Part shown: in pieces, positions 1 through 64,000 of the stretch
Position numbering within the stretch: the stretch's first letter is position 1
How the letters are laid out: each line of letters opens with the position of its first letter
DNA from: Alphaproteobacteria bacterium
Lineage (GTDB): Bacteria > Pseudomonadota > Alphaproteobacteria > Sphingomonadales > Sphingomonadaceae
Assembly (NCBI GenBank): GCA_030430365.1
Contig: JAUIFP010000001.1
Coordinates: 88,755 to 152,754 of the forward strand
DNA length: 64,000 nt
Direction: 5' to 3'
The notes under the pieces: model-generated
Databases searched by the model: none
The model's input: only the letters and a program-made list of their open reading frames with translations
Told to the model about the DNA's origin: nothing
Position numbers and translations under genes: made by a program

Positions 1-1050
1 CTTCGCCCCGCATTCCTTCGCCGAGGCGATGAAGGACAGGATGCGGTCGAACTGGGGCTCGTTGGCAGCGGTGCCCATTTCGGTTTCCAGCTCCAGCGGA
101 TTGCCCAGCTTGATCCCCTTGGCGCGTTCCACCAACCCATTCAGCACCTGGTCGTAGACGCTGCGCTGCACCAGCAGGCGCGATCCCGCGATACAGGTCT
201 GCCCGGTTGCAGCGAAGATGCCGGCCAGCGCGCCCACGGTCGCCTTGCCGATATCGGCATCCTCGAAAATGATATTGGGCGATTTGCCGCCCAGTTCCAG
301 GATCACCGGCGTCAGATTGCGCGCGGCTTCCGCTGCGATGGCCCGTCCGCCAACGCCGCTGCCGGTGAAGCTGATCTTGTCCAGCCCGCCGCCTTTGACC
401 AGCGCTTCCCCGGTGCGCACGTCCCCGGTCACGACATTGACGACACCGGGCGGGAAGCCCGCTTCTTCCACCAGCCTGGCGAATTCCAGCGTGGTGACGG
501 AGGCATGTTCGGATGGCTTAATCACCACCGTGTTGCCCGCGGCCAGCGCGGCCGGCAGCTTGTTACCCAGCAGCGCGATCGGCGAATTCCAGGCCGTGAT
601 GATGCCGATGACGCCCAGCGGTTCCATCGTCGCGTAATCGAAATGGTCGCGCCGATCGAGCGGGATGACCTTGCCGAAAATCTTGTCGGCATAGCCGGCG
701 AAGAAGCGGAAGGTGCGGGCGACGAACTTCATTTGCGAGCGCGTTTCGCGCACGATCTTGCCGTTGTCGGTGGATTCCAGCGTCCCCATCCGTTCCGCAT
801 CGCGTTCCAGCAGATCGGCCAGCCGGTTCATCATCCCGGCACGTTCAAGGCCGCTGGTTTTGCGCCACGTGCTCTCGAAGCATTCCCGGGCCGCCGAAAC
901 CGCCGCCGCCACATCGCTTTCGTCTGCTTGCGCTATGCTTGCCCAGGGTTTCTGGTTGAACGGATTCAGCGACGGGAAGCGTTCCCCCGATGACGGGGCG
1001 ATCCACTCGCCGCCAATATAAAGATCGTATTGATTTTGCGCCGCCGCCAA
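1..1050 (-). CDS. Aldehyde dehydrogenase, C-terminus cut by left window edge
   Basis: Minus-strand translation gives LAAAQNQYDLYIGGEWIAPS...ITAWNSPI...GNTVVIKPSEHAS...ELGGKSPNIIFEDADIGKA...GQTCIAGSRLLV, typical ALDH motifs. TTG start at 1050 preceded by GGGAGAGGA. ORF is open at the edge, so it is absent from the ORF track. Confidence 0.9.
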   Translation of the reverse strand, partial: MAAAQNQYDLYIGGEWIAPSSGERFPSLNPFNQKPWASIAQADESDVAAAVSAARECFESTWRKTSGLERAGMMNRLADLLERDAERMGTLESTDNGKIVRETRSQMKFVARTFRFFAGYADKIFGKVIPLDRRDHFDYATMEPLGVIGIITAWNSPIALLGNKLPAALAAGNTVVIKPSEHASVTTLEFARLVEEAGFPPGVVNVVTGDVRTGEALVKGGGLDKISFTGSGVGGRAIAAEAARNLTPVILELGGKSPNIIFEDADIGKATVGALAGIFAATGQTCIAGSRLLVQRSVYDQVLNGLVERAKGIKLGNPLELETEMGTAANEPQFDRILSFIASAKECGAK

Positions 1051-1307
1051 ATGTCCTCTCCCTCGGGGCGTCCCGAACTAGGCACCACCATGTATGATCT
1101 CCAATACATTTCCGGCGCGCAAGAATAACCAGGCTTTATAGCGAAAGCGCCTGGATAAGGCTGCGGCATCCGGTGCAACGGGCTTGGTCAAGCAAGCATG
1201 CTGCGCCGATCCGGCATGCTTCCGTGCTATGCCGGATGCCGACATTGAATTGGAATGCATGCTAGACCTGACTAGGAAACGCCCGGATCACGCGGAAGGA
1301 AAAGACA

Positions 1308-2963
1308 ATGCAGGGTTCCGTCGGCGGGAGAGATGCCGAATATGATTTCATAGTGGTTGGCGCCGGCTCCGCAGGCTGTGCAGTGGCCAACCGATTGTCG
1401 GAAGACGGCAAGAATCAGGTGCTGCTGATCGAGGCGGGCGGCCGGGATCGCAGCATCAATTTTCACATTCCCTTGATGGTGGTGAACCTGCTGAAGGATC
1501 CGGCCGTCACCTGGCCCTTCGTCACCGAACCGCAGGGCGCGCTCAACAATCGCACTCAGCTATGGACGCGCGGCCGCGTGCTGGGCGGATCGAGTTCGAT
1601 CAACGGCAATGTCTATGTCCGCGGCGATCCGGCGGAGTTCGACAGCTGGGAAGGGATGGGCCTGCCCGGCTGGAGCTGGGCGGAGATGCTCCCCTATTTC
1701 AAGAAGATGGAACGCTATGTTGAAGGCGATCCCGAAACGCGCGGGCATGACGGGCCGATCAACGTCACCAATCTGAAGAATTTCGACGAACTGGCGGACG
1801 GCTTCGTCCAGGCCGCCGGAGAGGCCGGCTTCGACATCGTCGAGGATTATAATGACGGGCATTATGAAGGCGCCGCCTATCTGCAATATTCGACGCGGCG
1901 CGGTTTCCGTTCGTCCTCTTCGGTTGGCTATTTGCGCCCGGCGCGCGGCCGGCAGAACCTGGACGTGCTGGTCGATGCGCTGGTCACGCGTGTGGTGATA
2001 GAGGATCGCCGCGCGGTCGGTGTGGAGGTCCTTCATGAAGGCAGCCTGCGCAGCCTGGGCGCGCGCAAGGAAGTGATCCTTTCGGCCGGGCCGGTGCAGT
2101 CGCCCAAGATCCTGGAGCTGTCCGGCATTGGCGGCGGCGATCTGCTGCGCGAACACGGGATAGAGGTGGTGCAGGATCTGCCCGGCGTGGGCGAATGCCT
2201 GCAGGACCATCCCAATACGCGCCTGACTTTCGAATGCGCCAAGCCGATCACGATCAACGACGTTCTCCAGAACCCGATCGCCAAGGTCAAAGAAGGCTTG
2301 AAATGGGGGCTGATGGGCAAGGGGCTGCTTTCGATCTGTTCGGCCACCGCCCATGTGGTGATGCGCAGTTCTCCGGAAGAACCGCGCGCCGATCTCAAGA
2401 TCCAGCTGCAGCCGTTTTCGGGCAAGGACCGCTATGCCCGGCGCCCGCAGGACGGGCTCGATCCCCATTCGGGCTTTACAGTGGGCGTGATGGGCCTGCG
2501 CCCCCGCTCGAAGGGCTGGACGCATATCGCTTCCCCCGATCCGGAGGTCTATCCGAAGATCGATCCCAAATATCTGGACGATCCGCATGATGCGCAGGTG
2601 CTGCTCGCCGGGATCAAGGCCGTGCGCAACGTCGCCAGCTATCCGGCGATGGACCGGCTGATCGTGCGCGAGACGCGGCCGGGGGATGAGGCCACGACCG
2701 ACGAGCAGATTCTCGATTACATCCGCGAAACGACGCAGACGACCTGGCACATCGTGGGCAGCTGCATGGCCGGCACGCATGACCGCGCCGTGGTCGATCC
2801 GGAATTGCGCGTGCGCGGGGTGAACGGGCTCAGAGTGATCGATTCCTCCGTCTTCCCCACCATTCCATCGTCCAATACAAATGCGCCGACAATCGCGCTG
2901 GGAGAGAAGGGGGCCGAAATGGTCCTCGAAAGCTGGCGCAACCGGCAAAGGGAGGCCGCCTGA
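1308..2963 (+). CDS. GMC family FAD-dependent oxidoreductase (choline dehydrogenase-like)
   Basis: DFIVVGAGSAGCAVANRLSEDG N-terminus, RGRVLGGSSSINGNVYVRG, C-terminal GLRVIDSSVFPTIPSSNTNAPTIALGEKGAEM. Confidence 0.95.
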   Translation: MQGSVGGRDAEYDFIVVGAGSAGCAVANRLSEDGKNQVLLIEAGGRDRSINFHIPLMVVNLLKDPAVTWPFVTEPQGALNNRTQLWTRGRVLGGSSSINGNVYVRGDPAEFDSWEGMGLPGWSWAEMLPYFKKMERYVEGDPETRGHDGPINVTNLKNFDELADGFVQAAGEAGFDIVEDYNDGHYEGAAYLQYSTRRGFRSSSSVGYLRPARGRQNLDVLVDALVTRVVIEDRRAVGVEVLHEGSLRSLGARKEVILSAGPVQSPKILELSGIGGGDLLREHGIEVVQDLPGVGECLQDHPNTRLTFECAKPITINDVLQNPIAKVKEGLKWGLMGKGLLSICSATAHVVMRSSPEEPRADLKIQLQPFSGKDRYARRPQDGLDPHSGFTVGVMGLRPRSKGWTHIASPDPEVYPKIDPKYLDDPHDAQVLLAGIKAVRNVASYPAMDRLIVRETRPGDEATTDEQILDYIRETTQTTWHIVGSCMAGTHDRAVVDPELRVRGVNGLRVIDSSVFPTIPSSNTNAPTIALGEKGAEMVLESWRNRQREAA

Positions 2964-2965
2964 CC

Positions 2966-4141
2966 ATGAAGATCGAGCGGATCGAAGTCTTCGTCACCGA
3001 ATTGCCAATCCGGCTGCAGCGGACATTCTCCAGCGGCAGCTACGATACGGGGCCGAGCGATCAGCTGCTGGGCAAGCCGGTGCTGGTGAAGATCCATGCC
3101 GAAGGCGTCACCGGCGTCGCGCAGATCCGCCCGATCAGCCCGGGGCACTTCGTGGCCGATACGGTGCACAGCGTGGTCGCCGCGATCGAGGAGATTTACG
3201 GGCCGCTGCTGATCGGCCGGCGGCTGGCAGATTTCGAAGGGCATGACGTTCTGCTGAGCTCCCGCCTGGCGGGCAATCCGGCTGCGCGCGCCGTGCTCGA
3301 CATTGCGCTGCACGATGCGCTGGGCAAGGCGCTCGGCGTGCCGGTGCACGATCTGCTGGGCGGCCGGGCGAATGACAGTATTCCGATGGAATGGTCGATC
3401 AGTCTTTATGACGATCCCGCCCGGATGGTCGACGATGCGCATAAGGCGGTCGACGAATTCGGCATCAAGGTGCTCTGCCTGAAAGCGGCGGGGAAGGGCG
3501 GCTGGCGCCAGGACGTGAAGAACTTCGAAAAGGTCCGTTCGTCAGTCGGGCCGGACGTGCTGATCGGCGTCGATCCCAATACGGGCTGGACCGTTTCGGA
3601 ATCGATCCTCGCGCTCAATGCGATGCGCGATATGGACGTGGGATATTGCGAACAACCCGTGGAACGCCGCAATCTTGCGGGAATGGCCGCGATCAAACGG
3701 CAGGCGGGCGGCGTCCCGATCATGGCCGATGAAAGCCTCTTCAACATCCAGGACGCGGCGCAGATCATCGCGGCGGAAGCGGCGGACGTGTTCTGCGTGA
3801 AGCTCTACAAGGTCGGCGGGCTGCTGCCCGCGCGCAAGATCGCCGCCATCGGGGAGGCGAGCGATATCGGCATCAATAGCGGCGGCCTGGCGGTCGCTTC
3901 CGCGATCGAAGCTTCGGCAGCGCTGCATTATTGCGCCTCCGTGCCCGCCGCTCGCACTTTCGGTGCGGCGGAATTCGTATTCGGCGCAGGGATTTACGGG
4001 GCGGACCCGCTGATCGCCGAAGGCGGCCTCTCGATCGTGGACGGGGCCGTCGCTGTGACCGACGCCCCGGGGCTGGGCTTCGTGCTGGACGAACAGGCGC
4101 TGGAGCGCATGACGCTCAGCCACACGCAAATTACCGCCTAG
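2966..4141 (+). CDS. Mandelate racemase/muconate lactonizing enzyme family protein (enolase superfamily)
   Basis: KIERIEVFVTELPI start, LCLKAAGKGG, GVDPNTGWT, YCEQPVERRNLAGMA, IMADESLFN, CVKLYKVGG. Confidence 0.9.
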   Translation: MKIERIEVFVTELPIRLQRTFSSGSYDTGPSDQLLGKPVLVKIHAEGVTGVAQIRPISPGHFVADTVHSVVAAIEEIYGPLLIGRRLADFEGHDVLLSSRLAGNPAARAVLDIALHDALGKALGVPVHDLLGGRANDSIPMEWSISLYDDPARMVDDAHKAVDEFGIKVLCLKAAGKGGWRQDVKNFEKVRSSVGPDVLIGVDPNTGWTVSESILALNAMRDMDVGYCEQPVERRNLAGMAAIKRQAGGVPIMADESLFNIQDAAQIIAAEAADVFCVKLYKVGGLLPARKIAAIGEASDIGINSGGLAVASAIEASAALHYCASVPAARTFGAAEFVFGAGIYGADPLIAEGGLSIVDGAVAVTDAPGLGFVLDEQALERMTLSHTQITA

Positions 4142-4175
4142 ACTTCATAAGCGCGATCTTGCCGATTTTGTGCGC

Positions 4176-5108
4176 TCACGCACGCTGGAATTCGCGTACT
4201 TCGCGCCGCACCACATAGGGCGTCAGCTGCGGCGCTATCGACTGGATGAAGTCCAGCAGGAAGCGGCGGAGATAGGTGTTGGGGCGCAGTGTGATCTTGA
4301 CCGTGCTCGACGGAAGCAGCTCGCCTGCGTTCCTTGCATCCAGCTCGATATCCCGGTCTTTGTCGAAGGTCATGTCCGCCAGGATCCCGATACCCAGGCC
4401 CTTGGCGACGTAGGTCTTGCAGACATCGGCATCGATGCCGCTCATCACGATTTTCGGCTCCAGCCCCCGCTCGGAAAAGGCCTGCATCACTTTCCACCGC
4501 CCGCTGTAGCGCGAATCGTATGTGATGATCGGATATTTCGCGACCTCTTCCAGAGTAAGCTCTGGGACCGAAAGAATCGGATGGCCGACCTGTGCGATGA
4601 TGCAGCGCTGCAATTCGAAACACTGAAGCTTTACGAGATTGGGGAAGTCACGCGTAGTGTCGGTTCCGATTGCCAGATCGGCATCGCCCGAATCGACGAG
4701 CGCGCATATTTCTTCGGGATCGCCCTGCTTGAGGACCAGCTTCACTTCCGGATAACTCGCGACGAATTTCTCGACCACTTCGGGCAGCACGTAGCGCGCG
4801 ATAGTGTGGGTCGTGGCAATCGTGAAAACCCCGCGATTGCCGGCATGCATATCTTCTTTCAGCGTCGTGAGCGCGGCAACGTCGGTGGCGATGCGCTGCG
4901 CAATGTTGAACACGATCATGCCTGGCTCGGTCAGCCCGATGATACGGTTGCGCGTCCGCTGGAATATTTCGAATCCGAGTTCCTGTTCCAGCAATTGGAC
5001 TTGCCGGCTGACCCCCGGCTGAGACGTATGCATGGCGTCTGCCGCGGCCGAAAGATGATTGCCGTGCCGAACGATTTCAACAACATAACGCAGTTGCTGC
5101 AGTTTCAA
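4176..5108 (-). CDS. LysR family transcriptional regulator, CysB-like
   Basis: LKLQQLRYVVEIVRHGNHLSAAADAMHTSQPGVSRQVQLLEQELGFEIFQR is a CysB-type HTH. TTG start at 5108 with GGAGG upstream; the longer listed ORF is probably over-extended. Confidence 0.88.
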   Translation of the reverse strand: MKLQQLRYVVEIVRHGNHLSAAADAMHTSQPGVSRQVQLLEQELGFEIFQRTRNRIIGLTEPGMIVFNIAQRIATDVAALTTLKEDMHAGNRGVFTIATTHTIARYVLPEVVEKFVASYPEVKLVLKQGDPEEICALVDSGDADLAIGTDTTRDFPNLVKLQCFELQRCIIAQVGHPILSVPELTLEEVAKYPIITYDSRYSGRWKVMQAFSERGLEPKIVMSGIDADVCKTYVAKGLGIGILADMTFDKDRDIELDARNAGELLPSSTVKITLRPNTYLRRFLLDFIQSIAPQLTPYVVRREVREFQRA

Positions 5109-5289
5109 TGCGAACCTCCACCATACGATCAGATTATCCCAGCATGCCAGAATATTTCGTGTGTGTATAGCGGGATTGGTTAAGTCAGGCAGCTGACGGC
5201 GCGGCGAAGCTTTCATGGCTTTATTCGGAGGGGCGTCCTCCCACCGCGCGATCTGACACCGGCCGCAACTTCCTCTTGCGGCCCTTGAA

Positions 5290-6834
5290 ATGCGAGGCTC
5301 CATGTCGGACGGACAATCTGCTGCTTATGACGTTGTCGTGGTCGGGGGCGGCAATGCGGCGCTCTGCGCGGCAATCAGCGCCACGAATGAGGGGGCGCGC
5401 GTGCTGGTCCTCGAACGCTCTCCGATGGAGGAGCGGGGCGGGAACACCTCTTTCACCGATGGCCTGATGCGCACGGTCTATGAGGGGGAAGACGATATCC
5501 GCGCCTTCTGCCCCGATCTGACGGATGAGGAATGTGCCTCGGCCGATTTCGGTGCCTACACCGAATCGGATTTCTTCGACGATATGGCGCGCATCACTCA
5601 GCTGCGCACCGACCTGGAGCTGTGCGATATTCTCGTGCGGAACAGCCGCGAGACGATTTTGTGGATGCGCGATCAGGGTGTCCGCTTCTTCCCGACATTC
5701 GGCCGCCAGGCCTACAAGGTGAATGGCCGTTTCAAGTTCTGGGGCGGGGCGACGATCGCCGTCGCGGCGGGCGGCCCCGGCCTGGTGGAAGCGCTCTATA
5801 ACGCTGCAGAGAAGCGCGGCATCGATATCCGTTACGAAGCATGGGTGCGCGATCTTATCCGTGACGAAGACGGTGTGAAGGGTGTGATCCTGACCCGGCC
5901 CGACGGAAAGCAGGAAGAAATTCACGCGCCTTCCGTGGTGCTCGCCTGCGGCGGTTTCGAAGCCAATGCGGAAATGCGGGCGCGCTATCTGGGCCCGGGA
6001 TGGGACCTCGCGAAGGTCCGCGGCTCCCGCTACAACACGGGTGACGGGCTCTCCATGGCACTGGATGCCGGCGCGCAGCCCCACGGCCACTGGTCCGGCT
6101 GCCACGCCGTGTCGTGGGAGCGCTACGCAGACGATTTCGGCGACCTCATTCATACGCCGCAATATCAGCGCCACTCCTACCCGCTCTCCATCATGGTCAA
6201 TGCAGAGGGCAAGCGCTTCGTGGACGAAGGGGCCGACTTCAGAAACTACACCTATGCGAAATACGGCCAGGCGGTGCTCAATCAGCCGGGCCAGATCGCC
6301 TGGCAGGTGTTCGATTCCAAGGTGCTCGACCTGCTGCGCGACGAATATCGCACGCGCCGCGTCACGAAAGTTACGGCCGACACGATCGAGGAACTCGCCG
6401 ACAAGATGGAAGAGATCGACAAGGATCAATTCCTGAAGACGGTCGAGGAATTCAACGCTTCGGTGAAGACGGACGCCCCATTCGAGCCAAACATCAAGGA
6501 TGGCCGCAGCGCGACCAGCAATGGCGTGCCGCGCAGCAATTGGGCCAATCCGATCGATACACCGCCATATCATGCCTATGGCGTGACGTGCGGCGTCACC
6601 TTCACCTTCGGCGGGGTGAAAGTCTCGTCCGAAGCGCAAGTGCAGGACACCAACGGCAAGCCGATTCCCGGGCTGTTTGCAGCCGGCGAAATGGTCGGCG
6701 GTATTTTCTACTTCAATTATCCGGGGGCCAGCGGGCTCACCAGCGGCGCGGTTTTCGGCCGTCTCGCCGGCGGCAGCGCCGCTGCATATGCCCAGGCCCA
6801 TGCGCGCGCTCCCGAAGCCGCGCCAGTCAACTGA
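5290..6834 (+). CDS. FAD-dependent dehydrogenase, tricarballylate dehydrogenase (TcuA)-like
   Basis: DVVVVGGGNAALCAAISATNEGARVLVLERSPMEERGGNTSFTDGLMR; C-terminal GLFAAGEMVGGIFYFNYPGASGLTSGAVFGRLAG. Confidence 0.8.
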   Translation: MRGSMSDGQSAAYDVVVVGGGNAALCAAISATNEGARVLVLERSPMEERGGNTSFTDGLMRTVYEGEDDIRAFCPDLTDEECASADFGAYTESDFFDDMARITQLRTDLELCDILVRNSRETILWMRDQGVRFFPTFGRQAYKVNGRFKFWGGATIAVAAGGPGLVEALYNAAEKRGIDIRYEAWVRDLIRDEDGVKGVILTRPDGKQEEIHAPSVVLACGGFEANAEMRARYLGPGWDLAKVRGSRYNTGDGLSMALDAGAQPHGHWSGCHAVSWERYADDFGDLIHTPQYQRHSYPLSIMVNAEGKRFVDEGADFRNYTYAKYGQAVLNQPGQIAWQVFDSKVLDLLRDEYRTRRVTKVTADTIEELADKMEEIDKDQFLKTVEEFNASVKTDAPFEPNIKDGRSATSNGVPRSNWANPIDTPPYHAYGVTCGVTFTFGGVKVSSEAQVQDTNGKPIPGLFAAGEMVGGIFYFNYPGASGLTSGAVFGRLAGGSAAAYAQAHARAPEAAPVN

Positions 6835-6862
6835 TTTTGAACACTCCAGGAAGGCTCCTTTC

Positions 6863-8269
6863 ATGAACGCCCCAGCCGAATTTGTCGTCGAAGGCCCCAC
6901 TCGCGATCTTGCCGCCTTCGGCACCAACCTGACCTTCGCGGACCTCAATGACGATCTGATCCTGCATGCCAAGCAGTGCATTCGCGATAGCCTTGGCTGC
7001 GGTATCTTCGGTGCGCAGACGCCGTGGACGCAATCGGTCACCCGCGTCGTCCAATCGCTGAACCAGAACCAGGTCGCCAGCGCTTGGGGGCAGAGCGGCG
7101 TGAAGGCGGACCCGCTGGGCGCGGCGTTTATCAACGGAACGTCTGCCCAGGGCTATGAGCTTGACGACTGCCATGACCAGTCCATGTCGCATTACGGCGC
7201 GGGCGTGATCCCAGCCGTGCTGGCAGGGGCAGAAGGCTTCGGAACATTCAGCGGTGCGGATATGCTGCTCGCGGTCGTGGCCGGCTATGAACTCGGCACC
7301 CGCATCGGCAACACGGTGAGCCCGCATGCCTTCCATCGCGGCTTCCATCCTTGCGGCCTGACCAGCACCTTCGCCGCGGCGGCGGCCACGGCCAAGATGC
7401 TCGATCTCGATACGGATCAGTTCGTCAGCGCGCTGGGCCTCGCAGGATCGCAGGCAGCTGGGCTGATGGCTGCGCAATTCGGCGCGATGGCCAAGCGCTT
7501 CCATTCGGGCAAGGCGGCGCAGAACGGCATGATTGCAGCGCTTTGCGCCAAGGAAGGCCTCACCGGCGTGCGCGACGTGCTGGAGGCGCCCTATGGCGGC
7601 TTCTGCTCCACCTATGGCGGCGAATACGATCTGAAGTGGGCGACGGACGGGCTCGGCAGCGAGTTCGAGATGCTGAAGAACGGCTTCAAGCGCTATTCCT
7701 CGCTCGCAAGCAGCCAGACCTCGGTCGACGCGCTGCGCGGAATTCGCGAACGCGACGGTGTTCGCGGCGAAGATGTGGAGAAGGTGCGCATTGGCTGCAC
7801 CAATATGGTCTATGTCCATTGCGGCTGGCCCTATGTCGCCAATGGCGAGACGATCAGCGCGCAGATGAACCTTCCCTACACCGGGGCGGTCACCTTGCTG
7901 GAAGGCAACGCCTTCATCGATCAGTATACGGACGAAAAGCTGTTCGATCCCAAGATCATCGATCTGGCCAACCGCTTCGAATGCTATGTCGATCCGGAGC
8001 TTGATGCCGGCGGCCCGCACGAAATGCGCGCCGTGCGCGTTGAAGTCATTACCAAGGATGGCAAGTCCCACACATGGGAGCAGACATATCGATCCGGCCA
8101 TTGGCGCAATCCGATGTCGGACGAAGTGCTGAAAGCGAAGTTCCAGGATCTCGCATGCCGTGTCCTGACGGACGAAGCGGTGGATGGCATCGAAGCGATC
8201 ATCGACAATCTCGAAGACGAGGCCGAGCCCGCGCCGAAGCTGGGCAGGCTGTTGCAGCAGGTGCGCTGA
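6863..8269 (+). CDS. MmgE/PrpD family protein (copy 1)
   Basis: DSLGCGIFGAQT, NGTSAQGYELDDCHDQSMSHYGAGVIPAV, GYELGTRIG, ALGLAGSQAAGL. ATG at 6863. Confidence 0.88.
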   Translation: MNAPAEFVVEGPTRDLAAFGTNLTFADLNDDLILHAKQCIRDSLGCGIFGAQTPWTQSVTRVVQSLNQNQVASAWGQSGVKADPLGAAFINGTSAQGYELDDCHDQSMSHYGAGVIPAVLAGAEGFGTFSGADMLLAVVAGYELGTRIGNTVSPHAFHRGFHPCGLTSTFAAAAATAKMLDLDTDQFVSALGLAGSQAAGLMAAQFGAMAKRFHSGKAAQNGMIAALCAKEGLTGVRDVLEAPYGGFCSTYGGEYDLKWATDGLGSEFEMLKNGFKRYSSLASSQTSVDALRGIRERDGVRGEDVEKVRIGCTNMVYVHCGWPYVANGETISAQMNLPYTGAVTLLEGNAFIDQYTDEKLFDPKIIDLANRFECYVDPELDAGGPHEMRAVRVEVITKDGKSHTWEQTYRSGHWRNPMSDEVLKAKFQDLACRVLTDEAVDGIEAIIDNLEDEAEPAPKLGRLLQQVR

Positions 8270-8272
8270 GCC

Positions 8273-9685
8273 ATGAGTTCGACGCTTGCAGAGATTTACG
8301 CAGAGTTCGCGACTGGCCTTACCGGGAGTGCAATCCCGGATCCCGTAAGGGAAGCCGCCCGCTGGCACATCATCGATTCGATCGGCGTTTCCATTGCCGC
8401 CGCCAATCCCAAGGAAGAGAGCGGCAAGGCAGCGGCGAAGCTTCGGGAAGAGTGGGGCGGCAGTAGCGGAGCCACGCTGCTGGGCCTCGATGCCAAGGCG
8501 CGCCCCGAATTGGCCGCATTGCTTAATGGCTCGCTCGGCCAGGCGCTGGAAATGGACGACAAGCATGGCTCATCGCTCGCTCGGCCAGGCTCCACGGTCA
8601 TTCCTGCAGTGCTCGCAGATACCGAGGCGCGGGGTGCGACACTTGCCGAAGCGATCGAAGCGACTGCAGTGGGCTATGAAGTGATGATTCGTCTCGGCTT
8701 CGTTGCCGGGCCGCGTTTCCTCGAAAGAGGGTATCACACCAGTTCGCTGATCGGTTCCTTCGGCGTCGCAGCTGCGATCGGGCGAATTCGCGGTGCCAGT
8801 TCGGTGCAGATCGTGGATGCGCTGGGCATATGCGGTACATTCGCGTCGGGTATTCAGGAATCTACGCGGACCGGTTCGACATCGAAAATCCTTCACGGGG
8901 GCTGGGGCGCGCATGCCGGCATGCTGGCCGTCGATCTGGCCAAGACCGGGATCAGCGGCCCGTCCAGTGTCTTTGAGGGCAAGTTCGGTTTCTTCGAGAC
9001 CCATCTCACACCTGTAACCGGTGCGCTCGATTTCACAGGGCGACCTGCTCAGGGCCTGGGCTCCGAATGGTATCTGCCCGATACCGCCTACAAGCCCTAT
9101 CCGTGCTGTCAGTTGCTCCACGCCTTCGTCGTGGCAGCAAAGCAGGTGCTGGAAGACTTCGCTGCAGATGGTGTGAGCGTGGAGGACATTACCTCTATCC
9201 ATTGCCAGCTCGCAGAACCGGGCCTCACGCTGGTGACCGATCCGCGCGATCGCAAAAAGGCGCCGCAGACGCCGCACGAGGCGCGCTTCAGCCTGTATTA
9301 CGGAGTCGCTGCGGCTTTGGTGGACGGCGATGTCGGATTGGAAACTTTCCTTCCGGAGCGGCTGGGTGACGAAGCCATCCTGAAGATCGCTGCATTGACT
9401 GAAGCCTCGGTCGATCCGGAATCGGATTATCCTGCGCATTGCCCCGCCAGGCTGACTGTCGAGGCAGCAGGCAAGACCTATTTCAAGCATGTCCCATACC
9501 ACCCAGGTTCGCCCGAAGCGGCGCTGACCCGGTCGGACGTGCTCGACAAGTTCGAAAGAAACACTCGCTGGCTTCTCGGGGCCGACGCGCGAAAAGTCGC
9601 TGAGGGCATGGGAGAGGTGCCTGAAGAAGCGAGTGTTTCGCAGTTGCTTGCCGAGGTGGCTCCCTCGCTGAGGCAGGCATCGTGA
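8273..9685 (+). CDS. MmgE/PrpD family protein (copy 2)
   Basis: DSIGVSIAAA, NGSLGQALEMDDKHGSSLARPGSTVIPAV, GYEVMIRLG, ALGICGTFASG; starts 3 nt after copy 1. Confidence 0.88.
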   Translation: MSSTLAEIYAEFATGLTGSAIPDPVREAARWHIIDSIGVSIAAANPKEESGKAAAKLREEWGGSSGATLLGLDAKARPELAALLNGSLGQALEMDDKHGSSLARPGSTVIPAVLADTEARGATLAEAIEATAVGYEVMIRLGFVAGPRFLERGYHTSSLIGSFGVAAAIGRIRGASSVQIVDALGICGTFASGIQESTRTGSTSKILHGGWGAHAGMLAVDLAKTGISGPSSVFEGKFGFFETHLTPVTGALDFTGRPAQGLGSEWYLPDTAYKPYPCCQLLHAFVVAAKQVLEDFAADGVSVEDITSIHCQLAEPGLTLVTDPRDRKKAPQTPHEARFSLYYGVAAALVDGDVGLETFLPERLGDEAILKIAALTEASVDPESDYPAHCPARLTVEAAGKTYFKHVPYHPGSPEAALTRSDVLDKFERNTRWLLGADARKVAEGMGEVPEEASVSQLLAEVAPSLRQAS

Positions 9686-11151
9686 GTGCAGAGCTGGGCC
9701 GCTTCGACCGCCTCTTTATCGGGGGCGAATGGGTGCCGTCCGGCTCTGCCATCGCGGCAATCGATCCCGCGACAGAGGACGCCTGGACCGAAGTCGCCGC
9801 TGCGGAAACAGGCCATGTCGAAAGCGCTGTTGCTGCAGCGCGTGAGGCGCTGTCCGGCAAATGGGGAGGCTTGACCGCAACGGCACGCGGCGCGCTGATC
9901 GCGCGCCTGGCAGAGCTGGTGCGGCGCGACGCGGACCGCCTTGCCGAGATCGAGAGCCGGGACAATGGCAAGCCGCATTCCGACACGAAAGGGGAACTGC
10001 GCCGGGCAGGCGACTGGCTGAATTTCTTCGCCGGCGCTGCCGACAAGCTGAATGGGGAGCAGATCCCGTATAGCAACAGCGCGCTTGCCTATACGCGGCT
10101 TGAGCCGGTTGGCGTCGTTGCCGCGATCATGCCGTGGAACTCGCCAATCCTGCTTGCATGCTGGAAGCTGGGGCCGGCCCTGGCCACCGGCAACACGGTT
10201 ATCCTCAAGCCTTCGGAAAACACTCCGGCAAGCATGGTCGCGCTTGGGGCGCTGGTGGAAGAGGCGGGCTTTCCGCCGGGCGTCGTCAATGTGCTGCCGG
10301 GTGGCCGAGAGGTTGGCGCCGCGCTTGCCGCGCATCCAGGAGTGAACAAGATCTCGTTCACGGGCTCGCAGGCCACTGCGACGCGGATCATGCAGTCGGC
10401 GGCCGGAAATCTGAAGCGCTGCGCATTCGAATGCGGGGGCAAATCCCCCTTCATCGTGTTCGCCGATGCCGATCTGGAAAAGGCATTGGCGACGGCTGCA
10501 CACAGTTCATTCCGATCGACAGGGCAATCTTGCTCGGCCTCTTCGCGCATTTTCGTCGAACGGCCGGTCTATGAGGAATTCGGGGCCAGGCTGGCGGAGA
10601 TTGCCGCGCGCATCCGCGTGGGGCCGCAATTCGATCCGAATACGCATATCGGCCCCCAAACCTCTTCCGACCAGCGGGACAAGACCGAATCCTATATCGC
10701 TCTCGGTAAGGAATCCGGCGCAAGGCTGCTTGCCGGGGGGAAGCGGCCGGAAGGCTTCGATCGCGGGTTCTATGTTTCGCCGACGGTTTTCGTCGATGCC
10801 GACAACCGCTCTCGCCTGGCGCAGGAAGAAATCTTCGGCCCGGTTACGGCGATCATGCCTTTCGACGGCGAGGAAGAGGCGATCGCGCTGGCCAACGATA
10901 CCAGCTACGGATTGGTCGGCGGGCTATGGACCTCCGACGTTACGCGGGCGCATCGTGTCGCCGCGCGGATCGAATCCGGGCTCGTCTCCGTGAACACATT
11001 CCGCCCGGTACACTTCATGTTGCCCTATGGCGGGTACAAGCTGAGCGGTATCGGGCGCGAAAACGGGTTCGATGCGATGCGCGCCTTTACCGAGACCAAG
11101 ACTGTCGTTGTTGACCTGTCTACCGACCGCCCGGGCGATCCGTTCCCCTGA
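9682..11151 (+). CDS. Aldehyde dehydrogenase family protein
   Basis: FIGGEWVPSGS, AAIMPWNSPILLACWKLGPALATGNTVILKPSENTPAS, FECGGKSPFIVFADADLEKAL, GQSCSASSRIFVE. GTG start overlaps the upstream stop (GTGA). Confidence 0.93.
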   Translation: MSAELGRFDRLFIGGEWVPSGSAIAAIDPATEDAWTEVAAAETGHVESAVAAAREALSGKWGGLTATARGALIARLAELVRRDADRLAEIESRDNGKPHSDTKGELRRAGDWLNFFAGAADKLNGEQIPYSNSALAYTRLEPVGVVAAIMPWNSPILLACWKLGPALATGNTVILKPSENTPASMVALGALVEEAGFPPGVVNVLPGGREVGAALAAHPGVNKISFTGSQATATRIMQSAAGNLKRCAFECGGKSPFIVFADADLEKALATAAHSSFRSTGQSCSASSRIFVERPVYEEFGARLAEIAARIRVGPQFDPNTHIGPQTSSDQRDKTESYIALGKESGARLLAGGKRPEGFDRGFYVSPTVFVDADNRSRLAQEEIFGPVTAIMPFDGEEEAIALANDTSYGLVGGLWTSDVTRAHRVAARIESGLVSVNTFRPVHFMLPYGGYKLSGIGRENGFDAMRAFTETKTVVVDLSTDRPGDPFP

Positions 11152-11169
11152 CCGGCGCGGCGGGGGCGC

Positions 11170-11943
11170 TTACTGCGCCACTACGCCGCCGTCGATCGAG
11201 ACGATTGCGCCCGTCACGAAGGACGAGGCGTCGGAAGCCAGCCAGAGAACGGCACCGGTCATTTCATCGGGGTCGGAAATGCGGTCCATCGGCACGCTGG
11301 CCCCTCCCACGAAGCCCGTTTGCTGGCGCGCCGCGCGCATAGAGGTCATCAGTTCCGTCAGGACAGGGCCGGGCGCGATCGCATTGACGCGGATATTGTC
11401 CTTCGCGACTTCCAGCGCGACCGATTTTGTCAGCCCGGCAACCGCGTGCTTGGTTGCGGCATAAGGCGCAACCATGGCGAGGCCGGTCAGCGCCGCCGTC
11501 GATGCCAGATTGATGACCGAACCCTTGCCGGATTTCAGCAGGTGGGGGATCTGGTATTTCATCCCCAGATAGGTGCCGCGCACATTCACGGCGAAGATGT
11601 TCTCGAATTCCTCCAGGCCGTAATCCTGGATCGCGCATGATGGTCCCGGGATGCCGGCATTGTTCATGGCGATATCCAGCCCGCCCAGTCGCTCCACGGC
11701 GGCATCGACCATGGAAGCCATGCGTCCTTCGTCACGCACATCGACTTCCAGATAGCTGACCTCCGAGCTGGTCTCGTCAGCGATACCCTTGGCCAGCTTG
11801 TCGCCTTCCGATTGCGATAGCCCTGCAATGACCAGGCGCGCCCCTGCGCTGGCGAAAGCCTTGGCACAGGCAAGCCCGATCCCCGAGTCTCCGCCAACCA
11901 GCAAAGTGCGCCGTCCAGCAATGTCGAAGGGGTTCTGATCCAT
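11170..11943 (-). CDS. SDR family oxidoreductase
   Basis: GGDSGIGLACAKAFASAGARLV (Rossmann), MNNAGIPG, PYAATKHAVAGL (YxxxK), RVNAIAPGPV. Confidence 0.93.
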   Translation of the reverse strand: MDQNPFDIAGRRTLLVGGDSGIGLACAKAFASAGARLVIAGLSQSEGDKLAKGIADETSSEVSYLEVDVRDEGRMASMVDAAVERLGGLDIAMNNAGIPGPSCAIQDYGLEEFENIFAVNVRGTYLGMKYQIPHLLKSGKGSVINLASTAALTGLAMVAPYAATKHAVAGLTKSVALEVAKDNIRVNAIAPGPVLTELMTSMRAARQQTGFVGGASVPMDRISDPDEMTGAVLWLASDASSFVTGAIVSIDGGVVAQ

Positions 11944-12108
11944 GTTAGCTTCCTCTGTCCCGCTCTGCTTAGAATGTTGCCGCTATGCTCTGCGGCACCG
12001 GCTCATCACTGTCTAACCGCTGGCAAGCAGCTTGAGAAAATACTCAGCCTGCATGCTGGGATAAGATTTGCGATGGACTGGCCGGCAGGCCTGAAGCTGC
12101 CCGGCTCG

Positions 12109-13779
12109 TTACCAGGAGCATTCCCAGAACAGCGCGGAATATCCCGGCAGCTTTTCGGGCGTTGCGCCGTTCACTGAAAGGATCAGCTTGGTGTCCTGTG
12201 AATTGTCGGAGAAGGGCACTTCCTCGCTGCCGAGATTGAACAGGCAGCGGATACGCTGCCCTTCGGCCACCCGGTCCAGCGCCAACAGATTGCCCTCAGC
12301 CTGGCAATGCTCGACCGCGCCCAGGCGCAAGGCGGGATTGTCGCGCCGCATGGCGAGTATCTTGCGCGCCAGGTTGAGTGTTGAATCTTCGTCCTTCTCT
12401 TGCAGTTCCACGGCCCGGCGCCGGTTGGCATCGCCGATCGGGAGCCACGGCTCTCCGGTGGTGAAGCCAGCCTCCATCGTCGTATCCCAGGGAATGGGCG
12501 TGCGGGCGCCGTCGCGCGAGAGCGTGCGCGGCCAATTGGCAATGGCCTCCGGATCCTTCAGCATCTCGAAGGGAATGTCGTCTTGCTCAAGGCCCAGCTC
12601 CTCGCCCTGATAGACGATGATGCTGCCTCGCAAGGCGACCAGCAGTGCCATCTTCACGCGGGCGAATTCGTCCCTGCGGCCGGGATCGCACCAGCGCGAA
12701 ACGGCACGCGGCGCATCGTGGTTCTCAAAGGCCCAGCTGGGCCAGCCCATGTCCTTCTCATCCGGCCAGTGCGACATGACTTCCTGCACCAGATGCGGGG
12801 TCAGGTGCGGGGCGTAGAGGAAGTCAAAGCCATAGGCGCTGTTCATGCGCTTGGTGCCCTTGATGAAGCGCTTGATCGCAACATTGCCGTCATCGGCGCA
12901 GACTTCCGCCAGAGTGAAGACCCCCTCATACTGGTCGGTCAGCTTGCGCAGCTTCTCCAGAAATTCGGGCGTGTGCTTGTGAAACTGGCTGTAGGCGTGA
13001 TGTTGGAAGTCGAACGGGCGCACAAGATGCCGATCGAGCACGGCCGCCGGCGGATTGTCGCGCAGCATCGGATCGTGCATCGCGAAATTGAGCGCGTCCA
13101 GACGGAAACCGTCCACGCCCCGGTCCAGCCAGAACCGCGCGACATCCAGCAGGGCCTGCTGCACTTCCGCATTGTGCAGGTTCAGCTGCGGCTGGCAGGA
13201 CAGGAAATTGTGCATGTAATATTGCGCGCGTTCCGGATCCCATTTCCATGCCGGCCCGCCGAACATCGATTGCCAATTGTTGGGCGGCGTGCCGTCTGCG
13301 CGCGGATTGGCCCAGACATACCATTTCGCCTTGGCGTTGGTCTTGTTGTGCCGGCTCTCCGCAAACCACTGATGCTGGTCGGAGGTGTGGGAATAGACCT
13401 GATCGACTAGGACCTTGATGCCGAGATCATGCGCCTTGGCGACCAGCCTGTCAAAATCCTCGAGCGTTCCGAAAAGCGGGTCGACGTCGCAATAGTCCGA
13501 TACGTCATAGCCGAAATCTTTCATCGGCGATTTGTAGAAGGGGGAGAGCCAGATTGCGTCGGCACCGAGCGAGGCGACATGCTCCAGGCGCTGGGTCACG
13601 CCCTTCAGATCGCCAACGCCGTTGCCGCTCGTATCCTGAAAGCTGCGCGGATAGATCTGATAGATCACGGCGCCGCGCCACCACGGGAATTCTTGGGTAG
13701 GTGAATTCGCCAACTCGACCGGCAATTCCTTATTCACCGCAGCCCGGGAAGCTGCGGAATGGCGATCATCAAAATTCAT
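12109..13779 (-). CDS. GH13 alpha-glucosidase / oligo-1,6-glucosidase-like
   Basis: WWRGAVIYQIYPRSFQDTSGNGVGDLKG, GVDGFRLDALNF, FTLAEVCA, FENHDAPR; divergent from the GgpS operon. Confidence 0.92.
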   Translation of the reverse strand: MNFDDRHSAASRAAVNKELPVELANSPTQEFPWWRGAVIYQIYPRSFQDTSGNGVGDLKGVTQRLEHVASLGADAIWLSPFYKSPMKDFGYDVSDYCDVDPLFGTLEDFDRLVAKAHDLGIKVLVDQVYSHTSDQHQWFAESRHNKTNAKAKWYVWANPRADGTPPNNWQSMFGGPAWKWDPERAQYYMHNFLSCQPQLNLHNAEVQQALLDVARFWLDRGVDGFRLDALNFAMHDPMLRDNPPAAVLDRHLVRPFDFQHHAYSQFHKHTPEFLEKLRKLTDQYEGVFTLAEVCADDGNVAIKRFIKGTKRMNSAYGFDFLYAPHLTPHLVQEVMSHWPDEKDMGWPSWAFENHDAPRAVSRWCDPGRRDEFARVKMALLVALRGSIIVYQGEELGLEQDDIPFEMLKDPEAIANWPRTLSRDGARTPIPWDTTMEAGFTTGEPWLPIGDANRRRAVELQEKDEDSTLNLARKILAMRRDNPALRLGAVEHCQAEGNLLALDRVAEGQRIRCLFNLGSEEVPFSDNSQDTKLILSVNGATPEKLPGYSALFWECSW

Positions 13780-14187
13780 GAGATGAAACCCTGCACTCGT
13801 TCCTGTCTGTCAGACGCGCACCGGTCTTGTGCCGCCTCAGCCTCACAGAGCCAACTCCTCTCCCGAAGCGGGAAGCTATCACGAAGTTCCTTCCATGCGC
13901 ACCCTTGATAATCAAAAAGTTATGAGTTAAACATTTGACCAGTTTGGGAGACAGACTGCCTTGATTTTTCGGCGAAATTTCTTCGAGTAGGAAGAGTTTT
14001 AGAATTAATTTTCGAATTGGATAAATAAAACAAACAGCATTCCAGAACTTTTTTCTATTCTTGAGTCAAGCTAAGTCTAGGGAATTCTGTTGCTCTATAT
14101 TTTTCACGTTTATTCTAGAAATGGATTCTGTTTATCGGAATCTTGTTGTGTATCGCATGAAGTATTCGCCGATTTGGGCGGTGCTTC

Positions 14188-14970
14188 ATGAGTGAGCAGG
14201 ATTCGCCTTTGATGGCGGGTGGTGCCGGAGGGCGCGGTTCCGCCGACGATTACGGCCTGGTTCTGGCGACCGATCTCGACGGCACCTTTCTTGGCGGTTC
14301 GGACGAAGATCGCCGCAGGCTTTATGGTTCTCTCAAGGATCGCGACGATGCCCTGCTGATTTTCGTGACCGGACGCGACGTGGATTTTCTCCGCGAACTT
14401 ATCGCGCAGCCCGGTATTCCCACGCCGCGCTATATCGTCGGCGATGTCGGGACATCCGTTTATGACGTCACTGAAGATTTTGCCCCGGTTCACCACCTTG
14501 AGGCGGATATTGCCGAACGCTGGGGTGAAGCCAATCAGCGCGTAATGGAGATGCTCAAGAACGAGCCTGGGATAGAACTTCAGCCGACGCCTTTTCGGCA
14601 CCGGGTCAGCTATTACTACAAACCCGACGAGTTATCGCCCGATACGGTCCGCAAGATCGAGGACGCCGGCTTCGATTGCCTGACCTCGGCAGATCTCTAT
14701 CTGGATGTGCTTCCCAAAGGTGTGGCGAAGGGGCCGACGCTCCGGCGCATGGTTGACCTGCTGAAGCTGCCGGAAGACCGGGTGCTGGCCGCCGGCGATA
14801 CGATGAACGATCTTTCCATGCTCGATAGCGGGCTCAAATCGGTTGCGGTCGGCAATTCCGAACCGCGCCTGCTCGCCGCGCTTCCCGACGCGCCGCACAT
14901 CTACCGCAGTTCCGAACCCGGAGCGGCCGGTGTGCTCGACGCGATTAAACATTTCGGACTGTCTGGATAA
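14188..14970 (+). CDS. HAD-IIB (sucrose-phosphate phosphatase-like) hydrolase, probable glucosylglycerol-phosphate phosphatase
   Basis: LVLATDLDGTFLGGSDEDR (DxDGT), FVTGRD, PKGVAKGPTLRRMVDLL, LAAGDTMNDLSML; directly upstream of ggpS. Confidence 0.8.
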   Translation: MSEQDSPLMAGGAGGRGSADDYGLVLATDLDGTFLGGSDEDRRRLYGSLKDRDDALLIFVTGRDVDFLRELIAQPGIPTPRYIVGDVGTSVYDVTEDFAPVHHLEADIAERWGEANQRVMEMLKNEPGIELQPTPFRHRVSYYYKPDELSPDTVRKIEDAGFDCLTSADLYLDVLPKGVAKGPTLRRMVDLLKLPEDRVLAAGDTMNDLSMLDSGLKSVAVGNSEPRLLAALPDAPHIYRSSEPGAAGVLDAIKHFGLSG

Positions 14971-14973
14971 CTT

Positions 14974-16500
14974 ATGCAGAAATCATCACTCGTCATTGTC
15001 TATCACCGTCAGCCTTATGAAGAGGTGATCGAAGACGGCAAAACCGTCTTCAAACCGAACAAGAGCCCCAACGGTATCGTGCCCACCCTGAAGAGTTTTT
15101 TCAGGCGGCTTGAGCCGGGCCGCGGTGCATGGGTCGCCTGGAAGCAGCATGAGCCAGGCGATGATGAGTTCGAGCGGGTCATTCATGTCGATGACGATGA
15201 CAATGGCGGTTTCTACGTTTCGCGCCTGCCGCTGACCAAGCACCAGTCTTCCAGTTTCTATCACGTCACGTCGAAAGAGGCTTTCTGGCCTATTCTGCAC
15301 AGCTTCCCCCGGCTGTTCAGCTATGATCCGGTCGATTGGCACACTTTCCACGAGGTCAACCGCCTGTTTGCCGAGGCTGCGGCCGAACAGGCCGACGAAG
15401 GCGCGCTGGTCTGGATCCACGATTACAATTTGTGGCTGGTCCCGCATTACCTGCGCCAGATTCGCCCGGATGTGAAAATCGCCTTTTTCCATCACACGCC
15501 GTTCCCGTCGCAGGACGTGTTCAACGTTTTGCCCTGGCGTGCGGAAATTCTGGGCAGCTTGCTGGATTGCGATCTCGTGGGCTTTCACATCCCGCGCTAC
15601 GCGAAGAATTTCACCGATGTCGCGCGGGGCCTTACCGGCGCCGAGATCACGACGGTGGTGGACACGCCCGACCACCTTAACGTGCCCGGCCAGGCCCTGT
15701 CGGAGCCGCAAATGCCCACCGTGCTTAAGCTGGGCAATCGGGAGATCGCCATCGACGTGGCGCCAGTGGGCGCGGACGTCCATCTGATCGACGAGATTCT
15801 TGCCAAGAAGGAAAGCGCGGAGCTGGAAGATCGCCTGATCGACCGGATGGATGGGCGCAAGCTCGTCGTTTCGGTGGGCCGTACCGATTACACCAAAGGC
15901 ACTGTGGAGGCGCTGTTCGCCTTCGAACGCCTGCTGCAGCGGCGGCCGGACCTGAAGGGCAAGATTACCATGCTGTGCATCTCCGTACGGGCGGCTAGCG
16001 GAATGGCGATCTATGAGGAGACCCAAAGAGATATCGAGCAGAATGTGGGGCGTATCAACGGCCTCTATTCCAATCTGGGCTGGACGCCGATCGTGCTTTA
16101 TTCGAACGCGATCCCGTTCGACCGGTTGCTGTCCTATTACCGCGCCGCTGATATCTGTCTGACCATACCGGTTCGCGACGGCCTCAATCTGGTGGCCAAG
16201 GAATTCGTCGCCGCAAAGAATGGCCGTCCCGGCGCGCTGGTTCTCTCCGAATTTGCCGGCTGCGCGGTCGAGTTGCCGGATGCCATCTATGCCAATCCCT
16301 ACGGCAACCGGGACACGGACCGGGCCATGGATGAGGCACTAGCCATGAGCGAGAGTGAATCTGCAGAGCGTATGGCGCGCATGTATGAGGCGGTGACCCG
16401 GTACGATATCGTCGACTGGATCAATCACATTTTCGAAGCCTTTGGTCGGGTCGGCTTTGATCCCAAAGACGATAAGCCAGGCAAGCAGGCTGCGGCTTGA
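14974..16500 (+). CDS. ggpS: Glucosylglycerol-phosphate synthase-like GT20 glycosyltransferase
   Basis: SSLVIVYHRQPYEEVIEDGKTVFKPNKSPNGIVPTLKSFF resembles GgpS N-termini; GT20 motifs WIHDYNLWLVPHYLR, FFHHTPFPS, SVGRTDYTKGTVEALFAFE, DGLNLVAKEFVAA. Confidence 0.85.
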   Translation: MQKSSLVIVYHRQPYEEVIEDGKTVFKPNKSPNGIVPTLKSFFRRLEPGRGAWVAWKQHEPGDDEFERVIHVDDDDNGGFYVSRLPLTKHQSSSFYHVTSKEAFWPILHSFPRLFSYDPVDWHTFHEVNRLFAEAAAEQADEGALVWIHDYNLWLVPHYLRQIRPDVKIAFFHHTPFPSQDVFNVLPWRAEILGSLLDCDLVGFHIPRYAKNFTDVARGLTGAEITTVVDTPDHLNVPGQALSEPQMPTVLKLGNREIAIDVAPVGADVHLIDEILAKKESAELEDRLIDRMDGRKLVVSVGRTDYTKGTVEALFAFERLLQRRPDLKGKITMLCISVRAASGMAIYEETQRDIEQNVGRINGLYSNLGWTPIVLYSNAIPFDRLLSYYRAADICLTIPVRDGLNLVAKEFVAAKNGRPGALVLSEFAGCAVELPDAIYANPYGNRDTDRAMDEALAMSESESAERMARMYEAVTRYDIVDWINHIFEAFGRVGFDPKDDKPGKQAAA

Positions 16501-17783
16501 TGTTTGGCGGCTGGCGACGTCTGGCGCTGGCTATCGGGCTGCCGTTGGTATTGGCAGGCTCGGGGCCTGCTGCCGCGCAGGGGGCAAACATATCCATCGC
16601 CTGCGGCGCGCTGGGCGTGGAATTGACGCTGTGCCGGGAAGCGGCGCAGCGCTGGGCCAGGCAGACAGGCAATCGGGTTTCGATCGTCAATACCCCCAAT
16701 TCCAGCAGCGACCGCTTCTCGCTTTATGTCCAGCTTCTCTCGTCGCAATCGGCCGATATCGACGTGCTGCAAATCGATGTGGTGTGGGCCGGAATGCTGG
16801 CTTCCCACCTCGCCGATCTCGAGGAGGATTTGGGGCCGCGCGTTGACGCGATGTTTCCTGCACTGGCCCGGAACAACCGGGTGAAAGACAAGCTGGTAGC
16901 GGTACCATGGTATATCGACGCGGGCGTGCTGTTCTACCGCAAGGATCTGCTGGCCAAATACGGCTTCGAGCCGCCGGAAACCTGGGATGAATTGACCGGC
17001 ATTGCCGCGGCGATCCAGAAGGCCGAGCGCGAGGCGGGCAATGACCGGATGTGGGGCTATGTCTTCCAGGGCAAGGCCTATGAAGGGCTGACATGCAATG
17101 TGCTCGAATGGGTATCTTCCTATGGCGGCGGCACATTTCTCAGCTCCGATCGGGAGATCACAGCGCAGAACCCGCAGGCGCGCGCTGCGCTGAGCCGCGC
17201 GGCGAGCTGGATCGGAACAATCACGCCCCAAGGCGTTCTCAATTATGACGAGGAGGCCTCCCGCGGCGTCTTCCAGACGGGCAATGCCGTCTTCATGCGC
17301 AATTGGCCCTATGCCTGGGCATTGGCACAGGGCGAAGACAGCCCGGTGAAAGACAAGGTGGGCGTGATCGCGCTTCCCCATGGCCCCGAAGGAGAAAGCG
17401 CCGCCGCGCTGGGTGGCTGGCAGCTTGCCGTATCGCGCTATTCGCGTCACCGGGAAGAGGCGATCGATCTGGTCCGCTATCTCACCAGCGCGCAGGTGCA
17501 GAAGGAACGCGCCATTCGCGGCGCCTACAACCCCACGCTGATCGCGCTCTATCAGGATGAAGAGGTGATCGAGGCCAATCCCTTCTTCGCCACGCTCTAT
17601 CCCTCTTTCGAAAATGCCGTGCCGCGGCCCGCCAGGCAGGCAGGCGCGCGCTACAACCAGGTTTCGGACGCCATATGGCGCACGAGTTATGGCGTGCTGA
17701 AAGGCGACAGGGCGCCTCGCTCGGCACTTGAGAGGCTGACGGACGAGCTCGACCGTATCGCCTATCGGGCGAGGTGGCAGTGA
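16500..17783 (+). CDS. Sugar ABC transporter substrate-binding protein (family 1, trehalose/glucosylglycerol-type)
   Basis: Signal peptide MFGGWRRLALAIGLPLVLAGSGPAAAQ; QIDVVWAGMLASHLADL, VPWYIDAGVLFYRKDLLAKYGFEPPETWDEL. ATG overlaps ggpS stop (TGATG). Confidence 0.9.
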   Translation: MFGGWRRLALAIGLPLVLAGSGPAAAQGANISIACGALGVELTLCREAAQRWARQTGNRVSIVNTPNSSSDRFSLYVQLLSSQSADIDVLQIDVVWAGMLASHLADLEEDLGPRVDAMFPALARNNRVKDKLVAVPWYIDAGVLFYRKDLLAKYGFEPPETWDELTGIAAAIQKAEREAGNDRMWGYVFQGKAYEGLTCNVLEWVSSYGGGTFLSSDREITAQNPQARAALSRAASWIGTITPQGVLNYDEEASRGVFQTGNAVFMRNWPYAWALAQGEDSPVKDKVGVIALPHGPEGESAAALGGWQLAVSRYSRHREEAIDLVRYLTSAQVQKERAIRGAYNPTLIALYQDEEVIEANPFFATLYPSFENAVPRPARQAGARYNQVSDAIWRTSYGVLKGDRAPRSALERLTDELDRIAYRARWQ

Positions 17784-18703
17784 GCGCTGCGTCTCCGCTC
17801 GAACGCAGCCGGGGCCGGTCGGCCTGGCTGTTCCTTGCCCCCATGCTGCTCGTTCTGGCGCTGGTCGCTGCTTGGCCGCTGGGGCGAACGATCTGGTTCA
17901 GCCTGACCAATGCCACGCTGGTGGATCTTTCCAGTTACGATCTGATCGGATTGGGCAACTACCTCGCTTACGAGGATGGCCGCTGGTACGGCATTTTCAC
18001 CGATCCCCAGTGGCTGCGTGCGCTTTGGAATACGCTGGTCTTCGCGGCAGTATCCGTTTCTCTCGAAACCGTGCTGGGCGTCATGATCGCTCTGATCGTC
18101 AATGCCAACCTGCCTGGGCGCGGGTTGATGCGTGCAGCCATGCTGGTCCCCTGGGCGATCCCGACGGTGGTTTCCGCCAAGATCTGGGCATGGATGCTCA
18201 ACGATCAGTTCGGCATCGTGAATGCGATGTTGCTCAGCGCGGGGCTTGTCGAAGGGCCGATCGCGTGGCTGGGCGGATCGGACCTGGCCATGGCGTCGAT
18301 CATTGCCGTCGACGTCTGGAAGACCACGCCCTTTGTCGCGCTGCTTGTGCTGGCTGCGTTGCAGACCTTGCCCCGGGAAATTTATGAAGCGGCCAAGGTG
18401 GACGGGATCCATCCGGTAAGAGTGTTCTTCCAGGTTACTCTGCCGCTCATCCGTCCTGCGCTGGCAGTCGCCGTCATTTTCCGGCTGCTCGATGCGATGC
18501 GCATGTTCGATCTCGTCTATGTCATGACCGGATCGAATGAGGAGACGATGACGCTTTCGGTCTTTGCACGGCAGGCGCTCGTTTCATTCCAGGATGTCGG
18601 CTACGGATCGGCGGCCTCCAGCGGGCTGTTCCTGATCATCGCCTTGATCACCGTCATCTACATCATGGCGTTGAAGCCGCTGGGCGAGGGGCAGAAGGCA
18701 TGA
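17780..18703 (+). CDS. Sugar ABC transporter permease (MalF/UgpA type)
   Basis: LFLAPMLLVLALVAAWPLGRTIWFSLTN; EAAKVDGIHPVRVFFQVTLPLIRPAL EAA loop; GTG start overlapping upstream stop. Confidence 0.93.
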   Translation: MSAASPLERSRGRSAWLFLAPMLLVLALVAAWPLGRTIWFSLTNATLVDLSSYDLIGLGNYLAYEDGRWYGIFTDPQWLRALWNTLVFAAVSVSLETVLGVMIALIVNANLPGRGLMRAAMLVPWAIPTVVSAKIWAWMLNDQFGIVNAMLLSAGLVEGPIAWLGGSDLAMASIIAVDVWKTTPFVALLVLAALQTLPREIYEAAKVDGIHPVRVFFQVTLPLIRPALAVAVIFRLLDAMRMFDLVYVMTGSNEETMTLSVFARQALVSFQDVGYGSAASSGLFLIIALITVIYIMALKPLGEGQKA

Positions 18704-19530
18704 GCAACCGTCTGGCCAAGACTGCCGGACTCACGGTCCTGTGGCTGCTGGTCGCCTGCTTCCTGCTGTTTCCCTTCTATTATGCGGTTGTCAGCTCGCT
18801 GCGGGCCGGATCCGAGATATTCGAAGCGAGCCTGTGGCCTGCCGATCCCGGCCTCGCAAATTACCGGCAGGTCATGGTGGACCAGCCTTTTGCGCGCAAT
18901 ATCCTGAACTCGCTGATGGTCGCCTGCGCCGTCGTCGTGCTTTCTTTGGGGCTGGCAGTCTTCGCCGCCTATTCCTTCGGCCGCACGCATTTTCGCGGGC
19001 GAAGGCTGCTGCTCTACACAATTCTGGGCGTTTCGATGTTCCCCCAGGTGGCGGTGCTTTCCGGCCTGTTCGAAATCGTCCGCCTGTTCGGCCTCTATAA
19101 CAATCTGCTCAGTCTGATCTTCAGCTACATGATCTTCACCTTGCCCTTCACGGTCTGGGTCATGACCAGCTTCATGCGCGAACTGCCGGTGGAGATTGAA
19201 GAGGCTGCGATCATGGACGGTGCCGGGCCATGGACGATCGTGACCCGTATCTTCCTGCCGCTGCTCGCGCCCGCTCTCGTCACGACCGGGCTGCTCGCTT
19301 TCATTGCCGCATGGAACGAGTTTCTCTTCGCTTTGAGTTTCACTCTGACTAATGAACAGCGCACTGTGCCGGTCGCCATTGCGCTGATCACTGGCGCAAG
19401 CCAGTTCGAGCTTCCCTGGGGCAACATCATGGCTGCATCGGTGATCGTCACCGTTCCCCTGATCGCGCTGGTGCTGGTGTTCCAGCGGCGGCTTGTCGCG
19501 GGGCTGACGGCGGGTGCGGTAAAGGGGTAG
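18700..19530 (+). CDS. Carbohydrate ABC transporter permease (MalG type)
   Basis: PFYYAVVSSLRAGSEIF; EAAIMDGAGPWTIVTRIFLPLLAPALVTTGLLAFIAAWNEFLFAL. Confidence 0.93.
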   Translation: MSNRLAKTAGLTVLWLLVACFLLFPFYYAVVSSLRAGSEIFEASLWPADPGLANYRQVMVDQPFARNILNSLMVACAVVVLSLGLAVFAAYSFGRTHFRGRRLLLYTILGVSMFPQVAVLSGLFEIVRLFGLYNNLLSLIFSYMIFTLPFTVWVMTSFMRELPVEIEEAAIMDGAGPWTIVTRIFLPLLAPALVTTGLLAFIAAWNEFLFALSFTLTNEQRTVPVAIALITGASQFELPWGNIMAASVIVTVPLIALVLVFQRRLVAGLTAGAVKG

Positions 19531-19532
19531 AT

Positions 19533-20588
19533 ATGACGTCCGTCACACTCGAAGGCATAGGCAAGAGTTTCGGCAAGACCGAGGTGATCTCCCATGTCGA
19601 TCTGGCGATCGAAAGCGGCGAGTTCGTGGTCTTTGTCGGCGCTTCGGGCTCCGGCAAGTCGACGCTGCTGCGCATGATCGCGGGGCTGGAAAGCCCGTCA
19701 TCCGGCCAAGTGCTGATCGGCGGACGGGATGTTACCTCGGCGCCCCCGTCGGAACGCGGCGTGTCCATGGTGTTCCAGTCCTATGCGCTATACCCGCATA
19801 TGACGGTGCGGCAGAATATTGCCTTCGGGCTCAAGCTGGCCAAGGCGGGCAAGGAAAGTATTGCCGAGGCGGTTGGGCGCGTTGCGCAGATGCTGCAGAT
19901 CGAGAACCTGCTCGACCGCAAGCCGAGCCAGCTTTCGGGCGGTCAACGGCAGCGTGTCGCCATTGCGCGGGCGATTGTCCGCGAACCGGAAGTCTTCCTG
20001 TTCGACGAGCCGCTATCGAATCTCGATGCCGCATTGCGGACGCAGACCCGGATGGAGATCAAGGAACTCCACCGCTCGCTTGGCGCGACGATGATCTATG
20101 TCACGCATGATCAGGTGGAGGCGATGTCGCTGGCGGACCGCATGGTCATCCTGCACCAGGGGAGGGTGGAGCAGGTGGGGCCCCCATCCGAACTCTATCA
20201 CCGGCCGGCGACCGCATATGTTGCCGCCTTTCTCGGCTCTCCGACCATGAACTTCCTGTCGCCAGAGCGGATCGAGGGTGCGGAGGCTTTGCTCGCTTCC
20301 GGCGAACGCATCCCGCTCCCGCAGGGTGATTGGGGCAAGGCGGCCAGCGTCGGCATCCGGCCGGAAGATATCGAAATCGGGCAGGAGGGGCTGCCTGCCA
20401 CGGTCGAGATGGTGGAAGAACTGGGCGAAACGCGGATCGTCCACGCCAGGCTTTCGGACGGCGAAGAATTGGCCATTCGCAGCCGCGAGCTCTCGGAAGA
20501 GGATCGCAACAGTAAGATTCGCATTACCTTTGCGCCCGAGCGGCTGCATCTGTTCGGCAAAGATGGAAGGCGCCTGGAAGCAGGCTGA
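19533..20588 (+). CDS. Sugar ABC transporter ATP-binding protein (MalK/UgpC type)
   Basis: Walker A GASGSGKST, LSGGQRQRVAIARAIV, Walker B VFLFDEPLSNLDA, C-terminal TOBE-like region. Confidence 0.95.
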   Translation: MTSVTLEGIGKSFGKTEVISHVDLAIESGEFVVFVGASGSGKSTLLRMIAGLESPSSGQVLIGGRDVTSAPPSERGVSMVFQSYALYPHMTVRQNIAFGLKLAKAGKESIAEAVGRVAQMLQIENLLDRKPSQLSGGQRQRVAIARAIVREPEVFLFDEPLSNLDAALRTQTRMEIKELHRSLGATMIYVTHDQVEAMSLADRMVILHQGRVEQVGPPSELYHRPATAYVAAFLGSPTMNFLSPERIEGAEALLASGERIPLPQGDWGKAASVGIRPEDIEIGQEGLPATVEMVEELGETRIVHARLSDGEELAIRSRELSEEDRNSKIRITFAPERLHLFGKDGRRLEAG

Positions 20589-20602
20589 ATTGCCCCGCGC
20601 TT

Positions 20603-21028
20603 CTACCACATGGGCAAGGGATTCACTTTGTCCTTGGGCACTTCCTGATGAATATCCCAATGCTCCACGATCTTGCCGTCGACCACTCTGAACGTGTCGG
20701 AGATGACCACGCCGGGATCGCCTTCGTGTCGGATCACGTGGTGCTGCGTCACAACGAATTCACCGCTGCCGAAGCGCCGATCGACCAGCAGCTTCATCTC
20801 TGATTCCTTGTTGCGCCCGATATCGATCGTTTCGACCTCGAGATATTCGATCAGCCCTTCAAGATTGCCGTCCCGGACATTGGGATTGTGCTCGATGAAG
20901 TCTGGCGAAACGAAACGTTCGACCGCTTCGCGCACTTGGTGATTCAGAATCATTTGGTCGAACCGTTCAATGATAGCCACCGGGTCCATCAATTCGTCGG
21001 TTTCGGTATCCAGAGCCATTTCACTCAT
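20603..21028 (-). CDS. SnoaL/NTF2-like domain protein
   Basis: DQMILNHQVREAVERFVSPDFIEHNPNVRDG...VVISDTFRVVDGKIVEHWDIHQEVP is typical of NTF2-like/SnoaL proteins. Confidence 0.8.
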   Translation of the reverse strand: MSEMALDTETDELMDPVAIIERFDQMILNHQVREAVERFVSPDFIEHNPNVRDGNLEGLIEYLEVETIDIGRNKESEMKLLVDRRFGSGEFVVTQHHVIRHEGDPGVVISDTFRVVDGKIVEHWDIHQEVPKDKVNPLPMW

Positions 21029-21124
21029 CCTCTCAAAGCGCTTGCGATCTTATGCAAGATTGTATTCTTTCGTAGCCATGTGAAGCCAGGCGCTGCCAGA
21101 AGCAAGCCGGCTTGGGAGAGGCGC

Positions 21125-21718
21125 ATGTTCGACAAGCTCGTTTTTGCCGCGCGCATGGTGCTCGGAATTTTCTATCTGCTCAGCGGATTGAACTGGTTTT
21201 TCGGCTTCCTGCCGCTGCCGCATCTTGGAATGCCGGAAGGCTTCCCGATCAAGCACGCGGTTGTGGCCGAAATGATCGATACGGGCTGGATGTTCCAATC
21301 TGCCAAGCTGGTCGAAATTGCGTTCGGGATTGCGCTGCTTGCCAACCGCGCGGTGCCGCTGATGCTGCTTGTCGCTTTCCCGATCGGCTTGATGACCTTC
21401 ATGCTCGACGCGCTGATCCTGGATGACCTCTGGCGCTGGTTGCAGGGAAGCGAGAGCGGAGCTGAAATGTGGGCGGCCTTCATGGACATGGTGGTTGGGG
21501 GGCTATGCGTCTTCCTCATCCATGTCTGGTTGATGCTTTGCTATTTCGACTATTACCGGCCCTTGCTGGCCTGGTCGGCACCCCCGAAGGCAATGTCGGG
21601 CTGCGTCTCGCCGGATGGGCGCAGAACCCAGCGGATCCTGTTCTTTTCCCTGGGATGGCTGGCGCTCGCACTCCAGACGTTCAACCTGATCATGTTTCTG
21701 AGTCTCATCGGGAAATAG
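21125..21718 (+). CDS. DoxX-like integral membrane protein (paralog A)
   Basis: MFDKLVFAARMVLGIFYLLSGLNWFFGFLPLP...LVEIAFGIALLANRAVPLMLLVAFPIG...YYRPLLAW; hydrophobic. ATG at 21125. Confidence 0.75.
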   Translation: MFDKLVFAARMVLGIFYLLSGLNWFFGFLPLPHLGMPEGFPIKHAVVAEMIDTGWMFQSAKLVEIAFGIALLANRAVPLMLLVAFPIGLMTFMLDALILDDLWRWLQGSESGAEMWAAFMDMVVGGLCVFLIHVWLMLCYFDYYRPLLAWSAPPKAMSGCVSPDGRRTQRILFFSLGWLALALQTFNLIMFLSLIGK

Positions 21719-21805
21719 GGCGACTTCCGCGCGGCCATCCCCAGAGTGGCTGCTTTGCAACACCTGTTCGCAGCTTGCGCTCTTCAACGCGGAACTTCTT
21801 GTAGA

Positions 21806-21823
21806 TATCTTAGGAACAAGATA
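21806..21823. promoter_or_regulatory. Inverted repeat TATCTT-N6-AAGATA, candidate MarR operator
   Basis: TATCTT AGGAAC AAGATA read directly in the ~350 bp region upstream of the TonB receptor at 22073; same arms and spacing as 33351-33370. Confidence 0.45.
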
Positions 21824-22072
21824 AATCGTCTAACAATGGTTTCGAAAGTTGCCAGTGAATGGCCGATGCCGGCACAGCCGGCGCGAACCTCGATAGGTTG
21901 AGTAGGTAAAGCTTACCGATAAAATGGGCCGCAATAATAAAATCTAGAACATAATAAAAACGATGACAGCAGGACACTGCTGCAAACCTGAAAGCGTATA
22001 AGAACCAATAAACCAGGCCGGATTCTTGAAATGATCGAGGGTTACAGGCTGCTTATAGGATAAGGGGGAGTG

Positions 22073-24904
22073 ATGATTTCATCCAATCGACTTGGCAAAG
22101 CCGGAGCATCTGCAAGGCTTGCCGTATCCGTTTCTTTGATCGCTCTTGGCACCTTCGGCGCAACATCGGTTGCCGCCCAGGATGCTCCGATCGTTGTTAC
22201 CGGCACGCGCATTGAAGGTGTGGCCCCCGTCGGTTCTTCCGTGATTCCGGTCGGCCGCGAAGAACTGGAAGAAATGGGCGCCAGCACCGTCAACGACGCG
22301 CTGCGCAAGATTCCTCAAGTCGTCAATTTCGGCGGCTCTGACGAGCAGACCGGTGGCGCCACGATCCAGAACTCTTCACTCAACACCTTCTTCGCCAAAT
22401 CGGTGAACCTGCGCGGCCTCGGCACTGCCGCGACGCTGAACCTGGTGAACAACCACCGCGTTGCGCCGCAGGGCCCGAACGGCCAGCTCTATGACGCGGA
22501 TAACATTCCCGGCATTGCGATCGAGCGGATCGAAGTCGTCGCCGATGGTGGTTCGGCCATCTACGGTTCCGACGCGATTGGCGGTGTGGTGAACTACATC
22601 ACGCGTCGCCCCGAAGACACGATCGAAGCACGCTTCCGCGCAGGTTTTGCCGACGGTTTCGAGGAATATATCGCTTCCTTCGCCGTGGGTAAGACCTGGG
22701 ACACGGGCGGCATGTTCTTTGCCTATGAATATCAGGATCGCGGCGCTCTGCTCGCCTCCGATCGTCCGGATCTCTATAATAGCGACCTGTCGGAATTCGG
22801 CGGAGGTCCCGATCCCTTCTTTTCCAGCCCCGGCAATGTGCAGTTCGCAGTAAACGGCCCCGCTTACGGAATTCCCTCCGGGCAGGACGGAACCTCATTG
22901 ACGTTTGCCGACCTGCTGGACAGCCCCAATCGCCAAAGCCAATGGTATGGGGCGGATGCGATCCCGGGCTACAACCGGCACTCCGTTTCGGGGACGCTCA
23001 CCCAGGATATCGGAAGCTTCGTCACCTTCAACGCTGACGGCTTCTTCTCGCGGCGCAATTTCGTGCTCAATGAAGCGGGTATCGATCAACAGATTACTGT
23101 TCCGAACACCAATCCTTACAGCCCGTGCGCTCCCGGTTCGGTGGACATTGCAGATTGCCCGGCTGATGGCACGCTCTACGTTCCTTACAACTTCATCGAC
23201 TCGCTGGGCCCCACGATCAGCAGCGGATATGAAGAGATTTGGGCTGTTTCGGGCGGCTTTGACGTCGATTTCGGAAGCAGCTGGAAAGCCAATGTCAGTG
23301 GCTATTACAGCGAAGACGATGCATATATCTCGCGCACCAACATGGTGAACAGCACGGCGCTGCAACGCGTGGTTTCCGGCAGCGCAGCCGATATCGACAA
23401 GCCCGCAGACGTGCCGTTCTTCAATCCGTTCTGCGATGCGAGCCAGTTTGACTGCAATCCGGAAGCGACGCTGGCCCATTTCCGTGCATTCACGGATATC
23501 GGTTCAACCTACGAGCTTTACGGCGGCACGGCCAACATCAATGGCGAGCTGTTCGATATCGGCGGCGGTTCGGTTCGTCTGGCCGTGGGCGGCGAATATC
23601 ATCACGATACGCTTTCCGGCACCGGGCAGATCACGAATGTGCGTGGGCCTACGGTCGATAATCCGCGAGGCATTCCCGCCACGAATAATCGCGAGGTCAA
23701 ATCGGTCTATGGCGAAGTCTTCGTGCCGATCGTCGGGGTCGACAACGCCATGCCCGGCGTCGAACGGCTCGAGTTCAATGCTGCCGTCCGTTATGACGAT
23801 TACAGCGATGTTGGCGGAACGACCAATCCCAAGTTCGGCGTAAATTATTCGCCGGTCGCAGGGGTCACCTTCCGCGGCAGCTATGGCACCTCGTTCCGTG
23901 CACCGAGCCTGGTCGACGTCAACAAATACGCCACAGCAGGTTTCCTGATCCGCAGCGCAACGGGCGATGCCATCGGTCTTTCGCCGGGTGACAACACATT
24001 CACCTATACTTATCCGGCTGGCGGCAACCCCGATCTGAGTCCGGAAACGGCGGAAACCTGGTCTGTCGGAATGGATATCGATTCCGATCTCGTTCCCGGG
24101 GTGACGGCGTCGCTGACCTATTACAACATCACCTATGAGAACAAGATCGATACGGCGACCTTCAACGCGCCGATCGCGGCGGTGCTGAATTCGGGAATTT
24201 ATGACGACTTCATCGTCTTCAATCCGGACTTCTTCCCTGACAAGGCGACGATGTCAATCGACGAATATGTCGCCTACTGGGATTCGCTGCAGGATCCTTT
24301 CCTTCCGGTTCTGGGCCCAATCCCGGGCGGCGATCCCGCAAATCTGATCGCCATCATCGATGCGCGGCGGAACAATCAGGGCGTCGTGAAGACGGACGGT
24401 TTCGACTTCTCGTTCAACTACGACATCGAAGGCGGCTTCGCCGACTTCAACATCGGCACCCAGTTCAACTACATCCTGCATTACAAGACCGCGCCTGTGG
24501 CAGCTGCGACGCTCAGGGACGAGGTGAACCACTTCGGCTATCCCGCGCAGTTCGTCGGCAGGCTGGAACTGGGCATGGATGTAGGCGGCTTCTCGGGCAC
24601 GGCGTTCATCAATTACGTCAATGGCCGCGAGATCACGCGCGACTTCCTGTCGCCGTCAGTGCCGGATCAATATCTGGACATCGATTCCTACACCACGGTC
24701 GACCTGACTTTGACCTACGATTTCGAGGATAGCGATCTGCCATTCGCGAATGGCCTGTCTTTGTCGGTCACTGCGCAGAATCTGTTCGATGCGAAGCCGC
24801 CATTGGTCGTGAACGCAGGCGAATATGCCATTCGCTTCGATCCTTCCTATTCGAGCTCGATCGGCCGTTTCGTCGCAGTCTCGGTGGCGAAGAAGTTCTG
24901 GTAA
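22073..24904 (+). CDS. TonB-dependent outer-membrane receptor
   Basis: Signal peptide, TonB-box-like PIVVTGTRIEG, plug IAIERIEVVADGGSAIYGSDAIGGVVNYITRR, C-terminal aromatic ending VSVAKKFW. Confidence 0.95.
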   Translation: MISSNRLGKAGASARLAVSVSLIALGTFGATSVAAQDAPIVVTGTRIEGVAPVGSSVIPVGREELEEMGASTVNDALRKIPQVVNFGGSDEQTGGATIQNSSLNTFFAKSVNLRGLGTAATLNLVNNHRVAPQGPNGQLYDADNIPGIAIERIEVVADGGSAIYGSDAIGGVVNYITRRPEDTIEARFRAGFADGFEEYIASFAVGKTWDTGGMFFAYEYQDRGALLASDRPDLYNSDLSEFGGGPDPFFSSPGNVQFAVNGPAYGIPSGQDGTSLTFADLLDSPNRQSQWYGADAIPGYNRHSVSGTLTQDIGSFVTFNADGFFSRRNFVLNEAGIDQQITVPNTNPYSPCAPGSVDIADCPADGTLYVPYNFIDSLGPTISSGYEEIWAVSGGFDVDFGSSWKANVSGYYSEDDAYISRTNMVNSTALQRVVSGSAADIDKPADVPFFNPFCDASQFDCNPEATLAHFRAFTDIGSTYELYGGTANINGELFDIGGGSVRLAVGGEYHHDTLSGTGQITNVRGPTVDNPRGIPATNNREVKSVYGEVFVPIVGVDNAMPGVERLEFNAAVRYDDYSDVGGTTNPKFGVNYSPVAGVTFRGSYGTSFRAPSLVDVNKYATAGFLIRSATGDAIGLSPGDNTFTYTYPAGGNPDLSPETAETWSVGMDIDSDLVPGVTASLTYYNITYENKIDTATFNAPIAAVLNSGIYDDFIVFNPDFFPDKATMSIDEYVAYWDSLQDPFLPVLGPIPGGDPANLIAIIDARRNNQGVVKTDGFDFSFNYDIEGGFADFNIGTQFNYILHYKTAPVAAATLRDEVNHFGYPAQFVGRLELGMDVGGFSGTAFINYVNGREITRDFLSPSVPDQYLDIDSYTTVDLTLTYDFEDSDLPFANGLSLSVTAQNLFDAKPPLVVNAGEYAIRFDPSYSSSIGRFVAVSVAKKFW

Positions 24905-24967
24905 TGGGAGGGGAAGGCCGCGCCAGCTGATATCAGTGACCCAATCGCATGACGGGGTTCGGTGATC

Positions 24968-25537
24968 ATGGCTGGCGCGGCTGATCCGAAAAAGAAAGGC
25001 GGCGGGGGCAATGCCTTCGCCGCCTTCGTTTATGGATGCCAGTTCCTTTATGGCGGCTGGTTCCTGTTCCACGGGCTCAACTACTGGTTCGCATTCTATT
25101 TCGACCAATCGGTTCAGCCAGGCCCTGGCCTGGTTCCGGCACTGGCCGCATCCGGCGTAATGGCTATTGTGAAGATGCTGGAAGTCGCAATTGGTCTGGC
25201 CTTGCTGCTGGACCTGTTCGCGGCCTTGGCGATCGTCGCGGCCTGGCCGATCACCTTGATGATCGCCTTCGTCACGTCGTCGCACTTTTCACCTTTCGGC
25301 ATATCGGTTGCCGCGGTGATCATCGGCCTGAATGCGATCATGTCATTCGGCCATCTCGATCGCTACCGCCCCATGCTGGCCATGACGGCGGGGCGACCAA
25401 ATTGGGGAGGACCAGGGGACGAAACGGAGAGGCGGGATGCGTCACGCTTGCCGCCCATGCTGCATTTCTGGGCTGCGCTTGCCGGGCTGATCGCTGCCAT
25501 TGCCATAACCTATCTCAGCCTGGCTTTGCGTGGCTGA
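24968..25537 (+). CDS. DoxX-like integral membrane protein (paralog B)
   Basis: FLYGGWFLFHGLNYWFAFYFDQ...MVKMLEVAIGLALLLD-type segment...HLDRYRPMLAM; ATG at 24968. Confidence 0.72.
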   Translation: MAGAADPKKKGGGGNAFAAFVYGCQFLYGGWFLFHGLNYWFAFYFDQSVQPGPGLVPALAASGVMAIVKMLEVAIGLALLLDLFAALAIVAAWPITLMIAFVTSSHFSPFGISVAAVIIGLNAIMSFGHLDRYRPMLAMTAGRPNWGGPGDETERRDASRLPPMLHFWAALAGLIAAIAITYLSLALRG

Positions 25538-25578
25538 TGCGCGCACCGGATAGATAGAAAGAAGGGAGAGCGGGCACC

Positions 25579-26739
25579 ATGAACAAGAAACTCCATGCAA
25601 TCATTCTCACTGGCCTGATTTGCACAGCAGGGGCTGGCTCGCTCGCCCAAGCGGAAGAGCCCAGCGGCAAGGCGCCGCTGGTGATCGCGCAGCAGGGCAA
25701 CTTCTATGTCGGCGGCCGGGAGGTCGCGCTGGAAGGCGGGACCATCGTCGCCGATGAGATGTATGTCGAGTATCAGATACCCGCAGAGCAGACCCATCCT
25801 TATCCGCTGGTCTTTCTCCATGGCGGCATGTCGAGCGGAGCCTATTGGTGGAGCAGGCCCGATGGCGGGGAAGGCTGGGCCACGCTGTTCCTGCGCAAAG
25901 GCTATGCGGTCTATGTCGTCGACCGCCCGACCCATGGCCGCTCCCCGCATTACGAGGATATTGACGGCAAGGCGCATTTGCCGCCGCTATCCATGCCGCG
26001 CCCGGGGCCGGGATCCGATCCTGAGCCGGACGATCCCGACAACCGTTTCCCTGGCAGCAAAGTGCCGGGCGATCCGGCCTATGAACAATCGCTGAGAGGG
26101 CGTCAGGCATCTGTTGAGCTGCCATTCGGCTTGCCCGATCCCGTGGCCGTTAGCGCCAGGATGGATGGCTATGACCGCGAAGCGGGCGCGGCCCTGCTCG
26201 ACCGGATCGGGCCAGCCGTTCTGGTCACCCATTCGCGCTCCGGAGCTTCCGGCTGGCAGATTGCGGACGCGCGGCCCGAACTGGTGAAGGCGATCGTCGC
26301 GGCCGAGCCCAATGGGCCGCCATTCTACAACGCGCCGCCACTGGGGCAGCCGGGCGATCCCGTTTCACGGCCATTCGGCATCACTTACGCTCCGCTGACA
26401 TACGATCCTGCCGTGGAAACGGTGGCGGATTTCGGCGGACTCGTGCAGCGCGATCCCGAAGGCGAAGGGCTAGTGGGCTGCTGGGTGCCGCGAGGGGAAC
26501 AGCCGCAACTGGTCAATCTCTCGGACATTCCAGTGATGGTGATGACGGGCGAATCCTCCTACCATGCGGGCTACGATCACTGCACGGCGCAATATTTTTC
26601 GGCTGCCGGAGTTCCGGCGGATTACGTCAATCTCGGGGACATGGGCATCACGGGCAATACGCATAGCTTTATGCGCGAGACCAACAATGCCGAGCTTGCT
26701 GATATTGCGGCCGAGTGGCTGACCGAAAAGGGGCTTTAA
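25579..26739 (+). CDS. Exported alpha/beta hydrolase
   Basis: Signal peptide MNKKLHAIILTGLICTAGAGSLAQA; VFLHGGMSSGAYWWSRPDG, YVVDRPTHGRS, nucleophile elbow VTHSRSGASG. Confidence 0.85.
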   Translation: MNKKLHAIILTGLICTAGAGSLAQAEEPSGKAPLVIAQQGNFYVGGREVALEGGTIVADEMYVEYQIPAEQTHPYPLVFLHGGMSSGAYWWSRPDGGEGWATLFLRKGYAVYVVDRPTHGRSPHYEDIDGKAHLPPLSMPRPGPGSDPEPDDPDNRFPGSKVPGDPAYEQSLRGRQASVELPFGLPDPVAVSARMDGYDREAGAALLDRIGPAVLVTHSRSGASGWQIADARPELVKAIVAAEPNGPPFYNAPPLGQPGDPVSRPFGITYAPLTYDPAVETVADFGGLVQRDPEGEGLVGCWVPRGEQPQLVNLSDIPVMVMTGESSYHAGYDHCTAQYFSAAGVPADYVNLGDMGITGNTHSFMRETNNAELADIAAEWLTEKGL

Positions 26740-28226
26740 CGGCGCTTCGCGAAATAGCCGTCGAGGAATTGCTGCACATCTGCTCGCGGTGTTTCGATGA
26801 CTTTGGGGTCGGGTGAGAGCTCCATCAGCCGGGGTTCGTCCGGGTCGTAGGCCGGCCAGCGCGGCAGGCCCGGTCGGTTCGGATCGCCTTGCCGCGCGAA
26901 GTTCGCCCAATAGCTGGCCATCAGCTCCGACAGGCGCCGGTCTTCATCGGTCCAAGGCTGGTCCTCGCTCTCCAGCGTCTGGAAGACATAGACCATCTCC
27001 CCGCCGTGAAACGCGCCCTGTTCCCGCTTGCCCGGCCAGGCCTTGTCGAACCAGTACAGCCACGCATCTTCTTCGCCGGTGCGCGATTGCAGCTCCGCCC
27101 ATGAACGCATCTGCCATTGCACGGCATCGGTCGCCGATTGCGCCAGCTTGTCTTCCGCGCCCTCATAGAAACCGTCGAACTCGGCGCGTTCCTGCTCATC
27201 GGGCCGGACCCATTCCATGCGGATGGTGGAGCCTTCATAGGAGTTCGAGCCGACCAGCGTCGGCACGTCGTTCTGCCGCCCTTCGGCAAAGATATTGTAG
27301 ACCAGGTCGGGCAGAACATATCCGTCCCGCTCGGTCGGCCAGAAGAAGGTGAAGGCCGACAGGATGTCTTCCAGCGGCAGCGCGCGCATTTCGGCAATGC
27401 TTTCAGCGCCCAGCTTATCGGCAAATGCTAGGCCGTACTCGCCTGCCGAGTTGAGGTCCTGGCGCCCGATAAGGCCGCCATCGGGGTCCATCTGCGACGT
27501 GCTTTCGCCGATCGCCTTGTGAAACAGCCCTTCGGCCAAGGGCGATGCCTGCAGGATATTGACGGCACCGGCGCCTGCAGATTCCCCGAAGATGGTCACA
27601 TTGCCCGGGTCGCCCCCGAAAGCGGCAATATTCTGCTGAACCCAGCGCAAGGCGGCGATCTGGTCCAGAATGCCGTAATTGCCCGAGGACCCGTAAGGCG
27701 CTTCAGCGGTTAGCTCCGGATGGGCCATGAAGCCCAGCGCACCTAGGCGATAGTTGATCGTCACCAGCACGATGCCCTTTTCGGCAAAGGCGGTGCCGTC
27801 GAATGTCGGCCTGCTGCCGGAACCGAATTGATAGCCGCCGCCATGGATCCACACCATGACGGGCAGTGCTTCCTCCCGCCCGGCCGAAGCCCAGATGTTC
27901 AAGGTCAGGCAGTCCTCGCTCATTGCAGGCCCGGCGACATCCGGAGCGCGGCTCTGCGCGCAGATCGGGCCGAAGCTGCCTGCATCGCGAACGCCTTGCC
28001 ATCCGTCTGCCGGTTGCGGTGCCTTCCAGCGCAACGTGCCGGTCGGAGGTGCCGCATAGGGTATGCCGAGATATCGTTCGATCCCGTCACTGCTAGTCCC
28101 GCGCACGATACCTTGTTCGATTTCCGCAGTGGGGCCGGGCCGGGTGTCTTCGGCAAGGCTGCGATCGGGCGCCGCAATGCCAGCTGCCGCGCAGCACAAA
28201 AGGGAAGCGAATAGACGGCTTCTCAT
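26736..28226 (-). CDS. Exported type-B carboxylesterase
   Basis: Signal peptide MRSRLFASLLCCAAAGIAAPDRSLA; RYLGIPYAAPPTGTLRWKAPQP, EDCLTLNIWA, VMVWIHGGGYQFGSG, TIFGESAGAGAV. Confidence 0.93.
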   Translation of the reverse strand: MRSRLFASLLCCAAAGIAAPDRSLAEDTRPGPTAEIEQGIVRGTSSDGIERYLGIPYAAPPTGTLRWKAPQPADGWQGVRDAGSFGPICAQSRAPDVAGPAMSEDCLTLNIWASAGREEALPVMVWIHGGGYQFGSGSRPTFDGTAFAEKGIVLVTINYRLGALGFMAHPELTAEAPYGSSGNYGILDQIAALRWVQQNIAAFGGDPGNVTIFGESAGAGAVNILQASPLAEGLFHKAIGESTSQMDPDGGLIGRQDLNSAGEYGLAFADKLGAESIAEMRALPLEDILSAFTFFWPTERDGYVLPDLVYNIFAEGRQNDVPTLVGSNSYEGSTIRMEWVRPDEQERAEFDGFYEGAEDKLAQSATDAVQWQMRSWAELQSRTGEEDAWLYWFDKAWPGKREQGAFHGGEMVYVFQTLESEDQPWTDEDRRLSELMASYWANFARQGDPNRPGLPRWPAYDPDEPRLMELSPDPKVIETPRADVQQFLDGYFAKRR

Positions 28227-29590
28227 GGGTGCGTCTCCAACGGTTTCGAAGCGGTTTGGCTTCGCACGGCCCACCCCGCGAGACCGCAAAGTGCAATCAA
28301 GGCTGCCACAACGCCGAAGAAGCCGACCGAGCCCCCCAGATCGAGCGACATCACTCCGGTGAAGGAGCTTAGCACGGCGCCAATGCGGCCGGTGGCCGAT
28401 GCCGTACCGACGCCGGTGGCGCGCACTTCTGTGGGATAGATGCTGGCAGCCAGCGTGTAGAGCGTGTTGTGCAGCCCAGCCAGGCAAAAGCCGAGCGCCA
28501 TCATGGCCGGCAGGATAATGAGCACCGAAAGAACGCCCAGGCCCAGCATTGCAGCCAGTGCCACGGCCATGACCGTTCCCATGGCGGCATATCCGACATG
28601 GGTCATGCGAAAGCCGTAGCGGTCCAGCAGGAATCCGCTGATCAATGCGCCGACCACGCTTCCCGAATGGAAGGTCATGATCCCATAGCTTGTGGTTGTA
28701 AGATCGAAGCCCAGCGTATGCAGCATGGTCGGAACCCAGCTGAACAGGGTGTAGCTGGACATCAGGCAAGTGAAGAAGCCGGCCCAGATCAGCAAGGTTC
28801 TGGCCCGGAATTCAGGCGCAACCAATGTACGCACCGGGGCCGCGACCGATTCCTGCACTGGCGGAACCAGAAATGTTTCGTCTGCGCTATGCGGTATGCG
28901 GCACTTCTCAAGCAAACGCTTCAGCCCCGCTTCCTTCCCTCCGCGCAGCAGGAAGGCTGGCGATTCCGGCAGCATGGCCGCGAATATCGTGCCCAGGATG
29001 AGCGGCACCAGCCCGGCAATCAGCAGCAGCGGGCGCCAGCCCACATGCTCCAGCAGGGAAGCGCCCATGGCGCCTGCGGTGATGCCTCCGATAGGAATGA
29101 AGACCATGCCGATCGCGATGGCTCTGCCGCGCCGGCGCTCGGGCGTGAACTCCGCGATCATCGCGGCTCCGTTGGGGATGGCCGCCCCGATGCCCAGGCC
29201 GTCCACGAAGCGCACCAGCATCAATTGCGTTGGATCCTGCGTGACGGCCCCCAGAGACGTCATGATCCCGAACAGGAAGATCGCCGAGATCAGTGCCCAG
29301 CGCCGCCCGATCCGGTCACCGATCAGGCCGCCCAAAACCGAACCGAACGCCACGCCGGCAAGGTTGGCCGCGTGCACCGGCGCAAAGGCCGACCGCTCCA
29401 GGCCCCAGTCCTGGATGATCGAGGGCAGGGCGATGCCCAGCGATTGGTTGGCCAGGCCGTCGACCGCAAACACCAGAGCCAGACAGCCCAGAATGGCTTT
29501 CTGATAGAGGCTCCATGGCGCGTCGTTTATCGCTGTATCGATGGTGCGCGGCGCAGTGCCGCCGCTGCTTGGGGTCTCTGCCGCGCTCAT
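28223..29590 (-). CDS. MFS transporter, aromatic acid:H+ symporter (AAHS)-like
   Basis: GVAFGSVLGGLIGDRIGRRWALI, RFVDGLGIGAAIPNGAAMIAEFTPERRRGRAIA, 12-TM pattern. Confidence 0.85.
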   Translation of the reverse strand: MSAAETPSSGGTAPRTIDTAINDAPWSLYQKAILGCLALVFAVDGLANQSLGIALPSIIQDWGLERSAFAPVHAANLAGVAFGSVLGGLIGDRIGRRWALISAIFLFGIMTSLGAVTQDPTQLMLVRFVDGLGIGAAIPNGAAMIAEFTPERRRGRAIAIGMVFIPIGGITAGAMGASLLEHVGWRPLLLIAGLVPLILGTIFAAMLPESPAFLLRGGKEAGLKRLLEKCRIPHSADETFLVPPVQESVAAPVRTLVAPEFRARTLLIWAGFFTCLMSSYTLFSWVPTMLHTLGFDLTTTSYGIMTFHSGSVVGALISGFLLDRYGFRMTHVGYAAMGTVMAVALAAMLGLGVLSVLIILPAMMALGFCLAGLHNTLYTLAASIYPTEVRATGVGTASATGRIGAVLSSFTGVMSLDLGGSVGFFGVVAALIALCGLAGWAVRSQTASKPLETHP

Positions 29591-30195
29591 GATCGCGCCT
29601 CCGCGCTCTTGTCGCTTCCGGCGAGAAAATGTGGCGGAGCCGCATAGGCCTTCATCACCAGGAAGGGCCTGTAATAGCGGAAATAGGCGAGCAGCAGCGC
29701 GCAGTTCACGCCCAGCTCAAGCGGGCCTGTCAGCAATTGGCGCGGCGTGCCGGTGACAAAGAAATTGAGGTAGAAGATCGTCGCGCTTGTCGGCACTTCC
29801 AGCACGAGCATCAGCGGAACCCAGCGATTGAGCACCAGCATGATCCCCACAAGGCCCTCCATGGCCTTGATCCCGGGATAGACCCCCATCACACCCAGAA
29901 TTTCGATGAAGGGGCCGGCTACCGGATGTGGAATGGCCGGGATCGTATCGGCAACCCAGAAGCGGTATGACGAATAGATCAGATGCAGCCCCCAATAGAT
30001 GCGCAGCGCATCCGTGATCTGGTCCGCCGTCGTCCGTTCGGGATCGAGGTGACGCAGTATGGTTGCCCCGGCCACGCCGGCCAGAATGGGAATGCCGAAG
30101 AAGATGAAAGTGTCGAAGCGGGCGAACAGCAGAATGAAGATCGCGACTGCGCAGAACAGCGCAGCCGGGATTGCAAAGGCCTTTGGTACAGGCAT
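29587..30195 (-). CDS. DoxX-like integral membrane protein (paralog C)
   Basis: MEGLVGIMLVLNRWVPLMLVLEVPTSATIFYLNFF...FRYYRPFLVMKAYAAPPHF; stop overlaps downstream MFS start. ATG at 30195. Confidence 0.72.
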   Translation of the reverse strand: MPVPKAFAIPAALFCAVAIFILLFARFDTFIFFGIPILAGVAGATILRHLDPERTTADQITDALRIYWGLHLIYSSYRFWVADTIPAIPHPVAGPFIEILGVMGVYPGIKAMEGLVGIMLVLNRWVPLMLVLEVPTSATIFYLNFFVTGTPRQLLTGPLELGVNCALLLAYFRYYRPFLVMKAYAAPPHFLAGSDKSAEARS

Positions 30196-30274
30196 TCCTC
30201 TTCCTTTCCTTGTTCCTCGAGCTTTTTGTTTCTTGTTGCTCTGAGGATGCATTCTCGGGCGCGCTGCGCCCGGA

Positions 30275-31396
30275 TCAGTCCATATATTCCATCTCGCGGT
30301 AATAGCTCTGGGCCCCGGGATGCAGCGGAACGCCTTTACCGTCCCACACAGTTTGCGGATCGAGCGAATAGGGGCGGACGAACCATTTGAGTTCGCCCCG
30401 GTTTCGGTCGATCGCGCGGGCCAGGGCATAGGCGATCTCGTCGGGCATATCGGCGCGGGCCATGATGACTTCGCCGGAGCGGCCCACTGTTTCGATCGCC
30501 CTGTCGACCCCGCGCAAGACGCCCCAGCGGGCGGTTACGCGCTGCATGCCCAGTTGATCGTCCGCCATTGCATCCAGCAGTTCTTCCGGCAGGTCCAGGA
30601 AGGTCAGGTCATGCGTGCTTGCCAGGATCGTCCAGTAATCCGATTCAGGATTGTTGGCGGGGCTGGCCAGGCTGGAAATGATGATGTCGAACGGCGTTTC
30701 GGCCGTGACGTCCCGCGGCGAGGTGAGTTCGCCGCCCCAGCCCGCCAGGCTTTCCTTGTCGAGCCCATAATAGTCGAGCACCGGCATCGTGCTCGGCTGG
30801 AAATCCGCGAGAATGCGCACCGGCAGTTTGCGCTCGCGGATTTCGGCGAGGCTTTCGATCCCGAGTTCCGCCTTGGCCGCGACAAGCAGATAGGTCGGGT
30901 CCTCGATACGCGCGATCAGCCGCAGATTGGGATAGGGCCCGTCTTTCGCGTAGATATACTGCCCCTCATAGGCCCAACGGAACATGTTGGCCTCGGTCAC
31001 GCCGAAGTCGATCGGGGCATCGACCCGTTCGGTCGTTCCATGTTCGAAATCGCCATCGACCAGCTCGGGCGGATGGGCGGCCTTCGCCACGATCCGCGGT
31101 CCTTCTGCGCGGTTGCAGTTGCGGCATAAGATGATCTCGTAGCCTTCGTCCGCCATGGCTTCCTGCACGAATTCGCCCAGTTCGCCCCAGGGGCAGGCAT
31201 GCGGACAGGCCGACGCCATGACCAGGCGCTTGGTATCGTAACCCGTCTCGCCGACATCCACTGTCTTCCCGGTTTCAGCGGATGCCTGCTGCGGGACGGC
31301 GAGGGCCGCCAGCAATGCCGCGGCGATCGTCATGAACCACAAGCCGATTGGGGCGGTGCGGCGCATTTCGTGCCCGGTTGTTCTGTTCTGATACAT
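30275..31396 (-). CDS. TAXI-family-like solute-binding protein with Cys-rich N-terminal region
   Basis: Signal peptide; overall TAXI/TRAP-receptor-like pattern (SLAEIRERKLPVRIL, C-terminal ...GVPLHPGAQSYYREM); CPHAC and CRNC motifs. Confidence 0.6.
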   Translation of the reverse strand: MYQNRTTGHEMRRTAPIGLWFMTIAAALLAALAVPQQASAETGKTVDVGETGYDTKRLVMASACPHACPWGELGEFVQEAMADEGYEIILCRNCNRAEGPRIVAKAAHPPELVDGDFEHGTTERVDAPIDFGVTEANMFRWAYEGQYIYAKDGPYPNLRLIARIEDPTYLLVAAKAELGIESLAEIRERKLPVRILADFQPSTMPVLDYYGLDKESLAGWGGELTSPRDVTAETPFDIIISSLASPANNPESDYWTILASTHDLTFLDLPEELLDAMADDQLGMQRVTARWGVLRGVDRAIETVGRSGEVIMARADMPDEIAYALARAIDRNRGELKWFVRPYSLDPQTVWDGKGVPLHPGAQSYYREMEYMD

Positions 31397-31401
31397 GTTT
31401 T

Positions 31402-32817
31402 TCAGGTCCTCTTATGTCCGCTCAATTCCGCGCCGGCGTCATGATCGAGGCGCCGGAAGCTGAAGACTGCCAGCACCAGCAGGGATGCGATCACCAGCAG
31501 CGCGATCCTGAAGTCCGCGAGGTTCGGCGCGTCTCCCCAGCGTCCATGCATGGCCGCCAGCCAGTTCAGCATGATCGCCGTCAGAGAAATCGCGATGGCG
31601 CTGGTCAGCTGCTGGAACACGTTCCACAGCACCGTCGCCTGGATCGTCTGCTCCTCCGGGATTTCCGTGTAGAGCAGCGTCTGAACCCCGGTGAACAGGA
31701 TCGACCGGCTCGCGCCGATCAGCGCCAGGCTGGCCAGAATAACCCATACCGGAGTTTCGGGCGTGAATGCTGCGCACAGCGCCGTACCGATCGCCGCCGC
31801 GATGGAAGTTGCGATCACGTTGGAGCGATAGCCGAACCGGGCCAGGATCTTCCGGATGAACGGCTTGATGACAAGGTCAGAGCCGTTGAGCATGATCAGC
31901 GCCATTCCTGCGGCAAAGGCGCTCATGCCCATGGTCAGCTGGAACATCAGCGGCAGAATGAAGGGCAGCGCGCGCAAGGCGATCCTGATCGACGCGCCTC
32001 CGCCCAGCACAGCGATGCGGTAGATCCGCGATTGCAGCGGCTCGGCCGAAAGAATCGGATGCGGATTGCCCCGCAGATGGAACAGCAGCAGAATTCCCGC
32101 TGCCGCGCCCACGGCCAGGCAAGCCAGCGCGAAGGCCAGGCTGCTGCTGGCCGAGCTGATCCTGTCTAGCCCCAGCAAGATCCCGGTCATCGCCAGGGCC
32201 GCCAGAACGAAACCGCGCGTGTCGAAAGGGCGCGGTTCCTGCGCGTCCAGTTCCGGAACGTAGCGGATGATCAGATAGACGCTCAGCAGGCCAGGCGGAA
32301 TGTTGATGAAGAAGGCCCAGGGCCAGGTCAGATAGGTCACGCAAAAGCCGCCGATCGCGGGGCCGAAAGTCGGCGCGATCAGCACGACCGAGGCCGTCAG
32401 CGACATAACCTGGACGAGCTTCTTCTTGCCTGCGCTGCGGATCAGCACCGCGCTGCCGACCGGCATCATCAGCGCTGCACAGGCGCCCTGGAAGATGCGG
32501 GCCGCAACGAATTGTTCGAGTGACTGGGTAAGCCCGCAAAGCAGCGAAGCGAATGTGAAGCCCAGCACCGATACGGCAAATATGCGCTTCGCCCCGAAGC
32601 GGTCGGCCAGCCAGGCGCTCGCTGGCAGACCTGCAGCATGGGCCAGGAGATAGACGGTGATGCCGATCGACATGTCGACCGGGGCGACGCCGAAATCTCC
32701 CGCCAATGTCGGCAGGGCAGTGTGGATGACGGTGGCGTCGAGCTGCCCCATGAACATGGCCGCCGCGAATGCCGCCGCCGTCAGGGCTATCGCCTTGCCC
32801 TCAGCCATTGGCCGCAA
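31402..32817 (-). CDS. MFS transporter, DHA2/EmrB-QacA type
   Basis: MGQLDATVIHTALPTLAGDFG (LDxTVVNVALP-like), AWLADRFGAKRIF, PTFGPAIGGFCVTYLTWPWAFFINIPPGLL. Confidence 0.9.
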   Translation of the reverse strand: MRPMAEGKAIALTAAAFAAAMFMGQLDATVIHTALPTLAGDFGVAPVDMSIGITVYLLAHAAGLPASAWLADRFGAKRIFAVSVLGFTFASLLCGLTQSLEQFVAARIFQGACAALMMPVGSAVLIRSAGKKKLVQVMSLTASVVLIAPTFGPAIGGFCVTYLTWPWAFFINIPPGLLSVYLIIRYVPELDAQEPRPFDTRGFVLAALAMTGILLGLDRISSASSSLAFALACLAVGAAAGILLLFHLRGNPHPILSAEPLQSRIYRIAVLGGGASIRIALRALPFILPLMFQLTMGMSAFAAGMALIMLNGSDLVIKPFIRKILARFGYRSNVIATSIAAAIGTALCAAFTPETPVWVILASLALIGASRSILFTGVQTLLYTEIPEEQTIQATVLWNVFQQLTSAIAISLTAIMLNWLAAMHGRWGDAPNLADFRIALLVIASLLVLAVFSFRRLDHDAGAELSGHKRT

Positions 32818-32874
32818 TGATCGGCGGCAATGCCTTTCCGCCGGCAGGTCGCGGCATTGCCTGCCAGCCGCGCA

Positions 32875-33219
32875 TCAAAGGTCGATCACGAGTTTCTTGC
32901 TCAGGGATCCTGAGCAGCAGATCATCATGGACTTGCCCGCGCGCTTTTCCGCTGGCGAGAGCACCGCATCGAAATGGTCCGGCACGCCTTCCAGAACGGA
33001 GACTTCGCAGGTCCCGCAGGTTCCGCCCTCGCAATTGGAAGGGGCGTCCACTCCGGCATCGCGGACCACCTCCAGGATGGATTTGCCCGGCGGTACCGTC
33101 AGTGTGAGCTTGGAATGCGCCAATTCGACTTCGAAGCTATCCTGCGGCTGCAATTCGCCGTCCGGATTGTTCTCGCCAGGGGAAGCGGGATCTTGCAAGG
33201 TGTTCTCGGCTCCGTTCAT
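32875..33219 (-). CDS. Stand-alone plant-type [2Fe-2S] ferredoxin resembling the C-terminal domain of phthalate dioxygenase reductase-type enzymes
   Basis: CEGGTCGTCEVSVLEGVPDHFDAVLSPAEKRAGKSMMICCSGSLSKKLVIDL: CX4CX2C plus distal Cys; about 114 aa with no reductase domain. Confidence 0.87.
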   Translation of the reverse strand: MNGAENTLQDPASPGENNPDGELQPQDSFEVELAHSKLTLTVPPGKSILEVVRDAGVDAPSNCEGGTCGTCEVSVLEGVPDHFDAVLSPAEKRAGKSMMICCSGSLSKKLVIDL

Positions 33220-33350
33220 TGTCCAATTACTTGATAACAAATATTATTTTTTCATTGTGGCGCTTCGGCCTTCCTATGTTGCTTATTCCAGGCCGCGCCG
33301 CGGAATGCGGCGGATGAAAAAGGAGGCGCGATGGCCGGCAAAGATCCAAA

Positions 33351-33370
33351 ATATCTTAGCTCTAAGATAT
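33351..33370. promoter_or_regulatory. 20-bp palindrome ATATCTTAG-CT-CTAAGATAT, candidate MarR operator
   Basis: Perfect 9-bp arms between divergent ferredoxin operon and flavoprotein; a TTGACA hexamer follows at 33372-33377. Confidence 0.6.
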
Positions 33371-33467
33371 ATTGACACTCAACCCTCCTGTAAATAGGAG
33401 CTTGACCAAACGCGGCAGTTTGGCGTGGCCAGGGCCGCAATTCAGCAGATTGGGTGAGGAGCATCGC

Positions 33468-35054
33468 TTGACGAAAGAAGTACAAACCTCCGTTCTCGTG
33501 ATTGGAGGCGGCTCGGCGGCGACACGCGCTGCGCTTGAGGCCGCAGCGGCTGGTGCGTCCGTGATGCTGGCCGACAAGGGTGTGGTGGGCGATAGCGGTT
33601 CCAGCCCGCATGCATTGGTTGGCTTCAGTGTACCTCTGCTCGACGAAGACGACAGCAGCGAATTGTTCGTGGAAGACTGGGCCAATGCCAGTGGCGGTAT
33701 CTGCGATCGCGATCTGGTGGCGCAATGCGCCAAATATGGCCGCGGCCTGGCCGAGGATATGGAAGAGCGCGGCGTCCCTTTCATCAAGAACAAGGATGGC
33801 AGCTGGTTCATTGCCAAGCGGGCCGGGCACAGCGTGCGGCGGACGATCCAGGCCGAAGGGCTGGGCAAGGGGGTCCACTCCAATGTGATCGCGCCGATGC
33901 GCCCGGCATTGATCGAAGCCGGTGTGGAGCTCAGCGAAAACACGATGATCACGCGCCTGCTCCTGGATGGGAACAGGGTGGCGGGTGCCTATGCAATCGG
34001 CCCCGATGGCGAGCCGTTCATCATTCGTGCCAATGCTGTCGTGCTGGCCTCCGGCGGGGTGAACCGCCTCTATTCGATCCTGTGCCTGGAAGTGAAGGAA
34101 CATCACAGCCGCACAACCGGTGATAGCTACGCGCTGGCCTTCCATGCAGGCGCTCCGATTATCGACATGGAATTCACCCAGTTTCGGGATTCTCCGCCGG
34201 CTGGCCCGATTTACGGGGCGCATTATGTGAACCGCCTGGGCGAGCGGATCATGGAGAAATACGATCCGGAGAACCTGGAATGCGCGCCGCGCTACATGAT
34301 GGGCCGCGCCATCCATACGGAGAATTTCGAAGGCCGCGGGCCTGTGGTCTGGCATGTCGAGGAAGGGCAGGTCGCCCGTTCGCGCGCGCCGGTCGGCGAA
34401 TCCCAGTTCCTGCCCGGTGACACGATCGAGATCACGTTGATGTTCCAGCGGCTGATGGGCGGCGCGCGGATCGATGTGAACGCGGCCACGGCCATCACCG
34501 GCCTCTATGCCGCGGGCGAGGCTTCGGGCGGCATCCATGGCGGGGACCGCATGCAGGGCTGCGGCTTCCTGGAGACGCAGACATTCGGCCTGATCGCCGG
34601 ACGCAGTGCCGCCGCCTTTGCGGCAGAGAACGGCTTGGCCGATATAGATCCGCAGGCGGTTGCCGCGGAAGAGGCGCGCCTGGCCACGCCCTCTGGCAGT
34701 GCCGATCCCGCTAAGATGGTGGAGGATATCCAGAACCTGATGTGGGAGCAGGCCGGTATCGTTTCGAACCGGGAAAGGCTGCTCGACGCGATCGCGAAGC
34801 TGCAGGAAATGCGCCGCATCGCTGCAGAGGATATCGATACGTCGGACCTCGTCGCGGCAGAGGAAGTGCGCAATCTTGCCCTGGCCGCCGAACTGGTGGC
34901 GACGGCAAAGCTCACACGGGAAGAGACCCGTAGCGGACACGGCCGGACCGATTTCCCCGAAGCGAGCAAGGACTGGGTCAAGCATGTCGAGCTTGCGCGC
35001 GGCGCGGACGGTTCGGTGTCCGTCGATACGATCCCGGTGCAGGAAAGCTTCTAG
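33468..35054 (+). CDS. FAD-binding (fumarate reductase/succinate dehydrogenase flavoprotein-like) protein
   Basis: TSVLVIGGGSAATRAALEAAAAGASVMLADKG, VLASGGVNRLYS, GLYAAGEASGGIHGGDRMQGCGF. TTG start at 33468 with GAGGAG upstream preferred over listed 33372, which lies in a promoter-like hexamer. Confidence 0.85.
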   Translation: MTKEVQTSVLVIGGGSAATRAALEAAAAGASVMLADKGVVGDSGSSPHALVGFSVPLLDEDDSSELFVEDWANASGGICDRDLVAQCAKYGRGLAEDMEERGVPFIKNKDGSWFIAKRAGHSVRRTIQAEGLGKGVHSNVIAPMRPALIEAGVELSENTMITRLLLDGNRVAGAYAIGPDGEPFIIRANAVVLASGGVNRLYSILCLEVKEHHSRTTGDSYALAFHAGAPIIDMEFTQFRDSPPAGPIYGAHYVNRLGERIMEKYDPENLECAPRYMMGRAIHTENFEGRGPVVWHVEEGQVARSRAPVGESQFLPGDTIEITLMFQRLMGGARIDVNAATAITGLYAAGEASGGIHGGDRMQGCGFLETQTFGLIAGRSAAAFAAENGLADIDPQAVAAEEARLATPSGSADPAKMVEDIQNLMWEQAGIVSNRERLLDAIAKLQEMRRIAAEDIDTSDLVAAEEVRNLALAAELVATAKLTREETRSGHGRTDFPEASKDWVKHVELARGADGSVSVDTIPVQESF

Positions 35055-35109
35055 GGCAGGGCTGCTCGCTCGCTTCGAAATTCGGAGCGCGCGCGCGGAG
35101 GCCTGCCGT

Positions 35110-35706
35110 TTAAGGGAGCGCGGCTTCGATCGAATGCAGCAGTTTCTGCAGGAAGACGTTGCCGCGCCTCAGATCCTGCTGGGTTAGCTTCTTCATCAAG
35201 GCCTGTTCGACGTCCGCCACCTTCTTCATGGTGTCGAATGCGAGTTCGTATCCCCCCTGCGTCAGTTCGATCAGCAGCGAACGCTGATCGCTGGGATGGG
35301 AAACGCGCTTGATCAGTTTGCGCGATTCAAGCCTGCGCGCGAGCCCGGTGAGGCCGCCCGAAGTGACCGGCACGTAGTGGCCGGCAATATCCGTGGGCGA
35401 TGCACGGTGCGGCTTTCCGATCCGCAGCAGCGCGGCGAGCAGGCGGAACTCGTTGTCGGACAGCCCGGCTTCCTTGAGGATAATCGCGGTCATCGAACGC
35501 ATCCGGTCGTCAATACGCGCAACCCGGGCCACGATCGCGCGCACATCCTTGTCCAGCGTGGGGACGACGCTGTCCCATTCCCTTACCAGGCGGTCGACAG
35601 CGGAATCGAGCAAATGCACATGGCTGACGGCATGGAGATCGGCCAGGTTTCGCGTCGGCCCGGGCTCTTTCTGGGCAGCCGCTTTTCTTTTCCGTTCAGG
35701 CTTCAT
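35110..35706 (-). CDS. MarR family transcriptional regulator
   Basis: AGLSDNEFRLLAALLRIGKPHRASPTDIAGHYVPVTSGGLTGLARRLESRKLIKRVSHPSDQRSLLIELTQGGYEL: winged helix with MarR DxR wing motif. Confidence 0.9.
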   Translation of the reverse strand: MKPERKRKAAAQKEPGPTRNLADLHAVSHVHLLDSAVDRLVREWDSVVPTLDKDVRAIVARVARIDDRMRSMTAIILKEAGLSDNEFRLLAALLRIGKPHRASPTDIAGHYVPVTSGGLTGLARRLESRKLIKRVSHPSDQRSLLIELTQGGYELAFDTMKKVADVEQALMKKLTQQDLRRGNVFLQKLLHSIEAALP

Positions 35707-35854
35707 CAGATCTCTTGCCGGCGCCTGTCCAAAGACGCTTCCCCATTCCTTGCCCTTAGGCAGCTAACGCACAATTACGGCAGACAATTGTCCAAAGTGC
35801 AAGCGGGCGATGCCTTTCGGGCTGTCCCATGGTGCGAGAAAGGCAAGGTCGCCG

Positions 35855-37117
35855 CTACTCTTCCATTCCTGCCACTGCCCGCAGCATATAGGCCGATGTG
35901 ATCAATTGGCCTTGCGCGCCGGCATAGGCGGCCTCTGCCTCGATTGCTTCGCGCTGTGCATCCAGCAATTCCAGTTGCGGCTTCGCGCCTGCCTCCACTT
36001 CCAGGCCGGTGCCTCGCAGAGCTTCCTTCGCAGCTTCGTTGCGGGCCTCGGCAGCGGCAAACACCAGCTTGGCGGTCTGGTGGTTTTCGAAGGCGGTGAT
36101 GGCGGCCTGTTCGGTCCGCAGCCGGGCATCGGCATAGTCTGCCTCAGCCGCCTGCAGCTGCGAGGTTGCGGCGCGCGCCTGCGCGCCATTGCGGCCGAAC
36201 GAGAAGAAGTTCCATTTCAGCTGCAGCCCGGCCGAATAGGAATCGGCCTTATAGCCGGGGAAGAACTGGTCGCGCACACTGGCGGCCTCGGCATAGGCGC
36301 CCAGCATCGGCAGGCTTTCCGCGCGGGCTGCCTGGCGCTTCCCGCGGGCAGCCTCCACCATTTGTTCGGCCGCGAGCAGCCGCGGATTGCTCTGCAAGGC
36401 CATGGCCATCGCTTCATCCCGCGTCGCAGGCACGAGCGGCGCAGCGGGCAGGTTATCATCCAGAGCGACTTCGATCCCCGAGAGCGAGCGCAATTGCGCC
36501 ATGGCAGTCGCGAGATTGCCATTGGCCCCGGCATAGCCTGCTTCGGCCTCTGCAAGGCGGGCCTTGGCCTGGGCGATTTCCGTGGACGTGGCATCGCCCA
36601 CTTCGAATTTCAGATTGGTCTGGCGCAGCATTTCTTCCAGCGAACGGCGCAGAAGGTCATAGCTTTGGACCAGCCGCGTTGCGGCCACGGCGGAGGAATA
36701 GGCTTGCGCAACTTCGACGCGCAGGTTCAGCCGCGTCTGCCGGGCCGTCAGTTCGGCTGCCCTGGATCCGCTTCTGGCCTGCTGGATGCCGCCGCCGATC
36801 CGCCCGAATGTCAGCAGCGGCATTTCCGCCGTCACTTGCCCGACACGCGGCGTCACATTGTCGGCCGTCAGCCCGAAAAAGCCTTTCGGATCAATATGAC
36901 CTACGCCGATTTGGCCCTGGGCTGTGAAGTCGGGAAGGCGCTGTGCCTGCGCATAATCCACTTGCGCGGCAGCAGCGTCCGCACGGGCCTGAGCCCCCTC
37001 GATCGCGGGGGAATGGGCCAGTGCGATATCGGTCACTTCCTCAAGCGTCTGGGCGCCGGCCTGGCTGAGGGGGAGCACCAGGCCGGCGCCCAGGAGGATG
37101 AGGCTGCGAAGCTGCAT
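35855..37117 (-). CDS. TolC family outer-membrane efflux protein
   Basis: Signal peptide MQLRSLILLGAGLVLPLSQAGAQ; EVTDIALAHSPAIEGAQARADAAAAQVDYAQAQRLPDF, repeat heptads, AEAEAGYAGANGNL. Confidence 0.9.
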   Translation of the reverse strand: MQLRSLILLGAGLVLPLSQAGAQTLEEVTDIALAHSPAIEGAQARADAAAAQVDYAQAQRLPDFTAQGQIGVGHIDPKGFFGLTADNVTPRVGQVTAEMPLLTFGRIGGGIQQARSGSRAAELTARQTRLNLRVEVAQAYSSAVAATRLVQSYDLLRRSLEEMLRQTNLKFEVGDATSTEIAQAKARLAEAEAGYAGANGNLATAMAQLRSLSGIEVALDDNLPAAPLVPATRDEAMAMALQSNPRLLAAEQMVEAARGKRQAARAESLPMLGAYAEAASVRDQFFPGYKADSYSAGLQLKWNFFSFGRNGAQARAATSQLQAAEADYADARLRTEQAAITAFENHQTAKLVFAAAEARNEAAKEALRGTGLEVEAGAKPQLELLDAQREAIEAEAAYAGAQGQLITSAYMLRAVAGMEE

Positions 37118-37125
37118 GGCGCCCT

Positions 37126-37329
37126 TCAATCGAATGCGGTGCCGCTGCGCACGCCCAGCTTCTTGAAGATCATCGCTGCCGGGCAGAAACCGGTCATGCT
37201 CGCTTGCAGCATGTTGAGTCCGGCAAAGATGGTCAGCGCGATCCAATAGGGATGGACGGTGACCGAGAGGATGGCGCTGACGAGCACGACAACACCGGCA
37301 AAGGCGAGAACGGAACGGTCGAGATTCAT
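37126..37329 (-). CDS. DUF2892 (YgaP transmembrane-like) inner-membrane protein
   Basis: MNLDRSVLAFAGVVVLVSAILSVTVHPYWIALTIFAGLNMLQASMTGFCPAAMIFKKLGVRSG is characteristic of the family. Confidence 0.85.
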   Translation of the reverse strand: MNLDRSVLAFAGVVVLVSAILSVTVHPYWIALTIFAGLNMLQASMTGFCPAAMIFKKLGVRSGTAFD

Positions 37330-37342
37330 GGGACCAGTCTCC

Positions 37343-38626
37343 TCAATCGAAGCGCAGCTTCTTGATCCCCAAAGTGTGCAGAGCGAGCTTTTCGTAGAAT
37401 GGCTCGCTCTCACCCTTGCGGATCTTGCGCAGGAAGTATTTCTCGAAGCCGATCTTCGCAAGATGCACCCACTTGCCTTCGGAAGCCCAGTTGGTGTTGC
37501 GCGGCGGGATTTGCGGCTTGGCCACGAAGGCGACGCCGCTATCGCCGAAATCGGCCAGGCAGATCGCGTTCCAGGTCGCTTCATGGGTGGGTTCTTCCCC
37601 CGCGATCACTTCCTTCAGATTATGCGCGATCGCAGTGGTCATGCTTTCGATCATGAAGCCGGTCTTGGGCACGCCCACGGGCAGGGGAGTGGGGCCAACC
37701 GGAGGGATCGCGATGCACACGCCCAGGCCGAAGATATTGGGATATTTGGGATTGCGCTGGTGCTTGTCCGTGATCACGAAGCCGCGCGGATTGACCAGGC
37801 CTTCCAGGCCCATCAGCGCTTCGACGCCGCGGAAGGCTGGCAGCATCATCGCCCAGCCGAAATCCAGATCGTGGGTCTTCTTGTCGGTACCGTCTTCATC
37901 GACTTCCACCACGTGGCATACGCCGTCTTCCACGCTGGAGACCTTGGCATTGGTGATCCACTTGATGTGCCGGTCGCGCATTTCGCTTTCCAGCAGGCCC
38001 TTCGTGTCGCCCACGCCGTCCAGCCCCAGATGGCCGATATAGGGTTCGGGCGTGATGAAGGTCATCGGCACCTTGTCGCGGATCTTGCGGCGCTTGAGCT
38101 CGGTGTCGAGGATCATGGCCATTTCATAGGCCGGGCCGTAACAACTCGCGCCCTGCACGGCTCCCACCACGATTGGCCGCGGATTCGCGCATAATTCCTC
38201 GAATTTCACGTGGGCGTCTTTCGCGTGGTGCGTCATGCACACGCTCTGGGTGAAACCCTCGGGTCCGAAGCCTTCGATCTCGTCGAAAGCGAGCTCGGGG
38301 CCGGTGGCGATCACCAGATAGTCGTAGTCTACGGTCTCGCCGTCATTCAGTTCGATGCGGCTTTGTTCTGGGAGGACTTTCTTCGCTCCCACGCCGGTAA
38401 AGGCGATGTCGCGCTTGGCCATGACGGGGGGCAGATGCACGCGGATCGACTCGGGCTCTCGCCAGCCGACCGCCACCCACGGATTGGACGGCGCGAACCA
38501 GTAGTCGTCCCCTTTGTTGACGACTGTGATGCGTGCGGATTTTCCCAGAGATTCGCGGATTTCATAGGCGGCAATCGTACCGCCCAGGCCCGCTCCCAAT
38601 ACGACGATATGCGGCGCTTGCGACAT
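37343..38626 (-). CDS. sqr: Sulfide:quinone oxidoreductase-like NAD(P)/FAD-dependent oxidoreductase
   Basis: HIVVLGAGLGGTIAAYEIRE, GASCYGPAYEMAM, GVCIAIPPVGPTPLPVGVPKTGFMIESM; Cys at VCMTHH, ASCYGP and GVCIAI. Confidence 0.85.
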   Translation of the reverse strand: MSQAPHIVVLGAGLGGTIAAYEIRESLGKSARITVVNKGDDYWFAPSNPWVAVGWREPESIRVHLPPVMAKRDIAFTGVGAKKVLPEQSRIELNDGETVDYDYLVIATGPELAFDEIEGFGPEGFTQSVCMTHHAKDAHVKFEELCANPRPIVVGAVQGASCYGPAYEMAMILDTELKRRKIRDKVPMTFITPEPYIGHLGLDGVGDTKGLLESEMRDRHIKWITNAKVSSVEDGVCHVVEVDEDGTDKKTHDLDFGWAMMLPAFRGVEALMGLEGLVNPRGFVITDKHQRNPKYPNIFGLGVCIAIPPVGPTPLPVGVPKTGFMIESMTTAIAHNLKEVIAGEEPTHEATWNAICLADFGDSGVAFVAKPQIPPRNTNWASEGKWVHLAKIGFEKYFLRKIRKGESEPFYEKLALHTLGIKKLRFD

Positions 38627-38648
38627 GTTCAGCCTCTCCTTGTCTCGG

Positions 38649-38682
38649 CTTGCATATATGATTAAATGCGCATATAAGCAAG
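38649..38682. promoter_or_regulatory. Inverted repeat CTTGCATATATG-N10-CATATAAGCAAG, candidate ArsR-family operator
   Basis: 12-bp arms with 11/12 complementary in the ~85 bp divergent gap between sqr and rhodanese. Confidence 0.6.
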
Positions 38683-38711
38683 TTGTAATTTATAGATTGA
38701 GGAGCTGAATC

Positions 38712-39044
38712 ATGGGCCTGTTTGGCAAGTCCGATCACAAGGAGATCAACGTCACCGAACTCAAGGCGATGATCGACTCAGGTGAAGCCCTGGTGGTCGA
38801 TGTGCGCGAGGATGATGAGTTTGCGCAGGGACATATTCCCGGTGCGTTCAACCTGCCGCTTTCCAAATTCACGCCGGACAAGCTCCCCGATGCGGGGGGT
38901 AAGCAGCTTGTGCTCAATTGTCTTGGCGGCAAGCGCTCTGGCATGGCACTCGATAAATGTTCCAAGGCGCAATCGGCTGTCGACACGCATCTGAAGGGCG
39001 GTTTCGGAGCATGGGCGGAGGCCGGCTTTCCGGTCGAGCAATAG
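38712..39044 (+). CDS. Single-domain rhodanese
   Basis: NVTELKAMIDSGEALVVDVREDDEFAQGHIPGAFNLPLSKF; active-site LNCLGGKRSGMA. Confidence 0.92.
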   Translation: MGLFGKSDHKEINVTELKAMIDSGEALVVDVREDDEFAQGHIPGAFNLPLSKFTPDKLPDAGGKQLVLNCLGGKRSGMALDKCSKAQSAVDTHLKGGFGAWAEAGFPVEQ

Positions 39045-39069
39045 GCAATCGAGCGCCGGGGGCGAGAGG

Positions 39070-40056
39070 ATGGGCATCAGGCAATTTCTGTTCGGGATAG
39101 CAGCGGCAATGCTGCCGCTGGCCGTGGGGGCGTGCGGCGGCAATGGCGAAGCCGCAGGCGAAGCCCCGGTAAAGGCCGAAGGGGCGCGTTTCACCGTTCA
39201 ATTGGCCGATACGCCGGACTGGAAGGATGTGAGCGCCGAGATCGCAACCGTCGATCAGGCCCAGGTGCTTGCGCGCATTCCCGGCATTCTGACTTCTCTA
39301 ACCGTCAAGGAAGGCGATCTTGTCAGCAAGGGGCAAGTGATTGGCCGGATCGTCGACAGCCAGCTCGGCTATCAAGAGGCCGCAATGCGCGCGCAGGCGG
39401 TTCAGGCCAAGGCAGAGCTGGATCGTGCGCAGTTCCTTTATGACAATGGCGTTTATTCCAAGGCGCGGCTGGAACAGGCGCAGGCAGCGGCCGATGCGGC
39501 GAAAGCGCAGCAAAACGCGGTCCGCGCCGTGTCGGGCCAGGGCGCATTGCTTGCCCCGGCTTCGGGACGCGTGCTGACTGCGGACGTTCCCGCCGGATCG
39601 CCTGTGGCGCCGGGCATGCCGATTTTAACGATTACGGCCGGGGCCACCGTTCTGAAACTGGAACTGCCTGAATCTCTGGCTGCCACGGTGCAGCGCGGAT
39701 CGCAAGTCACGGCCGATATGCCCGGTGTGGGCGATGGAAAAGGCCGGATCACGAAACTCTATCCGGCGGTCAAGGGCGGGCAGGTGCGCGCCGATGCCGT
39801 ACTGCCCGGGCTCGACAACGCCCTGATCGGCCGCCGCATTGCGGCGCAAGTTGCGGCCGGCGAGCGCAAGGCGATGCTGGTGCCCGAAAGCTATGTCACG
39901 ACGGCCTATGGCATCGACACGGTTGTAGTCGTGGATGAAGACGGCGCTGCCGCCAGCGTGCCCGTGCAGACGGCTCCCAACGGCGAGGAAGGCATGCTGG
40001 AGGTTCTGTCGGGTCTTTCGGCGGGTGACGTGCTGGTCAAGAAGGCCGAAAAATGA
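39070..40056 (+). CDS. RND efflux periplasmic adaptor (MFP) lipoprotein
   Basis: Lipobox LAVGAC; ARIPGILTSLTVKEGDLVSKGQVIGRI, APASGRVLTADVPAGSPVAPGMPILTI. Confidence 0.92.
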   Translation: MGIRQFLFGIAAAMLPLAVGACGGNGEAAGEAPVKAEGARFTVQLADTPDWKDVSAEIATVDQAQVLARIPGILTSLTVKEGDLVSKGQVIGRIVDSQLGYQEAAMRAQAVQAKAELDRAQFLYDNGVYSKARLEQAQAAADAAKAQQNAVRAVSGQGALLAPASGRVLTADVPAGSPVAPGMPILTITAGATVLKLELPESLAATVQRGSQVTADMPGVGDGKGRITKLYPAVKGGQVRADAVLPGLDNALIGRRIAAQVAAGERKAMLVPESYVTTAYGIDTVVVVDEDGAAASVPVQTAPNGEEGMLEVLSGLSAGDVLVKKAEK

Positions 40057-43000
40057 GCGCCGCGTCTCTCGGGATCTCCGGGCGGATAACAAAGGCGACC
40101 ATCAACTCGCCTTTGACGCCGCTGATGCTGCTCGCGGCCATTCTGGTGGGCATTATTGCCACCATGACCATCCCGCGCGAGGAAGAACCGCAGATTTCCG
40201 TGCCCATGGTGGATATTCGCGTGGCAGCGCCCGGCCTGTCCGCCAGCGATGCGGTAGAGGTCGTCGGAAAGCCTCTGGAGACGATCGTCAAAAGCGTGGA
40301 CGGGGTGGAGCATGTCTACACCCAGGCGGAAGACAATGGCGTGATGGTGACGGCGCGTTTCCTGGTCGGCAGCGACCCTGAAGACGCCGCCACGCGGATC
40401 GACGAGAAACTCAATGCCAATATGGACCGGATCCCTACCGGCATACCGCCGCCGCATGTCACAGTGCGGGGGATCAACGACGTGCCGATCGTGGTGCTCA
40501 CGCTTTCTCCCAAGCCCAATGCGCCAGGTGTCTGGAACGAACAGATCCTGCATGAAATCGCGGGCCGGCTGCGCACGGAAGTGGCCAAGGTGGAAGATGT
40601 CGGCCTGACCTTCATCGTTGGCGGGCAGCAACAGGCCGTCCGTATCGCGCCCGATCCTGCCAAGCTGGCGCTCCACAATGTGCCGCTGGGCAGTCTGCTG
40701 GATGCAGCCAGCCAAGCCAATCGTGCCTTTCCTGCCGGAACGGTGCGCGAAAGCGGACAAACGGCAACTGTCGTCGCCGGACAGACGCTTACTGGGGCAC
40801 AGGAAGTCGGCAATCTCCAGGTTCGCGCGGTGGATGGATCGCCCGTTTACATGCGTGATGTCGCCGTGGTCGAAGAAGCGCCGCTGGAGGACCAGCAGCA
40901 TGTCTGGCGCTGGGCGAAGGACGAAGAAGGGCAGGGCGAATGGAACCGCACGCCTGCTGTCAGCCTGGCAGTGGCCAAGCGGGCCGGCGCCAATGCCGTG
41001 ACCGTTTCGGAACATATCGTGGAGAAGGTCGAAGAACTGGAAGGTTCGCTGATCCCCACCGGGCTCGATGTCACTGTCACCCGCAATTACGGGGAGACGG
41101 CGGACGAAAAGGCCAATGAGCTGCTGTTTCACCTCGCACTGGCGACCGTATCCATCGTGATCCTGATCGGTTTCGCGATCGGCTGGCGGGAAGCCGGCGT
41201 GACGGCCATCGTCATTCCCACCACGATCCTGCTGACGATGTTCGCGTCCAATATCATGGGTTTCACGATCAACCGGGTGAGCCTGTTCGCGCTGATCTTC
41301 TCGATCGGTATCCTGGTCGACGATGCCATTGTGATGATCGAGAATATCGCGCGCCATTGGGCCATGGGTGACGACAGGCCCCGCGTTCAGGCCGCGGTGG
41401 AGGCCGTGGCCGAAGTCGGCAACCCGACCATCGTCGCCACCATGACCGTGGTCGCCGCGCTGCTGCCCATGCTCTTCGTTTCCGGGCTCATGGGCCCTTA
41501 TATGGCGCCGATCCCGATCAACGCTTCGGCAGCGATGATCTTCAGCTTCTTTGTCGCGGTGATCATTGCGCCCTGGCTGATGATCCGCTTCGCCCGCAAT
41601 GCGCTGATCAGCGGGCATGAGCATGAGGATACCCATGGCGGCAAGCTTGGCCAGCTTTATGCCAAGATCGCCCGCAAGGTGATTGCCGACAGGAAGAGCG
41701 CCTGGCGCTTTCTGATCGGCGTGGGCGTGGCGACGCTGGTTGCCTGCTCCATGTTCTATTTCAAGGCCGTAACGGTGAAGCTGCTGCCCTTCGACAACAA
41801 GTCGGAGATCCAGCTTGTGCTCGACATGCCTGAAGGCACCAGCCTGGAACAGACGGCCCGCATGCTGGACGAGGCCGCAGCTGTGGCGCGCAAGGTGCCG
41901 GAAGTGACAAGCATGGAAGCCTATGCCGGCACATCGGCGCCGTTCAATTTCAACGGGCTTGTGCGCCACTACTTCCTGCGTGCCCAGCCTGAAATGGGCG
42001 ATGTGATGATCACGCTGCTGCCCAAGGGGGATCGTTCCCGGGCCAGCCACGATGTTGCCGTGGACCTACGCGATCGGCTCGCCCAGCAGCTGGATTTGCC
42101 GGATGGCGGCGTCATCAAAGTGGTGGAGACTCCGCCCGGACCGCCGGTTCTGGCCACGCTGTTGGCGGAGATTTATGGTCCTGACGAGCAGACCCGCCGA
42201 GCCGTGGCCATGAAGGTGGAAGAGCTGTTCAAAAGCGTGCCCTTCATCGTCGACGTGGACAACAGCTACGGGGAAGGGCGCCCGCAACTGCGGCTCGTGC
42301 CTGACCGCGCAAAGCTCGATCATTACGGCCTGTCCGAAAGGCAGGTGTTCGATTCCATCGGTGCCTTAATGGGCGAACAGACCATGGGCTATGCGCCGCA
42401 GGGCAAGGGCCGCGATCCTCTGCCGATCCATGTCGCGCTCGATCAGTCGGAACGGGCCTGGTCTGCCAGCCTGGCGGCGACACCGGTGGCGGTTACCACT
42501 TCGGCGGGCTATCCGCAGCTGATCCGGCTGGGCGAGCTGGTCGATGCCCGCATGGAACGCGGCGAGCCTGTGATCTTCCGCCGTGACGGACGCGGCGCGG
42601 CGATGGTCCAGGCGGAGCTCGCCGGACGCTACGAGGCGCCGATTTACGGTATGCTGGCCGTGCAGGATGCGATTGACGGTTTCGATTGGGCCGCTGCGGG
42701 CCTGCCGAAGCCCGAAATTGCCTTGAATGGCCAGCCGGCGGATGAAAGCCATCCCACGCTGCTGTGGGACGGCGAATGGGAAATCACCTGGGTCACCTTT
42801 CGCGACATGGGCGCGGCCTTCATGGTCGCCCTTCTGGGCATCTATGTGCTGGTTGTGGCGCAGTTCGGTAACTTCAAGATACCCTTGGTAATCCTCACGC
42901 CGATCCCGCTGACGCTGATCGGCATCGTGATCGGGCATATGCTGTTCGGTGCGCCGTTTACGGCCACCAGCATGATCGGCTTCATCGCGCTCGCAGGCAT

Positions 43001-43295
43001 CATCGTTCGAAACTCGATCCTCCTGGTCGATTTCATCCGCCATGCACGCGCGCCGGACAAGAGCCTGCGCGATACCCTGCTGGAAGCCGGCACGATCCGC
43101 TTCAAGCCGATCGCACTAACGGCCGCTGCGGCAATGATCGGCGCGGCCGTGATCCTGACCGATCCGATCTTCCAAGGGCTGGCGATTTCGCTGCTCTTCG
43201 GACTTGCTTCCTCCACCGCGCTCACGGTCTTGGTGATCCCCGCCATCTATGTCGTGCTGCGCGATGACGGGAAGCCCTTGGCGGACGGTTCATGA
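40053..43295 (+). CDS. RND efflux transporter permease
   Basis: 1080 aa; IPREEEPQISVPMVDIRVAAPGLSASDAVEVVGKPLE, FSIGILVDDAIVMIENIARH, GIIVRNSILLVDFIR. Confidence 0.95.
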   Translation: MSAASLGISGRITKATINSPLTPLMLLAAILVGIIATMTIPREEEPQISVPMVDIRVAAPGLSASDAVEVVGKPLETIVKSVDGVEHVYTQAEDNGVMVTARFLVGSDPEDAATRIDEKLNANMDRIPTGIPPPHVTVRGINDVPIVVLTLSPKPNAPGVWNEQILHEIAGRLRTEVAKVEDVGLTFIVGGQQQAVRIAPDPAKLALHNVPLGSLLDAASQANRAFPAGTVRESGQTATVVAGQTLTGAQEVGNLQVRAVDGSPVYMRDVAVVEEAPLEDQQHVWRWAKDEEGQGEWNRTPAVSLAVAKRAGANAVTVSEHIVEKVEELEGSLIPTGLDVTVTRNYGETADEKANELLFHLALATVSIVILIGFAIGWREAGVTAIVIPTTILLTMFASNIMGFTINRVSLFALIFSIGILVDDAIVMIENIARHWAMGDDRPRVQAAVEAVAEVGNPTIVATMTVVAALLPMLFVSGLMGPYMAPIPINASAAMIFSFFVAVIIAPWLMIRFARNALISGHEHEDTHGGKLGQLYAKIARKVIADRKSAWRFLIGVGVATLVACSMFYFKAVTVKLLPFDNKSEIQLVLDMPEGTSLEQTARMLDEAAAVARKVPEVTSMEAYAGTSAPFNFNGLVRHYFLRAQPEMGDVMITLLPKGDRSRASHDVAVDLRDRLAQQLDLPDGGVIKVVETPPGPPVLATLLAEIYGPDEQTRRAVAMKVEELFKSVPFIVDVDNSYGEGRPQLRLVPDRAKLDHYGLSERQVFDSIGALMGEQTMGYAPQGKGRDPLPIHVALDQSERAWSASLAATPVAVTTSAGYPQLIRLGELVDARMERGEPVIFRRDGRGAAMVQAELAGRYEAPIYGMLAVQDAIDGFDWAAAGLPKPEIALNGQPADESHPTLLWDGEWEITWVTFRDMGAAFMVALLGIYVLVVAQFGNFKIPLVILTPIPLTLIGIVIGHMLFGAPFTATSMIGFIALAGIIVRNSILLVDFIRHARAPDKSLRDTLLEAGTIRFKPIALTAAAAMIGAAVILTDPIFQGLAISLLFGLASSTALTVLVIPAIYVVLRDDGKPLADGS

Positions 43296-43609
43296 ACCGG
43301 GCACTTCCCCTGGAGATCATGCAGTCCAACGCGGACGCCATGGCAAGCAGGCTGAAAATACTCTCCCATCCCGATCGGCTCCTGATGCTTTGCCGGATGT
43401 CGGAAGGGGAAGTGACGGTGGGCGAGTTGGTCTCGCTAACGGGCATGTCTCAGTCGAGCGTGTCCCAGCATCTCGCCAAGTTCCGGGATTGCGGCCTGGT
43501 GAGTGTCCGGCGCGAAGGGCAGACGCGTTTCTACCGCCTGATCGATCGCGACGTCCTGAAGATCGTCAATGCGCTTTGCGTCATTGGCGGTTCCAAAGGT
43601 CCGGCATAG
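43292..43609 (+). CDS. ArsR-family regulator, SqrR/BigR-like candidate
   Basis: MASRLKILSHPDRLLMLCRMSEGEVTVGELVSLTGMSQSSVSQHLAKFRDCGLVSVRREGQTRFYRL; Cys34, Cys67, Cys96. Confidence 0.9.
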   Translation: MNRALPLEIMQSNADAMASRLKILSHPDRLLMLCRMSEGEVTVGELVSLTGMSQSSVSQHLAKFRDCGLVSVRREGQTRFYRLIDRDVLKIVNALCVIGGSKGPA

Positions 43610-43621
43610 CTTCGAATGAAG

Positions 43622-44503
43622 CTATTTCCTGAAATAGCGTTCTTGGAAGCAATCGACGAAGAAGTCCTGTAGTTTGGTGCGCCAGTCTTCTGGCAGAGCC
43701 GATGAAACAAACAGCTTTACCTCAAAGGGGTCGAATTTTCGCAGATTGACGAGAACGCCTTCCTTGTCATGGCACGTCACAAATGTCTCGATGGCGTGGT
43801 AGACACCAATACCCCGGCAGGCCAACCGGATTGCGACGTCGACATGTTCGTTTCGTGCAGTGATGTTTTTGGGGCGCAAGCCGTGTCGCGCAAGTTGCTG
43901 CAAAGTGTGTTTCTCGAACGAGGAATGCTGCTGCGGCAGTATGAACGGCGTTTCATCGTTCAGCTTTTCACGGAATTCGGGAAGGCCGTAAACCCCGGTT
44001 TCCACGAGCGCGAGCACCTTGGCGCCGGGCAGTTTCTGGCCGTCACCAACGGTTAGGAACGCCACATCGATCTCGTCTCGATCGATCAAGCTGTCTGCTT
44101 GTTTGCGGTCGGCGCTCGGTCTGAAGTTGAAAGTGATATCGGGATTTTCCAGTGTGAACTCGGCCAGCTTGGGGCGCACAAAATCCTCGAACAGATGCGT
44201 GCCAATCACTGCGTTGACAGGTCTGCGATGCTTTGCCGGCCCGTCATAATAGGCGGACATTCGGCGCCCAATTTCCAGGAACGGTTCCAATTCGGCGAGG
44301 AAACTCTCTCCATCAGGGGATAGCTTGATCGGTCGCCCGGATTGGCGTTCGAACAGTCGGCGGCCGAGTTGATTCTCCAATGCCTTGATGTGGCTGCTCA
44401 CCGCCGGCTGGGAGATGCGCATGGCTTCTGCCACCTCCCGCAAGCTGTTTCTGCGGGCGGCTTCCCGGAAAATCTCGAGCTGGCGAATGGTGAACGGTAG
44501 CAA
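43622..44503 (-). CDS. LysR family transcriptional regulator
   Basis: TIRQLEIFREAARRNSLREVAEAMRISQPAVSSHIKALENQLGRRLFER. TTG start at 44503 with GAGGGA upstream. Confidence 0.92.
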   Translation of the reverse strand: MLPFTIRQLEIFREAARRNSLREVAEAMRISQPAVSSHIKALENQLGRRLFERQSGRPIKLSPDGESFLAELEPFLEIGRRMSAYYDGPAKHRRPVNAVIGTHLFEDFVRPKLAEFTLENPDITFNFRPSADRKQADSLIDRDEIDVAFLTVGDGQKLPGAKVLALVETGVYGLPEFREKLNDETPFILPQQHSSFEKHTLQQLARHGLRPKNITARNEHVDVAIRLACRGIGVYHAIETFVTCHDKEGVLVNLRKFDPFEVKLFVSSALPEDWRTKLQDFFVDCFQERYFRK

Positions 44504-44537
44504 TCCGGCTCCCTCGCAAAGCCAAGTGATAACTATC

Positions 44538-44558
44538 AACTTATAGCATGGATAAGTT
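44538..44558. promoter_or_regulatory. Inverted repeat AACTTAT-N7-ATAAGTT containing a T-N11-A LysR-type box
   Basis: Perfect 7-bp arms between divergent LysR and TonB receptor. Confidence 0.6.
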
Positions 44559-44664
44559 CAACGGCAATTGCTTGGCCAGGATGGTTATACGATTGTGTCT
44601 TACAGTCGGCTCGGTGCCGGCATCCTAACGGTCGCTCAGACGACAAAAAACGGGGAGGTACAAG

Positions 44665-46977
44665 ATGAAGCCCACAAGCAGGTTGCATGCCCATCGATTG
44701 GGCCTTGCAACGATTTCGTCCAGCATTTTCGCGCTCGCCGCGGCCTCGCAGGCTCAGGCACAGGACGCACAGAGCCAGGCGGCCACCAACAATGAAATCG
44801 TCGTCACCGCCCAGTTCCGCGAACAGAGCCTGCAGGATACGCCGCTCGCCATCACGGCGGTGTCCAGCGAAATGCTGGAAGCGCGCGGTAGCCGGAACGT
44901 AACGGATATCGCAGCCTCGGCGCCGAACGTCACACTGGAAGTCAGCGCCGGCCAAAGGGGCAACGGTCTGACGGCCTATATTCGCGGTATTGGCCAGTAC
45001 AACACTGCACCATTCTATGAACCGGGCGTGGGCACATATATCGACGATGTCTACATCGCCAGCATGCAGGGTTCGCTGCTGAACCTTGTCGATCTTGACC
45101 GGGTCGAAGTTCTGCGCGGGCCGCAGGGCACGCTCGCAGGGAAGAACTCGGTTGGCGGCGCGATCAAGCTGTTCACTCAGAAACCGCAGGGTGACGGAAC
45201 GGGCTATGCGCAGGCCACATACGGTTCCTTAGACCACTTGTCCGGGAGAGCGGCGGCCGACTTCGCGCTGACGGACAATCTGTTTGCGCGCCTGAACATC
45301 GCCGCGCAGGATGAAGACGGTTATGTCGACCGCGTCGACTACGCTTGCGAAAATCCGGGATCGGGCCTGCCGCGCTTTGCCGCCGGAGACGACAGCTGCA
45401 AGTTCGGTACGCTGGGCGGGATCGGTTATGTCGGCACGCGTCTGGCCCTGCGCTGGCTGCCCACGGATCGGCTCGAGATCAATATCGCGGCCGATTATAC
45501 CGATGAAAACTCGGATCCCGCGCAGCAATTGGTCGAAGTAACCAATCCCGCCGCTCTGCCCCCCGTTTCGCTGAATGGCGTGATGCTTGGTACGCAGTTC
45601 GATACCGCCGGGACATACAAGTCTTACAGCACCTATTGTAACAACAACCATCCCAGCGGCGGAACCGTCTGCTTCGATCCCTATGCCGAGACCGACGTAT
45701 GGGGCGTGATGGGTACAATCGATTTCGAAGTTTCGGACAATATTTCGCTGAAATCGATCACGGCATACCGGGCAAGCGAATCCTATAATGTGGTTGACGG
45801 CGATGGTTCGCCGCTAACTGTCACCAACACGCAGATTGGTTACCGCAATCGCCAGTTTTCCCAGGAATTGCGGCTCAACGCGCAGTTGATGGATTCATTG
45901 TCGCTGACTGCAGGCGTCTATTACCTGGACGGCTATGTGAATGGCGAACAGGAAGTGAATATCGCCTACATCAACAACAACTTCATCAACGACGATGACA
46001 CTGATGTGGAATCGAAGGCTGCCTATGGACAGCTTGTTTTCGATGTCACGGATCGGCTGACGATTGTTGGCGGGCTGCGTTATACCGAGGAAAAGCAGGA
46101 ATACGTCTTCTACCGGACCAGGCCGGACGGCAATGATACGCCGGTTCCCGGATTGTTCGACACGAACGATCCGCCCTATGAAGGAGACAGCCTGGATTAC
46201 CGTATCAACGCCTCCTTCAAGGTCAGCCCCGTCGTGATGATCTATGGTCAATACGCGACGGCATTCAAAGGCGGCGGATTGAACGGTCAGGTGTTCTTCC
46301 CCGACCAGGTCTATCCGTTCGATCCGGAGCAGATCGGCACTTTCGAAGCTGGCTTCAAGTCGAGTTTCCTCGACAATCGTGCAACGTTCAATTTTGCCGG
46401 CTTCTATAGCGACTACACGGATATTCAGCTCCAGGCGCAGTCATGCCCGCCGCCTTCTACGCCGTTCCCCTGTGCGGGGCCGCAGAATGTCGGCAGTGCG
46501 CATATCAAGGGCGTCGAGGCAGAGCTGTTCATGGAACCTGTTGAGGGCCTCGAGATCGATGCTTCGATCGCTTATCTCGATTTCGAATATTACGAGCTGC
46601 TCAACACGCCCAATATCACGCTCGACATGGTGTCGCCCTACACACCGGAATGGAGCGGAAGCCTTGGCATCCAGTATGAAGCCGTGTTGGGAAATAGCGG
46701 TTCTATCATTCCGCGCATGGATCTCTCCTACCGCAGCCATATCTTTACCGACCCGGTTAGCGGGCCGCTGAATCGCATAGACGAGCGCACACTCGTCAAC
46801 GCGCGTCTGACTTACATTTCACCTGATCGGGATTGGGAATTGTCGGCGCGAGTCACGAACCTGTTCGACGAGTATTACCTGTCGAACCTGATCGATAACA
46901 CCCGCTTCACCGGCTTGCGGTTCCCAACGCCGGGCGAACCTAGGCGGTGGTATGTAAGTGTCAGGAAGAATTTCTGA
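44665..46977 (+). CDS. TonB-dependent outer-membrane receptor
   Basis: NNEIVVTAQFREQSLQDTPLAITAVS, GVGTYIDDVYIASMQGSLLNLVDLDRVEVLRGPQGTLAGKNSVGGAIKL, C-terminal WYVSVRKNF; GGGGAGG RBS. Confidence 0.96.
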   Translation: MKPTSRLHAHRLGLATISSSIFALAAASQAQAQDAQSQAATNNEIVVTAQFREQSLQDTPLAITAVSSEMLEARGSRNVTDIAASAPNVTLEVSAGQRGNGLTAYIRGIGQYNTAPFYEPGVGTYIDDVYIASMQGSLLNLVDLDRVEVLRGPQGTLAGKNSVGGAIKLFTQKPQGDGTGYAQATYGSLDHLSGRAAADFALTDNLFARLNIAAQDEDGYVDRVDYACENPGSGLPRFAAGDDSCKFGTLGGIGYVGTRLALRWLPTDRLEINIAADYTDENSDPAQQLVEVTNPAALPPVSLNGVMLGTQFDTAGTYKSYSTYCNNNHPSGGTVCFDPYAETDVWGVMGTIDFEVSDNISLKSITAYRASESYNVVDGDGSPLTVTNTQIGYRNRQFSQELRLNAQLMDSLSLTAGVYYLDGYVNGEQEVNIAYINNNFINDDDTDVESKAAYGQLVFDVTDRLTIVGGLRYTEEKQEYVFYRTRPDGNDTPVPGLFDTNDPPYEGDSLDYRINASFKVSPVVMIYGQYATAFKGGGLNGQVFFPDQVYPFDPEQIGTFEAGFKSSFLDNRATFNFAGFYSDYTDIQLQAQSCPPPSTPFPCAGPQNVGSAHIKGVEAELFMEPVEGLEIDASIAYLDFEYYELLNTPNITLDMVSPYTPEWSGSLGIQYEAVLGNSGSIIPRMDLSYRSHIFTDPVSGPLNRIDERTLVNARLTYISPDRDWELSARVTNLFDEYYLSNLIDNTRFTGLRFPTPGEPRRWYVSVRKNF

Positions 46978-46991
46978 TGAACTCCCAACCT

Positions 46992-47022
46992 GGTCCCCCG
47001 CCAATGGTGGGGGGCCATTTTT
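46992..47022 (+). terminator. Intrinsic terminator/attenuator between TonB receptor and sulfatase
   Basis: GGTCCCCCGCC-AAT-GGTGGGGGGCC: 11-bp stem including two G-U pairs, then ATTTTT; 15 nt after receptor stop and 35 nt before sulfatase ATG. Confidence 0.75.
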
Positions 47023-47056
47023 GGACCATCTGAAACAAGGATTTGGGCAGAGGCAA

Positions 47057-48463
47057 ATGATAACGAGAACGATTGGTAGAAGAGCGATGTTGAAAGGTGC
47101 GGCCGGATTGGCGGCTGCGGGGCTTGTCCCGTGGTCGGCATCCGGCCTTGCCAGGCCAAGCGGTACCGGGCCGAATATCATCTACATCATGGCGGACGAT
47201 CTCGGTTTTGCGGATTTGAGCTGCTACGGCCGCAGGGATTTCAGCACTCCGAATATCGACCGCTTGGCGAATGAAGGTATGCTTTTCCGGCAGGCCTATG
47301 CCAATTCCGCAGTCTGTTCGGCGACGCGCATCGCGCTGATTACGGGGCGTTACCAATATCGGCTTGTCGCCGGGTTGGACGAACCGATGGGCTTCACCGA
47401 CGTCGGCCTGCCGCCCGATCTTCCGACAATGCCCAGGCAGTTGCAGGCGGCCGGTTATCATACCGTGCTGATCGGCAAGTGGCATATGGGCGGGCCGCCG
47501 TCTTACGGCCCATTGAAGAGCGGCTATGAACGTTTCTTCGGAATCTATGGCGGCGGCACTGACTATTTCAGACACAATGTTCCCGCCGAAGGCGTGCCCC
47601 ACGAACTCTCCGGCCTGATCGACCAGGACGAACTCGACCTGCGAGACGGCTACGTGACCGAGATTTTCGGCACCGAGGCAATCAAGGCGATCGAAGAGGC
47701 GCCGGCCGGCCGCCCGTTTTTCATGAGCCTGCATTTCACTGCGCCGCATTGGCCTTGGGAAGGCCCGGACGATCGCGAAGTGTCCGAAGACCTCTCTCAG
47801 ATGATGCATTTCGATGGGGGAAGCCTGGAAACCTATTCTGCAATGGTGCGCAGCATGGACGGCGAAATCGGCAAGCTGCTCGATTATCTGGACAGGAGCG
47901 GCCTGGCAGAAAATACGATTGTCGTCTTCACGAGCGACAATGGCGGGGAGCGCTTCTCTGATACCTGGCCGTTGATCGGTGTGAAAACCGAACTGCTCGA
48001 AGGCGGCATCCGGGTTCCCTTCCTGGTGCGCTGGCCGGGGCGCGTGGCACCCGGCACGGTTACGCAGCAGACCGCGATGAGCATGGACGCCTTGCCCACC
48101 TTGCTGGCCGCGGCAGGGCGCGAGCCTGACCCCGCTTTCCCGCCGGACGGCATGAACCTGCTCCCGGTGCTGGACGGCGGCGCCGCGCAAAGCCGCACGC
48201 TTTTCTGGCGCTACAAGGCGATGGAGCAGGCCGCGATACGCGACGGCGACTGGAAGTACCTGCTGATTGGCGGTGAGGAGTATCTCTTCAATCTGGCCGA
48301 GGATGAGCGGGAGCGTGCCAATCTCAAACGGCGCGAGCCGGAGCGCTTTGCGCAGTTGAAAGAGCGTTTCGCCGAATGGAACAGTGAGATGCTGCCTTAT
48401 TCGCTGCTGAACTCCAGCTGGAACGTCAAGCAGGGCAAGGAAGGCTGGGCGGACCGTTATTGA
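47057..48463 (+). CDS. Sulfatase (arylsulfatase type) with Tat-like signal
   Basis: GRRAMLKGAAGLAAAGLVPW twin-Arg signal; NIIYIMADDLGFADLSCYG; formylglycine motif VCSATRIALITGRYQYR; VFTSDNGGERFSDTWPL. Confidence 0.93.
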   Translation: MITRTIGRRAMLKGAAGLAAAGLVPWSASGLARPSGTGPNIIYIMADDLGFADLSCYGRRDFSTPNIDRLANEGMLFRQAYANSAVCSATRIALITGRYQYRLVAGLDEPMGFTDVGLPPDLPTMPRQLQAAGYHTVLIGKWHMGGPPSYGPLKSGYERFFGIYGGGTDYFRHNVPAEGVPHELSGLIDQDELDLRDGYVTEIFGTEAIKAIEEAPAGRPFFMSLHFTAPHWPWEGPDDREVSEDLSQMMHFDGGSLETYSAMVRSMDGEIGKLLDYLDRSGLAENTIVVFTSDNGGERFSDTWPLIGVKTELLEGGIRVPFLVRWPGRVAPGTVTQQTAMSMDALPTLLAAAGREPDPAFPPDGMNLLPVLDGGAAQSRTLFWRYKAMEQAAIRDGDWKYLLIGGEEYLFNLAEDERERANLKRREPERFAQLKERFAEWNSEMLPYSLLNSSWNVKQGKEGWADRY

Positions 48464-48687
48464 TCGAAGCGCTGCTGTAGGCGCTGACGGCGCCTGTCAG
48501 GGCTTGCTGGAGGGCGTTGGAGCCGCCGCTCCTTCCTCAGCAGCATCCGGGTGTCCTCTGCGAGTTGCGGGATCCAGAGCGGCCACATCAAAGCCTGTTG
48601 AAACGCGGCGCTGGATTTCCCGTTGGTTGAGGCGCTCTATCTTTGAATGAAGAGAGCCATAGGCTGCAGTCCAGAAAGAATTTTTGG

Positions 48688-48715
48688 GTTGCGGGGCTGA
48701 AGCCGGTCCCGCAAC
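48688..48715. other. Hairpin GTTGCGGG-N12-CCCGCAAC upstream of sugE
   Basis: Perfect 8-bp arms read directly 38 bp before the sugE ATG; no T-run follows on either strand. Confidence 0.5.
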
Positions 48716-48752
48716 TCAATGTCTGGGGCCGGGCTGTTTCCGGTCATTGCCG

Positions 48753-49082
48753 ATGGAGATTGCCATAGCCTGGCTGGTTTTGATCGTAGCGGGGATATTG
48801 GAAGTGGTCTGGGCCTTCGCGATGAAGCAGTCCGATGGATTTTCCCGCCTGGGCCCTTCCTTGGTGACGCTGAGCGCAATGGCAGTCAGTTTCGCACTGC
48901 TGGGCTGGTCGATGCGCACGCTGCCGCTGGGAACCGCCTATGCCGTCTGGACGGGTATCGGTGCCCTCGGCGCTTTCATCGTGGGTATCGTCTTCCTGGG
49001 CGAAAGCGCCAGTCCAGGCCGCTTGCTGGCAGCAGGTCTCTTGCTGAGCGGCCTGATGTTGATGAAGCTTTCCAGCGAGTAA
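48753..49082 (+). CDS. sugE: SMR family transporter, SugE/Gdx-type
   Basis: [40 protein letters not shown]...[29 protein letters not shown]. Confidence 0.92.
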
Positions 49083-49202
49083 CGGGCAGCGATTGCACTC
49101 TCGTTCGAGTTTCAAGAGGGGCACTGTTGGATTAATCTATGGGGTTCGAACCCACTCTGCCGGATAAGGCATATGTGATTTTGCATTATCGGGGAGGACC
49201 GC

Positions 49203-50396
49203 GTGAGGGGGCTAGGGGCAGGCCGCAATTCAGTTTACAGGCTTGCAGTCGCTCAGGCATTGGCCGGCTCCAACGCTACCGTATTGTTCGCAACTGCGGC
49301 CGTGATCGGCATCGATCTTGCGCCTTCAGAGGCTCTCGCGACGCTTCCGGTATCCTGTTTCATCGTCGGTACTGCAACCACGACGCTTCCTGCAGGGATG
49401 ATCGCGCATCGGCATGGGCGGCCAATGGCGTTTCTGCTCGGCCATGCATGCGGCCTTGGGGCCGGACTGGTGGGCGCCCTGGCGCTCTACATGCAGAATT
49501 TCATGATGTTCTGCCTGGCGACTTTCCTCGGCGGCGCATTCGCTGCCGTGGCTTTGACATTCCGCTTTGCGGCAGCCGATTGCGTGGAATGGGATCTGCG
49601 CGCAAAGGCCCTTTCGACGGTCCTGATAGGCGGTGTCGCGTCAGGATTTGTCGGGGGAACTGTGGCCAGCCTGACGATGGATATTGTGCCAGGCCATCCT
49701 TTCGTGGGTTCCTATTTCGCGATCGGCGCGATCGCGATCGCCTCCGGACTGATGCTTGTGGGCATAAATCTGCCCAAAGTTGCAGACAGACATGCGGCCG
49801 ATGGCCGTCCGCTCAAGATGATTGCGGGGCAGCCGAGATTTGTCGCGGCCGTGATCTGCGGCCTCGTTGCCTATCTGATGATGAACTTCCTCATGACTTC
49901 GGCCCCGCTGGCTATGCGCCTGCAGGGACATTCGCAGGAAGACGCCAATCTGGCCGTGCAGTGGCATGTCGTGGCGATGTACGCGCCGAGCTTTATTGTC
50001 GGTGCACTGATCACGCGGTTCGGGTCCGACAATATTACTATCCTCGGGCTACTGATCATCGGAGCTTCCGCCGTGCTGGGCCTCGCCGGCATGTCGCCGC
50101 ATCATTTCTGGGGCGCGCTGATCGTGCTGGGCATCGGCTGGAACTTCGCCTTTACAGGCTCTTCCAACATGGTGCTGGAGACCCACCGACCGGACGAAAG
50201 CGCGCGAGTGCAGTCATTCAACGACTTCCTCATTTTCGGATCGGTGATGATCGGATCCTTCGCATCCGGCAGCGTCCTGACCCAGTATGGCTGGCAAGTC
50301 GTCTGCTGGCTGGTGTTCCCGCCAGTCGCCGCCGCAATCGTGGCGCTGCTGTTCTTCGGTAATGCCCATCGCAGGCTGATGGCGCACGGCAAGTGA
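49203..50396 (+). CDS. MFS transporter
   Basis: 12-TM pattern; PVSCFIVGTATTTLPAGMIAHRHGRPMAFLLG. Confidence 0.88.
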   Translation: MRGLGAGRNSVYRLAVAQALAGSNATVLFATAAVIGIDLAPSEALATLPVSCFIVGTATTTLPAGMIAHRHGRPMAFLLGHACGLGAGLVGALALYMQNFMMFCLATFLGGAFAAVALTFRFAAADCVEWDLRAKALSTVLIGGVASGFVGGTVASLTMDIVPGHPFVGSYFAIGAIAIASGLMLVGINLPKVADRHAADGRPLKMIAGQPRFVAAVICGLVAYLMMNFLMTSAPLAMRLQGHSQEDANLAVQWHVVAMYAPSFIVGALITRFGSDNITILGLLIIGASAVLGLAGMSPHHFWGALIVLGIGWNFAFTGSSNMVLETHRPDESARVQSFNDFLIFGSVMIGSFASGSVLTQYGWQVVCWLVFPPVAAAIVALLFFGNAHRRLMAHGK

Positions 50397-50524
50397 CCGG
50401 CCATCGCCCGCCCCCGATCGGCTTATGCTTGAATTCGCCGCCGCAAATGGCAAACGGGCGCATCGCCGGTAGCCATGGCGTGTCGCAGATCATATCTTTC
50501 GGCTTCGTCCGGTAACGCATGAAC

Positions 50525-50552
50525 GAAAAGCCTCCCGGCGCAAGCGGGAGGC
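50525..50552 (-). terminator. Candidate minus-strand intrinsic terminator
   Basis: GCCTCCCG-N7-CGGGAGGC perfect 8-bp stem; read on the minus strand it is followed by TTTTCG. Confidence 0.5.
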
Positions 50553-50576
50553 GCCGCATCTTCAGGAGAACTGCCC

Positions 50577-51158
50577 ATGACCACCCGCACTTCGGACAAG
50601 AACGTCGATACGCTCTTTCTCGAGCGGTGGTCGCCGCGCGCGTTCGACGGTTCCGATATGCCGCTGGAAGACCTGATGACGATGATCGAGGCGGCCCGCT
50701 GGGCGCCGTCGGCCTTCAACTATCAGCCCTGGCGTTTTCTCTATTCCCTGCGCGGGGACGCAAACTGGGACGCTTTCCTGTCCATGCTAATCCCGTTCAA
50801 CGCCTCCTGGGCCAGCAGCGCTTCGGCCCTGGTCTTCGTCGTTTCCGACACGCAGATGGAAGGCAAGGACGGCCCGCAGCCATCGCACAGCCACAGCTTC
50901 GATGCAGGCGCCGCCTGGGGGCTGCTGAGCCTGCAGGCGATCAAGCTGGGCTATTTCACGCATGGCATGACCGGGCTTCAATTCGGCAGGGAAGCCGAAC
51001 TGCTGGGCGTCAAGCCGCCATTCCGCCTGGAAGCCGGTATCGCGATCGGCCGCAGGGGCGATCCGGGAATCCTTCCCGAAGGACTGCGCGACCGCGAAGG
51101 CCCGAGCGACCGCAAGCCGCTGGAAGAGATCGTGACGGCAGGGCCGCTTACGCAATAA
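50577..51158 (+). CDS. Nitroreductase family protein
   Basis: LFLERWSPRAFDGSDMPLEDLMTMIEAARWAPSAFNYQPWRFLY. Confidence 0.93.
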   Translation: MTTRTSDKNVDTLFLERWSPRAFDGSDMPLEDLMTMIEAARWAPSAFNYQPWRFLYSLRGDANWDAFLSMLIPFNASWASSASALVFVVSDTQMEGKDGPQPSHSHSFDAGAAWGLLSLQAIKLGYFTHGMTGLQFGREAELLGVKPPFRLEAGIAIGRRGDPGILPEGLRDREGPSDRKPLEEIVTAGPLTQ

Positions 51159-51188
51159 GCTTGCTGTGTCTTGAAAATCGCTGCCTTG

Positions 51189-51692
51189 TCAGACGCTTGC
51201 AGCGACGCTTTCGAACCAATGCTCAAGGCTCTCCCGCATGCTGCGGAAGACCACGAGATCGTATGTCGGCGTGTCATCCACTTGCCAGAAGGTGACGCCG
51301 ATATGCGAAATCACCGTGGTGGCGGCTGACCCGGCGGAGAATGCCAGCGGGTCCAGATCGATCGCGGCGCCGCGTTGCAGCAATTCGCGCGCATTCGCGC
51401 CAGAAAGCCGGTATATCGCGTATCCGCTCGACTGATCGGAGACGGAAGCGAGGCTGCCGAGTGCGGCCTCCAGCGCAGATGGCCATTCATTGTCCAACGT
51501 TTCGCTGAGCGCGAGCCAGGTCCCGGGGCCAGTGCCCACCAGGCCCAGGCCGCTGCCGCTGCGATAGGCAGGCGCTTTCGGAATTTCGACGGCCAGTGCC
51601 CCGCCGATATCGGCAGCGGTCACGCCCTTGCGGGCCATGACAGCAGCGAGCGAGACGTTCTCCCGCCGGGAGATGAAATCCACATTATCCAC
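51189..51692 (-). CDS. soxG: Sarcosine oxidase gamma subunit
   Basis: Position directly after soxA; GPGTWLALSE, QSSGYAIYRLSGANARELLQRGAAIDLDP, ISHIGVTFWQVDDTPTYDLVVFRS. GTG at 51692 overlaps the soxA stop. Confidence 0.88.
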   Translation of the reverse strand: MDNVDFISRRENVSLAAVMARKGVTAADIGGALAVEIPKAPAYRSGSGLGLVGTGPGTWLALSETLDNEWPSALEAALGSLASVSDQSSGYAIYRLSGANARELLQRGAAIDLDPLAFSAGSAATTVISHIGVTFWQVDDTPTYDLVVFRSMRESLEHWFESVAASV

Positions 51693-54648
51693 GCAAACGC
51701 TCTCCTGCCGGATCCACAAAGACGGCGTCGCAAATCTCGACCGGCACGTCGGACCCGCGCACTATGTCGTTCAGCATCATTTCTTCACCGATCCTCTCCT
51801 GGCCGCCGGTGACGAGCGCGAGCGCGATCGAATGGCCCAGCGTCGGCGAGAATGCGGCGGAGGTTACGCGGCCCTGAACATTGGCTGCCTTGGGCTCCGC
51901 GCCCTTGGCAAGAAGATGCGCGCCAGCGCGCAAGGTCGCGGCATGGTCGAGCGGCTTGAGGCCGACCAGCGACATTCGCCCCGGATCCGTAAGCCCGGGC
52001 CGCTGTGCCATGGCCCGCCCGACAAAATCCTTCTTGGTGGACAGCATGCGCCCCATGCCGAGATCTCCGGCTGTTGTCTGGCCGTTCATCTCGTTGCCGG
52101 CGGGATGTCCCTTCTCGATGCGCATGACGCCCAGCGCCTCCGTGCCATAGGGCACGATGCCGAAGGGCGCGCCGGCCGCCATGATCGCTTCCAGCAATTG
52201 GCGTCCGCGATTGGCGCCGATGCTGATTTCATAGGCAAGCTCTCCGCTGAAGGAGACGCGGAAAAGCCGGATCTTCGTACCGCGCCAGCGATATTCGCCC
52301 GCCGCCATGAATTTGAAGGCTTCGTTGGCAAGGTCGATATCCGGCAGCAAGGCCTGCAGCACGGCGCGCGATTGCGGGCCGGCAATGGAATAGGTGGCCC
52401 ATTGCTCCGTCACCGAAGTCGCCTGAACGTCCAGCTCCGGCCAGATCACCTGCCGGGCAAAGTCGATATGCTGCATCACCCGCGCGGCATTGGCGGTGGT
52501 GGTGGTGACGTAATATTTGTCCTCTGCAAAGCGCGTCGCCGTGCCGTCATCCATCACGAACCCGTCTTCGCGCAGCATCAGGCCATATCGTGCGCGCCCG
52601 ACAGGCAGCGTCGAAAACATATTGGCATAGAGCCGGTCCAGAAGCGTGGCGGCATCCGGGCCCAGGACATCGATCTTGCCGAGCGTCGAGACGTCGCAGA
52701 TCCCAACGCCGCCGCGCGTGGCATTCACTTCGCGGTCGACGGAGGTTCTCCACTCCGTCTCGCCCGGCTGGACAAACCACTGGGCACGTTTCCATTGCCC
52801 GACATCGACGAAGGCCGCGCCGTTTTCCGCCGCCCAGTCATGGCTTGCCGTATGGCGCACCGGGCGGAAATGTTCGCCCCGGTGATGCCCGGCAACCACG
52901 CCAAGGGCGATCGGCGTATAGGGCGGGCGCGACATGATCGTGCCCGCTTCGGCGATCGTCTTCTTGGTCTCCTCCGCCAGCAGCCCGTGCCCGTTGATCT
53001 GGCTGAGCTTGCCCTGATCGGTCGCCATGCCCATCGTGGTGTAGCGCTTGAGGTGTTCGATCGACACGAAGCCTTCGCTCGCGGCGAGCTTGATGTCGGA
53101 AGCCGTCACGTCGTTCTGGAAGTCGACGAATGCCTTGCCCTCGATCCCGCTTGGCACCCACAGCATGTTCTCATTCGTGCCGCCCGTTTCGGCAACGTCG
53201 GCGATTGCCATTTCGGCAGGCGACTTGCCCATCTGCTGCACGACTTCGGTCGCTGCCCTGATCCCGTCGCCCAGCGCGGAGGTCAGGCTCATGCGCCCGG
53301 CGGCGGACCCGATGGAGGAAAAATCTGGCGGTGTCTTGTCGAGCAGGAAGGCATTGAGCTCTTCTGACCAAACAGGCCGGTTGCCGAAATTGCTGCCCAG
53401 GCCGATGGCCGGATTCCAGCCGCCCGACATCGCGACGAGATCGCAGGCGACCGTCGTTTCCTTGCCGCTGCCATCGCGGATCGTGGCGCCCTTGACGCTT
53501 TTCGAACCCTTGATGTCCACGATCGCACCCTGCAGCGCCACAACGCTGTCCGACAGGTCAAGCCTGTCTGCCAAGGCAGGCTTCTGGGCGCGTGTATCCA
53601 CCACTGCGGCCACGCCGATGCCGGCGGCCTGCAGGTCCAGCGCGGTCTGCCAGCCCGTATCGCAGGAGGTGAAGATCACCGCCTTCTTGCCTGGCGCCAC
53701 TGCGAAGCGGTTGAGATAGGCGGAGACGGCCGATGCCATCATCACGCCGGGCCTGTCATTGCCCGGGAAGATCAGCGGGCGCTCGATCGCGCCGCTTGCC
53801 AGCAGGGCATGCTTGGCTACGATCTTCCACAATCTCTGGCGCGGCTGACCGGGCAAGGGTTCGGGCAAATGGTCCGCAACGCGCTCCACGGCGCCATATT
53901 CATGGCCGTCATAGACGCCGAATACGCCCGTGCGCGGAAGCAGTGTGACATTGGGATAAGATGCCAGTTCCTCCACCACGCCTGCCGCCCAGTCCGCGCC
54001 GGTTGCACCTGCAATCTCGCTGCGTTCCTTCAGCAGATGGCCGCCCATGGCCATATCGTCATCGGCCACAATCACGCGCAGGCCGGAACGCCCCGCCGTC
54101 AGCGCGGCGGCAAGTCCGGCCGGACCCGCGCCGATCACCAGCAGGTCGCAAAATGCATGTTTGCGGTCATAGCTGTCGGGATCGGGCAGGCCGGAGAGGG
54201 CGCCCAGGCCCGCAGCACGCCGGATCAGCGGCTCGTAAAGCTTCTCCCACAAGGCGGCGGGCCGCATGAAGGTCTTGTAATAGAAGCCGGCCACAAAGAT
54301 CGGAGAGGCAAGCTGGTTGAGCGCCAGCAGATCGAAGCCCAGGCTCGGCCAGCGGTTCTGGCTGCTGGCAACCAGTCCGTCATAGAGCGGGACGGCTGTC
54401 GCCTTGCTGTTGGGCTCGGCCCGCGCGCCTTCGCGCAGGGTTACCAGCGCATTGGGCTCTTCCGTCCCGGCTGTCAGGATGCCGCGCGGCCGGTGATATT
54501 TGAACGATCGCGCGACCAGGCGCACATCGTTGGCCAGCAATGCAGCGGCCAGCGTATCGCCTTCGAAGCCCGAATATTGCTTGCCGTCGAAAGTGAATTT
54601 CAACGGGCGCGCGCGGTCGATCAGCCCGCCTGTATTGAGCCGGCTCAT
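51685..54648 (-). CDS. soxA: Sarcosine oxidase alpha subunit
   Basis: FTFDGKQYSGFEGDTLAAALLANDVRLVARSFKYHRPRGILTAGTEEPNALV; C-terminal GcvT-like domain. ATG 54648. Confidence 0.95.
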   Translation of the reverse strand: MSRLNTGGLIDRARPLKFTFDGKQYSGFEGDTLAAALLANDVRLVARSFKYHRPRGILTAGTEEPNALVTLREGARAEPNSKATAVPLYDGLVASSQNRWPSLGFDLLALNQLASPIFVAGFYYKTFMRPAALWEKLYEPLIRRAAGLGALSGLPDPDSYDRKHAFCDLLVIGAGPAGLAAALTAGRSGLRVIVADDDMAMGGHLLKERSEIAGATGADWAAGVVEELASYPNVTLLPRTGVFGVYDGHEYGAVERVADHLPEPLPGQPRQRLWKIVAKHALLASGAIERPLIFPGNDRPGVMMASAVSAYLNRFAVAPGKKAVIFTSCDTGWQTALDLQAAGIGVAAVVDTRAQKPALADRLDLSDSVVALQGAIVDIKGSKSVKGATIRDGSGKETTVACDLVAMSGGWNPAIGLGSNFGNRPVWSEELNAFLLDKTPPDFSSIGSAAGRMSLTSALGDGIRAATEVVQQMGKSPAEMAIADVAETGGTNENMLWVPSGIEGKAFVDFQNDVTASDIKLAASEGFVSIEHLKRYTTMGMATDQGKLSQINGHGLLAEETKKTIAEAGTIMSRPPYTPIALGVVAGHHRGEHFRPVRHTASHDWAAENGAAFVDVGQWKRAQWFVQPGETEWRTSVDREVNATRGGVGICDVSTLGKIDVLGPDAATLLDRLYANMFSTLPVGRARYGLMLREDGFVMDDGTATRFAEDKYYVTTTTANAARVMQHIDFARQVIWPELDVQATSVTEQWATYSIAGPQSRAVLQALLPDIDLANEAFKFMAAGEYRWRGTKIRLFRVSFSGELAYEISIGANRGRQLLEAIMAAGAPFGIVPYGTEALGVMRIEKGHPAGNEMNGQTTAGDLGMGRMLSTKKDFVGRAMAQRPGLTDPGRMSLVGLKPLDHAATLRAGAHLLAKGAEPKAANVQGRVTSAAFSPTLGHSIALALVTGGQERIGEEMMLNDIVRGSDVPVEICDAVFVDPAGERLRG

Positions 54649-54908
54649 GCGGACTTTCCTTCGCTGGTCAGGCGTGCGGCGGAAATCGCGTGATCGCGCG
54701 TGTCGCGCGTCAGCGTAATCCAGTTGCGGCAGCCTTGTGCGTGGTACCACAGCTCATCGATCGGCCCGGCGGGGTTCTCCCGCAGATAGACATAGTCGAA
54801 GAACTCCGTCTCCTCCGCCGGATCCGATGGCCGCACGGGGGCGGCGTCGCCGCGATAGACGAATTCCTGGGAGTCTCGATCGCCGCAATAGGGGCAGGGA
54901 ATGCGCAT
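54645..54908 (-). CDS. soxD: Sarcosine oxidase delta subunit
   Basis: MRIPCPYCGDRDSQEFVYRGDA...YLRENPAGPIDELWYHAQGCRNWITLTRDTRDH. Confidence 0.95.
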   Translation of the reverse strand: MRIPCPYCGDRDSQEFVYRGDAAPVRPSDPAEETEFFDYVYLRENPAGPIDELWYHAQGCRNWITLTRDTRDHAISAARLTSEGKSA

Positions 54909-54918
54909 ATCCGGCTCC

Positions 54919-56175
54919 TCAGTGCAGGTTCGGTTGGGCGCCCTGGCCCTTTTCGTCGATGACATGGCCAGTCGCGAACCGGTCCAGACGGAAGTCTGCG
55001 GCTGTTTCGTGCGGCTGGTCTGTGGCGAGCAGATGGGCGAAGCACCATCCGGCGGCAGGCGTTGCCTTGAAACCGCCATAGCACCAGCCGGCATTGAGAT
55101 AGAGCCCGCCGACCGGGGCGTGGTCGATAATCGGGGAGCCATCCATGCTCATATCCATGATGCCGCCCCAGGATCGCAGCAGGCGGGCGCGGCCGATCAT
55201 CGGCATCAGCGCCATGCCGCCTTCGCAGACATCTTCCACGGTCGGCAGGTTCCCGCGCTGGGCGTAGCTGTTGTAGCCATCGATATCTCCGCCGAAGACC
55301 AGCCCGCCCTTGTCGGACTGGCTGACATAGAAATGTCCGGCGCCGAAGGTGATCACGCCGGGGATCACCGGTTTCAGCCCTTCGCTGACGAATGCCTGGA
55401 GAACGTGGCTTTCGATCGGCAGGCGCAGGCCCGCCATTTCGGCAAGGCGCGAACTGTTGCCGGCGACCGACAGCCCCACCTTCTTGGCGCGGATCGGACC
55501 GCGCGTCGTCTCAACCCCGGTTATCGAACCGTCCGGCCCGCGCAGCATGCCGGTGACGGCGCAGTTCTGGATGATGTCGACGCCCCTGTCCGATGCGCCG
55601 CGGGCATAACCCCACACGACCGCGTCATGCCGGGCAGTGCCGCCGCGCCGCTGCAGCAGGCCGCCCTGGATCGGGAAGCGCGCATTTTCGTAATCGAGGA
55701 ACGGCGCCATCGCCTGGACCTGATCGCGGCCCAGCAATTCGGCATCGACGCCGTGCAGCCGCATCATGTTGCCGCGCCTGGCATAGGCGTCGCGCTGCGC
55801 ATCGCTGTGATAGAGATTGAGCACGCCGCGCTGGCTGACCATCGTGTTGTAGTTGAGATCCTGCTCCATCCCCTCCCACAGCTTCATCGACCATTCGTAG
55901 AAGGGGATGTTGCCGGGCAGCCCGTAATTGGAGCGGATGATGGTGGTGTTCCGGCCGGCATTGCCGCCGCCGATCCAGCCTTTTTCCAGCACGGCGACAT
56001 TGGTGATGCCGTGCTCCTTGGCAAGGTAATAGGCCGTCGCCAGCCCGTGCCCGCCGCCGCCGACGATGATGACGTCGTAGCTTTCCTGCGGCTCGGCGTC
56101 GCGCCACGCCCTGTCCCAGTGGCGGTGGCCGCTGAAAGCGTTACGTAAGAGGGTGAAAAGCGAATAATGCGTCAT
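54919..56175 (-). CDS. soxB: Sarcosine oxidase beta subunit
   Basis: SYDVIIVGGGGHGLATAYYLAKEHGITNVAVLEKGWIGGGNAGRNTTIIRSNYG; C-terminal GGFKATPAAGWCFAHLLAT. Confidence 0.96.
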   Translation of the reverse strand: MTHYSLFTLLRNAFSGHRHWDRAWRDAEPQESYDVIIVGGGGHGLATAYYLAKEHGITNVAVLEKGWIGGGNAGRNTTIIRSNYGLPGNIPFYEWSMKLWEGMEQDLNYNTMVSQRGVLNLYHSDAQRDAYARRGNMMRLHGVDAELLGRDQVQAMAPFLDYENARFPIQGGLLQRRGGTARHDAVVWGYARGASDRGVDIIQNCAVTGMLRGPDGSITGVETTRGPIRAKKVGLSVAGNSSRLAEMAGLRLPIESHVLQAFVSEGLKPVIPGVITFGAGHFYVSQSDKGGLVFGGDIDGYNSYAQRGNLPTVEDVCEGGMALMPMIGRARLLRSWGGIMDMSMDGSPIIDHAPVGGLYLNAGWCYGGFKATPAAGWCFAHLLATDQPHETAADFRLDRFATGHVIDEKGQGAQPNLH

Positions 56176-56240
56176 GGCTCGGGCCAGTGCGAAGCGAGAG
56201 TGGGCGAAATAAATTTGATTCGCAGGAAATATTAGATGCT

Positions 56241-57239
56241 ATGCGGGCGCTTTGCGTGACTCGAAGCGACGGATTCGTGCCTGTGGACGACAATCTTGCG
56301 GATAGGGACAAGCCAGAGCATCTCGGCCTGCTGCTGACGCCGGGCTTTTCGCTGATGTCCTATGCCTCGGTCATCGAACCGTTTCGCGCGGCCAATGTGC
56401 TGGCCGGCAAGCAGCTTTACCGCTGGACGCATGTTTCCACCGATGGGGAGCCTGTGACTGCCTCCAACGGTGCGACCATCCTGGCCGACGGCAGGGTGGG
56501 GGACCGGCTGGACTGCGAAACGCTGTTCGTGATCGCGGCGGGCGAACCGGCCAAGTTCGATCACCAGCCCACCTTTGCCTGGCTGCGCCAGCTGGCGGCC
56601 TCCGGCGTGCGCCTGGCCGGGGTGTCGGGCGGTCCGCTGCTGCTGGCCAAGGCGGGTCTGCTGGAGGGGTACCGCGCGACGGTCCACTGGGAACATTGGC
56701 AGCAGATGCATGATCTGTTTCCCGATCTCTCCGTCGAATCCGGCCTCTATGTGATCGACCGGCGGCGGCTGACCTGCGCGGGCGGGATCGCCGCGCTCGA
56801 TCTGGCGGTCGAGATGATCGAGCGTGCGCATGGCCATGCGCTGGCTTCCCGGGTGGGCGAATGGTTCATCAGCCCGGAGCAGCGCCCGCCGGACAAGGCG
56901 CAGCGGATCGGCCTGAGGGAGCGCTACGGTATCGCAAACGACCGCGTCCTGAAGGTCCTGGCGCGGATGGAAGAGACCACGGCGGAGCCGCTCACCCACC
57001 GCGAACTGGCAGGGCAGGCGGGTGTTTCGCTGCGCCAGCTGGAGCGGCTGTTCGCGCGGGATCTGGGCTCCACCATCGGCGCGGTCTATCTCGGCATCCG
57101 GCTGGACAAGGCGCAAGAGCTTCTGCGCAAGACGGGCATGCAGGTGACCGCGGTCGCCTTCGCCTGCGGCTTTCGCAATTCCAGCCATTTCTCCCGCGCC
57201 TATCGCGCCAGGTTCGGCCAGCCGCCGAGCCGCCGCTGA
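56241..57239 (+). CDS. GlxA-family AraC-type transcriptional regulator
   Basis: LGLLLTPGFSLMSYASVIEPFRAANVL; GVSGGPLLLAKAGLL; HTH VSLRQLERLFARDLG...VAFACGFRNSSHFSRAYRARFGQPPSRR. Start 56241 preferred; ORF opens at 56187. Confidence 0.92.
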   Translation: MRALCVTRSDGFVPVDDNLADRDKPEHLGLLLTPGFSLMSYASVIEPFRAANVLAGKQLYRWTHVSTDGEPVTASNGATILADGRVGDRLDCETLFVIAAGEPAKFDHQPTFAWLRQLAASGVRLAGVSGGPLLLAKAGLLEGYRATVHWEHWQQMHDLFPDLSVESGLYVIDRRRLTCAGGIAALDLAVEMIERAHGHALASRVGEWFISPEQRPPDKAQRIGLRERYGIANDRVLKVLARMEETTAEPLTHRELAGQAGVSLRQLERLFARDLGSTIGAVYLGIRLDKAQELLRKTGMQVTAVAFACGFRNSSHFSRAYRARFGQPPSRR

Positions 57240-57360
57240 AATACCGCGCCGAGGCCCGGCGTTCTGCAATTTCGCTTATGCATTCGCATGACAAATTGGC
57301 GGCCAGCCAATCTGAGGCGATGCTATTCTTGTCCTCCCGGCATTTCAGACGGTGAGGACT

Positions 57361-58464
57361 ATGGCCCGAATATTGACGTCCGCTGATGTGGAAGCCGCCG
57401 TATTGGGCGGCTCGGTCTTTGCGGCAGGCGGAGGCGGCTGGGCCGATCACGGGCGCATGCTGGGGCAGATGGCCATGGAAGCGGGATCGCCCGAACTGGT
57501 CTCGCTGGACGAAATTCCCGAAGATGCGTGGATCGCAACGGCTGCCGCCATCGGCGCGCCTGCCGGCACCACGCAATGGGAGATGCGCGGCGAAGACTAT
57601 GTGCGCGCTGCGGCTCTGCTGGAAGAGGCGCTGGGCGAACCGCTTTACGGGCTGATGATCGGGCAGAACGGCATGTCCAGTACGCTCAATGGCTGGCTGC
57701 CTTCGGCAAGCTGCGGCTGGAAGGTCGTGGATGCGGTGGGGGACATTCGCGCGCATCCCACGGGGGACATGGGTTCGATCGGCCTTGCCTCCAGTCCGGA
57801 GCCGACGATCCAGACGGCGGCGGGCGGAAACCGCGCGGCGGGGCAATATCTGGAGCTGGTGGTGCAGGGCGCGACCGGCGTCATCTCGCCGGTGGTGCGG
57901 ACCGCGGCGGACCGTTCGGGCGGTTTCATCGCCAGTTGCCGCAATCCCGTGCGTGCCAGCTATGTGCGGGAACATGCCGCGCTCGGCGGTATCACCATGG
58001 CGCTGGCGCTGGGCGAGGCGATCCTGGCGGCGCAGCCGGACGGCGGCGAGGCCGTGATCGCGGCAATCTGCAAGGCAACGGGCGGCACGATCGTGGGCAC
58101 CGGGCCCGTCACTTCCAAGGCAGTGGTCTATACGCAGCAGGCATTCGATATCGGCACCGTCACGGTCCAGTGCGGCAGCGAGGAACTCGTGCTGCATGTG
58201 ATGAACGAATATATGGCGCTCGACGACAAGTCTGGCACGCGCCTTTCCACCTATCCCGACGTCCTGACTACGCTGGACAGTGACGGTGCGCCGGTCAGCG
58301 TCGGCAATCTGCGCGAAGGGATGGAAATCTCCATTCTCCATGTACCGCGCGGCCAGATACCGCTCAGTTCTTCGGTCACCGATCCGGCGGTCTATCCCGT
58401 CGTGGAGGAAGCGCTGGGGATCGACATTGCGAGCTACGCCCTCGATCTGGAGCCTTCCGCATGA
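57361..58464 (+). CDS. DUF917 family protein (S-methyl thiohydantoin desulfurase-like)
   Basis: LTSADVEAAVLGGSVFAAGGGGWADHG, GQNGMSSTLNGWLPSASCGWKVVDAVGD; recognised DUF917 pattern (to my knowledge Pfam PF06032). Confidence 0.8.
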   Translation: MARILTSADVEAAVLGGSVFAAGGGGWADHGRMLGQMAMEAGSPELVSLDEIPEDAWIATAAAIGAPAGTTQWEMRGEDYVRAAALLEEALGEPLYGLMIGQNGMSSTLNGWLPSASCGWKVVDAVGDIRAHPTGDMGSIGLASSPEPTIQTAAGGNRAAGQYLELVVQGATGVISPVVRTAADRSGGFIASCRNPVRASYVREHAALGGITMALALGEAILAAQPDGGEAVIAAICKATGGTIVGTGPVTSKAVVYTQQAFDIGTVTVQCGSEELVLHVMNEYMALDDKSGTRLSTYPDVLTTLDSDGAPVSVGNLREGMEISILHVPRGQIPLSSSVTDPAVYPVVEEALGIDIASYALDLEPSA

Positions 58465-60122
58465 GCGCGTCTCCCCAAGTCGAGGCGGGGCGGGCTCTGC
58501 GCTGCCGCGGCTGGCGGCAGGAAGGGCTGCTCCGGCTGCTCGAGAACGTGCTGACCGTCGGCGAAGACCCGGACCGGCTCGTCGTCTATGCCGCGCTTGG
58601 CAAGGCGGCACGCAATTGGCCTTCGCATGACGCCATCGTCGAAACGCTGAAGACGATGGCGGATGACGAAACGCTGATCATCCAGTCGGGCAAGCCGATC
58701 GGCGTGCTCAAGACGCACAATGATGCGCCGATGGTGCTGATGGCCAACTGCAACATGGTTGGCCGTTGGGCGACGCCGGAGAACTTCTACCGGTTCGAGC
58801 AGCAGGACCTCATCTGCTGGGGCGGCCTGACTGCCGGTGCATGGCAATATATCGGATCGCAGGGGGTCATTCAGGGCACATACGAAATTCTGATGCGCAT
58901 TGCGGAGCGCCATTTCGAAGGCAGCCTGGCCGGGCGCTTCGTGCTGACGGCAGGGCTCGGCGGAATGGGCGGAGCGCAGCCACTTGCAGGGCGTCTGGCG
59001 GCTTCTGTGATCCTGTGTGTCGAAGTGGATCCGCGGCGCATCACCAAACGCCTGGAAAGCGGATTTCTGGATCGCGTCGCTGGCGACCTGGATGAGGCAT
59101 TGTCGCTGGTCCAGGATGCAGTTGCCAAGCAGGAAGCTGTTTCGATCGGCCTATGCGCCAATGCAGTCGATATCTATGAGCAGATTGCCGAGCGCGGGAT
59201 CACGCCGGATGTCGTGACGGATCAGACATCCGCCCACGATCTCGTCTATGGGTACATCCCTTCCGGCCTAACGATCGAAGAGACTATGGAGATGCGCGGC
59301 GAACCCCAGCGCCTGATCGATCTGGGCCGGGCTTCCATTGTCCGCCACGTGAACGCGATGCTTTCCTTCCAGAAGGCGGGCGCAATCGTATTCGACAACG
59401 GCAATCTCATCCGCAGTCAGGCATTCGAGGGCGGAGTGGAAAACGCTTTCGACATTCCGATCTTCACCGAAGCGTTTCTGCGTCCGCTTTTCGCCCGCGC
59501 CATCGGGCCGTTTCGCTGGATTGCGCTTTCGGGCGAGCCCGCCGATTTGGCGGCGATCGACAATCTGGTGCTGGAACTGTTTCCCGATAATCAGATCGTC
59601 ACCAACTGGATCCGCCTGGCCAGCGAGCATGTGCCGATCGAGGGGCTGCCCGCGCGCATTGCATGGCTTGGCCACGGCGAAAGAGCGCGGCTGGGCCTTG
59701 CGGTCAACGCCATGGTCCGGGATGGCACATTGGCCGGCCCGGTTGCATTTACGCGCGATCACCTAGATGCCGGGGCAATGGCGCATCCCACGATCATGAC
59801 CGAACGCATGCGGGATGGATCGGATGCCATCGCCGACTGGCCTCTGGTCAATGCGCTGGCGATGGCATCGTCCAAGGCCGACCTGGTTGCGATCCATTCG
59901 GGCGGGGGCGGATATTCGGGTTTCATGACCAGTTCCGGCGTCACCGTGGTCGCGGATGGCAGCGAAGCGGCGGACACGCGCATCGACCTTTCGCTCAACA
60001 ACGATACGTCTCTTGGCGTGATGCGCTATGCCGATGCCGGATATGACGAAGCGCTGGACGAGGCGGAAACGAAGAACCTGCGCTACCTGGGTATTCCGCA
60101 ATATGCAGGGGGCGGCAGCTGA
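58461..60122 (+). CDS. Urocanate hydratase family protein, possibly S-methyl thiourocanate hydratase
   Basis: LVVYAALGKAARNWPSHDAIV, QSGKPIGVLKTHNDAPMVLMANCNMVGRWA, GTYEILMRIAERHFEGSLAGRFVLTAGLGGMGGAQPLAGRLAA, SGGGGYSGFMTSSGVTVVADG. Confidence 0.92.
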   Translation: MSASPQVEAGRALRCRGWRQEGLLRLLENVLTVGEDPDRLVVYAALGKAARNWPSHDAIVETLKTMADDETLIIQSGKPIGVLKTHNDAPMVLMANCNMVGRWATPENFYRFEQQDLICWGGLTAGAWQYIGSQGVIQGTYEILMRIAERHFEGSLAGRFVLTAGLGGMGGAQPLAGRLAASVILCVEVDPRRITKRLESGFLDRVAGDLDEALSLVQDAVAKQEAVSIGLCANAVDIYEQIAERGITPDVVTDQTSAHDLVYGYIPSGLTIEETMEMRGEPQRLIDLGRASIVRHVNAMLSFQKAGAIVFDNGNLIRSQAFEGGVENAFDIPIFTEAFLRPLFARAIGPFRWIALSGEPADLAAIDNLVLELFPDNQIVTNWIRLASEHVPIEGLPARIAWLGHGERARLGLAVNAMVRDGTLAGPVAFTRDHLDAGAMAHPTIMTERMRDGSDAIADWPLVNALAMASSKADLVAIHSGGGGYSGFMTSSGVTVVADGSEAADTRIDLSLNNDTSLGVMRYADAGYDEALDEAETKNLRYLGIPQYAGGGS

Positions 60123-61420
60123 TGGAAATGACGCGGGCCGAACGAACGCAACATCGGCGGGCCATTGCCGCCGCGTCTATCGGCAACGCATTCGAATGGT
60201 ACGACTTCACCATCTACGTGCTGTTCGCCCCTTATATCGCTGCGAACTTCTTTCCTTCCGACGATCCGGCCGTCGAACTGATCCAGGCATTTATCGTCTT
60301 CGGTGTCGGCTTCATTGCCCGGCCGGTGGGCGCCGTGGTGCTCGGCCGCTTCGCCGATACGGCCGGACGCAAGGCCGCGCTCACGCTCACCTTTGCGCTG
60401 ATGGCGGCCGGCACGGGCGCCATCGCCTTCGCGCCGACCTATGCCGTGATCGGCGCGGCTGCCCCGGTCATCATTCTGCTCGGCAGGATCACGCAGGGGT
60501 TTTCCGCCGGCGGAGAGATTGGCGGGGCCGCGACGGTCCTCGTTGAAAATGCGCCGGAGGAGAAGCGCGGGCGCGCCGCCGCATGGCTGCAGGCGAGCAT
60601 GGCGTTCTCCAATATAATCGGCGCGGCGATGGGCCTGCTGGTCCATGCCTTGCTGACGCAGGCCCAGATCGGCGATTGGGGGTGGCGTCTGCCTTTCGTC
60701 TTCGGCCTGCTGATCGTGCCCCTGGGCATCTGGTTGCGCTTCACGTTGCGCGAATCGAACGATTTCGAAGAGGTGAAGCAAACTGGGGAGACGAGCACCT
60801 CCCTGTGGCAGGTGTTCAGCGAATGGCCCGGGCTGCTGCGCGGTTTCGGAATCTCGTTGATCTGGGGCGTCGTGATCTACGCACTTGTCATCTTCATGCC
60901 TGTCCACGTCCAGCAATCCCTTGGGATGACCGGAGAGGCAGCTTTCGCGGCATCGATAATCGGCAATGTCGTGCTCGCCGCAAGCTGTTTCGTCTCGGGC
61001 AGTATGGCCGATGCGCTGGGGCACCGGCGGCAGATGACGATCACCATCTGCGCAATCCTGGTCGGCGCCCCGGCCATGATGCTGCTGCTGGTGACGCATC
61101 CTGTATTCCCGGTGCTGGTTCTGGTCCAGGCGACGTTCTGCGCCCTGGCAGGCTTGTTCTCGGGCGCGGCGCCGGCGGTTCTGGCCAATCAGTTCCCGGC
61201 CAAGGTTCGCGCCAGCGGAATTTCCATCTCCTACAATAGTGCAGTCACGATTTTCGCCGGTTTTGCGCCTGCCATCATTACCTGGCTTTCCAGCCGAACC
61301 TTCGGTTCTTTCGCGCCGGCGATATATACCTCCGCTGCAGCGGCATTCGCCTTGCTGGCAGTGGCCAGCCTACCTGGCCAAAGGAAACAGACTCCGTCCC
61401 TGGCTGGCAGCAGCGGCTGA
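60122..61420 (+). CDS. MFS transporter, MHS (metabolite:H+ symporter) type
   Basis: AAASIGNAFEWYDFTIYVLFAPYIAANFFPSDDPAVELIQAFIVFGVGFIARPVGAVVLGRFADTAGRKAALT; ATG overlaps urocanase-like stop. Confidence 0.93.
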   Translation: MEMTRAERTQHRRAIAAASIGNAFEWYDFTIYVLFAPYIAANFFPSDDPAVELIQAFIVFGVGFIARPVGAVVLGRFADTAGRKAALTLTFALMAAGTGAIAFAPTYAVIGAAAPVIILLGRITQGFSAGGEIGGAATVLVENAPEEKRGRAAAWLQASMAFSNIIGAAMGLLVHALLTQAQIGDWGWRLPFVFGLLIVPLGIWLRFTLRESNDFEEVKQTGETSTSLWQVFSEWPGLLRGFGISLIWGVVIYALVIFMPVHVQQSLGMTGEAAFAASIIGNVVLAASCFVSGSMADALGHRRQMTITICAILVGAPAMMLLLVTHPVFPVLVLVQATFCALAGLFSGAAPAVLANQFPAKVRASGISISYNSAVTIFAGFAPAIITWLSSRTFGSFAPAIYTSAAAAFALLAVASLPGQRKQTPSLAGSSG

Positions 61421-61782
61421 AAGATTCTGGCGAATTCGGGACACTTTTCGGGCTCTCGGCCATACGATTTTTCGTCCGCGGAGCGTTCGAACCACTCCCG
61501 AATCTGCGCAGTCTGGCCCAGGATCTGACGGGATTCGTTCCCTTGAATCAAAGGCATGCGTGTCTGGATCCAGTCCCGATCCGGGGGCTTGCAAGGCGCC
61601 CATAAGCGCAATAATTTCGTAACAAGAAAACTTATGTCCTAAAAAGCAAAATGCTCCTAGCTGTCAGGGCCCTTTCTTATAGGCTGAGCAGCATCCCGGA
61701 GATTCAACAAGGACCCGGACAACCCAGTGGGAGGAGATGAAAAACGCGAGGCGTTTGAACACTGGTATGGGGGTATTTTAAA

Positions 61783-64000
61783 ATGAGAGTACAACGTCGC
61801 GGCACCGGCAGGAGTCTGGTCAGCTGCAAAGTCTTGGCAGCAATCCTGTCTGCATCGTCCCTTACGACTCCGGCAATTGCTCAGACCGACGAAGCTGCGC
61901 CGGCGATTTCCGAATCCGATGAGGCGATTGTCGTTACCGCGCGGCGTCGCGATGAGTTTCTTCAGTCGACGCCTGTTTCGGTCTCCGTTCTTTCCGGAGA
62001 CGATGTCGCCAATCGCAACCTTCGCGATTTCCAGGATTTGCGCGGTGTGGTTTCCAACCTGGAGGTTCTGCCTCTTGCCTCGGGCGGTGCCAGCATCACC
62101 ATCCGCGGTATCGGCCAGACCAGCAACCAGGTGAACGTGGACGCCAAGTCGGGCCTGTATGTGAACGACATGTATGTCGCTCGTCAGGAAGGCAACGAAC
62201 TCTATTTCTACGACATCGCATCTCTGCAGGTCCTCAAGGGTCCGCAGGGCACGCTCTTCGGCAAGAACACGACCGGCGGCGCAATGCTGCTGACCACGGC
62301 GTTGCCTGGCTACGATCCGGGTGGTTATGTCAAAGGCCGTCTCGGCAGCTACAAGCGTGTCGATCTCGAAGGTGCGGTCAACATTCCGCTGACCGATACG
62401 GTTCTGACCCGCTTCAGCTTCAGGACGCAGAACGCCGACGGTTTCGTAAGCCACGTTCTCAACGATGGTGACAGCAACAACATCAATAACCGGTCCGCAC
62501 GTTTCCAGATCCGCGCTGTTCCCAGCGACCGGTTCACTGCTGACCTTCTGATGGAATATAACGGCAATCGCAGCGATGGCCGTACGTCGATCGCGGTCGG
62601 ATGCCGTCCGGATGCGTCATATATGCTGAACTACACGGCGCTGCATTCGCAGACGCTTTGTGATGCCTATCCGATCCTCAACCAGGGCAACACCGTTTAT
62701 GGCGGCGCCTATCTGACCATCCCGACCAGTGCCAATGTCACTGACACGGCGGTTGGCGGCGATGCCGGTGAACTGTCCCGCGGCAATCGCGGCCCGCATA
62801 ACGATACCGATGTCGCCACGGTCAACCTCCGCCTGGAATATGAGCTGAGCGACTCTCTGAGTGTGAAGACGATCACTGCGTATCGTTACTCGGAAGCATC
62901 GTTCTACAATCCGACCGTCAATGTCCCGACCGACATCTATGCGGAGCTGGATAACACCGACACCACGCAGTTCACGCATGAAGTGCAGCTCTCGGGCCAG
63001 TTCCTCCAGGATCGGTTGAACTTCGTGATCGGCGGCTTCTATTCCAGCCAGGATACCTACTTCCTGCAGGATACCGGCCCGGACTGGATCGATCCGCTGG
63101 GTTACATCTATGAAGGTGACAACCTCTTCAAGAGCTGGGCGGCCTATGCCCAGGCCTCCTTCGAGATCACGCCGGAACTGGAGCTGACGGTTGGTGGCCG
63201 CTACACCTACGATAAGAAGGAAGCGAGCAGCTACGTCTTCTTCGCAGGCAATGGCGGAACCTACATGCTCGATGGCGAGCTGATGAACTGCGGATGGTTC
63301 ATCGGGGACTTCCTCGGCGGCATCGAGAACTGCGGCGGTGATCCGGCCACCGGTGCAGCCAGCGAAACCTGGGACAGCTTCGACCCGCGCGTCCAGCTTT
63401 CCTATCAGGTGACGGACGACTTCTTCGTCTATGCCAGCTACACCAAGGGCTACAACGCCGGCGGTTTCAACCAGCAGCTGGGTTCGAGCAACCCCAGCGG
63501 CAGCCTGGCTCCGTACGATACGGAGAAGCTGGACTCCTACGAAGCCGGCTTCAAGAGCTCCTGGCTGGACAATGCACTAGTCCTCAACCTGACCGGTTTC
63601 TACCAGGAATATGCCGACATCCAGACGACGACGCTGCCCTGTTTGCCGCTCGGTGCGCCGAACTGCATCCTTACCCGCCAGGTCCAGTCGGGCGCATCGG
63701 TTGAGGTCAAGGGTATTGAAGGCGAGGTCGTTGTCCGGCCGGTCGATGGCTTCACGCTCTCTGCAGACGGCGCCTTCCTCGATCAGGAATACACCGAAAT
63801 CCGGCCTGAGGCGGCACCGTTCTTCCCGCTGGGCCTCGATACTCCGGTGACTTCCGCACCGCGGTATACCTACTCGATCGCGGGTTCTTACGAGCATATC
63901 TTCCCGTCGGATGCGATGCTCACCTTCAGTGCAAACTGGCGGTTCGTGGACAAGAAGCCGGCCTGTAACCCGATCGGCAGCTGCTACACGCCGTCATACG
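61783..64000 (+). CDS. TonB-dependent outer-membrane receptor, truncated by right window edge
   Basis: MRVQRRGTGRSLVSCKVLAAILSASSLTTPAIAQ signal; EAIVVTARRRDEFLQSTPVSVSVLSGDDV; LQVLKGPQGTLFGKNTTGGAMLL. Frame open to the edge, so not in the ORF track. Confidence 0.95.
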   Translation, partial: MRVQRRGTGRSLVSCKVLAAILSASSLTTPAIAQTDEAAPAISESDEAIVVTARRRDEFLQSTPVSVSVLSGDDVANRNLRDFQDLRGVVSNLEVLPLASGGASITIRGIGQTSNQVNVDAKSGLYVNDMYVARQEGNELYFYDIASLQVLKGPQGTLFGKNTTGGAMLLTTALPGYDPGGYVKGRLGSYKRVDLEGAVNIPLTDTVLTRFSFRTQNADGFVSHVLNDGDSNNINNRSARFQIRAVPSDRFTADLLMEYNGNRSDGRTSIAVGCRPDASYMLNYTALHSQTLCDAYPILNQGNTVYGGAYLTIPTSANVTDTAVGGDAGELSRGNRGPHNDTDVATVNLRLEYELSDSLSVKTITAYRYSEASFYNPTVNVPTDIYAELDNTDTTQFTHEVQLSGQFLQDRLNFVIGGFYSSQDTYFLQDTGPDWIDPLGYIYEGDNLFKSWAAYAQASFEITPELELTVGGRYTYDKKEASSYVFFAGNGGTYMLDGELMNCGWFIGDFLGGIENCGGDPATGAASETWDSFDPRVQLSYQVTDDFFVYASYTKGYNAGGFNQQLGSSNPSGSLAPYDTEKLDSYEAGFKSSWLDNALVLNLTGFYQEYADIQTTTLPCLPLGAPNCILTRQVQSGASVEVKGIEGEVVVRPVDGFTLSADGAFLDQEYTEIRPEAAPFFPLGLDTPVTSAPRYTYSIAGSYEHIFPSDAMLTFSANWRFVDKKPACNPIGSCYTPSY

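Follow-up and report, generated by a model that had tools for sequence, protein, structure and literature searches.

A candidate MarR-controlled catabolic island with DoxX-like, TonB receptor and esterase genes in a Sphingomonadaceae bacterium

Judged from its sequence, an island in the genome of a Sphingomonadaceae bacterium is probably a MarR-repressed catabolic regulon for what we infer to be an esterified aromatic or alicyclic carboxylate. The case is built on the gene set, the synteny, a shared conserved operator and an extension in relatives, and compared with these the island is a shortened version of a larger catabolic locus. The window, that is the whole stretch of DNA analysed, comprises 64,000 nucleotides (JAUIFP010000001.1 of GCA_030430365.1, positions 88,755-152,754 of the forward strand); the island was examined at window positions 20603-35706.

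Gene content of the island

The plus-strand run encodes the membrane protein DoxX-like 1 (21125-21718; HHalign to DoxX3 97.6%), a TonB-dependent outer-membrane receptor (22070-24904; Pfam Plug and TonB barrel), the membrane protein DoxX-like 2 (24962-25537; HHalign homology within the DoxX-like set) and an exported alpha/beta hydrolase of the 1QLW-type esterase family (25579-26739; phmmer). The minus-strand run starts with a 2Fe-2S ferredoxin of the phthalate-dioxygenase-reductase type (32875-33219 or 33240; Pfam Fer2) and continues with a DHA2-type MFS transporter (31402-32817; profile search), an atypical TAXI-like solute-binding protein with four conserved cysteines (30275-31396; Pfam NMT1_3 E 8.5e-23), the adjoining membrane protein DoxX-like 3 (29587-30195; predicted model with pLDDT 83), a PcaK/MhpT-like MFS importer of the AAHS type (28223-29590; TIGR00895 E 6e-83, below the curated cut-off) and an exported type-B carboxylesterase (26736-28226; Pfam COesterase E 7e-108). 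The two runs converge tail to tail and overlap at 26736-26739. Every gene that the original prediction had named in these runs is present, as are the proposed ATGA-type overlaps at 29587-29590 and 28223-28226. Upstream of the ferredoxin gene lie a flavoprotein of the succinate dehydrogenase/fumarate reductase/NadB family (33468-35054, plus strand) and a presumed repressor of the MarR family (35110-35706, minus strand; Pfam MarR_2). Membership of a small SnoaL-like protein (20603-21028, minus strand; Pfam SnoaL E 3e-7; 92% match in L053) is doubtful, since its gene is found beside DoxX1 in the closest relative only.

The TonB receptor has counterparts of 61-88% identity in four relatives. The alpha/beta hydrolase carries a GMSSG motif and a signal-like N-terminus and has phmmer matches to 1qlw and to the 8gol/7y0l group; the carboxylesterase has a GESAG motif and is near fumonisin B1 esterase and p-nitrobenzyl esterase. 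The search for the DHA2 transporter gene was positive in L008 and S. canadensis and negative in the L009 and MD-1 loci. The TAXI-like protein scores 81.8 bits with Pfam NMT1_3 (cut-off 27) and 67.1 with NCBIfam TRAP_TAXI (TIGR02122), which is under the cut-off of 84.35; its cysteines are invariant in five orthologues, and homologues in the plasmid collection reach at most 27% identity. That a TAXI protein stands here with no TRAP permease is one of the odd features of the island: no match to the DctM-type permease (PF06808) was obtained in the island, in the available genome of the window strain (G000, 78% complete) or in genomes G932 and G933, and there is one match each in G931 (on another contig) and G935 (approximately 350 kb away).

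The three DoxX-like genes had been proposed to be paralogs, and the comparison of their ortholog groups bears this out, with HHalign probabilities of 74-98% (E 3e-12 to 3e-5) against less than 1% for control segments of MFS proteins. The Pfam DoxX model matches the window proteins with E 0.02-0.04 or not at all, under its gathering score, and the best value among 17 homologues is 1.9e-5. For the DoxX3 model the top PDB match in Foldseek is NACHO/TMEM35A, with a probability of 0.99 and a target TM of 0.67, but an E of 0.66; TMEM35 we take to be DoxX-like. The putative DoxX assignment draws on homology within the set, the Pfam E-value of one homologue and this fold match. The DoxX1 orthologue of Novosphingobium MD-1 is 64% identical, DoxX2 adjoins the TonB receptor in all four syntenic relatives, and DoxX3 adjoins the TAXI gene in 5/5 loci; homologues of DoxX2 were absent from the plasmid collection. 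DoxX-family proteins are widespread and their function is mostly unknown. Our literature search found no paper on DoxX in Novosphingobium, nor one on the DoxX family together with Rieske proteins and TonB receptors.

The ferredoxin shows phmmer matches to P450-fused and PDR ferredoxin domains and corresponds to the terminal domain of a phthalate-dioxygenase-reductase/VanB-type reductase; in S. canadensis (L011) its fusion to the reductase is retained. A reductase with C-terminal Fer2 is absent from the window island, where Fer2 stands alone, and the cluster has no SdhB/FrdB iron-sulphur subunit, only the 121-aa Fer2 protein. The flavoprotein contains both the FAD_binding_2 and the Succ_DH_flav_C domain; its AlphaFold model is poor (pLDDT 59.6). 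In its active site MEFVQYHPTG has become MEFTQFRDSP, and Gln-Arg-Leu takes the place of His-Tyr-Thr before MGG. Both catalytic histidine positions, which we take to be H232 and H355 of FrdA, are replaced and the arginine is kept, in the same way across seven homologues. A role in C4-dicarboxylate metabolism was rejected because of these replacements, and an SDH-family flavoprotein without catalytic histidines is another odd part of the island. Relatives of the flavoprotein in the plasmid collection reach approximately 31% identity, and that collection gave no clue to function; none was found among viral contigs, and in a broad phylum sample of 399 genomes it occurred in its own genome only. 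One homologue (45%, L013) is encoded directly before transporter genes that, judged by eye from their sequences, resemble a TctC-TctA-TctB set.

Recurrence in relatives and the shared operator

Syntenic recurrence in other sphingomonads, the check set with the original prediction, was found. At five other loci the orthologous flavoprotein gene (74-95% protein identity) again has the ferredoxin and MarR genes as neighbours. Four of these keep the TonB receptor, DoxX2, carboxylesterase, AAHS importer, DoxX3 and TAXI genes in one order, and the fifth has the ferredoxin-flavoprotein-MarR core. Gene order is kept at roughly 60-77% protein identity across three separate lineages, and the flanks vary between relatives. 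The cluster is rare and uncharacterised; its rarity leaves few independent comparisons.

The palindrome TATCTT-N6-AAGATA, claimed for both promoter regions, is present as two exact sites: operator 1 (TATCTTAGCTCTAAGATA, 33352-33369) between the ferredoxin and flavoprotein genes, and operator 2 (TATCTTAGGAACAAGATA, 21806-21823) upstream of the TonB receptor. No third exact site exists in the available genome (approximately 78% complete), and the reversed-pattern control gave none. With up to two mismatches, four sites were observed in the window where 0.46 are expected. A search for further operators with two mismatches in the whole available genome was rejected as being at chance level: 24 sites were obtained against 25 for the reversed control, so that such weak matches are best regarded as chance. 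Operator 1 is exact and in the same place in 6/6 loci, and the alignment of the six intergenic regions shows it kept exactly while the surrounding DNA is not conserved. A conserved TTGAC(A/T) abuts it, in the window TTGACA (33372-33377, plus strand), a likely -35 element. Operator 2 is identical in L053, flanks included, and TATCTTAGNNCTAAGATA is restricted to 4 of 401 family genomes, each of which has the cluster or the core. The MarR gene, whose best match is PDB entry 8ylh, adjoins the flavoprotein gene in 6/6 loci. With exact operators, a conserved position and a restriction to genomes with the cluster, the sequences argue for the single MarR regulon that had been postulated, and the island is apparently switched as one unit by the MarR regulator.

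The larger locus and a proposed pathway

In relatives the locus can add oxygenases of two types (a VanA-type Rieske enzyme and a luciferase-type monooxygenase), a fusion of SDR and dienelactone hydrolase (SDR-DLH), an esterase of the tannase family and a fourth DoxX-like gene. The VanA-type (VanA_C) Rieske gene lies inside the cluster in L006, L009 and L011, and is absent from the window island and L008; in the incomplete genome of the window strain the search for Rieske orthologues gave nothing above 51%. In G469 the exact operator is located upstream of a stand-alone DoxX4 gene and of a VanA-type Rieske gene, on other contigs, and in L012 a second operator precedes SDR-DLH and luciferase-type genes. 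Among L012, L092 and L093 the SDR-DLH proteins share 80-81% and the luciferase-type proteins 88% identity. The window strain encodes an SDR-DLH orthologue (78%) and a luciferase-type protein on contig C100; the operator-like site shortly before this pair has two mismatches, and sites of that kind are about as frequent with the reversed control. The tannase-family esterase was found in MD-1 and S. canadensis. The original outline of uptake, ester cleavage, inner-membrane transport and redox chemistry fits the relatives; it is incomplete in that the island does not comprise the whole system. Because relatives add oxygenases, SDR-DLH, the tannase-family esterase and a fourth DoxX, the supposed redox system seems to be what is left of a catabolic pathway based on oxygenases. 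Microcystin degradation, a property of strain MD-1, was dropped as a functional hint; it is credited to mlrA-mlrF (PMC7082461), and the other strains carry no such link.

An ester, we infer an aromatic or terpenoid one, would enter through the TonB receptor and be cleaved in the periplasm by the exported alpha/beta hydrolase and the type-B carboxylesterase. The TAXI-like protein would hold the freed carboxylate for import by the AAHS (and DHA2) transporters. In the cytoplasm, Rieske and/or luciferase-type monooxygenases together with SDR-DLH may attack the ring, the latter by a route from alcohol to ketone, lactone and hydroxy acid, by analogy with alicyclic degradation, and the flavoprotein and the ferredoxin might oxidise or reduce the C-C bond adjoining the carboxylate. 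MarR would occupy the operator by the -35 element until released by the substrate or an intermediate. The window strain retains the reduced island and has the SDR-DLH/luciferase-type pair on another contig. For the DoxX-like proteins we would first guess an auxiliary role at the inner membrane, in uptake or oxygenase steps. Up to four paralogues are found under one MarR operator, in one relative also at a separate distant locus; this links them with a particular catabolic signal and makes the island a direct route to testing them. In addition, esterases that have yet to be characterised, a flavoprotein of the SDH family whose active site has changed and a TAXI protein lacking a permease come together here in a single testable pathway.

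Alternative readings and known systems

A more far-reaching idea, which seems rather unlikely, is that the TAXI-like protein and DoxX3 form a new uptake or hand-over unit that works without a TRAP permease, and that the DoxX-like paralogues serve an oxygenase pathway fed through TonB, as its dedicated inner-membrane components under MarR control. We also consider it unlikely that the island is a quinone or phenol stress regulon of the MhqR kind, in which MarR would sense hydroquinones and the DoxX-like proteins, esterases and redox proteins would detoxify them and not support growth. The operator does resemble the S. aureus MhqR box TATCTCGAA-aTCGAaATA in its length and TATCT start (PMC6798810), and in G469 a NAD(P)H-quinone-reductase-like Flavodoxin_2 gene adjoins the operator-bearing Rieske gene. 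The outer TATCT is shared with the MhqR-type 9-9 bp operator and the inner bases differ. However, MarR boxes are alike in general. Catabolism is indicated by the TonB receptor and the importers, by the tannase-family esterase and SDR-DLH, and by oxygenases of two types; that the cluster contains no recognisable ring-cleavage dioxygenase also speaks against the MhqR kind.

Siderophore esterases are alpha/beta hydrolases, and the named models that score best with the receptor are those of haem, B12 and siderophore receptors, each of them well under its cut-off. Iron acquisition, with an ester-type siderophore taken up by the receptor, opened by the hydrolases and its iron reduced by ferredoxin and flavoprotein, is nevertheless very improbable given a MarR regulator with its own operator, MFS importers of the aromatic-acid type and the Rieske, SDR-DLH and tannase partners in relatives. 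That independently transcribed genes are neighbours by chance is hardly credible: the facing runs, divergent promoters and variable flanks would allow it, but the cluster recurs in one order across three lineages and its operator stays exact in diverged intergenic DNA.

The catabolic regulon favoured here shares features with several known systems. Like the MhqR regulons of Firmicutes it would combine a MarR repressor with esterase/hydrolase genes and an 18-bp palindrome whose TATCT start may be akin to theirs, and a Paenibacillus mhqPOD cluster has been linked to DDVA degradation (PMC6798810, PMC12673573); it differs in its enzymes, in TonB uptake and in the lack of a recognised ring-cleavage dioxygenase. 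With TAXI-TRAP transporters it may have a solute-binding protein of the NMT1_3/TAXI family in common, whereas a TRAP permease is missing from the island and the available genome and extra cysteine pairs are present. VanAB, dicamba (DdmC) and guaiacol-type Rieske demethylases are matched by the VanA_C oxygenase of relatives and by the VanB-like reductase-ferredoxin fusion of S. canadensis; in the window, by contrast, there is no oxygenase and the ferredoxin domain stands alone beside an SDH-family flavoprotein. Compared by component type, the DDVA system of Sphingobium SYK-6, with the TonB receptor DdvT, the MFS transporter DdvK and the Rieske O-demethylase LigX (PMC6874591, PMC12997858), is similar in sphingomonad TonB-dependent uptake, in import by an MFS protein and in a multi-component oxygenase that acts on a carboxylated aromatic. 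Unlike that system, the cluster has two exported esterases, a TAXI protein, DoxX-like paralogues, SDR-DLH, a luciferase-type monooxygenase and MarR control.

Gene content and recurrence of the island

All genes named in the original prediction were found in the window, and both ATGA overlaps were confirmed. The island extends from DoxX1 (21125) to MarR (35706); whether the SnoaL-like gene at 20603-21028 belongs to its neighbourhood is uncertain. At 14188-20588, a sugar-type ABC importer comes after sucrose-phosphate-phosphatase-like and GT20 genes; this segment is apparently unrelated to the island.

A search of 84,980 species with the flavoprotein as query identified five close loci: L008 in genome G469, a MAG of the same genus as the window strain (flavoprotein 95%), L009 in a marine MAG, L010/L006 in Novosphingobium MD-1, L011 in Sphingomonas canadensis FWC47 and L012 in the Novosphingobium MAG BIN27. 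A homologue of 45% is encoded in a Deltaproteobacterium MAG (L013). L008, L009, MD-1 and S. canadensis have a common order of TonB receptor, DoxX2, carboxylesterase, AAHS, DoxX3, TAXI, ferredoxin, flavoprotein and MarR. The syntenic recurrence in other sphingomonads that the original prediction named as support was found, with TonB receptor, DoxX2, DoxX3 and TAXI syntenic in four relatives. Among the loci compared, only the window, G469 and MD-1 were seen to have DoxX1; the L009 and MD-1 loci yielded no DHA2, and the alpha/beta hydrolase is missing from its place in S. canadensis. BIN27 retains only ferredoxin-flavoprotein-MarR, with receptor, MFS and DoxX-like gene further away. Sampling showed that the cluster is rare: TAXI occurred in one of 151 family genomes and the flavoprotein in two of 301 order and one of 399 phylum genomes. 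We regard the island as real, rare and conserved, probably a catabolic regulon, and as uncharacterised as far as our searches reach; its unusual parts are the DoxX-like proteins and the permease-less TAXI protein.

Operator sites and regulation

Each of the two window operators (33352-33369, between the ferredoxin and flavoprotein genes, and 21806-21823, upstream of the TonB receptor) is a palindrome with exact 6-6 arms, and no further exact site occurs in the strain's 3.02-Mb assembly, which is ~78% complete and leaves absences for this strain provisional. TATCTTAGNNCTAAGATA is located between the ferredoxin and flavoprotein genes in all six loci compared, directly followed by a conserved TTGACA/TTGACT, likely a -35 element, while the remaining spacer has diverged. 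Operator 2 and its flanks are identical in G469; none was seen in the intergenic comparison with MD-1. Only four of 401 family genomes contain the motif, and each of them also has the cluster or its core; they include G140 (taken as BIN27), G291 (taken as MD-1) and G469 (taken as L008).

Two further exact sites in G469 precede a stand-alone DoxX4 gene and a VanA_C Rieske gene. One-mismatch sites are found in BIN27 before SDR-DLH (SDR-dienelactone-hydrolase fusion) and luciferase-type genes, and in S. canadensis between the cluster's far end and a divergent hydrolase gene. These sites are the strongest evidence that a single regulator may govern DoxX-like, oxygenase and island genes together. 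The window strain encodes an SDR-DLH orthologue (78%) and a luciferase-type gene (52-55%) on contig C100, preceded by a two-mismatch operator-like site that is by itself not significant; its centre, AGCAGT, is that of the BIN27 site before the same gene. Directly preceding these C100 genes is a cluster (L095, 3830-14313) with a VanA-type Rieske gene and, judged by eye, two apparent P450 genes and dioxygenase-like genes.

DoxX-like, TAXI-like and flavoprotein components

The three DoxX-like proteins had been predicted to be paralogs, which profile comparison of the ortholog groups supports (probability 97.6% for DoxX1-DoxX3, 96.8% for DoxX1-DoxX2 and 74% for DoxX2-DoxX3, versus <1% for MFS control segments). 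A pattern of G, K, E and P is invariant, no cysteine is invariant across the family alignment, and the Pfam DoxX match of the window proteins is below threshold. The DoxX3 model is a helical bundle predicted with good confidence; ranked by probability, its best fold match is clearly NACHO/TMEM35A, yet with an E-value of 0.66. Additional DoxX-like genes in the window strain's genome (L055 on C125, 5396-15159; L076 on C103, 6985-12281; L077 on C64, 9478-12588) adjoin SnoaL-like, VanA-type Rieske, MFS and aldo-keto reductase genes in other likely catabolic clusters. In this group, DoxX-like genes seem to be habitually accompanied by a SnoaL-like or Rieske gene.

The TAXI-like protein (30275-31396) has CxxxC and CxxC pairs near the N-terminus that are invariant in five orthologues and lie before the region aligning with solved TAXI proteins. 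No TRAP permease was found in three of the five genomes searched; the other two have one match each, located elsewhere. TAXI adjoins DoxX3 in all five loci possessing it. Based on the cysteine pairs, the missing linked permease and this constant neighbourhood, our guess is that TAXI and DoxX3 act together as an uptake or hand-over unit without TRAP permease.

The flavoprotein has SDH/FRD domains in which both catalytic histidine positions are substituted and the PR and GxxR arginines retained, so that its substrate is likely a carboxylate other than a C4-dicarboxylate. The L013 homologue, which precedes a transporter judged by eye to be TctC-TctA-TctB-like, also points to a carboxylate.

Possible pathway and comparison with known systems

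Beyond the observed gene content, order and operator, we infer a route in which the substrate would enter via the TonB receptor and its ester would be split in the periplasm by the two hydrolases, both of which have signal-like N-termini and nucleophile motifs. TAXI would bind the freed compound, AAHS/DHA2 would import it, and oxygenation and ring attack would come last.

In MD-1, L009 and S. canadensis, TAXI and ferredoxin flank a VanA-type Rieske oxygenase (closest PDB entries: dicamba O-demethylase and 7qwt), and MD-1 and S. canadensis also encode a tannase-family esterase. In S. canadensis, a longer reductase-like protein carries the ferredoxin at its C-terminus. Past the receptor, L009 and S. 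canadensis add DoxX4, a luciferase-type monooxygenase, the SDR-DLH fusion and further genes. A conserved protein without Pfam match adjoins SDR-DLH in S. canadensis (L092, 11208-12635) and L009 (L093, 7311-8783; 62% mutual). VanA, AAHS and tannase point to an aromatic substrate. The succession of SDR, luciferase-type monooxygenase and DLH is reminiscent of the alcohol-ketone-lactone-hydroxyacid routes of alicyclic compounds; we rank neither type of substrate higher. An alpha-L-rhamnosidase gene lies just beyond MarR in S. canadensis (L011, 12315-15095) and may hint at plant glycosides.

The operator has some resemblance to the MhqR box known from Firmicutes (PMC6798810), with the outer TATCT in common and different inner bases, and a Paenibacillus mhq cluster has been linked to DDVA degradation (PMC12673573), which makes an aromatic or quinone-like inducer plausible. 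In its mode of working, the island can be likened to the TonB-fed aromatic catabolism DdvT/DdvK/LigX of sphingomonads (PMC6874591, PMC12997858), placed under a presumed MarR repressor.
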